Source: Paracoccaceae bacterium
GTDB taxonomy: Bacteria > Pseudomonadota > Alphaproteobacteria > Rhodobacterales > Rhodobacteraceae
Assembly (NCBI GenBank): GCA_947449875.1
Contig: CANFSY010000018.1
Coordinates: forward strand, 1-32,487
Length of the DNA: 32,487 nucleotides
Reading direction: 5' to 3'
This document shows positions 1 to 32,487 of this stretch, one piece after another. Numbering within the stretch: position 1 is the first letter of the stretch; the number at the start of each line of letters is the position of its first letter. The notes under the pieces are model-generated. The model ran no database searches and was not told where the DNA came from. It saw only the letters and a list, made by a program, of their open reading frames with translations. The translations under genes were made by a program, and so were the position numbers.

Positions 1-1
1 A

Positions 2-178
2 GCCCCGCTCGCCATCGCCTCGGGCATAACGCCCGACAATGCCGCGCACTATGCGGCGGATGTGGACTGTTTTCTTGTCGCCACCGGGATCAACCGGACC
101 GGCGATTTTTACAACATCGACCCGGCGCGGCTGTCCGCGCTGCTTGACCTTTGCCGCGCATATGGAGCACCGAAATGA
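2..178 (+). CDS. BtpA/SgcQ-family protein, C-terminal fragment (gene runs off the left edge)
   Basis: This frame is open from the first bases and ends at TGA 176-178, so only the last 58 residues are visible. It reads as the end of a TIM-barrel protein: an ASGITPDN turn near the start, then DCFLVATGI, then a GDFYNIDP segment and a short final helix. That order (late beta-strand with SG, then a strand ending in V-[GA]-T, then a GD..N.[VI]DP loop) is typical of the BtpA/SgcQ family. BtpA is linked to photosystem I stability in cyanobacteria, while SgcQ-like members occur in sugar or nucleoside clusters; the reaction is not established. The stop overlaps the next gene by ATGA, so the two are translationally coupled. 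Family assignment is moderate because most of the protein is missing. Confidence 0.6.
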   Translation, partial: APLAIASGITPDNAAHYAADVDCFLVATGINRTGDFYNIDPARLSALLDLCRAYGAPK

Positions 179-813
179 CCGATCCCAAAGGCCCACGGGA
201 CAACCGCTGGTATCTTTCCCTGATGTCGCCCAACACCAAGGGCCCGAAATTCGCATGGCTTGACCCGACATCGATTTATATCAACGCGGCCGCATTTCAG
301 GATCTGCTGGACGATTTGATCGCCGACCTTGCCGGTGTCGCGTTTGATGTGGTTGGTGGGTGCGATGCCATGGGGTTTGTTCTGGGCGCTGGTTTGGCCG
401 CGCGCACGGGCAAGGGGTTTTTGCCGGTACGCAAGGCGGGTAAGCTATGCGTTGACACAGACCGCGTCAGCTTCACCAACTACTCGGGCAAGACCCAAGA
501 CATGGAAATGCGCCTGCCTGCTTTTGCCAAGGGCACGCGCGTGTTGCTTGCTGACCAGTGGATACAAACCGGCGGCACAATGGAAGCTGCCATCCAACTG
601 GTGGAACGCCAAGGTGGTGTCGTGGCCGGATTGGCGACCATCGCCATGGAAACCTGTGACGCCACAGACGATTTCGCCCGTCGTTTCCCCGTCGCCGCTG
701 CCGTGGTGCCGGGCAGCCAATGGCATGTCGAATGCAACGCGCAGGACTTGTCCAGCTTCAAGACCTATCAACCTGCGCGCACCTTCCCCACCGCAGGCCG
801 CACCGCCGGCTGA
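175..813 (+). CDS. adenine-phosphoribosyltransferase-like type I PRTase
   Basis: Encodes 212 residues of a type I phosphoribosyltransferase, a fold that moves phosphoribosyl groups between PRPP and a base. Residues about 58-92 (DVVGGCDAMGF, then LAARTGKGFLPVRKAGKL) follow the APRT pattern VVGIExRGF...PFVPVRKPGKL. The PRPP loop is at 123-135 (VLLADQWIQTGGT). In it, the second Asp of the usual DD pair is Gln and the usual Glu before TGGT is also Gln, so substrate or metal handling may differ from classical APRT. The ATG at 175 was chosen because it forms an ATGA overlap with the upstream stop. An in-frame ATG at 151 lies inside the upstream gene. prs, which makes PRPP, follows within about 30 bases, suggesting a base or nucleoside salvage or degradation unit. 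The exact base is unknown. Confidence 0.72.
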   Translation: MTDPKGPRDNRWYLSLMSPNTKGPKFAWLDPTSIYINAAAFQDLLDDLIADLAGVAFDVVGGCDAMGFVLGAGLAARTGKGFLPVRKAGKLCVDTDRVSFTNYSGKTQDMEMRLPAFAKGTRVLLADQWIQTGGTMEAAIQLVERQGGVVAGLATIAMETCDATDDFARRFPVAAAVVPGSQWHVECNAQDLSSFKTYQPARTFPTAGRTAG

Positions 814-840
814 CCCATGAACACCCTGATCGAGGTTCCC

Positions 841-1860
841 ATGCCCACCCTGAACGAGCCGAAACTGATCGCTGGCAATGCCAACCTTAGCCTTGCCCGC
901 GCCATAGCCCGGCGCATGTCGATACATCGGGGCGGTACGGTGAACCTTGTGGATGCAAGGGTGGAACGGTTCAACGATCAGGAAATCTTTGTCGAGGTGT
1001 TCGAAAACGTGCGCGGCGAGGATATGTATATCATCCAGCCCACCTCTAACCCCGCCAATGACAACTTGATGGAACTGTTGATCATGGCTGATGCGCTGCG
1101 CAGATCTTCTGCCAGCCGCATCACTGCCGTCATCCCCTATTTCGGCTACGCCCGACAAGACCGCCGCGCCAAGGCCCGCACCCCCATCAGCGCCAAACTG
1201 GTCGCCAATCTGATCGCCCAATCCGGCGTTGACCGGGTTTTGACGCTTGATTTGCACGCAGCCCAAATTCAGGGATTTTTCGACTGCCCAGTCGACAATC
1301 TGTACGCCAGCCCCGTCTTCGCGCTGGATATCGCGCATCACTTCAAGGGCCGGATGGACGACTTGATGGTGATCTCGCCTGACGTGGGCGGTGTGGCGCG
1401 GGCGCGTGAATTGGCAAAGCGCATCGGCGCGCCTTTGGCCATCGTCGACAAACGGCGCGAAAAAGCGGGCGAAGTGGCGGAAATGACGGTGATCGGCAAT
1501 GTCACCGGCAAAACCTGCATCATTGTCGACGATATCTGCGACACGGCAGGCACCCTGTGCAAGGCTGCCGAGGTGCTGATCGAAAACGGCGCGGTCGAGG
1601 TTCACGCCTATATCACCCACGGCGTTCTGTCGGGGCCCGCGATCGAACGCGTGCAAAAGTCGGTGATGAAATCGCTGGTCATCACAGACTCGATCGAACC
1701 TACCGCCTTGGTCAAAGCGGCCGCGAACATCCGCACGGTTCCCACAGCCCCGATGTTCGCCCAAGCGATCTTGAACATCTGGAACGGGACAAGCGTATCG
1801 TCTTTGTTCGAAACCGAAACCCTCATGCCGCATTACGAGGGGCTTTACAGTCCTGCTTGA
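841..1860 (+). CDS. prs: ribose-phosphate pyrophosphokinase (PRPP synthetase)
   Basis: Makes PRPP from ribose-5-phosphate and ATP in the cytoplasm, feeding purine, pyrimidine, NAD, His and Trp synthesis. The 339-residue length is typical. Visible landmarks are the flexible loop [10 protein letters not shown] (about 100-109), the metal/PRPP motif [11 protein letters not shown] (137-147) and the ribose-phosphate loop [10 protein letters not shown] (229-238). The start at 841 is preferred over the in-frame ATG at 817 because GAGG lies 5 bases upstream of 841. That start also gives the MPTLNEPKL-type N-terminus usual in Rhodobacteraceae, and no good ribosome site precedes 817. It lies directly after a phosphoribosyltransferase gene, so product and cosubstrate genes are adjacent. 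No clear terminator was seen after the stop. Confidence 0.95.
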
Positions 1861-2255
1861 TTGTGGGCGGCGGATCGACCACTCTAGTTCTGTTAGGGAT
1901 TCAAGTTGTTAAGCTAGTGGCGAAGAATTGTCGCTTGATCCGGTGAGGGCCTGTAATCAGTTTGAAGCTTGCCACCCGATTGTCGACGGCGGCATCATCC
2001 CGTCCCGCACTTGTCCACAATGCTTTGAGGGCGCATTGCCTCTTAAGACCACCACGGCGCCCAATTTGTCGATGATCTACATTAGTCACCATCGAGGCCA
2101 CTCAAACTGACCAACTGGTGGAGGCAAAGGCAAAAAACTTCCAACAAACCGGCTAAACGACGATGTCTGCACACTTGCCTGCTTGATTATAGCCGCAATT
2201 TCTTGAATGGCTTCGTGCAATGGGTGAGGCTGTTCCAACGCATGAGGTTGAGGTG
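1861..2255. other. 395-base gap without a convincing gene
   Basis: This stretch separates prs from the glycosyltransferase gene. Its base composition appears lower in G+C than its flanks. Two short open frames exist, about 60 codons on plus (1928-2110) and about 66 codons on minus (1901-2101). Neither has a good ribosome site or a recognisable domain. The minus frame is rich in Arg and Lys and could be a scrap of a mobile element, but I could not name a family. No strong promoter or terminator was recognised. The ribosome site for the next gene lies at its right end. Confidence 0.4.
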
Positions 2256-3581
2256 ATGATCAAAGTTCTGCATGTTGGTGCATCAGACAGCGTCGGCGGT
2301 GCGGCACGAGCGTCCTATAGGGTGCACCGCGCCTTGGTGGATCACGGCGAGGCGCTGGGTCTGTCATCGCGGTTTTTGGTCGATAAGAAACTCACAGACG
2401 ACCTCACTGTCATCGCCAGCACCTATGATCCTTGGTCCAAACCGATCTCGATGGCGCGTCGAATTCTACGCCGCGCCCTGCACCGCGTCATTTTTTTCCG
2501 ATTCCGAACAACCAATCAGACATTGCATTCCATTGCATGTGTCAGTCACGGTCTTATCAAGACGCTTAACCGCCTGCGTGAAGATGCCAACGAGATTGTC
2601 AACCTGCATTGGATCGCCGCCGATACGCTGTCGATTGAAGAAATCGGGCGTCTGCGTGGGGCGATTGTCTGGCGCATGGCTGACCAATGGCCATTTTGTG
2701 GGGCAGAGCATTACGTCGCCCCCCCCAAGCCGGGCGAACGTGATAGCCATGACCGTCGCTTCATCCTTGGCTATAGTCGCGACAGCCGCGAGGCCGGCGA
2801 GAGCGGCTTTGACGTAAACCGATGGGTCTGGCGGCGCAAGAAACGGGCCTGGCGCAGGCCTATGCATGTCGTTTGTACGACGCAGTGGATGGCTGATTGC
2901 GTCAAAGCGAGCGCGCTGATGGCGCACTGGCCCGTCCACGTCATTCCCAATCCAATCGATCTTGACAGCTTTTCCCCCGCTGATCGCGATGAGAGCCGCC
3001 GCTTGCTCGGCCTGCCTACAGATCGCCCGCTGATCTTGTTCGGTGCCGTTTCGGCCACGAGCGATTCGCGTAAAGGAGCAGATCTGCTGATGGATGGCCT
3101 GGCTGCGCTGCGCAAAGCTGTTGAAGGAACGCCGCTGGCCTCGTTTGAACTGGTCATCTTCGGTGCGCAAAGCTTCCGCACGCCCATCGAGACAGAGTTT
3201 GAGGTGCATTTTTTCGGACATGTGGAACAGACTGAAACATTGCGCAGGCTTTACGCGGCGGCGGACGTGTTTGTGATCCCGTCACGCCAAGAGGCCTTCG
3301 GGAATACCGCAGCAGAGGCTCAGGCCTGCGGCACACCTGTTGTTGCCTTTGCAGGGGGCGGACCGGCAGAGATCATCGCCGACGACGAGACTGGCAAGCT
3401 TGCCGCCCGGTTTGATCCGATTTCGCTTGCCGAAGCGATCCACTGGGTCATGGAAGATGGTGCGCGAAATCACGCGCTTGGCCATGCCGCCCGCCTGCGG
3501 GCCCAAGCCCTTTTCAATTCGCGGCGTATTGCTATGCTTTACGCGGAAGTTTACGCCAAAGCGTTGAACGAAAAGTACTAG
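2256..3581 (+). CDS. GT4-family glycosyltransferase
   Basis: Encodes 441 residues of a GT-B fold retaining glycosyltransferase, a cytoplasmic enzyme using a nucleotide sugar. The N-terminal acceptor domain begins MIKVLHVG followed by GGAARASYR, and DQWPFCGAEHY at about 143-153 matches the DMWPFTGGCHY-type motif of a WcaC-like GT4 subfamily. The C-terminal donor domain has RKGADLL and an EX7E motif within PSRQEAFGNTAAEAQACG (342-359; the two Glu are about 346 and 354), followed by AGGGPAEII. The ATG at 2256 is preferred over the ATG at 2220 because a GAGG-type ribosome site sits just upstream and the shorter form begins at the Rossmann strand. It stands alone, between a gene-poor gap and a convergent operon, with no other polysaccharide gene adjacent. 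Acceptor and sugar are unknown. Confidence 0.85.
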   Translation: MIKVLHVGASDSVGGAARASYRVHRALVDHGEALGLSSRFLVDKKLTDDLTVIASTYDPWSKPISMARRILRRALHRVIFFRFRTTNQTLHSIACVSHGLIKTLNRLREDANEIVNLHWIAADTLSIEEIGRLRGAIVWRMADQWPFCGAEHYVAPPKPGERDSHDRRFILGYSRDSREAGESGFDVNRWVWRRKKRAWRRPMHVVCTTQWMADCVKASALMAHWPVHVIPNPIDLDSFSPADRDESRRLLGLPTDRPLILFGAVSATSDSRKGADLLMDGLAALRKAVEGTPLASFELVIFGAQSFRTPIETEFEVHFFGHVEQTETLRRLYAAADVFVIPSRQEAFGNTAAEAQACGTPVVAFAGGGPAEIIADDETGKLAARFDPISLAEAIHWVMEDGARNHALGHAARLRAQALFNSRRIAMLYAEVYAKALNEKY

Positions 3582-3626
3582 GATCTGTTCAGACAAGCAG
3601 GGCCACCCCTACCGGATGCATAGAAA

Positions 3627-3653
3627 CGAAAAACATTTCCGCTTAAGTGCGGA
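3627..3653 (-). terminator. weak candidate terminator of the glpR-permease operon
   Basis: Read on the minus strand, a 5-bp stem (TCCGC pairing with GCGGA, loop of six) spans 3653-3638 and includes the stop codon of the permease gene. It is followed by AATG and a run of five T at 3632-3628. The stem is short, so this is only a plausible terminator. It lies between convergent genes. Confidence 0.35.
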
Positions 3654-4437
3654 TCACAAACCCTCTTGCGATGTGATTGCGCACCAAGAAAATCATCAAA
3701 ACGCCTGGCACCAGCGAAAACACGGTCATGGCCATAACAAGGCCCCAATCTGTTTGAAAGGTGAAAAGCGCCGTTATGGCTTGGGTGATAGGTTTTCCAG
3801 CACTTACGGTTAATATTCGGGCAAAGACAACTTCAACCCACGAAAAAATAAAGCAAAAGAATGCTGCCACTGCAACGCCAGGAGCAATAGCAGGGATGAG
3901 GAAGCGTACAAAAAAACCCGAGCGACTGTGGCCGTCGATAAAAGCCATTTCATCAAAGGATCGGGGTATGGCTGCAATGAAGCTTTCAAGTATCCAGATT
4001 GCAATCGGCAGGTTGAACACGCAATGCACCAGGGCGATTCCAACCGGCGAATTGATCATCCCGACCCGCGCAAACAATATAAAAATGGGCAGGGACAAAA
4101 CCACGGGGGGAGTGACACGAAAGGCCAGCAGGAACATCAAGAAATGCCTGTCGCCCACAAAACGAAATCGCGCCAAGCCGTAAGCGGCGGGCAAACCGGC
4201 AATCAGACAGAACACCACGTTCAAGGACACATAGGTCACAGAATTTCCGATTGAGGCGCGCAGGTCCGGCCTCTGAATAATGTTAATATAGTTATATAGG
4301 CCAAAACTGCCGACAGGGACCCCTTCTGCCCCCAGTGTGGCGGTTAAACTTAACGCCATAGCCTGCACCAAGGGCAATACCACAAATCCCGCCAAGGCAA
4401 TACAGCCAGCCAAGCGCAATAGGCCAGCGCGCGTCAT
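3643..4437 (-). CDS. ABC transporter permease, paralogue of GlpQ
   Basis: Encodes 264 residues of an inner-membrane importer permease of the binding-protein-dependent (MalG-like) class, with about six hydrophobic segments. The cytoplasmic EAA-type loop reads FDEMAFIDGHSRSGFFVRFLIP. It aligns closely with the glpQ product at 11029-11835, sharing PAAYxxxRxxFxGDxH, ALxHCxFNxPxAxWILExF and VAAFFCFxFSWVE. The start was set at 4437, where ATG overlaps the stop of the upstream permease (ATGA), rather than at 4491 inside that gene. No ATPase or binding-protein gene is beside it, so it either borrows the GlpS/GlpT ATPases and GlpV or depends on parts elsewhere. The real substrate is unknown; a polyol or glycerol is an inference from paralogy and position. 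Confidence 0.88.
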   Translation of the reverse strand: MTRAGLLRLAGCIALAGFVVLPLVQAMALSLTATLGAEGVPVGSFGLYNYINIIQRPDLRASIGNSVTYVSLNVVFCLIAGLPAAYGLARFRFVGDRHFLMFLLAFRVTPPVVLSLPIFILFARVGMINSPVGIALVHCVFNLPIAIWILESFIAAIPRSFDEMAFIDGHSRSGFFVRFLIPAIAPGVAVAAFFCFIFSWVEVVFARILTVSAGKPITQAITALFTFQTDWGLVMAMTVFSLVPGVLMIFLVRNHIARGFVIRT

Positions 4438-5306
4438 GGGATATCTCCTGCGGCCTGTTTCCCGACCTCGCGCAGTTTCACAAAGACCCACACCAGCGTC
4501 AGCACAAAAACAAAATCCACCATCGCCCGTGCCGCGGCCGTGCCGTAACTGTAGGCCTTGATCTCCTCGCCCAATTCCAATGACAGGAATGTTGTCGCAT
4601 CATTGGGACCACCTGCGTTAATCGTCATGACCTCGGTGTAAATCATAAAACTGTCGACCAGCCGCAAAAGCATCACGATCCACAAAGCACCGGAAATCTG
4701 GGGCAATTCGATCCAGCGAAACACGGCCCAGCGTGAGGCGCTGTCGACCGCAGCCGCCTGATAATAGGCCGGCTGGATTGAAGACAGGCCGGCATAAGCC
4801 AGCACCACAACCAGCCCCAACCAATGCCACGTATCGACCAGCAAGATCAGGGCCCAAGTGTGTACGGCGGTGAATTTATAATCCAGATACAGATGAAGTG
4901 CGCTGAGGATTTGGCCGCCCAACCCCTCGGGCCGGAGGAGTGCAAGCCAAAGACCGGCGATCATATTTGTCGGTACGACCAAGGGTATGGACAAACACAT
5001 CAACATCACCGTCGCCCAGACGGGCTGCATCTTGCGCAGCATCAAGGCAGTGGCGATCCCCAAGGGCAGTTGGATGGAAATCGCCAAGGTGGAAAACAAC
5101 GCACTTCGCCCAAGGCTGGCCCAAAAGCGCGGAGCCGTTACGATCAGCTTATACCAGTCGGTTCCCACCCACAGCACTTTGTCCAGACTGAAGATGTCGT
5201 GAAACGAATAGTTCAAAACGGCAAGCATCGGCAAAACAGCAACAAAGATCATCACCACACCGGCCGGAATCATCAGCGCCCAAGCGGCGTTATTGTGCGG
5301 TTTCAT
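4434..5306 (-). CDS. ABC transporter permease, paralogue of GlpP
   Basis: Encodes 290 residues of a MalF-like inner-membrane permease. Hydrophobic segments begin near residues 10, 70, 105, 150, 205 and 260. The EAA-type loop region is QPAYYQAAAVDSASRWAVFRWIELPQI, nearly matching that of the glpP product (QAYYQAARIDQASRWSVFRFIELPKM). Both also share LLRxxDSFMIYTE and a GGP...TTFLS segment near the C-terminus. It starts 37 bases after the glpR stop and overlaps the second permease by four bases, so glpR and the permease pair look like one transcript. No neighbouring ATPase or solute-binding gene exists on this strand. It probably arose by duplication of glpP, or came from a sister polyol transporter. 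Confidence 0.88.
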   Translation of the reverse strand: MKPHNNAAWALMIPAGVVMIFVAVLPMLAVLNYSFHDIFSLDKVLWVGTDWYKLIVTAPRFWASLGRSALFSTLAISIQLPLGIATALMLRKMQPVWATVMLMCLSIPLVVPTNMIAGLWLALLRPEGLGGQILSALHLYLDYKFTAVHTWALILLVDTWHWLGLVVVLAYAGLSSIQPAYYQAAAVDSASRWAVFRWIELPQISGALWIVMLLRLVDSFMIYTEVMTINAGGPNDATTFLSLELGEEIKAYSYGTAAARAMVDFVFVLTLVWVFVKLREVGKQAAGDIP

Positions 5307-5343
5307 GCCATTCCCACGACATCAACGGACTGTTTGTGCGCTG

Positions 5344-6102
5344 TCATGGCAAGTTTATCTTCGTTTGCCACTCTCGACAGCGCTGGGTCAGATCGTTGGG
5401 CAGCGGTAGGTCGGTAAAGACCTCGGATATCTCGCGCAGCGAGGCAAGGCGCACAGGCGCTGTCCGCGCCAGTTTGGAATGATCGCAAACCAAGAAAGTG
5501 CGGCGCGCTTGGCGAATGATGGCCTTGGCCACGCGCACCTCGGCCAAGTCATAGTCCAGCAACTCGCCCTCGGCATCCAAGGCCGATGCGCCGATGATGG
5601 CAACGTCTACCTTGAACTGCTCAAAGAAATGCGTCGTCAACTCGCCCACCAAGCCGCCGTCAGACCGGCGCAGCGCCCCGCCCGCCACCATGACATCGCA
5701 GCCCGGGTTGGCGGCCAGAATGTTGGCCACGTTCATGTTGTTGGTGATCACCGTCAGGTTGCGGTGGTGCAGCAATTCGCGCGCCACAGCCTCGGTCGAG
5801 GTGCCAAGGTTGATGATAATGGAGCAGTTGTCCGGAATCGCCGCCGCACAGGCCCGCGCGATGGCGGCCTTGGCCCCCTCGTTCAGGCGGCGGCGTTCGT
5901 CGTAGCCAAGGTTGGTCACGCCGGTGCGCGGCACAGCGCCACCGTGCACCCTGTCCAGATAGCCGGTGTCGGCCAGTTCGGTCAAATCGCGGCGGATGGT
6001 TTGCAATGTGACATCAAAGCGTTGGGCGAGATCATCGACAACCACCCGCCCTTGGGTTTTGGCGATATCCAGAATTTCGCTTTGTCGAAAGCTTAACGCC
6101 AT
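5344..6102 (-). CDS. glpR: DeoR-family glycerol regulon repressor
   Basis: Encodes 252 residues. The N-terminal winged helix-turn-helix covers about residues 1-57 (FRQSEILDIAKTQGRVVVDD, then LAQRFDVTLQTIRRDLTEL and a DRVHGGAV wing). It is followed by a DeoR C-terminal sensor domain with IIINLGTSTEAVA, the phosphate-binding type loop of this family. GlpR repressors typically respond to glycerol-3-phosphate. The ATG at 6102 is preferred over a GTG at 6123 because AAAGGGAACAGGG lies just upstream and MALSFRQ is a normal N-terminus. It is divergent from glpD across 274 bases that hold inverted repeats, which fits autoregulation plus control of the glycerol operon. It is followed by the two orphan permease genes. 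Confidence 0.85.
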   Translation of the reverse strand: MALSFRQSEILDIAKTQGRVVVDDLAQRFDVTLQTIRRDLTELADTGYLDRVHGGAVPRTGVTNLGYDERRRLNEGAKAAIARACAAAIPDNCSIIINLGTSTEAVARELLHHRNLTVITNNMNVANILAANPGCDVMVAGGALRRSDGGLVGELTTHFFEQFKVDVAIIGASALDAEGELLDYDLAEVRVAKAIIRQARRTFLVCDHSKLARTAPVRLASLREISEVFTDLPLPNDLTQRCREWQTKINLP

Positions 6103-6283
6103 ACCCTGTTCCCTTTTGCGCACACCGTGCCAAACGAATGTTCCATCAGGTTGCGTCTTTGATCAAGCCCTTATGCTGCGCCAAGGCAAAATCGGTGTTT
6201 TTCTGCAGTGCGGCGTTATTTTTCCACGTTTTCCCAAGGCCATCGCCGCTTCCCTGTACCAATGCTGCACATGCGCTAAAATG

Positions 6284-6314
6284 TTCGGTTTGCGCGTTTT
6301 GGCGCGAAACCGAA
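6284..6314. promoter_or_regulatory. large inverted repeat in the glpR-glpD intergenic region, probable GlpR operator
   Basis: Arms TTCGGTTT (6284-6291) and AAACCGAA (6307-6314) are perfect complements. Inside them CGCG (6293-6296) and CGCG (6303-6306) extend the symmetry with one extra base. The left arm lies in AATGTTCGGT (6279-6288), close to the E. coli GlpR half-site WATGTTCGWT. A related sequence, AACGAATGTT, occurs at 6133-6142 close to the glpR start. A TTGACA at 6323-6328 just downstream could be a -35 box for glpD, but no convincing -10 was found. The pattern fits a repressor operator controlling both divergent transcripts; protein binding is inferred. Confidence 0.5.
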
Positions 6315-6376
6315 AAAAATAGTTGACACAGGGGGTTCAAATGGTGCCCCCTGCGACTCGTTCGGAGGGACTGCAC

Positions 6377-7993
6377 ATGGCCAGTTTAGACCAGCCCACA
6401 GTGGCTGATCTGTTCATCATCGGCGGCGGCATCAACGGGTGCGGCATCGCGCGTGATGCTATTGGCCGTGGGCTGTCGGTTGTGCTGGCCGAGCAGGGCG
6501 ATCTGGCGCAGGCGACCTCTTCTGCGTCCACCAAGCTGTTTCACGGCGGGTTGCGGTACCTAGAGTATTTCGAGTTTCGCTTGGTGCGCGAGGCCTTGGA
6601 AGAGCGTGAAACCTTGCTGGTTGCCATGCCCCATATCTCGTGGCCGATGCGCTTTGTGTTGCCCTATCACCGCGACATGCGCTTTGAAGGCGATACCCCC
6701 ACGGGGCGGCTGATTGCTACTTTTATGCCATGGATGAAGGGGCGCAGGCCCGCTTGGCTGATCCGCCTCGGGTTGTTTTTGTATGACACGATGGGGGGTC
6801 GCAAGATATTGCCCGCCACGCGCACCCTTGATCTGAAAGCCGATGCGGCCGGAAAGCCGCTGCAAACGCGCTTTGAAAGGGCCTACGAATATTCCGACTG
6901 TTGGATCGAAGATTCCAAGCTTGTCTCGCTCAACGCCCGCGATGCGGCGGACAAGGGCGCGGTTATTTTGACGCGCACGCGGGTTGTCAGTGCACAACGG
7001 CAAGGCGATTTGTGGCAGATTGTCACGCAAGGCGCAGATGGCGCGCAAACCCACCACGCGCGGGCCTTGGTGAATGTCGGCGGGCCGTGGGTGGAGGATA
7101 TCATCCGCAACGTGGCGCGGATCAACTCCTCTGAAGGGGTGCGGTTGGTGCGCGGATCGCATATCGTCACCAAAAAGCTTTACGATCACGACCGGTGCTA
7201 TTTCTTTCAAGGGCAAGATGGCCGGATCATTTTCGCCATTCCTTACGAGCAGGATTTCACCCTGATCGGCACCACTGACAAAGACCACAAAGGCCCCCCC
7301 GGCGATCCGCAGTGCAGCGATGAAGAACGTGATTACCTGTGCGCCTTTGCCAGCCAATATTTCGCCAAGCCCGTCACCGCCGCCGATGTGGTGTGGTCCT
7401 ATTCCGGCGTGCGCCCACTGTACAACGACGGGGCCAAATCGGCCACCGCGGCCACGCGCGATTATGTTTTAAGCCTTGATGCCAACGGCCCGCCCTTGCT
7501 GAACGTGTTCGGCGGCAAGATCACGACGTATCGGCGCTTGGCCGAAGGGGCGCTTGCCAAGCTTTCCCCCTATTTCCCCGCCGCCAAACCCGCATGGACA
7601 GCGCGCGTGCCCCTGCCGGGCGGTGATTTTCCCGCGGGCGATGTTGGCCGCCTGACGGCAGAGTTGCAGCAAACCCACCCCTACCTGACCCCCTATTGGG
7701 CCGCCCGCCTGATCCGCGCCTATGGGATTGAGGCCGCTGTCATGCTGCAAGGGATGCGCTCTGCCGCGGATCTGGGGCGCGACTTTGGCGCCACCCTGAC
7801 CGAGGTCGAGGTGCGCTGGCTAATGGCCCATGAATTCGCCCGCGCAGCGGATGATATCGTTTGGCGGCGCACGAAACTCGGGCTTCGTATGACAAAAGCG
7901 CAAATCGCGGCGCTGCAAGACTTTATGGCGCCAGATGCGGCCCTGCCAAGGGGGGCGTCTTGGTCTGAAAAGAGGGTATCGCATGGCGCTTGA
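6377..7993 (+). CDS. glpD: aerobic glycerol-3-phosphate dehydrogenase
   Basis: Encodes 538 residues of a membrane-associated flavoprotein that oxidises sn-glycerol-3-phosphate to dihydroxyacetone phosphate and passes electrons to quinone. The FAD-binding Rossmann motif GGGINGCG starts at residue 16. It is followed by the GlpD signature region (SSASTKLFHGGLRYLEYFEFRLV) and the later GTTDKDH, SGVRPLYNDGAKSA and NVFGGKITTYRRLAE segments. Length is normal for the family. The start at 6377 was chosen because GGAGGGA lies 7 bases upstream; the in-frame TTG at 6323 and ATG at 6341 lack such a site. It is first in the glycerol operon and its stop overlaps glpS by 11 bases. The inverted repeat at 6284-6314 suggests control by GlpR. 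Confidence 0.95.
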   Translation: MASLDQPTVADLFIIGGGINGCGIARDAIGRGLSVVLAEQGDLAQATSSASTKLFHGGLRYLEYFEFRLVREALEERETLLVAMPHISWPMRFVLPYHRDMRFEGDTPTGRLIATFMPWMKGRRPAWLIRLGLFLYDTMGGRKILPATRTLDLKADAAGKPLQTRFERAYEYSDCWIEDSKLVSLNARDAADKGAVILTRTRVVSAQRQGDLWQIVTQGADGAQTHHARALVNVGGPWVEDIIRNVARINSSEGVRLVRGSHIVTKKLYDHDRCYFFQGQDGRIIFAIPYEQDFTLIGTTDKDHKGPPGDPQCSDEERDYLCAFASQYFAKPVTAADVVWSYSGVRPLYNDGAKSATAATRDYVLSLDANGPPLLNVFGGKITTYRRLAEGALAKLSPYFPAAKPAWTARVPLPGGDFPAGDVGRLTAELQQTHPYLTPYWAARLIRAYGIEAAVMLQGMRSAADLGRDFGATLTEVEVRWLMAHEFARAADDIVWRRTKLGLRMTKAQIAALQDFMAPDAALPRGASWSEKRVSHGA

Positions 7994-9071
7994 GTTGAAA
8001 GCCGCAAGCCGGATTGTCAAAGGGCAGGTCTATATCCAGCCCACCGATCTGGTGCTGGAAAAAGGCACGATGAATGTGCTGCTCGGGCCTACGTTGGCGG
8101 GCAAGACATCGTTGATGCGGTTGATGGCGGGGCTGGATGTGCCCAGTTCCGGGTCGATCCATTGGAACGGGGCCGATGTGACAGGCCAGCGCGTGCAAGA
8201 TCGCAAAGTGGCGATGGTTTATCAGCAGTTCATCAATTATCCCGCCATGTCGGTCTATGACAACATCGCCTCGCCCATGCGGTTGATGGGCAAATCTGCG
8301 GCAGAGGTCGACAAGGCCGTCAGATCCACCGCCGAGATGCTGAAACTGACCCCCTTGTTGCAACGCAAACCCCTAGAGCTTTCGGGCGGCCAGCAACAAC
8401 GCTGCGCCTTGGCGCGGGCTTTGGTCAAAGGGGCGGGGCTTGTCTTGCTTGACGAACCCTTGGCCAATCTGGACTATAAACTGCGCGAGGAATTGCGCGC
8501 CGAAATTCCGCGCATCTTTGAAGAGTCGGGCGCGATTTTCGTCTATGCCACCACCGAACCCGAAGAGGCCCTGTTGCTGGGTGGAAACACCGCCACGATG
8601 TGGGAGGGGCGGATCACCCAATTCGGCCCGACCCCACAGGTCTACCGCCAGCCCGCCGATGCCATCACCGCGCGCTTGTTCAGTGAACCGCCGATGAACT
8701 TTGTCTCTTGCGTGAAGCAGGGCCACCAGATCAGCTTTGGTGCAGACACCCACGCCCCCGCTGACGGGCTGTTGGCAGCACTTCCCGATGGCCCCTATCG
8801 GGCGGGCTTTCGGGCGAACCATTTGCACCTGAACGCCCATTCCGGCCAGTCGATGTCATTTGCCTGCGATGTCACGGCGACCGAGATCACCGGTTCGGAA
8901 ACCTTCCTGCACGCCAGCCACGGCGACAACCGCTGGGTCGGGCTGGTGCACGGGGTGCATGCGCTGTCATCGGGGCAAAATGTCAAGCTTTGGCTGGACC
9001 CGAGCCATGTGTATTTCTTTGACCCTGCGGGCCGGCTTGCGGCCCCTGCGGCCTATGCGGTGGGGGCTTAA
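7983..9071 (+). CDS. glpS: glycerol ABC transporter ATP-binding protein GlpS
   Basis: Encodes 362 residues of a MalK/UgpC-type nucleotide-binding subunit with a C-terminal regulatory (TOBE/MOP-like) region. The ABC signature LSGGQ is at 133-137, the Q-loop near 81 and Walker B LVLLDE at 153-158. The Walker A is unusual (GPTLAGKT, 35-42, with Leu where GxxGxGKT has Gly). The switch histidine is missing: MalK-type YVTHD is YATTE here, with Thr191 in place of His. GlpS therefore supplies a normal signature but a weak catalytic half. It overlaps glpD by 11 bases, and GAGGG lies upstream of its ATG. It is followed directly by glpT, as in GlpSTPQV transporters known from Rhizobium leguminosarum. 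Confidence 0.9.
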   Translation: MALELKAASRIVKGQVYIQPTDLVLEKGTMNVLLGPTLAGKTSLMRLMAGLDVPSSGSIHWNGADVTGQRVQDRKVAMVYQQFINYPAMSVYDNIASPMRLMGKSAAEVDKAVRSTAEMLKLTPLLQRKPLELSGGQQQRCALARALVKGAGLVLLDEPLANLDYKLREELRAEIPRIFEESGAIFVYATTEPEEALLLGGNTATMWEGRITQFGPTPQVYRQPADAITARLFSEPPMNFVSCVKQGHQISFGADTHAPADGLLAALPDGPYRAGFRANHLHLNAHSGQSMSFACDVTATEITGSETFLHASHGDNRWVGLVHGVHALSSGQNVKLWLDPSHVYFFDPAGRLAAPAAYAVGA

Positions 9072-9074
9072 GCT

Positions 9075-10160
9075 ATGGCACAGATTACGCTGAAAAACCT
9101 TGCCCACAGCTACCTGCCCAACCCGCAGGCAGAGGCGGACTTTGCCCTAAAGGAAATGGACCATGTCTGGCAAGACGGCGGGGCTTATGCGCTGTTGGGG
9201 TCGTCGGGCTGTGGCAAGACAACGCTTTTGAACATCATCTCGGGCATTGTGCGCCCCAGCCATGGCCGCGTGTTGTTTGGCGCGCGTGATGTGACCGATG
9301 AGGAAACCGCCGCGCGCAACATCGCCCAAGTGTTCCAGTTTCCCGTGGTCTACGACACCATGACCGTGCGCGAGAACTTGGCCTTTCCCTTGCGCAACCG
9401 TGGCATGGATGCGGCCTATATCGCCGCCCGTGTCGCCCATATTGCCCAGATGATCGGCATGGAAGACCGCCTGAACCGCAAAGCGCGCGGCCTGACAGCG
9501 GATGCCAAGCAAAAGATCAGCCTTGGGCGCGGCATGGTGCGCGAAGACGTCAACGCCATCTTGTTTGATGAACCGCTGACCGTGATTGACCCCCATATGA
9601 AATGGGAATTGCGCACCCAGTTGAAACAACTGCACCGCCAGCTTGGCCATACGATGATCTACGTCACCCATGACCAGACCGAGGCGCTGACCTTTGCCGA
9701 CAAGGTCGTGGTGATGTATGATGGCCGTGTGGTGCAAATCGGCACGCCCGAAGAGCTGTTTGAAACCCCTGCCCATACCTTTGTCGGCTATTTCATCGGA
9801 TCTCCGGGTATGAACCTGATGGAGGCCACGATCACCGGCAACCGCGCCCATCTGAATGGCTGCGAAGTGTCGTTAGGGGCCAGCTACGCGCCCGTGGCAG
9901 GGCGCAGCCAGATCGGCATTCGCCCGGAATATTGCAGCCTCACCAGCGGGGCGGGCCTGCCTGTCACCCTGCGCCGTGTTGAAGACGTGGGCCGCCACCG
10001 GATTATCCGCGCTGACCTGTTCGGCCAAGCTTTCAACATGATTGCCCCCGAAGGCATGGCGATCGGGGCCGATATGACCCGCGTGGTCTTTGCGCCTGAC
10101 AAAATCAACGTCTTTGCCGACGATTGGCGGGTTGCGGCCCAAGCCGGGGGGGCCGTGTGA
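9075..10160 (+). CDS. glpT: glycerol ABC transporter ATP-binding protein GlpT
   Basis: Encodes 361 residues, the second nucleotide-binding subunit. Walker A GSSGCGKTT is canonical (42-50), the Q-loop glutamine is at 88 (VFQFPVVYD), Walker B AILFDE is at 161-166 and the switch histidine is His199 in YVTHD. The ABC signature is degenerate: LTADA at 140-144 replaces LSGGQ. Together with GlpS, one composite site would be consensus (GlpT Walker/His with GlpS LSGGQ) and the other degenerate. The C-terminal region carries a GIRPEY segment of the regulatory domain. The symbol here denotes the ABC ATPase, not the E. coli GlpT antiporter. It begins 3 bases after glpS and its stop shares one base with the ATG of glpP. 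Confidence 0.9.
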   Translation: MAQITLKNLAHSYLPNPQAEADFALKEMDHVWQDGGAYALLGSSGCGKTTLLNIISGIVRPSHGRVLFGARDVTDEETAARNIAQVFQFPVVYDTMTVRENLAFPLRNRGMDAAYIAARVAHIAQMIGMEDRLNRKARGLTADAKQKISLGRGMVREDVNAILFDEPLTVIDPHMKWELRTQLKQLHRQLGHTMIYVTHDQTEALTFADKVVVMYDGRVVQIGTPEELFETPAHTFVGYFIGSPGMNLMEATITGNRAHLNGCEVSLGASYAPVAGRSQIGIRPEYCSLTSGAGLPVTLRRVEDVGRHRIIRADLFGQAFNMIAPEGMAIGADMTRVVFAPDKINVFADDWRVAAQAGGAV

Positions 10161-11032
10161 TGGATAAGACGCAAAACAACAAAGCGTGGTTCTTGGTGCT
10201 GCCTGTCTTGGTGATCGTGGCCTTTTCTGCCGTGATCCCGCTGATGACGGTGGTGAACTATTCGGTCAACGACACCTTTGGCGAGAACGAGTTCTTCTGG
10301 AATGGCCTTGGCTGGTTCGAAGACATGATCGCCTCTGACCGGATGCACAGCGCCTTGGGGCGGCAGGTGCTGTTTTCAGCCATCATTCTGGCGATAGAGG
10401 TGCCCTTGGGCATCTTTATCGCGCTGCACATGCCCAAAAAGGGGTTTTGGGCCAGTTTCTGTCTGGTTCTGATGGCCTTGCCGCTGCTGATCCCGTTCAA
10501 CGTGGTGGGCACGATCTGGCAGATCTTTGGCCGTGTCGACATTGGCCTTTTGGGGCATGGCTTGGCGAGTTTGGGGGTTGATTACAACTACACCAACGAC
10601 GCGCTGGATGCGTGGATCACCATTATCGTGATGGATGTCTGGCACTGGACTTCGCTTGTGGCCTTGCTGTGCTATGCCGGATTGCAATCAATCCCGCAGG
10701 CCTATTACCAAGCCGCCCGCATCGACCAAGCCAGCCGGTGGAGCGTGTTTCGCTTTATCGAGCTGCCCAAGATGTCAGGCGTCTTGCTGATCGCCGTGCT
10801 GTTGCGCTTTATGGACAGCTTCATGATCTACACCGAACCTTTCGTTGTCACCGGCGGTGGCCCGGGCAATTCGACCACCTTCTTGTCGATTGATCTGGTC
10901 AAAATGGCCGTGGGGCAGTTCGACCTTGGGCCGGCGGCGGCGTTTTCGATCATGTATTTCTTGGTGATCTTGCTGGTGTCTTGGGTGTTTTACACCGTGA
11001 TGACCACCCTTGATAACGCGGAGACGAAATGA
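10160..11032 (+). CDS. glpP: glycerol ABC transporter permease GlpP
   Basis: Encodes 290 residues of an inner-membrane permease of the MalF type with about six transmembrane segments, the first at about residues 11-31. The EAA-type loop reads QAYYQAARIDQASRWSVFRFIELPKM, the contact point for the ATPases. A conserved LLRFMDSFMIYTE and GGGPGNSTTFLS stretch follows. The ATG at 10160 shares one base with the glpT stop (TGATG), so translation is coupled. It pairs with GlpQ to form the glycerol channel. A paralogue lies at 4434-5306 on the other strand. Confidence 0.9.
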   Translation: MDKTQNNKAWFLVLPVLVIVAFSAVIPLMTVVNYSVNDTFGENEFFWNGLGWFEDMIASDRMHSALGRQVLFSAIILAIEVPLGIFIALHMPKKGFWASFCLVLMALPLLIPFNVVGTIWQIFGRVDIGLLGHGLASLGVDYNYTNDALDAWITIIVMDVWHWTSLVALLCYAGLQSIPQAYYQAARIDQASRWSVFRFIELPKMSGVLLIAVLLRFMDSFMIYTEPFVVTGGGPGNSTTFLSIDLVKMAVGQFDLGPAAAFSIMYFLVILLVSWVFYTVMTTLDNAETK

Positions 11033-11835
11033 TGCGCGCCCGCTCTTCTGCCATTGTCATGACCGTTTATCTGCTGTTCTTGCTGATCCCGATCTATTGG
11101 CTGATCAACATGAGCCTAAAGACGAACACCGAGATCACATCCACCTTTACCCTGATCCCCGCCAACCTGACCTTTGCCAATTATGTCACGATCTTGACCG
11201 ATCCGTCGTGGTATATGGGCTATGTCAATTCGCTGATCTATGTCGTGCTCAACACGCTGATTTCGATCACCGCGGCGCTGCCTGCGGCCTATGCCTTTTC
11301 GCGCTACAGTTTCATGGGCGACAAGCATCTATTCTTTTGGCTGCTGACCAACCGCATGTCGCCCCCTGCGGTTTTTGCGCTGCCCTTCTTTCAGCTGTAT
11401 TCCTCCGTTGGCCTGTTTGACACGCATATCGCCGTGGCTTTGGCGCATTGCCTGTTCAACGTGCCTTTGGCGGTGTGGATCTTAGAAGGCTTCATGCGCG
11501 GCGTGCCAAAGGAAATCGACGAGACAGCCTATATCGACGGCTACGGGTTCGGGCGCTTCTTTGTGCGCATCTTTATGCCGCTGATCGCGAGCGGCATCGG
11601 GGTGGCAGCGTTCTTTTGCTTTATGTTCTCGTGGGTGGAACTGCTTTTGTCGCGCACGCTGACCTCGGTTTACGCCAAATCCATCGCCTCGACGATGACA
11701 CGCACCGTGTCGGCCAGCGGGATGGATTGGGGGGTTCTGGCGGCTGCGGGGGTGTTAACGATCATCCCGGGGGCTTTGGTGATCTATTTCGTGCGCAACT
11801 ACATAGCCAAGGGCTTTGCCCTGGGGAGGGTATGA
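11029..11835 (+). CDS. glpQ: glycerol ABC transporter permease GlpQ
   Basis: Encodes 268 residues of a MalG-type inner-membrane permease. The EAA-type loop is IDETAYIDGYGFGRFFVRIFMP. Other segments are PAAYAFSRYSFMGDKH, ALAHCLFNVPLAVWILEGF and the C-terminal YFVRNYIAKGF. The first of two consecutive ATG codons (11029) overlaps the glpP stop as ATGA; the second ATG at 11032 is an alternative. It is the partner of GlpP. The symbol here is the ABC permease, not the E. coli glycerophosphodiesterase of the same name. It overlaps the downstream DUF2160 gene by four bases. Confidence 0.9.
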   Translation: MMRARSSAIVMTVYLLFLLIPIYWLINMSLKTNTEITSTFTLIPANLTFANYVTILTDPSWYMGYVNSLIYVVLNTLISITAALPAAYAFSRYSFMGDKHLFFWLLTNRMSPPAVFALPFFQLYSSVGLFDTHIAVALAHCLFNVPLAVWILEGFMRGVPKEIDETAYIDGYGFGRFFVRIFMPLIASGIGVAAFFCFMFSWVELLLSRTLTSVYAKSIASTMTRTVSASGMDWGVLAAAGVLTIIPGALVIYFVRNYIAKGFALGRV

Positions 11836-12236
11836 TGACCGCTGCCCGTTGGAACAGCCTGTACCTTGGCCTTGGCGTTCTTATGGCCGCCATTCTGGGC
11901 TTTCTTTTCTGGTCCGTGCCGCGCGATGACAGCGGCATGCTGTGGTATGACCCGATGATCCCCGGCGGCTGGATGGCGTGGACCTTTCCGGTTGCCTTGT
12001 TCTTTTATCTGATCGCCAGCTTGCTGATCATCTTCACGCTGCTGGCCGTCCGCTTTCCCGAAACACCCCGTCGCGGCATTTTGCGCATTGAAACGACGCG
12101 CGGAGATCGGTTGTTTATCACGCTCTTGGGCTCGGCCTATATCAATCTGGTCTGGCTCTTTTTCTTCGGTGCGCCGCTGACGTGGCCGCTGATCCTATGC
12201 CTGATTTATGCCACAGCGGTGTTCCGCTGGGTGTAA
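11832..12236 (+). CDS. DUF2160 small integral membrane protein of the glycerol transporter locus
   Basis: Encodes 134 residues with three to four hydrophobic segments (about 10-29, 48-72, 94-111 and 114-132). Between them is a predicted cytoplasmic stretch, FPETPRRGILRIETTRGDR. This is the DUF2160 family, found between the permease and binding-protein genes in GlpSTPQV-type loci. Its role is unproven; an accessory transporter subunit or assembly factor is likely from its fixed position. The start can be either ATG at 11832 or 11835; GGGAGGG just upstream serves both, and the first overlaps the glpQ stop. An 83-base gap follows before glpV. Confidence 0.85.
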   Translation: MMTAARWNSLYLGLGVLMAAILGFLFWSVPRDDSGMLWYDPMIPGGWMAWTFPVALFFYLIASLLIIFTLLAVRFPETPRRGILRIETTRGDRLFITLLGSAYINLVWLFFFGAPLTWPLILCLIYATAVFRWV

Positions 12237-12258
12237 AACAGGACGAACGACGCCGGAC

Positions 12259-12277
12259 GGGTGGGCGATGCCTACCC
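12259..12277 (+). promoter_or_regulatory. stem-loop between the membrane genes and glpV
   Basis: GGGTGGGC (12259-12266) pairs with GCCTACCC (12270-12277) through eight pairs, one a G-U, around a GAT loop. There is no T run after it, so it is unlikely to be an efficient terminator. Hairpins at this position in binding-protein operons often protect the downstream mRNA from decay and allow more binding protein than permease. That role is inferred here. Confidence 0.4.
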
Positions 12278-12319
12278 CAAGGCAAAACGGCAAGACTCAT
12301 CAACTTCTGGGAGGAAAAC

Positions 12320-14041
12320 GTGAGACTAAGACACACCACCACCGCGATGGCGCTTGCGCTGATCGCCTGCGGCATGCCGGCTTTCGCCGACATGGATGCA
12401 GCCAAGGCCTTCTTGGATACCGAAATCGGCGACCTGTCGACGCTGAGCCGTGCGGATCAAGAAGCCGAAATGCAATGGTTCGTCGACGCCGCCAAGCCCT
12501 ATGCAGGCATGGAAATCAAGGTCGTCTCCGAAACCATCGGCACGCATGAATACGAATCCAAAGTGTTGGCTCCGGCCTTCACCGCCATCACCGGCATCAA
12601 GATCACCCACGATCTGATCGGCGAAGGCGACGTTGTTGAAAAGCTGCAAACGCAAATGCAGTCGGGCGAAAACATCTATGACGCCTATATCAACGACTCT
12701 GACCTGATCGGCACCCACTGGCGCTACCAGCAGGCCCGTAACCTGACCGACTGGATGGCAGGCGACGGCAAAGACGTCACCAACCCCGGCCTTGATATTG
12801 CCGACTTTATCGGCACGTCTTTCACCACCGGGCCGGATGGCAAACTGTATCAGCTGCCCGACCAGCAGTTCGCGAACCTGTACTGGTTCCGCTACGACTG
12901 GTTCAACGATCAGAAAACCAAAGACGATTTCAAAGCCAAGTATGGCTATGATCTGGGCGTTCCGGTCAACTGGTCGGCCTATGAAGACATCGCCGAATTC
13001 TTCACCGGTCGCGATATGTCCTATATGGGCGGGCCGACCTCGGTCTTTGGCAACATGGACTATGGTAAGAAAGACCCGTCCTTGGGCTGGCGTTACACCG
13101 ACGCGTGGATGTCGATGGCCGGTATGGGCGACAAGGGTGAACCCAACGGCCTGCCGGTCGACGAATGGGGCATCCGCGTCAACGAAAAGTCGCAGCCGGT
13201 TGGCTCTTGCGTTGCGCGTGGCGGTGCCACCAACGACGCGGCCGCTGTTTACGCTGTGACCAAGGCCATCGAATGGCTGCAAAAGTACTCGCCTCCGGAA
13301 GCCGCGGGCATGACCTTTGGCGAAGCAGGTCCGGTTCCCGCACAAGGTGCCGTGGCCCAGCAGATGTTCTGGTACACCGCCTTTACCGCAGCTTCGGTTG
13401 CGCCTGGCACACCCGTGATGAACGAAGACGGCACGCCCAAGTGGCGCATGGCCCCCTCGCCGCACGGCGCTTACTGGTCTGAAGGCACCAAGATCGGCTA
13501 CCAAGACGCCGGTTCGTGGACCTTGATGAAATCCACCCCCGTTGACCGCGCCCAAGCCGCTTGGCTTTATGCGCAGTTCGTCGTCTCCAAGACGGTGGAC
13601 GTGAAGAAATCTGACGTTGGCCTGACCTTTATCCGTCAATCCACCATCGACAGCCAGCACTTCACCGATCGCGCCCCCAAACTGGGTGGTTTGATCGAGT
13701 TCTACCGCTCGCCCGCCCGCGTTCAGTGGTCGCCCACTGGCACGAACGTGCCGGACTATCCCAAGCTGGCACAACTGTGGTGGCAGAACATCGGCGACGC
13801 CATGTCGGGTGCCAAAACCCCGCAAGAGGCTTTGGACAGCCTGTGCGCCGAGCAAGAGAAAGTCATGATCCGTCTGGAGAAATCCGGCGCTCAGGGCGAT
13901 CTGGGTCCGGTCATGAACGAAGAGAAAGATCCGCAATTCTGGCTGGATGAGCCCGGTTCGCCGGTGGCCAAGCTGGACAACGAAAAGCCGCAGGGTGAAA
14001 CCATCGCCTATGACGAGCTGATCAAGTCCTGGCAGAAGTAA
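12320..14041 (+). CDS. glpV: glycerol ABC transporter substrate-binding protein GlpV
   Basis: Encodes a 573-residue periplasmic binding protein, long for the class but normal for this glycerol-binding subfamily. The N-terminus is a Sec signal peptide (MRLRHTTTAM, hydrophobic core, AFA before the cut near residue 23). The mature part begins DMDAAKAFLDTEI. The start codon is GTG at 12320, chosen because GGGAGGA lies just upstream and it places the signal peptide correctly; earlier in-frame ATGs lie inside the preceding gene. It presents substrate to GlpP/GlpQ. A strong terminator follows 15 bases after the stop. Its substrate is inferred from the operon (glpD, glpK) rather than from binding residues. 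Confidence 0.9.
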   Translation: MRLRHTTTAMALALIACGMPAFADMDAAKAFLDTEIGDLSTLSRADQEAEMQWFVDAAKPYAGMEIKVVSETIGTHEYESKVLAPAFTAITGIKITHDLIGEGDVVEKLQTQMQSGENIYDAYINDSDLIGTHWRYQQARNLTDWMAGDGKDVTNPGLDIADFIGTSFTTGPDGKLYQLPDQQFANLYWFRYDWFNDQKTKDDFKAKYGYDLGVPVNWSAYEDIAEFFTGRDMSYMGGPTSVFGNMDYGKKDPSLGWRYTDAWMSMAGMGDKGEPNGLPVDEWGIRVNEKSQPVGSCVARGGATNDAAAVYAVTKAIEWLQKYSPPEAAGMTFGEAGPVPAQGAVAQQMFWYTAFTAASVAPGTPVMNEDGTPKWRMAPSPHGAYWSEGTKIGYQDAGSWTLMKSTPVDRAQAAWLYAQFVVSKTVDVKKSDVGLTFIRQSTIDSQHFTDRAPKLGGLIEFYRSPARVQWSPTGTNVPDYPKLAQLWWQNIGDAMSGAKTPQEALDSLCAEQEKVMIRLEKSGAQGDLGPVMNEEKDPQFWLDEPGSPVAKLDNEKPQGETIAYDELIKSWQK

Positions 14042-14056
14042 GATCTGACCAACAGG

Positions 14057-14086
14057 GGGGCGGGGGCTTTGGCCCTCGCCCCTTTT
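14057..14086 (+). terminator. rho-independent terminator after glpV
   Basis: An 11-bp G+C-rich stem (14057-14067 with 14072-14082, one G-U pair) closes a TTTG loop and is followed directly by TTTT (14083-14086). It lies between glpV and glpK, so glpK is expressed by readthrough or from its own start site. Confidence 0.85.
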
Positions 14087-14123
14087 GCTATGTTCTACGA
14101 TGTTTTGTGACAAAGGCCCCAAG

Positions 14124-15602
14124 ATGACCGAAATTCTTGCCATTGATCAGGGCACCACATCGACCCGCGCTATTCTGTTTTCCCAAGATTTGCGGCCGAT
14201 CACGCAGGCGCAAGAAGAGTTCACACAGCATTTCCCCAAGTCCGGCTGGGTCGAGCATGATCCCGCCGATCTGTGGCGCACGACGCTGTCGACCGCCCGC
14301 GCGGTCTTGGCGCGCACCGATATTGCAAAGGTGGCCGCGATCGGCATCACCAATCAGCGCGAAACCACCCTTTTGTGGGACCGTGAGACGGGCGCGCCCC
14401 TCGCCAACGCCATCGTCTGGCAAGACCGCCGCAGTGCTGATATTTGCACCGCCCTGAAAGCGGCCGGTCACGAGCCTATGGTGAATGCCCGCACCGGCTT
14501 GTTGTTGGATCCCTATTTCAGCGGCACCAAGATCAAATGGCTGCTCGACACGATCCCCGACGCCCGCGCCAAGGCCGAGGCGGGCAAACTGGCCTTTGGC
14601 ACCGTGGACAGCTACCTGATCTGGCACCTGACAGGGGGCCGCCTGCACGCAACCGACGCCACCAACGCCGCGCGCACGCTTTTGTACAATATCAAAACCG
14701 GCACTTGGGATGCCGAAATTTGCGCTTTACTCGGCATTCCCATGTCGCTGTTGCCGCAGGTCAAAGACAGCGCTGCCGAGTTTGGATCCACCGATCCTGC
14801 CATCTTCGGCCGCGCCATTCCCATACGCGGTGTCGCAGGGGATCAGCAGGCGGCGACCGTGGGGCAAGCTTGTTTTGAACCCGGCATGATGAAATCCACC
14901 TACGGGACAGGGTGTTTTGCCCTGCTGAATACCGGTTCTGACATGGTTTTGTCCAAGAACCGCTTGCTGACCACTATCGCCTATCAGCTGAACGGTACGC
15001 CGACCTATGCCTTGGAGGGGTCGATCTTTGTGGCGGGCGCTGCCGTGCAATGGCTGCGCGACGGGCTGAAGATCATCGCCACCGCCGCACAAACCCAAGG
15101 CTTGGCCGATCAGGCCGACAGGGGCCAAGACGTGGTTTTGGTGCCGGCTTTCACCGGTTTTGGTGCACCCTATTGGCGGCCCGAATGTCGCGGGGCGATC
15201 TATGGGGTGACGCGCGGCACGGGGGCGCCGGAACTGGCCAAGGCGGCGCTGGAAAGCGTGGGCTACCAAACCCGCGACCTGCTGGAAGCCATGCGCGCCG
15301 ATTGGGGAACTGTGGCCGAGGGCGTCTTGCGGGTGGACGGCGGCATGGTCGCCAGCGATTGGGCCATGCAGTTTCTGGCCGATATTCTGGGAGCGCCCGT
15401 GGATCGGCCCGTGGTGACGGAAACAACCGCTTTGGGGGCCGCCTATCTGGCGGGATTGCAAAGTGGATTGTGCCCCGAACCGGCGCGGTTTGCCGAAAGC
15501 TGGGTGCGCGAACGCCGCTTTGCCCCCACGATGGCGCCAGAAACACGCGCCGCAAAATACGCGCGCTGGGGCAGAGCGGTTGCGGCAACGCTGACGGTAT
15601 GA
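14124..15602 (+). CDS. glpK: glycerol kinase
   Basis: Encodes 492 residues of a FGGY-family kinase that phosphorylates glycerol to sn-glycerol-3-phosphate using ATP, trapping it in the cytoplasm. The N-terminal phosphate loop is [12 protein letters not shown]. The glycerol-site region has ITNQRETT and WQDRR, the FGGY signature region includes KSTYGTGCF, and the C-terminal domain has [20 protein letters not shown]. Length matches GlpK. The ATG at 14124 has AAAGG about 8 bases upstream. Its stop overlaps the start of the iron-type alcohol dehydrogenase gene by ATGA. A terminator between glpV and glpK implies separate or attenuated expression. Its product is the substrate of GlpD. Confidence 0.96.
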
Positions 15603-16735
15603 CCCCCTTCGCCCTGCACACCCCGCCGCGCGTTCTGCTTGGACGCGCCGAAGCGGCGAAAGCGCCAGCCCTGATCCGTGCGTTCGGGGATCAAGGCGTT
15701 GTGGTGCACGGCGCAACCCCTTTGCGCGCCGCTTGGCTTATCAATGCCTTACGTGACGCCGGCTGCGCTGTGACGCCCGTCGCCTGCGCGCAAGAACCCA
15801 CCTTGGCCATGCTGGAAGCAGCCCTTGCCAAGGTGCGCGGCCTGTCGCCGCAGTGGGTTGTGGCGATCGGCGGCGGTGCCGTGTTGGATATGGGCAAAGC
15901 GCTGGCCGGACTGATCCCCGCGCCTGCCCCTGCGATAGACTATCTGGAAATCGTCGGGCGCGGGCTGGTGTTGCCCGACCCGACTTTGCCCTTCATCGCC
16001 CTGCCCACCACCGCAGGCACAGGTGCCGAGGCCACCAAGAACGCCGTCATCGGCCTGCCTGATCATGGCCGCAAGGTAAGCCTGCGCCACGATGGGCTGA
16101 TGGCGCGTTTGGTGATTGTCGATCCGGCCCTAACCGATGGCTGCCCGCGCGCGGTCACGCTGGCGTCGGGGATGGATGCCGTGTGTCAGGTGGTGGAAAC
16201 CTATGTCTCACCCCGTGCGACCCCCTGCACCGACGCCTTGACGCGCCCTGCAATCGGCGCAGGCCTTGCCGCCTTGCAGCGTTTGATGCAAGCCGAAGAC
16301 CCTGACGCCCGCGACCAGATGGCTTGGGTCAGCCTGTCCAGCGGGATGGCCTTGGCGAACGGCGGGCTTGGGGCTGTGCATGGCTTGGCAGGCCCCATTG
16401 GCGGTGTTTGCGGCGCGGCACATGGTGCGATTTGTGGCGCGCTTTTGGCGCCGGTGCTGGCGCTAAACCGCAGCCGCGCCACAGGCCAAGCCGCCGCCCG
16501 ATTAGAGGACGTCTGCCAGATCATCGCCGCCGCTTTGGACTGTGCCCCGCAAGATGCGCCGCAATCTTTGGCCAACTGGGGCAAGACGGTCGGGCTTTTG
16601 TCTTTGCGCGAACTTGGCCTTGATCCGGCGCTGCATGCCCACATCGCCGAGGCGGCTTTGACCTCTTCGTCGATGAAGGGCAACCCCGTGGTCTTGACCA
16701 AATCTGATGCGCTGATGCTGCTGAAACAGGCCTAG
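15599..16735 (+). CDS. iron-containing alcohol dehydrogenase
   Basis: Encodes 378 residues of the group III (Fe-ADH) family. The nucleotide-binding loop is [10 protein letters not shown] (91-100), followed by PTTAGTGAE (136-144). By alignment with FucO the metal ligands are Asp193, Gln197, His261 and His275. The second ligand, usually His in GMDALTH, is Gln here. I recall Gln in some Fe-ADH subfamilies, so this need not mean loss of activity. The gene starts inside the glpK stop (ATGA), tying it to glycerol metabolism. Possible jobs are oxidation of glycerol or a related short polyol, or reduction of an aldehyde. The substrate cannot be read from sequence. A stem-loop overlaps its stop codon. 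Confidence 0.85.
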
Positions 16736-16752
16736 GTGTTCGACCTGAGGCC
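16729..16752 (+). terminator. stem-loop over the end of the glycerol operon, possible terminator
   Basis: GGCCTAGGT (16729-16737) pairs with ACCT and AGGCC (16743-16752) with one bulged G and a GTTCG loop. The TAG stop lies inside the stem. No T run follows, so termination efficiency is uncertain. Confidence 0.35.
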
Positions 16753-16877
16753 CTTGTGGATCGGGTTCAGGATGACAAGATCTGGCTCTACTTTTCAAAT
16801 TTCGCAGACTTATCTTAACCATCCGGGGTCGGCTTTAGTCAGGCTGTTTTTTGTTTCGGAGATCCGTCGCGCCAATT

Positions 16878-17567
16878 TCATGTCACGCATTCCGGCACTC
16901 GGGAGACCGTCACAGCAGGCATTCTGGCGAGGACATGGGCGAAAAAGGCTTGCGGGTCGGTGTCGTTCATCGTTGCCGTGACGATCAGGCAATACATGAA
17001 TGCGGTGCGGTTGCCGCCAAGGTCTGACATGGCGAAGCGCCAGCCTTTGCGGCTGAGGGCCGTGCCGCGCGGGGATCGTTCTGCGGCGTTGTTGGTCTGG
17101 CAGAGGCGTCCGTCAGTCAGCACCTTGGTGAAGGCAGGCCAGTGGTCTTTCTCAAATAGGTTGTTGATGGCTTTGGCGACCGGGGGATGATTGGATATCA
17201 GGGCCCTTTGGAAGCTTAGCCAAGCCTCAAGGTTGGCGCGGAGTGGGGCTGATAGACGGCTGCGCCTCTTGAGACCTGCTTTGAGGTCCAAGCCGTTGAT
17301 ATCCCGCTTGATGTCGAAGCTTGCGTCGATCCGCATGACCACTTCGAACGCTACCGGCGAGATGTGATGGGCGAGGGCCCAAGACAGCGCACTCACCACC
17401 GGACCTGGTTTGTAGCCATGACGGTAGAGATCGCTGTGGCCTGCATAAGCATCAGCCTGACGGATGCCCTGCCACCCAGTCACATGCCGGTTGGGATGTT
17501 GTTTGCCGCGGTCGCACGAGACGTGGAACAGCGCGTCAGGAGGTGCGGTGCCGCCATCTGCGCACAA
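16878..17567 (-). pseudogene. IS66 TnpC transposase, C-terminal remnant
   Basis: The open frame retains about 225 residues of an IS66-family DDE transposase. It begins within the DDRPxGGTAPPAALYxFSxDRKGEHP region (here DGGTAPPDALFHVSCDRG) and continues with QADAYAGHSDLY. The end is typical: TNNAAERSPRGTALSRKGW and a DPQAFFAHVLARM segment. The N-terminal half with the first acidic residue is absent. The stretch between LYRHG and IDASFDIKRDING is shortened relative to the family and lacks the usual CWAHARRKF. It cannot encode a working transposase. Confidence 0.8.
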
Positions 17568-17953
17568 CCAAGCCGTTCAGCAACCGCGCGGCGGCCTGCA
17601 TGTCGAAGCCTGGGGGGATCGTGACGCGATACCGCTCGCCCAGATCAATGGTCAACGCAGGCGAGGGCGAGGACAGCACATCATCCGTTTTGGTGCCACA
17701 GTCCATCGAAACAAGCCGCCGGAAAGGCACCTGTGCGCCAAGCAACCCAAGTTTGTGCCAATAACGCTAATCGTAAAGCATTGACCGCGACATCTAATGC
17801 GGCCGCGCCACCTCTGCCGGCGTCATGCCCGCGCGATGGCTTTCCGCGGCAATCCGGATCTTCTCGTCATCCGTCATCCGTCCACCTGCGACGGCGACCC
17901 ATATCGGAAACCGACAAAACCTGAATGCGGGGGGTGTCTTCGTCTGCGTCCAT
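17536..17953 (-). pseudogene. IS66 accessory protein TnpA (Orf1) remnant, frameshifted
   Basis: From ATG 17953 the minus strand reads MDADEDTPRIQVLSVSDMG then RRRRWTDD, the start of an IS66 Orf1 helix-turn-helix protein. A tandem copy of a 7-base unit (GTCATCC twice on the plus strand, 17866-17879) shifts the frame. After it the family sequence resumes (EKIRIAAESHRAGMTPAEVA). Two TAG codons follow at 17796-17794 and 17769-17767; the second sits where the family has Trp in SMLYDWR. The C-terminal end (ALTIDLGERYRVTIPPGFD and an AARLLNGL helix) is recognisable. Confidence 0.7.
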
Positions 17954-18349
17954 ACGGACACTCGATAGCCGAGCTACAGAACCCGTCTCAAGACGGTCGC
18001 CGCCGGAGGCTTACCTCGGGGTCATAACGTCTACCGTCCAAAGCGCAGGCTGCTTGGGGCGCGATGCTGCTTGGGGGGTGGTTGCGATCTGCGCTGAAGT
18101 TCGCCCTCAGGGTTGCAGGCTGATCTGCGGCAACTCACGGTCGGGTCAAAAGGCGCATCAGGGTAGCATCCATCAACGCGAAAGGTGTGCTGTGACCCGA
18201 TCTCGACCCCTACAGGATGTGACACATCCGATGGCCCCAGATGCCTTGGTTCTGAGGGGTCGCCATCAGGCGCAACGCCGTCTGTTTGCGGCCATGCCGG
18301 ACGCCCAAGGCAGATGGGCCCTTGCAGGCTGGCCCCACAAGGCGGGCGC
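17954..18349. other. 396-base gap without a convincing gene
   Basis: Between the IS66 remnant and the DUF1269 gene. An open plus-strand frame crosses it, but it has no ribosome site and a composition rich in Arg, Gly and Cys without any domain, so it is probably accidental. No clear promoter or hairpin was recognised. The ribosome site of the next gene (AAGG) lies at its right end. Confidence 0.4.
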
Positions 18350-18868
18350 ATGAGCACCTATATCTCGGCCATTTTTTCCTCAGCGGAAAAGGCGCTGCAA
18401 GCCCTTGGCAAGCTTTGGTCCCTGAACGACGAAGGCGCGGTGATCGTGCACAGCGCCTATCTTGTGCAGCCCGATGACCGCGGCCACATGCGCGTGGTCG
18501 ACCACAGCACCGAAATCGGCATGCGCACGGCGGTTGGTGTGGGCATTGGCGCTCTGTTGGGCCTGATCGCGGGGCCTGCCGGGGTCGCGGCGGGGGTTGC
18601 GGGGGCATCGGCGCTGTCGATCGGGGCTGCGACCGGCGTTGGGGCTTTGGTGGTCGGTGCCATCGGCGTGACCGCGGATGCAGCCGCAAAGACCCAACGC
18701 GAAACGGCGGCAGAGGCGGCTGTTTTGACGGTGAAGCCCGGGCAATCGGTGGTGATTGCAGAGATCACCGAAGCCTCAACTGCGGTTCTGGACGAGGCGA
18801 TGCAATCGCTTGGCGGCACCTTGTTTCGGCGCACGGATGATATGTCCCCTGCCCCAAGCGCACCCTGA
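18350..18868 (+). CDS. DUF1269-family membrane-associated protein
   Basis: Encodes 172 residues. An N-terminal alpha/beta part (YISAIFSSAEKALQALGKL then GAVIVHSAYLV) is followed by a long Gly/Ala-rich hydrophobic hairpin at about 60-110 (VGVGIGALLGLIAGPAGVAAG and beyond). A C-terminal domain has VKPGQSVVIAEI and ends SLGGTLFRR. This order is that of the DUF1269 family, whose function is unknown. The ATG at 18350 was chosen since the domain begins there and AAGG lies upstream. It opens a run of small envelope or stress-type genes. Confidence 0.75.
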   Translation: MSTYISAIFSSAEKALQALGKLWSLNDEGAVIVHSAYLVQPDDRGHMRVVDHSTEIGMRTAVGVGIGALLGLIAGPAGVAAGVAGASALSIGAATGVGALVVGAIGVTADAAAKTQRETAAEAAVLTVKPGQSVVIAEITEASTAVLDEAMQSLGGTLFRRTDDMSPAPSAP

Positions 18869-18998
18869 CACCGGTTTACCCTTTCCTCACGACCGCGACC
18901 CGATCTGCGGCGCAAACCCGCCCACCGGATCGGCTTTGCGACCACCGCCTGCGACCAGCGGGCACCCGAGCCAGGACCGGCTTTTGAAGGATTTTGTT

Positions 18999-19376
18999 AT
19001 GAAACGCCTATCAATGTTCCTTTTCGCCACGGCTTTTGTCACGGGTCTGGGCCTTGTGGTCCCCGTGATGGCCCAAACCACCACCAAAGTGATGATCACC
19101 GCCGTCGATCCGGCGGCTTTAACCACCGCATGGCGCGCCAGCGAGATCATCGGCGCAGACATCTATGATGACAACGGCATGGCCATCGGCAAAGTCCACG
19201 ATCTGTTGGTGGCCAGCACCGGCACGGTTCCCTTTGTTATCGTCACAAACATTCCCGAAAACAAAGAGGCGGCGCGGGACGTGGTTGTTGCGGCCTCTGA
19301 CTTTGAACTGGTTGGCAAGAAACTGACCCTGCACGGCGGTTCTGCAGCGGCCTTGCTTGGCTTGCCGATATTCTAA
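18999..19376 (+). CDS. exported PRC-barrel domain protein
   Basis: Encodes 125 residues. A Sec signal peptide (MKRLSMFLFATAFVTGLGLV then VMAQ, cut near residue 26) precedes one PRC-barrel domain: WRASEIIGADIYDDNGMAIG then KVHDLLV, VPFVIVTNI and a VVVAASDFELV strand. PRC-barrels are small beta-barrels seen in ribosome maturation, photosynthetic reaction centres and many exported alphaproteobacterial stress proteins. This one should be periplasmic, and its partner is unknown. AAGGA lies 8 bases upstream of ATG 18999. A strong hairpin starts 7 bases after the stop. Confidence 0.8.
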   Translation: MKRLSMFLFATAFVTGLGLVVPVMAQTTTKVMITAVDPAALTTAWRASEIIGADIYDDNGMAIGKVHDLLVASTGTVPFVIVTNIPENKEAARDVVVAASDFELVGKKLTLHGGSAAALLGLPIF

Positions 19377-19383
19377 GACCAAA

Positions 19384-19407
19384 GCGGGCCAGAGAAATCT
19401 GGCCCGC
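19384..19407 (+). terminator. strong hairpin after the PRC-barrel gene
   Basis: GCGGGCCAG (19384-19392) pairs perfectly with CTGGCCCGC (19399-19407) around AGAAAT. No T run follows, so it may stabilise the mRNA end rather than terminate by itself. Confidence 0.5.
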
Positions 19408-19518
19408 GCTTGGGAGAGTTTGGAAAAGGCCGGTATGCGCAGGGGCACGAAAGGCGACATCCGGCTGGGGGGAGAGGTGGGGCAGGTCAGGCGAGCGTCG
19501 CTTTTTAGGCAAGCTCAC

Positions 19519-19549
19519 CCCTCCGGCATATCGTGCCGGAAGGGTTTTT
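19519..19549 (+). terminator. rho-independent terminator, plus strand
   Basis: CCCTCCGGCA (19519-19528) pairs with TGCCGG and AGGG (19534-19544) with one bulged A and a TATCG loop, followed by TTTTT (19545-19549). It lies between the PRC-barrel gene and a convergent small gene. Confidence 0.7.
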
Positions 19550-19557
19550 CTAAAAGC

Positions 19558-19773
19558 TTATGCCAAAGCGTGCACGGCTGCGTCCAATTCACGGATGCAT
19601 TCTGCATCGTGATTGGCAGACTTTGCCTTTTCAGCCGCTTGATAATGCTTCAAAGCCGCGTCTTTTTTCGGGCCTGCGGCTGCTTTGTCCCATGCTGCCT
19701 TGACAGTGGTCATTTTGTCTGCTGCGTTGGGCATCTTGGTTGCGGCATGTGGCATCGGTGTTGCGGTTGTCAT
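19558..19773 (-). CDS. small helical protein of unknown function (71 aa)
   Basis: The frame has an ATG at 19773 with AAGGAA upstream and a stop at 19558. The product is Ala/Lys-rich and should be mostly helical and soluble. It has a Met/Pro/Ala-rich start (MTTATPMPHAATKMPNAA) and then a helical hairpin (AAWDKAAAGPKKDAALKHY, AAEKAKSANHDAECIRELDA). No signal peptide or metal motif is evident, and I do not recognise the family. It is convergent with the PRC-barrel gene and sits in the stress-type island. The good ribosome site and position support a real gene. Confidence 0.6.
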   Translation of the reverse strand: MTTATPMPHAATKMPNAADKMTTVKAAWDKAAAGPKKDAALKHYQAAEKAKSANHDAECIRELDAAVHALA

Positions 19774-19990
19774 GATGGGTTTCCTTGATAAGTCTGCTCG
19801 AAACTGTGCTGCATAACGTCGACCGGAAGGCAACGCAGTCACTCGAAACACACAACTGACGGCATTAAGCTTTCCGTCTTAATCAGCTTATTCCCCTGCT
19901 TGCTCTGCAATCCTAATACAGGTATATATCAAGGGACGTGGAACCCATCAGAGGCGGAAAGTCGCTGGCACCGCCCCTGACAGTCTGATG

Positions 19991-20236
19991 CTATTTTCGC
20001 CGAACAGAATTGCCACCCGCAAGAATGCGGTTGATCAGCGCCACGACGGCCTTGTGCATCTCTGCTTGGTCGTCGTTTGCAGACGCGTCAAGATGCGCGG
20101 ATGCGGCATCGTTCAAGATGCCAACAATTTCTCGTTCTGGCAGAATTTTTCGATCGTTCAACGCCAGCAACAGCGACTCGCAGATGGCAAGGGCTGCGTT
20201 GCCGGCGACATCAGGAATATAAGGAATATGGGGCAT
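19991..20236 (-). CDS. conserved-looking small protein of unknown function (81 aa)
   Basis: Starts at ATG 20236 with AAAGG about 9 bases upstream; an earlier in-frame start at 20299 lacks a site. The sequence begins MPHIPYIPDVAGNAALAICE and continues SLLLALNDRKILPEREIVGI with a helical C-terminus (HKAVVALINRILAGG). It looks like a compact helical cytoplasmic protein of a type frequent in Rhodobacteraceae, with no assigned function. It is divergent from the Crp/Fnr-type gene across about 200 bases, so the two may share control. Confidence 0.6.
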   Translation of the reverse strand: MPHIPYIPDVAGNAALAICESLLLALNDRKILPEREIVGILNDAASAHLDASANDDQAEMHKAVVALINRILAGGNSVRRK

Positions 20237-20436
20237 TATAGCACCTTTCAGCGGGATTTTTGGTGAACGGGCGAATTGCTCTTTCCCTCCTAAATCCACG
20301 CCTTTTTATACAGAAAATTGTTGGGCAGGGTTTAGATGTAGATCAGTATTCACCCCGCTATCACATGTTAAGGGATGAATTGTGTAGATTTAATCTGCGA
20401 TAGTTTTTTGCCGTTTTTATGAAAGGAGTTCTTGAT

Positions 20437-21163
20437 TTGCAAAATCAGCAAACGCCATTCGCCTTGAAGTTGGGGGCCTTCGTCGCCCTGTCTGAAGAAG
20501 AGCTGTCCGCTTTGGACAAGTTGCACCGTCGGCGCAAGAAGTTTGCGGCGGGGCTTGATATGGTGCATCAGGGGCAGGTCAATCAATCGGCCTATATCCT
20601 TTGGCTGGGTGTGTTCTTACAAGCTGTTGTCCGGCGGCGGGCGTCAGATCGTTGACTTTCAGATACCGGGCGATTTCTTGGGCCTGCGGTCCGTGCTGTT
20701 TCGCACGGCCGATCATAACATCGAACCCGTCACCCGGGTTGAGGCATCCGAGGTGCTGGTCAGCGAGTTGATGGAAACCTTTGTCAAGACGCCAAGGCTG
20801 GCCACGGCCGTGCTATGGGCTGCGTCGCGCGACGAGGCGATGGTGGTTGAACATCTGGTGGGCATCGGGCGACGCGATGCCAAAGAACGCACCGCGCATT
20901 TGCTGCTGGAACTGGCGGCACGCTTGAAGCTTGTCGGCCTCAGCACGCAGCTTGGCTACGACTGCCCGCTGTCGCAATACATGCTGGCAGATGCAACCGG
21001 GCTAAGTGCGGTGCACGTTAATCGGGTGCTGCGCGAATTGCGCGACGACGGCTTGGTCACGTTTCAGCGCGGCAAGGTGGCGATCCACGATTTCGACGGT
21101 CTGGTGGCGCTGGCCGATTTCGACAAGACCTATCTGGATCAGGAAGGCCCCTTGCTGAAGTGA
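20437..21163 (+). pseudogene. Crp/Fnr-family transcription regulator, frameshifted
   Basis: The first frame gives the start of a cNMP-binding-type domain (MQNQQTPFALKLGAFVALSE and onward to VNQSAYIL). The rest continues one frame over from about 20599-20603: GWVCSYKLLSGGGRQIVDFQ, then PGDFLGLRS, a dimer helix and a C-terminal helix-turn-helix (MLADATGLSAVHVNRVLREL). Joined, the parts make a normal Crp/Fnr protein of about 240 residues. No N-terminal iron-sulphur cysteines are present. The likely start is TTG 20437, with AAAGGAG 8 bases upstream; ATG 20419 has no site. The frame break is a small indel, either a real mutation or a sequencing error. The helix-turn-helix half is intact and unmutated, suggesting a recent event. 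Confidence 0.75.
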
Positions 21164-21784
21164 TCCGCCGTTTGGGGGCAGCGGTGCAACTTGGTGCTGC
21201 GGGGGCATGGCTTTGCCCGCGCGCGGCGGAGGGATGGCCCAGACCGCCCCCCCCCCGACCGCCCCGCCCTGTGATCTCGGCCGATGGTGCGCGCAACCCG
21301 CCGCGACGGGCCACCCCTGACCAAACCCTGCGGGCCGCAGCGGGGCCGATCCGCCTGCGCGGCATTTGGGGCATGCACAGGGCGGAAGCGGTCTGCACAT
21401 CGGGCGTCGCGGTTGTCGCTGGCGGGCATGGTCACCCCTTTGTTTGGCTGCATGACGATCATTTTCCCCAAACTATCTGGCGGCAGGCAGGGGCCGCTTG
21501 ACGCAAGTTAGGCAGGGTTCCAACAGCGGGGATTTCGGCCCAAAGCCCGCCGATTGCACGCGACTCTCCGCCGAAAGCCGCACCTTGCATGGCCCAAGCC
21601 CGCGCACCCCATCCCGCCAAACCCCGACCGAACCGCAAAATCTGACGCGCGCTGATTTGCATCAACGCATCTGGCCGCACTTGGGCGCACCATAAGCCAC
21701 GCCTTGCCCAAGCAGGACTTTGCACCCACCGCGCAAACCCCTTGGCGCGCACCTTAGAAACCCTGTTCCAGAAATGAGGCCACC
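21164..21784. other. 621-base gap without a convincing gene
   Basis: Between the Crp/Fnr-type gene and the small lipoprotein frame. Open frames exist on both strands but are Arg/Pro/Gly-rich, lack domains and overlap each other, which is what G+C-rich non-coding DNA produces. A run of ten C lies at 21247-21256. No terminator with a T run was seen after the regulator. The region could hold a degraded gene or a regulatory RNA, but nothing specific supports either. Confidence 0.4.
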
Positions 21785-21997
21785 ATACCCATCCGTTCCA
21801 TCCTTCTTGCAAGCATCCTGTGCACCGGCCTTGCCGGTTGCCTGGCTGACAACAACGAACGCGGTCTTGCCGGTGCGGCGACAGGCGCTGTGATCGGCGG
21901 CGTTTCGGGGGGCAATCCGGTGGCGGGGGCCGTGGTCGGCGGGGCGGCGGGGTATTTCTGCCATGACCTGAACGTGGCCGGCTGCCGCAACGAGTGA
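21785..21997 (+). CDS. small glycine-zipper lipoprotein with a non-canonical start
   Basis: The frame reads (M)PIRSILLASILCTGLAGC, a lipoprotein signal with lipobox LAGC (Cys at position 19). A glycine-zipper hairpin follows (GLAGAATGAVIGGVSGG then VAGAVVGGAAGYFCHDL), and it ends at TGA 21995-21997. The layout is like OsmB-type stress lipoproteins. The frame is closed upstream by TAG at 21755, and no ATG, GTG or TTG lies between that stop and the signal peptide. The best start is ATA 21785, 5 bases after GAGG. The gene may use a rare start, may have lost its ATG by mutation, or may contain an error. Coding sense is convincing; expression is uncertain. Confidence 0.6.
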   Translation: MPIRSILLASILCTGLAGCLADNNERGLAGAATGAVIGGVSGGNPVAGAVVGGAAGYFCHDLNVAGCRNE

Positions 21998-22022
21998 TCC
22001 ACGCCCCCCGCGGAAGCACACC

Positions 22023-22418
22023 ATGACAGGCTACACCGCTGACATCGAAACCTTGACCGAAGCCAACACCGCCTTTCGCCATGTGCTTTACACCGCACAC
22101 CATCTGCAGCTGGTTTTGATGGCCCTCACGCCGGGCGAAGACATCGGCACCGAAACACATAAAACCCACGACCAGTTCTTTCGGATCGAAAAGGGCAAGG
22201 GAGAGGTTGTGATCAACGGTGCCAAGCACCGCGTCAAAAGCGGCTCGGCCATCGTGGTGCCCGCGGGGGCCGAGCACAATCTGATCAAGACCGGCACAAA
22301 GCCGATGCGGCTTTACACCCTCTACAGCCCGCCCAACCACATCGACGGGCTGGTCCAACAGCACAAAGCCGAAGCGCAGGTGTCGCGCGAAGTGTTTGAC
22401 GGGGTCCCCACCGAATAG
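22023..22418 (+). CDS. cupin-domain protein
   Basis: Encodes 131 residues of a single small cupin barrel. Cupin motif 1 is visible as GEDIGTETHKTHDQFFRIEKG and motif 2 as VVPAGAEHNLIKTG. The metal-ligand pattern (His, His, Gln or Glu, then His) is present, so it probably binds a divalent metal. Substrate and reaction are unknown; similar stand-alone cupins occur in bacterial stress islands. The ATG at 22023 follows GGAAG at a short distance, 25 bases after the lipoprotein stop, so the two may be cotranscribed. Confidence 0.8.
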   Translation: MTGYTADIETLTEANTAFRHVLYTAHHLQLVLMALTPGEDIGTETHKTHDQFFRIEKGKGEVVINGAKHRVKSGSAIVVPAGAEHNLIKTGTKPMRLYTLYSPPNHIDGLVQQHKAEAQVSREVFDGVPTE

Positions 22419-22507
22419 GCCGCCACTTTGGCGGGCGCGGGTCTGCAACCGCGCCTTAGCCGCAGACACGGGGCAATTCCGCCCGAAAGACGATGATGGA
22501 GAAAATC

Positions 22508-22819
22508 ATGTTACAAGATGGAAAGACAGGCAAAATGGCCGCTGCATTAGATTTTGACGCGCTGGTGGCGCAGTTTGCCGCCCTGCGCGATGACGTTTCG
22601 CAACTGACGGGGTCGGTGACCACGATGGCGGAACGGCGCGGGCGCAAGATGGCCTCGGATCTGTCCGACGGCCTGAACGAGGCGACCGCTTACGACGAAC
22701 GCAAAAGCACCGGAGTCGAGGCCGAATTGGAAAAGTCGATCGCGATGCATCCGATCCTTGCCCTTGGGCTGGCGGCGGGCATCGGCTTGATCGTCGGGGC
22801 CATGACGCGGCGGGGATGA
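22508..22819 (+). CDS. DUF883 (ElaB/YqjD-like) membrane-anchored protein
   Basis: Encodes 103 residues. A long soluble helix (FDALVAQFAALRDDVSQLTG and on) is followed by one C-terminal membrane segment, HPILALGLAAGIGLIVGAM, and ends TRRG. This is the DUF883/ElaB-YqjD plan. In E. coli these are tail-anchored inner-membrane proteins, made in stationary phase, that can bind ribosomes. ATG 22508 is favoured because GGAG sits 6 bases upstream; ATGs at 22493 and 22496 are alternatives. The stop overlaps the next gene by ATGA. Confidence 0.82.
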   Translation: MLQDGKTGKMAAALDFDALVAQFAALRDDVSQLTGSVTTMAERRGRKMASDLSDGLNEATAYDERKSTGVEAELEKSIAMHPILALGLAAGIGLIVGAMTRRG

Positions 22820-23229
22820 TCGCGCTGGCACTGGCCCCCCCCCTTCAAGCCTTGGCGCGCAAGGCCGCTTGCGCCTTGCGCATGGCCCTGAGGCGGGCCG
22901 CCCTGACAGCGGCCGCCATGGGGATCGCCACCCTTGGCGCAGCCTTTGTTGTCTATGCGGGGTTTTTGGGGCTGGCGGTCCTGATGGGGCCGGGGTTTGC
23001 GGCGCTGAGCATGGGGCTGGCCTTTCTGGCAACAGCCGCTTGCCTGTTGCTGCTCGCCCGCGCCAATGGCCACACCGCCCGCTTCACCCCCCCTGCCCCC
23101 GACGCGGCGCGACATCCTATCGGAGGGCCACAAACACCCCTCAATGCCGCGACGGTGGCGATTTTCACGCTGGCCTTCTTACTGGGTCGCCGCCTGATCA
23201 ACCGGCGCGGCCCGTCTCACAAGTTCTGA
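22816..23229 (+). CDS. holin-like / phage-holin-superfamily small membrane protein
   Basis: Encodes 137 residues. A basic N-terminal helix (ALARKAACALRMALRRAALT) leads into two adjacent membrane segments at about 33-82, then a Pro-rich polar linker and a final hydrophobic helix (TVAIFTLAFLLGRRLINRRG). Such two-segment proteins directly behind DUF883 genes are usually assigned to the phage-holin-3-6 superfamily; they are chromosomal stress genes rather than phage genes. It is coupled to the DUF883 gene by ATGA. A run of nine C at 22835-22843 lies near the start of the frame and could slip. Confidence 0.65.
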   Translation: MIALALAPPLQALARKAACALRMALRRAALTAAAMGIATLGAAFVVYAGFLGLAVLMGPGFAALSMGLAFLATAACLLLLARANGHTARFTPPAPDAARHPIGGPQTPLNAATVAIFTLAFLLGRRLINRRGPSHKF

Positions 23230-23246
23230 CATAACGGAGAAACATC

Positions 23247-23411
23247 ATGTCACTCGGCGGAATCCTTTCGATCATCCTTATCATCTTCTTGCTTGGCGGT
23301 TTTTCCGGGCGCTTGGGCGGGTATGGCTACGGCTATGGCAACAGCGGCATTGGCGTTATCGGGGTTGTCTTGGTGATTGTTGTCATCCTTGCCCTGCTGG
23401 GCCGCATCTGA
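23247..23411 (+). CDS. DUF3309-family small membrane protein (54 aa)
   Basis: A 54-residue frame with ATG 23247, GGAG 8 bases upstream, and stop at 23409-23411. It has two hydrophobic segments (about 5-18 and 36-52) around a Gly/Tyr loop (GRLGGYGYGYGNSG). This matches DUF3309 proteins, which are tiny, widespread in Proteobacteria and uncharacterised. It sits 17 bases after the holin-like gene and ends the DUF883-type operon, with a strong terminator downstream. Confidence 0.8.
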   Translation: MSLGGILSIILIIFLLGGFSGRLGGYGYGYGNSGIGVIGVVLVIVVILALLGRI

Positions 23412-23454
23412 CGCGCATCTGCCAGCCCTCTTGAACGGGGCGCAAATCTTCTAC

Positions 23455-23492
23455 GTGGGCCAAAGGGGATGCCTTTTGGCCCACACGCTTTT
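23455..23492 (+). terminator. terminator after the DUF883-holin-DUF3309 operon
   Basis: GTGGGCCAAAGG (23455-23466) pairs with CCTTTTGGCCCAC (23472-23484) through 12 pairs with one bulged T and a GGATG loop. A TTTT run follows 4 bases later. It lies between convergent operons and may act in both directions. Confidence 0.7.
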
Positions 23493-23513
23493 GCCTTGCG
23501 GGGGGCGGGCCCG

Positions 23514-24545
23514 CTAGGGTGCAATCGGCCACAAGATCGTTTGCAGCCCCCCCAGTTTGGAATTGCTGAGCTCGCCAAAGGGCGCGACAAATTCTGCCAG
23601 CGGCGGGGCGTAAAAGGTGGAAAGGTAGGCGCTGGACCATGCCAGTTCAAACCCCTGCACCTTGTCTGACCCGTCAAAGTAGCTTTGCTTGGCTTTGGCA
23701 AGGCGCGTGACCTCGGCAGGGTCGGCAAAGGCGGCCAGCGTAAAGCGGATGCTGCGGTGTAAACTGCCGTCACAGGCCGCAAACAGAGTATGACCCTCGC
23801 GCTGCAACAGCACCGCCGTTGGCACCAAAGCGGTCAGCGCGTGCAGCTGGTAGTGCAAGGCCAGACCCTTGCGCGCCATTTCCAGCGGCAGGCTACCGTC
23901 AGGGCTGGCGGTGCAGGCGACAAGGCGCACGCTGGCATCGGCCCAATCGATCATCGCCTGATCGCGCAGGGTCAGCCCAACCCGCGCGACCGCCAAAGCC
24001 GCCCACGCCCGCAGGTTGTTCTTTTGCGCATTGGGCGGGGCTTCGGTGTCAAAAAACACCATCGTGGCGCGCGCCAATTGGGCCAGCCATGCCTCGATCT
24101 GTTCGCGATCAGGGTCTTTGCCCACCATGGGCTTCACCTCGTCCCACGCAAAGGCAAGGCCCGCCAGCCGCGAGGGGGCCGACAGCTTGGCGTTGAGCGT
24201 CTCCAGTTGACCCAAAGCCCCCGCCTTGGCCCAAGCCGCCAGACCAGCATTGACGCAGTCAGCCGCAGCGGGATCGTGGGTTGAAAGGGCAGCATTTGCG
24301 GCAAGGATCATGGCCGTGATGAAATCGTCCAGCGGCTTGAGCTGGGCGTTCACCTCGGCATTGCTGGCGGTGTCAAAGGTCGAATGGCTTTTGCCGCCGC
24401 TGATATAACGGCTGCCGTGATCCAGTTTGATCACAGGCGCAGCCAAGGGCGGGCAGGCATAGGGCTTGGGCGTGTCTTGGCCCTGTGCAGGCAGACCGCG
24501 CAGGGTGGCGCAGGCCAAAAGGGCCCAGATCACAGCGCGGCTCAA
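23514..24545 (-). CDS. AlgL-like PL5-family protein with altered active site
   Basis: Encodes 343 residues resembling periplasmic alginate lyase AlgL (about 370 aa), which trims or clears mannuronate polymer during export. Shared features are a Sec signal, GSRYISGGKSHSTFD (family SKYxGSDxARATLN), a helical toroid with WAKAGAL, and GSLPLEMARKGLALHYQLHA (family GFLPNELKRRxRALAYHNYA). The catalytic motif NNHxYW is NNLRAW at 176-181, so the active-site His is Leu178 and the aromatic is lost. The family catalytic Tyr appears kept as Tyr232. Activity is doubtful, or the substrate differs. The start is taken as TTG 24545, overlapping the previous stop as TTGA and giving a proper signal peptide. It is last in the seven-gene operon. 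Confidence 0.72.
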   Translation of the reverse strand: MSRAVIWALLACATLRGLPAQGQDTPKPYACPPLAAPVIKLDHGSRYISGGKSHSTFDTASNAEVNAQLKPLDDFITAMILAANAALSTHDPAAADCVNAGLAAWAKAGALGQLETLNAKLSAPSRLAGLAFAWDEVKPMVGKDPDREQIEAWLAQLARATMVFFDTEAPPNAQKNNLRAWAALAVARVGLTLRDQAMIDWADASVRLVACTASPDGSLPLEMARKGLALHYQLHALTALVPTAVLLQREGHTLFAACDGSLHRSIRFTLAAFADPAEVTRLAKAKQSYFDGSDKVQGFELAWSSAYLSTFYAPPLAEFVAPFGELSNSKLGGLQTILWPIAP

Positions 24546-27301
24546 TTGGATACACCTTGCGTGGCCATGCGTGTGACCAGATCCATAGCCCCCGCGTCGC
24601 CGGCCTCTGCTGCGCGTTGCAACCACCTTTGGGCAAGGGGCTGCGACAGGGCAACACCCACCCCGAACGCATAGCTTTGCGACAAAAGCACCATCGCGGG
24701 GGCATCGCCCGCCTCGGCCGCCTGCCGCAGCCAATCGGTCGCGGCGGCGCGCTCTGCGGGTTTTGTGGCTGCCTCGGCAAGACGGCGGGCATGTTCGCGC
24801 ATGGCCGCAGGGTTGCCCGCCTCGGCCGCCTTTTGGTACAGCGCATCAAGATCAAGCCGCAGGCCGACTGTCACCGCAAGGGCCGGATTGCGGCGCGTCA
24901 GCTCGGCCAAAAGGTCAGGAAGGCCCACGGGGTCGCTGCGCGCGATCAAGGTCACGTACAAGTCGGCAGCGCGCGCGGCGTCATAATCCGGCGCGCCGCG
25001 CACCGCATAAAGGGCCAGCAGGCGCTGCACAGCGGTTTTGCTGCCCATGGCGTTGGATTTTTCATACAGGGCGGCGGCCATCGGCACGCCTTGGTGCCCC
25101 AGCAGCGCAAGTTGGGCATCGCCCAGCACGACCATCTGCCACGGATCATTGCCGGTCAGCTCTGCCGCGACAGCCAGCCAGCGGCGCGCTTGCCTGTCGT
25201 TGCCCAAGGTCGCCCAAACATTCGAAAACGCGATGGCTTCGGGAAAATCGCACCCCATCACCTCGGTCGCGCGGGCGCGGTAAAGGTCTTGTTGGGCCGG
25301 ATCGGTCAGAAAGGGCATCCCAAACAGCAAAGCGCTAAAGTCACCGCGCGCGGCGATCACTTTGGCATAGACCGCATAGGTTGCAGCGGCGGTTGGAAAG
25401 CGGGCAGGATCGGCGATTTGCAGCAAAGACATCGCAGCGCCCAAGCCTTGATCGGCCAAGGGCTCTAGCAAAGCCAAGGCTTGGGTGCGGTTGGCAAGGT
25501 CAGGCTGTTGCAGCAGCCCAGCGGCAAGTTTCATCGCAGCCCCCATATCGCCCATGCCAAGAGCCTTGCGAAACAGCGCAAACGCCGCCTCACGCGCGGC
25601 GGGTGTTTTGGCGCGCGACAAGTCGCGTTGGGCGATTGTGCTGGTGACAGCGGGAATGTCTGCAGCGGCGTTGACCCAATAGGCCGTGGCTGACGCGGGG
25701 GCATGCGTGCGGTCTAACACCGCCAGCATATCGGCCAAAGAGGTGGTCTGCCCCGCCAGCGCATGGCTTTGCAAAGCGGCCATTGTTTGCGGATCGGCTT
25801 TCAGGGTCAGGGCGTCCAGCTCGGCCGGGCTGATATCGGGCGCAGCTGCGCCAATCGAGGCATCTACCCCTTGCCAATAGGCCACCTCTCCAAGGTGGGG
25901 GGCATCGGGGGCTTTGCACAAAAGGGCGCTTTCGATGGCACTGACCGATCCCCCGTCGCCAAGGTTTGACACCAGTTGGATCAGCGGGTCGAGGGCTGCG
26001 TAAAACTGCGCGTCGGTTTGGGCTGTGCCCATCGCAGCATCGGCCAAAGCGCGCACGGCAGAGGGGTCTTGGCGTTTGGCCGCCTCCTCTAACAACGGGC
26101 GGGCTGCGGTTTGGCCCTGCCAGCGGCCTTGATCTTCCAAGATCATCTCGGCCTGTTTGGCAAAGGCCCAGCCGGGGGCGTTGGGTTGGGCCGTCAGGTG
26201 CTGCAACGTGGCGATGTACAACGGGCGCAGATCGGGCTGGGTGTTCAGGCGCGGTTCCAAAAAGTCGGCAAAGCGCACAAGGGCGGCGTGATCGCCCAAA
26301 GCGGCGGCGCGTTGGTACAAGGCCTGCGCCGCCGGAATGTCTTGGGGCGCAAGGGCCCCCACCTCAAGAATACGGCCCAGCGCCACCATGGCATAGGGCA
26401 GCCCGCCCTTGGCCGCTTGGTGCAGATAGGTCATCAACACCGCGTTGTCCTTGGTCACAAGCTCGGATTGCAAATGGTATTCCACCACCCGCCACGCCGA
26501 CACGGGGTCCCCCAGATCGGCGGCAAAACGGTACCACCGCAGCGCCATAGCATGATCAATCGTCACCGTGGTGCCCGCCGTATACTCGCGCGCAATGCGG
26601 GCGATCCGGTCGCAGATCAACGGGTCCATCTGGCCGACCAGCGCGCCAAAGGCCATGGTCACAGCCAGATCAGGCGGAATATCCCATCCCGCCGGCGATT
26701 GTCCGGCCAAGGTCAACCGCGTCAGGGCCAGCAGGGCATCAGCATTTCCCGCGTAGCCTGCCGACACCAGCAGGTCACCCGCCCGCACCGCGTCTTTTGC
26801 AATGCCTGTGCCGTCGCTCAAAAGGCCCGACAGCACAAACTGCGTGCGAGACGAGGTGTCGTCGGCATGGGCCAGCACTTTCGCCACCAGCCCCGCTTTG
26901 GCAAGATCTTGCAGGCGTCCGGTGGCAATCATCTGGCCAATGCGCGCCAAAAGCACGTCATCCGGCGTGAACTTGGGCGAGGCTTTCGCCAAAGCCAAGA
27001 TGGCCTTTTGGATCGTGTCATCCCAAGCCAGCGCGTCGATCTCGGCCAATCGGCGCAGGTCGCGGGTGATCAGGCCGGGGTCGCGCCCGCTCAGGCTTAG
27101 GCCGTCCCACTTGCGCCAGACGGCGGTCAGGTCGGCGTCCGGCGCACGGGCCTGACAGATCGGCTGCACCGCCATATCGGGGGGGGCAAAATCAAGCGTC
27201 AGGGTTTGAACGCTTTGCGCTGGCGCGGGGGGGGCCAGTGCCGCCCAGAGTGTGACAGCCCACAAGGTGACACCCCGGGCCGTCCATTTGAAACTGATCA
27301 T
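24542..27301 (-). CDS. large periplasmic Sel1/TPR-like repeat protein, AlgK-like
   Basis: Encodes 919 residues, about twice the length of Pseudomonas AlgK. A Sec signal (hydrophobic core, PPAPAQ near residue 29) has no lipobox cysteine, so it should be soluble in the periplasm rather than a lipoprotein. The body is an array of Sel1-like helical pairs. Clear examples are ALRWYRFAADLGDPVSAWRV (about 250), YQRAAALGDHAALVRFADF (about 330), YQKAAEAGNPAAMREHARRL and the last unit QRWLQRAAEAGDAGAMDLV (about 900). Such scaffolds guide polymer-export complexes in alginate and cellulose systems. Function here is inferred from operon context. The ATG at 27301 lies 18 bases after algF; the stop overlaps the AlgL-like gene. 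Confidence 0.75.
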   Translation of the reverse strand: MISFKWTARGVTLWAVTLWAALAPPAPAQSVQTLTLDFAPPDMAVQPICQARAPDADLTAVWRKWDGLSLSGRDPGLITRDLRRLAEIDALAWDDTIQKAILALAKASPKFTPDDVLLARIGQMIATGRLQDLAKAGLVAKVLAHADDTSSRTQFVLSGLLSDGTGIAKDAVRAGDLLVSAGYAGNADALLALTRLTLAGQSPAGWDIPPDLAVTMAFGALVGQMDPLICDRIARIAREYTAGTTVTIDHAMALRWYRFAADLGDPVSAWRVVEYHLQSELVTKDNAVLMTYLHQAAKGGLPYAMVALGRILEVGALAPQDIPAAQALYQRAAALGDHAALVRFADFLEPRLNTQPDLRPLYIATLQHLTAQPNAPGWAFAKQAEMILEDQGRWQGQTAARPLLEEAAKRQDPSAVRALADAAMGTAQTDAQFYAALDPLIQLVSNLGDGGSVSAIESALLCKAPDAPHLGEVAYWQGVDASIGAAAPDISPAELDALTLKADPQTMAALQSHALAGQTTSLADMLAVLDRTHAPASATAYWVNAAADIPAVTSTIAQRDLSRAKTPAAREAAFALFRKALGMGDMGAAMKLAAGLLQQPDLANRTQALALLEPLADQGLGAAMSLLQIADPARFPTAAATYAVYAKVIAARGDFSALLFGMPFLTDPAQQDLYRARATEVMGCDFPEAIAFSNVWATLGNDRQARRWLAVAAELTGNDPWQMVVLGDAQLALLGHQGVPMAAALYEKSNAMGSKTAVQRLLALYAVRGAPDYDAARAADLYVTLIARSDPVGLPDLLAELTRRNPALAVTVGLRLDLDALYQKAAEAGNPAAMREHARRLAEAATKPAERAAATDWLRQAAEAGDAPAMVLLSQSYAFGVGVALSQPLAQRWLQRAAEAGDAGAMDLVTRMATQGVSN

Positions 27302-27319
27302 TGGGTTCTCTTTTCCGGA

Positions 27320-27934
27320 CTATTTGGCGTAGGTGTTTTGCGTGGCATAGGCGGTGTAGGCCCCCGCACGGCCCGAAAAGACCACCGTCACACCCGCCCG
27401 CCGCGCCATCTTGATGGCGGGCAATTTGGCAAGGGTCTTGCCCGCATGCTGCACCTCAAAATCCAGCGTCAAGGGCGCTTTCAGCGTCACACGCCGAGAG
27501 GTGTCTGGGGCGATATCGCTAAGCGCCATGGCCGCGACGGCGGGCACATACAGATCAACCAGCGGCAGATCTGAATCGTTGTAAAAAACCAAATCCGCCT
27601 TGGCCGGGCTGATGGTGATCATGTCTTGCATCAGATGCAAGGCCCCGTCCGCCCCCGGCGCAAAGGTGTAAAAAGAGGCGGGGGCGATCTGGCCTTTGCC
27701 TTCAAGCCCGCCCAAGGCCACGACAATCGGGCCAGCGGCGACCTGCACAAAGGGCGAAACACCGCCTGCAAACCCGTCCAGCGTGATGCCGTTGATCACG
27801 GCCACCGTCTCGCCGGGGGCCACGATGCGCACGAAAGAGGCGTTCGGGTCGGCGGGGGCTTCGTACAGATCCTGCGCTGCGGCTTTCAGCGGCAGGGCGG
27901 CAAGGGCCAACAGAAGAAGAAATTTCGCGGTCAT
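27320..27934 (-). CDS. algF: alginate O-acetylation protein AlgF
   Basis: Encodes 204 residues: a signal peptide (MTAKFLLLLALAALPLKAAA) then AlgF-type beta-rich domains. The start of the mature protein, DLYEAPADPNASFVRIV, parallels LYGPxAPKGSAFVRV of AlgF, and the FYTFAPG and DLVFYNDSDLPLVDLYVP segments fit the later part. AlgF is a periplasmic adaptor of the acetylation complex with AlgI, AlgJ and AlgX. The ATG at 27934 overlaps the algX stop by ATGA and has AAAGGA upstream. Sequence identity to Pseudomonas AlgF appears low, so the assignment leans on layout and neighbours. Confidence 0.75.
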   Translation of the reverse strand: MTAKFLLLLALAALPLKAAAQDLYEAPADPNASFVRIVAPGETVAVINGITLDGFAGGVSPFVQVAAGPIVVALGGLEGKGQIAPASFYTFAPGADGALHLMQDMITISPAKADLVFYNDSDLPLVDLYVPAVAAMALSDIAPDTSRRVTLKAPLTLDFEVQHAGKTLAKLPAIKMARRAGVTVVFSGRAGAYTAYATQNTYAK

Positions 27935-29229
27935 GACGGGTCCTTTGCAAAATGGCATAGTGACAAGGTGGTGTCCGCACTGACCGGTTGATCGAAGGTC
28001 ACGGACAGGGTTTGCAAATCGGGCAGCCAGACGGTGCCCAGCGATTGGAAGAACCGCCCCGAGGCTTGGACCCGCGCGCCCCGTTCCATCACCGCCGTGC
28101 GGGGGATGCCCGTTTTGGTCAGAAAGTGAAACGCGGCGCGGCGCGCGACGTCGGTGCCCAGATCGGCAAGGGTCGCGCTATTTGGGTGCAAGGCCAGCCC
28201 GCGCAGATCAGCGGTCAGCGTGTTGGGGGCGGTCTGTTTTGCGGGCAAGCCTTGGGTGCAGGTGTTGCCCGACGCGGCAATCAACTCTTCCAGCGGGTCG
28301 GGGCCGAATTGGGCAAGGTTGTTGTAGATCGGGTTTTCCCAGATCAAAAAGCGCGGTCTGGCGGCGACAAAATCGCGCGAGATCATGTAAGACGTGATCG
28401 CGCCGAACTGGTTACCGCCGGTCACGGCATAATTCACCACCTCCAGCCCCGTCGTCTGCGACAAAGACCCCGCAAAATTGGCAAGCGACGCATCGGAAAA
28501 AGACGTGCCGACCAGCACAATCTGCGGGGCATGGTCGCCTGCAAAGATGTCTGTCTTGATCGCAGCATCATCCACCTTTGCCGTCACTTGGGTATGTGCT
28601 GCCACGCGGGGCAGTTCCAACTGGCAATTGCCTTGCAAGATGCGCCGCATGGTCGAGAACGAGTCCGTCACAGGCCCCAAGGTCGTGACATATGTGTCTT
28701 GCGGCATATCGGCATAAAACGGCTGGGCCTTGATCTGCACGGCAATCGCCTTGGCCGCCAACAGCGCCCCCGAAGCTGTCCAATGAAAATCGGTTTTGAA
28801 AAAGGGCGGGGTTGCGGGGTCGGCATGGGACAAAGCCGTCAGCAGGTCGGGGGCAAGGATGCCGTGTTTTGTCAGGCGGGCGATGGTGTCTTTGTACAAA
28901 AGGGTCGCGGTGGCACTGTCAAACTGGGTGTCTTTGGCTGCGGCGGGCAATTGCGCTGTCATCACCTCGCCCTTGGTGGGGACGGCGGCATAGATCAGTG
29001 TGGTGCCTTGATCGGCCAAAGCGGCCGACAGGGCCGCCAGACGTTCGATCACCGGATCTTCCACCGCGTGCAGCATCCGCAGATCGGCCAGCAAGCGAAA
29101 AAAGGTGCCGTCTGCCCCCTCGATCGAGGGTAAGGCGGATTGGGTGTCAGTAAACGCGCAGCCATAGGCCGAGGTTTGGGCTGCTGCAGGCGTGGCCAAA
29201 AGCAATGCAAGCGCAAGATAGGGGGTCAT
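27931..29229 (-). CDS. algX: AlgX-like SGNH acetyltransferase with C-terminal domain
   Basis: Encodes 432 residues with a cleavable signal (TPAAAQ near residue 18). The SGNH-like catalytic domain shows the DxH pair in KTDFHWTASGA (Asp147, His149) and the serine in GTSFSD (Ser243), matching the triad of AlgX. A C-terminal region of about 100 residues (about 330-432) sits where AlgX carries its carbohydrate-binding module. AlgX acetylates alginate in the periplasm. It is soluble, unlike the membrane-anchored AlgJ-like protein two genes upstream. It overlaps the Sel1 gene before it and algF after it by ATGA. Confidence 0.8.
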   Translation of the reverse strand: MTPYLALALLLATPAAAQTSAYGCAFTDTQSALPSIEGADGTFFRLLADLRMLHAVEDPVIERLAALSAALADQGTTLIYAAVPTKGEVMTAQLPAAAKDTQFDSATATLLYKDTIARLTKHGILAPDLLTALSHADPATPPFFKTDFHWTASGALLAAKAIAVQIKAQPFYADMPQDTYVTTLGPVTDSFSTMRRILQGNCQLELPRVAAHTQVTAKVDDAAIKTDIFAGDHAPQIVLVGTSFSDASLANFAGSLSQTTGLEVVNYAVTGGNQFGAITSYMISRDFVAARPRFLIWENPIYNNLAQFGPDPLEELIAASGNTCTQGLPAKQTAPNTLTADLRGLALHPNSATLADLGTDVARRAAFHFLTKTGIPRTAVMERGARVQASGRFFQSLGTVWLPDLQTLSVTFDQPVSADTTLSLCHFAKDPS

Positions 29230-29957
29230 GGCGCGTCCTTTGCGGCAAGGGGTGCGGGTGTGTCCAACAGACGCAGAAGATTAAGGGCGGTGACACGGGC
29301 CTGAAGGTTGGTGCCCTTGGCGGCAACCTTCAGGGCCGCGCGCGCGCCGGAATGGTCAAGGGCTGCATCAGCGGGGTCGGCAATCAGGGCCAAGGCCAGT
29401 TTCATCGCGGCGGCCGGATCGTTTTGGCCCGCCATAGCCAGAAAATGTTGCGCTTGGGGCAGGTCTTGGCCAAAGGGTGTGCCTTTGGCATACATCTGGC
29501 CCAAAGCTTGGGCGGCGCGGGCATTGCCGCTTTTGGCTTGAATGGTCAGGGCGTTCAGGCATTGCGTCAACAGGCGCGGGCCGTAGCGGTCGCCCTCGGC
29601 CACCAGCAGTTTGACAAGCGGCGCCACGGCAAAGGCCCGCCCTGTGTAGGCCGCGATGGCATAGTAATGCGCCGCAGCCCCCGCCTTGGCGGGCTTGGCA
29701 CTGGCCTGCAACACCTTGGCATAGCGATAGGCCGCAAGCCCGTCGCCAGCATCAGCCAAGGCGCGCAGCTGATCAGATGACATGTTTTGCCCCGTCACCA
29801 TGCTTTTGCGCGCGGCTTGCAGCGCAAGGCTGGGCAAATCGCGGGTTTGGGTGACTTTGTTGTCAAAGACAAAATCCACCGCGACAAGCTGGGCCGGGCA
29901 CGGCGTGGCCCCACCCAGCAGCGCGACAACCGACAAGAAGATAAGCGCCCTACCCAT
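29226..29957 (-). CDS. periplasmic Sel1-repeat protein of the alginate-type operon
   Basis: Encodes 243 residues with a signal peptide (MGRALIFLSVVALLGG, PCPAQ cut near 23). Helical pairs of Sel1 type follow: LAAYRYAKVLQASAKPAKAG, AHYYAIAAYTGRAFAVAPLV and ARAAQALGQMYAKGTPFGQD. The Cys in the PCPAQ stretch does not fit a lipobox well, so it is likely soluble. It lies between the AlgJ-like and AlgX-like genes, overlapping both (8 and 4 bases), so it is translated with them. A role as an assembly scaffold for the acetylation complex is inferred. The Pseudomonas alginate operon has no gene at this place. Confidence 0.65.
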   Translation of the reverse strand: MGRALIFLSVVALLGGATPCPAQLVAVDFVFDNKVTQTRDLPSLALQAARKSMVTGQNMSSDQLRALADAGDGLAAYRYAKVLQASAKPAKAGAAAHYYAIAAYTGRAFAVAPLVKLLVAEGDRYGPRLLTQCLNALTIQAKSGNARAAQALGQMYAKGTPFGQDLPQAQHFLAMAGQNDPAAAMKLALALIADPADAALDHSGARAALKVAAKGTNLQARVTALNLLRLLDTPAPLAAKDAP

Positions 29958-31050
29958 TTGACGCCACCACGCTTGGCGCAGCGCCTGAGATCGGGGGGGA
30001 AGGGTCCACCGTCTGCCACAGCTTGGGGTCGGTCAGATAGCGCACCGGAAACTCCCAGATGACCAATCGGGCGGGGGTCGCCTTAGATGCGTCGCTTTGC
30101 AGATAGGTTTGCATGGGGCGCACGGGGCCAAGGCCGACCTCCGCCAGATTTTGCACATCGCGCCCCAAAGCGCGGGTCAAGGCATCGCCAAAACCCCAAT
30201 CAGGATTGGCACTGTAACTGGTGCCGATCAGCACAATGTCCAAGGGCGCGTCAGCGAAGATATCGGCAGGGGCGGCGGTGGGTGTGATCTCGGTCACGGC
30301 GACTGTTTCGGGCAAAAGGCCCAACAGGGGGGCAAGATTGTCTTGGGTGACAAAGCGGATCAGATCGCCGGTTAAGGTTTTTTGCGTGACCTTGCCTGTG
30401 GTGTAGGTCAGCGCGCCGTGGGCCAGCTTGGCAGCAACAGCACCCGCCGTTAGCGCCGCGCCAAAGGGGGTCCAATGGGTGTCGGTGGCCAGAAAGACCG
30501 GCTGGCCCTGCCCGATCAACGCCGGACGCGGGTCAATCGTGGCGATGCCCGCCTGCGCGAGAAGGGTTAGGAACCTGTCATCCAGCTTGGCCATGGCGAC
30601 AGACAAGATCGGGTCGCGCACATGGGCCATTTCCACATCAATCTTGGCGGGCAAAGGCAGCAGCACCAACTGCGTGCCCTGCGCGGTGAGCCGCTTTTGC
30701 ACGTCTGCGATCTGCAAGATCGTGGCGTGCAGGGTGGCTTCGTCAGGCAAGGGGCGGGTTTCCTCGGTGGTGAAAAGCCAGCCGTCGCGGCCCACCAAGG
30801 CGCCTGTGCGCGCCTCTCCCAACACAGCATAACGCGCAGCGCCGATCAGCCCGAACGAGGGGGCAAAATGCGGCAAGGTGGTTTTATAGCGCTGTTCAAA
30901 CTCATGGGTTAACCCGCCCGCCAACAGATCGGCCTGTGGCAGCGTCAGCGCGGTTGGCGGGCCCATCAGAACAGACAGGTTGGCTGCGATGCCGTAGCCG
31001 AACAACAACACAGGCACCACAAGGCGGGCAGCTTGGAACAAAACACGCAT
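29950..31050 (-). CDS. algJ: AlgJ-like membrane-anchored SGNH acetyltransferase
   Basis: Encodes 366 residues. An N-terminal membrane anchor (LVVPVLLFGYGIAANLSVL) is followed by a periplasmic SGNH-like domain. It has GRDGWLF at 87-93, a family hallmark, and the DxHW motif TDTHWTPFGA (Asp190, His192) with the serine in GTSYS (Ser278). This is the AlgJ/AlgX (ALGX/ALGJ) fold. With no C-terminal binding domain and with an uncleaved anchor it is closer to AlgJ. It would take acetyl groups from AlgI. It starts 7 bases after the algI stop, with AGGTG upstream, and overlaps the Sel1 gene. Confidence 0.78.
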   Translation of the reverse strand: MRVLFQAARLVVPVLLFGYGIAANLSVLMGPPTALTLPQADLLAGGLTHEFEQRYKTTLPHFAPSFGLIGAARYAVLGEARTGALVGRDGWLFTTEETRPLPDEATLHATILQIADVQKRLTAQGTQLVLLPLPAKIDVEMAHVRDPILSVAMAKLDDRFLTLLAQAGIATIDPRPALIGQGQPVFLATDTHWTPFGAALTAGAVAAKLAHGALTYTTGKVTQKTLTGDLIRFVTQDNLAPLLGLLPETVAVTEITPTAAPADIFADAPLDIVLIGTSYSANPDWGFGDALTRALGRDVQNLAEVGLGPVRPMQTYLQSDASKATPARLVIWEFPVRYLTDPKLWQTVDPSPPISGAAPSVVASNG

Positions 31051-31057
31051 GAGGCAC

Positions 31058-32476
31058 CTAAAACTGAAAATACAAGAACGGAGAGACGCTTTGCTCGGCC
31101 AGCTTCATCAAGGCCAGCGTGGCCAGCAGGCTGGTCAAAACCGCCGGAACCAGCGTGTTACCCCAGCCCAAAGCCGCATCTGCGGGGTAAAGATGGGTCC
31201 GCGCAAAGCGGTTCAAGCGCGGCTCATAGGCGGCATAGGCCACGGCGAGGGTCAAAAAGATCAGGCTTTCGCGCGAGATTTGCAGCCCCGTGGCCGCATC
31301 GGTGGCCCAGCCGTTCACCCCCAGCAGTCCGGCATAGATACCCACCGCCTGCATCGGATCCGCGGCGCGAAACATCACCCAACCCAGCAGCACGATCAGC
31401 AGTGTCAGGCCAAGGGCTGCGGGCGACTTGCCCACTGCGCGGCCTGTCGCACGCTCTGCCGCAAGCCAGCCGCCGTGCCACAGACCCCACAGCACAAAGG
31501 TCATATTGGCCCCGTGCCACAGCCCGCCCAACAGCATCACCACCATCAGATTGATATAGGTGCGCACCTGCCCCAAGCGGTTGCCACCCAAGGGAATATA
31601 CAGATAATCGCGCAGCCACACCGACAGGCTGATATGCCAGCGCCGCCAGAACTCGGTGATCGAGCGGCTGATATAGGGCGTCTCGAAGTTGGGCCGGAAG
31701 TGAAAGCTGATCATCAGGCCAAGGCCGATGGCCATGTCACTATAGCCCGAAAAATCAAAGTAAAGCTGCATCATATAACTGACTGCGCCCAGCCAAGACA
31801 GCGCCAGAGACGGCCTATCCGCCGCAAAAGCCAGATTGGCCAAGGGTGCCACCGTATCGGCCAAAAGCACCTTTTTGGCCAAACCGATGGCAAAAAGCGT
31901 GGTTCCGTCGATAAAAAGCGCAAGCGAATGGGTGCGGTGCGCGAATTGGTGGGTCAGATCTTTGAACCGCAGGATTGGGCCTGCCACCAACTGCGGGAAA
32001 AGCGCGATAAAGGCCGCAAAGTCGAAAAAGCGGCGCGTGGCTTCGGCGTCTTTGCGGTAGACATCCACCAGATAGCTGACAGCGTGAAAGACATAAAACG
32101 ACACGCCAATCGGCAAGATCAACCGCCAGTGCACCCCCAAGCCCGCCGCCGTGGTGCCCCACAAGGTGGCAAAGCTTTCGATGAAGAAATTCAGGTATTT
32201 AAAGACACCCAGCACCGCCAGACATCCAATCAGCCCGATCGTCAGATAGGCACGCGCCGCCTTTTGGCTGCGTGCTGCGCCGATGCGGCGACCAAAGGCA
32301 TAGGTCCACACCGTTGTGGCAAACAACAGCGCCAGATAGTCGATCCGCCACCAGCCATAAAAGGCGTAAGAGCCGACCAGTATCGTGACCGACCTGAAGC
32401 GCACAGGTGTGAGGTAATAGACGCCCAAGAACACAGGCAGGAACAGAAAAAGAAACGTTTCTGAAGAAAAAACCAT
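31058..32476 (-). CDS. algI: AlgI-like MBOAT acetyl transferase membrane protein
   Basis: Encodes 472 residues of a polytopic inner-membrane MBOAT protein that carries acetyl groups to the periplasm for exopolysaccharide acetylation. It has the AlgI N-terminus MVFSSETFLFLFLPVFLGVY, the LPIGVSFYVFHAVSYLVDVY segment, DFSGYSDMAIGLG, and RRWHISLSVWLRDYLYIPLGG. The key histidines are His281 in RRWH and the MBOAT His321 in GGLWHGA. Length is close to Pseudomonas AlgI. AGGAG (minus strand, 32487-32483) precedes the ATG by 6 bases at the very edge of the window, so the start is firm. It is the first visible gene of the operon. Related MBOAT proteins acetylate cellulose, so polymer identity rests on the AlgL- and AlgK-like genes. 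Confidence 0.9.
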   Translation of the reverse strand: MVFSSETFLFLFLPVFLGVYYLTPVRFRSVTILVGSYAFYGWWRIDYLALLFATTVWTYAFGRRIGAARSQKAARAYLTIGLIGCLAVLGVFKYLNFFIESFATLWGTTAAGLGVHWRLILPIGVSFYVFHAVSYLVDVYRKDAEATRRFFDFAAFIALFPQLVAGPILRFKDLTHQFAHRTHSLALFIDGTTLFAIGLAKKVLLADTVAPLANLAFAADRPSLALSWLGAVSYMMQLYFDFSGYSDMAIGLGLMISFHFRPNFETPYISRSITEFWRRWHISLSVWLRDYLYIPLGGNRLGQVRTYINLMVVMLLGGLWHGANMTFVLWGLWHGGWLAAERATGRAVGKSPAALGLTLLIVLLGWVMFRAADPMQAVGIYAGLLGVNGWATDAATGLQISRESLIFLTLAVAYAAYEPRLNRFARTHLYPADAALGWGNTLVPAVLTSLLATLALMKLAEQSVSPFLYFQF

Positions 32477-32487
32477 TAGTTGCTCCT

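Follow-up and report, generated by a model that had tools for sequence, protein, structure and literature searches.

A putative mannuronan-type operon of Alphaproteobacteria without a recognisable AlgE and with altered active sites in its periplasmic proteins

Introduction

Which polymer is made, and by which machinery, when an alginate-type gene set occurs in an alphaproteobacterium in an order unlike that of Pseudomonas? The question is raised by contig C18 (CANFSY010000018.1) of a Paracoccaceae bacterium. This entire contig of 32,487 nucleotides is the window analysed here; it belongs to a 3.05-Mb draft genome that is 86.6% complete. A first-pass annotation, made from the sequence alone, had described seven minus-strand genes of an alginate-type locus in a probable Rhodobacteraceae genome, and both the alginate type and a Rhodobacterales-type genome were supported. 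It had also proposed that the acetylation genes lead the operon, that a Sel1 gene is inserted among them, that algD, alg8, alg44, algG and algE are not visible, and that the locus may stand for a separate family of systems making an acetylated uronate or other exopolysaccharide.

Divergent alginate operons are already known. Bundalovic-Torma et al. (2020) reported 'atypical' rearranged operons minus algKE or the acetylation genes; the portion of that text compared says nothing on active-site states (PMC7112194). The active-site losses reported below, and their link to gene content, were not seen described in the literature consulted. Among the literature matches listed, whose coverage leaves subscription journals largely outside, no paper treats the alphaproteobacterial operon in its title or the start of its abstract.

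Results

The locus and its partner genes

All seven ORFs were found in place at the right end of C18, overlapping or almost touching each other (Table 1). The algI product matched the MBOAT family (PF03062, E 2.7e-27), and two proteins carry the ALGX domain (PF16822, E 1.8e-65 and 7.5e-51). The closest PDB entry of the first is AlgJ (4O8V, 1.2e-41), and that of the second is AlgX (4KNC, 1.9e-28). The algF product matched PF11182 (E 1.1e-6) but fell short of the curated Pfam cut-off. The giant Sel1 protein (Sel1L) was matched by Pfam Sel1 (PF08238); the small one (Sel1s) had no Pfam match and resembles solved Sel1 proteins in the PDB comparison (best 3.4e-7). The last product, earlier called lyase-like, indeed matched the alginate lyase family (PF05426, E 1.2e-31), with leucine at the position of the catalytic histidine. 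The ORF listed for it is too long; starting from a TTG at 24545, which overlaps the stop codon of the preceding gene, the protein has about 343 aa.

Table 1. Features of the alginate-type locus in the window (positions of the 32,487-nucleotide contig C18)
Feature	Coordinates	Strand	Length	Remarks
algI, MBOAT O-acyltransferase	31058..32476	-	472 aa	start 11 bp from contig end
algJ, SGNH-type O-acetyltransferase	29950..31050	-	366 aa	D-H-S triad present
Small Sel1-repeat protein (Sel1s)	29226..29957	-	243 aa	signal-like N-terminus by eye
algX	27931..29229	-	432 aa	SGNH plus C-terminal domain; triad D147-H149-S243 intact
AlgX triad stretch, codons Asp147 to Ser243	28501..28791	-		computed
algF, acetylation adaptor	27320..27958	-	212 aa	basis: Pfam match below cut-off, position, homologs
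Giant Sel1 protein (Sel1L), AlgK-like helical solenoid	24542..27301	-	919 aa	no beta-barrel in model
algL-like PL5 protein	23514..24545	-	about 343 aa	open reading frame extends to 24734
AlgL Leu241 codon, site of P. aeruginosa catalytic His202	24012..24014	-		computed

The algI gene seems to stand first because the contig stops there. A search of the same genome with proteins of relatives showed that contig C1 ends with algD, alg8 and an alg44 cut off after its first 244 codons, and that a 3.2-kb contig (C177) holds the end of alg44, algA and algG, the last of which reads in two frames. The supposed absence of algD, alg8, alg44 and algG therefore falls. AlgE was not found in this genome, where the best match to PF13372 had an E-value of 0.155. 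A cellulose synthase or other synthase as the partner of the locus is rejected, since the genome's own algD and alg8 lie at the matching contig end.

Operon order and two variants

The full order is seen on one contig of a genome of the same genus (G006): algD-alg8-alg44-algA-algG-algI-algJ-sel1s-algX-algF-sel1L-algL. The order is unlike that of Pseudomonas, as had been proposed; the acetylation genes do not lead, because algD-alg8-alg44-algA-algG precede algI. An identical order was found on plasmids of Salipiger, Loktanella and, unannotated, Rhizobium sp. T1473, in which algD consists of two overlapping pieces. A shorter form that lacks algI, algJ and algF was found on plasmids of Jannaschia and Tateyamaria, and the algX of Tateyamaria is unannotated and in pieces.

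Of 394 genomes sampled from the family, 31 had Alg8 of the operon type. Named genomes were scanned with an AlgL alignment, and the carriers (best 80 of 170 relatives) belong to Rhodobacterales, Devosia, Roseibium and some Rhizobium; one of the two scan patterns included the Leu motif, so this set is biased for AlgL. The loci were annotated with profiles built in this analysis, and a locus was classed as acetylating when any of algI, algJ and algF was in view. By this definition, the 116 loci with algX comprise 79 acetylating, 36 non-acetylating and 1 undecided, and the window, with all three genes, has the acetylating variant. Among cultured carriers, Loktanella salsilacus, Gemmobacter tilapiae and Tabrizicola soli have the acetylating variant and Fertoeibacter niger RG-N-1a the non-acetylating one. 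According to the HMM annotation, the order differs or a gene is lacking in several loci (L041, L047, L049, L056, L060, L074, L080, L091, L095, L096, L100, L114, L119, L137 and L139), and two show algL alone (L051 and L061); many loci come from draft genomes.

On the Alg8 tree, which was built by a quick method and includes some organisms twice (as a G handle and as a named contig), a branch with full support sets the non-acetylating loci apart from the others (31 and 16 rows, one change). Independent losses of acetylation are unsupported on this tree, where the non-acetylating loci form a single clade. Two genomes, G221 and G384, each carry one locus of either variant. The proposal that such loci form a family of their own, as systems for acetylated uronates, was supported. 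The insertion of a Sel1 gene into an acetylation block was not: sel1s is retained where algI, algJ and algF are all absent, so it is ruled out as an acetylation component and is instead counted as part of the core with algX, the giant Sel1 gene and algL.

Acetylation proteins and the AlgX triad

The acetylation module of the window (AlgI, AlgJ, AlgF and AlgX) is complete, the triads of AlgJ and AlgX being intact and AlgF lying under the Pfam cut-off. Among distinct clade sequences (identical proteins were counted once for AlgL, AlgX, AlgI and AlgJ), both checked histidines of AlgI are kept in 69 of 70, the remaining one having a gap; in AlgJ, the Asp and His of the triad are kept in 67/67 and the Ser in 66/67.

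The state of AlgX follows the gene content. The Asp-His-Ser triad, all of which is needed for acetylation in P. aeruginosa according to the part of the source consulted (PMC4148444), is complete in every distinct sequence from acetylating loci (71/71). In those from non-acetylating loci, the Asp is kept and both the His and the Ser are gone (28 of 28 distinct). The His position holds Arg in 27 and Gln in 1; the Ser position holds Glu in 20, Asp in 4, Ala in 2, Lys in 1 and Gly in 1. The triad is present in one further AlgX, whose locus is too short to be assigned to either variant. The loss may be a single event, since the non-acetylating loci form one clade, and would have been followed by drift at the Ser position.

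A structural model of one AlgX from a non-acetylating locus (12 sequences, pLDDT 82.2) superposes on P. aeruginosa AlgX (4KNC) over nearly its whole length, with TM scores of 0.72/0.76. As the triad is lost and the fold is retained in the model, this AlgX is probably kept for a non-catalytic task. This would be consistent with a role in secretion: in the excerpt available of a P. aeruginosa study, deletion of AlgI, AlgJ or AlgF spares secretion and deletion of AlgX compromises it (PMC9734138).

Backbone synthesis and its control

The AlgD encoded on C1 is closest to GDP-mannose 6-dehydrogenase (1MFZ, 1.3e-129), the best UDP-glucose enzyme scoring 3.3e-68, and AlgA is of the mannose-1-phosphate guanylyltransferase type. 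The Alg8 proteins share 43-45% identity with Alg8 of canonical Pseudomonas-type loci. The DxD and DDK motifs, whose residues we take to be of catalytic type, are the same in 45/45 sequences (41 from the clade and 4 of Pseudomonas type), as are many other polar residues. From the relationship of AlgD and the conserved Alg8 residues, a polymannuronate backbone is most likely.

Alg44 aligns over its full length with the Pseudomonas-type Alg44 (hhalign 99.2%, 324 columns). The RxxxR arginines are present in 6/6 canonical Pseudomonas-type loci; in the clade, both occur in 0/44 and the first only in 1/44, where 41 of the 44 have no Arg and the other 3 were read by eye. Three Alg44 proteins tested had no Pfam match to a PilZ domain. 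Because the canonical c-di-GMP arginines are missing, we infer that the operon is probably controlled by another route than c-di-GMP and Alg44. Upstream of algD, a gene for a LuxR-type regulator was seen in 8 of the 13 acetylating loci inspected and in 0/15 non-acetylating ones; none lies there in the genome of the window or in G006.

AlgG

The beta-helix protein of the operon gave a near-full-length profile match to AlgG (99.95%, 371 columns), in which the DPHD block is replaced. Among the 107 sequences with 400 aa or more, a set that includes duplicates, 106 have no DPH (92 of 93 distinct); the sole instance is in an N-terminal stretch of the AlgG of locus L018. Across the 93 distinct sequences, the share of His exceeds 30% in none of the columns, and no charged residue is found among the columns conserved to at least 90%. 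The part consulted of a 2015 review assigns proton abstraction to the His of DPHD and states that no natural mannuronan producer was known (PMC4444821). AlgG thus appears as a homolog without a recognisable epimerase active site, and for this reason the chain is predicted to remain polymannuronate.

The codon pattern for YGxDPH(D/E) was found in none of 34 alg8-bearing clade genomes, several of which are incomplete drafts. It was present in 3/3 canonical Pseudomonas-type genomes and in G534, and in neither G729 nor G609 (4/40 overall); G729 has a DPHD-bearing ORF that the pattern missed, so the pattern is not exhaustive.

AlgL

The assignment of AlgL to PL5 is based on sequence, and its fold is likewise deduced from it. 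In the numbering of the 406-aa ORF, the AlgL of the window keeps N240, W244, R288 and Y295, has L241 in place of the His, and has H298 at the Tyr259 position. The same holds for the clade: the positions of P. aeruginosa Asn201, Trp205, Arg249 and Tyr256 are kept in 101/101 distinct sequences, the His202 position is Leu in 101/101, and the Tyr259 position is His in 100/101. In the alg8-based survey, which involved no selection on AlgL and is the fair set for such counts, the Leu was found in 30 of 30 distinct sequences. His202 is kept in 14 of 14 AlgL comparators from other lineages. In Rhizobium, another locus (L019) encodes an AlgL that combines His202 with a His at position 259, and the second His may therefore have arisen before the first was lost.

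In the portion consulted of a study of P. aeruginosa AlgL, His202 is the catalytic residue, and the H202A mutant is inactive in vitro and wild type-like in vivo, for which its authors suppose residual activity (PMC8829089). Given this in vivo phenotype, the loss of the His need not abolish function, and with the residual activity supposed, a remodelled and probably weak lyase is the favoured reading of the clade AlgL; a binding protein is a close second.

Export and neighbouring genes

No gene of the operon was assigned to the AlgE/beta-barrel family by Pfam or by the profiles. Of the 34 alg8-bearing genomes, 2 had a PF13372 match above the cut-off, and in both it was on a different contig from alg8. 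By sequence as well as by fold, the giant Sel1 protein has its closest matches in solved Sel1 proteins. Its C-terminal half aligned with AlgK (hhalign 95.8%), a protein half its length, and AlgK was absent among the 50 Foldseek matches listed for its model. This model consists of helices only (pLDDT 92.8), which rules out, as far as the prediction goes, a porin fused to TPRs in the style of PelB or PgaA.

Clustering of the flanking genes gave no obvious candidate for a conserved porin gene beside the operon among the 25 largest families, most of which were judged from their first residues. Three flank families were followed further: a PF14099 lyase, the LuxR-type regulator and an RTX protein. 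The stretches upstream of algD contained a divergently oriented lyase gene of PF14099 in 13/15 non-acetylating loci and 0/13 acetylating ones, some stretches being short and the family being assigned by a Pfam run on 2 of the 13 members; PF14099 presumably includes glucuronan lyases. The genome of the window and G006 have a large RTX protein gene divergent from algD. Its RTX part matches the R-modules of AlgE4 and AlgE6 as well as many other RTX proteins, and the front half gave no match to a catalytic module of an epimerase; a secreted DPH epimerase is unsupported for this protein.

Discussion

The sequences point to a mannuronan-type operon of Alphaproteobacteria without a recognisable AlgE and with disarmed periplasmic proteins, of which the window holds the acetylating form. 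We consider it probable, at roughly two chances in three, that the seven genes in the window are the 3' part of such an alginate-type, synthase-dependent operon, and that the operon exports mannuronan, with former enzymes acting as its conduit. AlgA and AlgD would make GDP-mannuronate, which Alg8 with Alg44 would polymerise. The chain would be led through the periplasm by AlgG, the small Sel1 protein, AlgX and the giant Sel1 protein, and would stay polymannuronate as it passes an AlgG lacking the epimerase site. In the variant of the window, AlgI, AlgJ, AlgF and the intact AlgX would acetylate the chain, and the predicted product is O-acetylated polymannuronate; in the sister variant, the first three are gone and AlgX would remain as a scaffold. 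AlgL would stay with its remodelled site, as a weak or altered lyase or as a binding protein, and export would use an outer-membrane route not among the identified operon genes. The complete picture, in which the carriers are natural polymannuronate producers with a dead epimerase (and in one branch also AlgX) as guides, a remodelled lyase, c-di-GMP-independent control and non-AlgE export, is more tentative and falls somewhat short of an even chance.

The chief competitor is an ordinary mixed M/G alginate, made by an AlgG with a different active site or by an unlinked epimerase, which could belong to another family or carry another motif. We regard it as unlikely. The presence of AlgG in nearly every locus reaching that far would fit it, as would the AlgE4/AlgE6-like R-modules of the RTX protein and the DPHD-bearing ORF that escaped the codon pattern in G729. 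However, AlgG has no conserved His or charged residue, no catalytic module was matched in the RTX protein, and the codon pattern was absent from all 34 alg8-bearing clade genomes, although several of these are incomplete drafts. It is still less probable that alginate-like parts build another acidic or neutral polymer, for example an acetylated glucuronan or a mannan. The polysaccharide lyase gene beside the non-acetylating loci speaks for such a polymer, and so does the report on Salipiger mucosus, a point against the polymannuronate reading: this species has an operon-type locus (L049, in which algI was not found), and its exopolysaccharide is reported as a neutral-sugar heteropolymer of glucose, mannose, galactose and fucose, and 'uronic' does not appear in the portion of text consulted (PMC2953402). 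The operon could be silent in culture, or the exopolysaccharide analysed could be another polymer than its product. Against another polymer stand the clear GDP-mannose type of AlgD, the guanylyltransferase type of AlgA and the Alg8 residues shared with the Pseudomonas type.

The altered sites might also be read as the decay of dying operons rather than as functional design, since active-site residues are missing in several proteins and single broken copies occur (algG of the present genome, algX of Tateyamaria and algD of Rhizobium T1473). These copies may be real or assembly errors. Residues of Alg8, AlgI and AlgJ stay conserved, however, long ORFs persist across many genera, and four AlgL positions are kept throughout while the His is always Leu. 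Decay is very improbable.

The polymannuronate reading can be placed beside the known systems. The Pseudomonas/Azotobacter operon has the order algD-8-44-K-E-G-X-L-I-J-F-A; the Pseudomonas-type comparators showed D-8-44-K-(gap)-G-X-L-I-J-F-A in 5 of 6, with L after F in one, and their AlgE was not picked up by the profiles used and is only expected in the gap. Homologs of AlgD, Alg8, Alg44, AlgA, AlgG, AlgX, AlgI, AlgJ, AlgF and AlgL are shared, as is a helical-repeat protein, a putative relative of AlgK. The alphaproteobacterial operon differs in its order, in its two Sel1 proteins, in that no AlgE was found, in an AlgG without DPHD, an AlgL without the catalytic His and an Alg44 without RxxxR; it also has a natural variant without algI, algJ and algF, with a triad-less AlgX.

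If the polymannuronate reading holds, natural mannuronan producers are predicted in cultured genera, including Tabrizicola, Gemmobacter, Loktanella, Salipiger and others. That no AlgE was found raises the direct question of how the polymer passes the outer membrane. The non-acetylating loci would offer natural separation-of-function mutants for alginate export, as a whole clade keeps AlgX without AlgI, AlgJ, AlgF and the catalytic His and Ser. A second type of gammaproteobacterial locus (L149 and L154) has the order D-A-8-44-K-E-I-J-F-X-L-G, in which K and E are deduced from position and the alg8 of L149 is placed from a separate Alg8 comparison. These loci share an AlgG without DPH with the alphaproteobacterial operon, but keep the catalytic His of AlgL, the AlgX triad and the RxxxR of Alg44.

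Genes flanking algD

A divergent gene for a PF14099-type polysaccharide lyase lies upstream of algD in 13 of 15 non-acetylating loci (algI, algJ and algF all absent), versus none of 13 acetylating loci. The neighbour of algD in the window's own genome and in G006 of the same genus is a large RTX calcium-binding protein, whose front half looks β-helix-like as judged by eye. It is possibly a secreted protein that acts on or binds the polymer. Both operon variants, non-acetylating and acetylating, occur together in G221 (L122 and L139) and G384 (L124 and L137); algD and algA were not found within the fetched stretch of the acetylating operon in either genome.

Coordinates of genes beside algD, genes in pieces and the left part of the window
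Feature	Locus	Position	Remark
RTX gene	L027 (G000 contig C1)	8897-11251	divergent from algD
RTX gene	L010 (G006)	7355-9748	divergent from algD
PF14099-type lyase gene	L013	3569-4624	upstream of algD
PF14099-type lyase gene	L016	4837-5787	upstream of algD
PF14099-type lyase gene	L170, L171, L173-L181		upstream of algD
algX, two pieces	L016 (Tateyamaria omphalii plasmid)	14048-15194	different frames; without gene annotation
algD, matching as two pieces	L017 (Rhizobium sp. T1473)	2992-4312	different frames
ABC sugar-type transporter genes, glycerol-3-phosphate-type FAD oxidoreductase, FGGY sugar kinase	window	within 2220-16735	
Iron alcohol dehydrogenase, group-1 glycosyltransferase	window	within 2220-16735	

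Other regions and related loci

The genes in the left part of the window probably serve sugar/polyol uptake and have no link with the alginate-type operon. The algG gene of this genome, on the tiny contig C177 (L187, 3233 bases), falls into two reading frames, either genuinely or through assembly error.

PF13372 (Alginate_exp) scored above the cut-off in two alg8-bearing genomes, G317 (L141, L143) and G367 (L142), on contigs separate from that of alg8; these proteins could be AlgE-like or unrelated porins.

A larger, different alginate-type locus on a Rhizobium sp. CC1099 plasmid (L019) has the DPHD motif in a 1249-aa AlgG-containing protein, an intact AlgX triad and the AlgL His. The second-type gammaproteobacterial loci L149 and L154 have the order D-A-8-44-K-E-I-J-F-X-L-G (K and E assigned by position), and their AlgG is without DPH. 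This type may possibly represent a second group of natural mannuronan makers.
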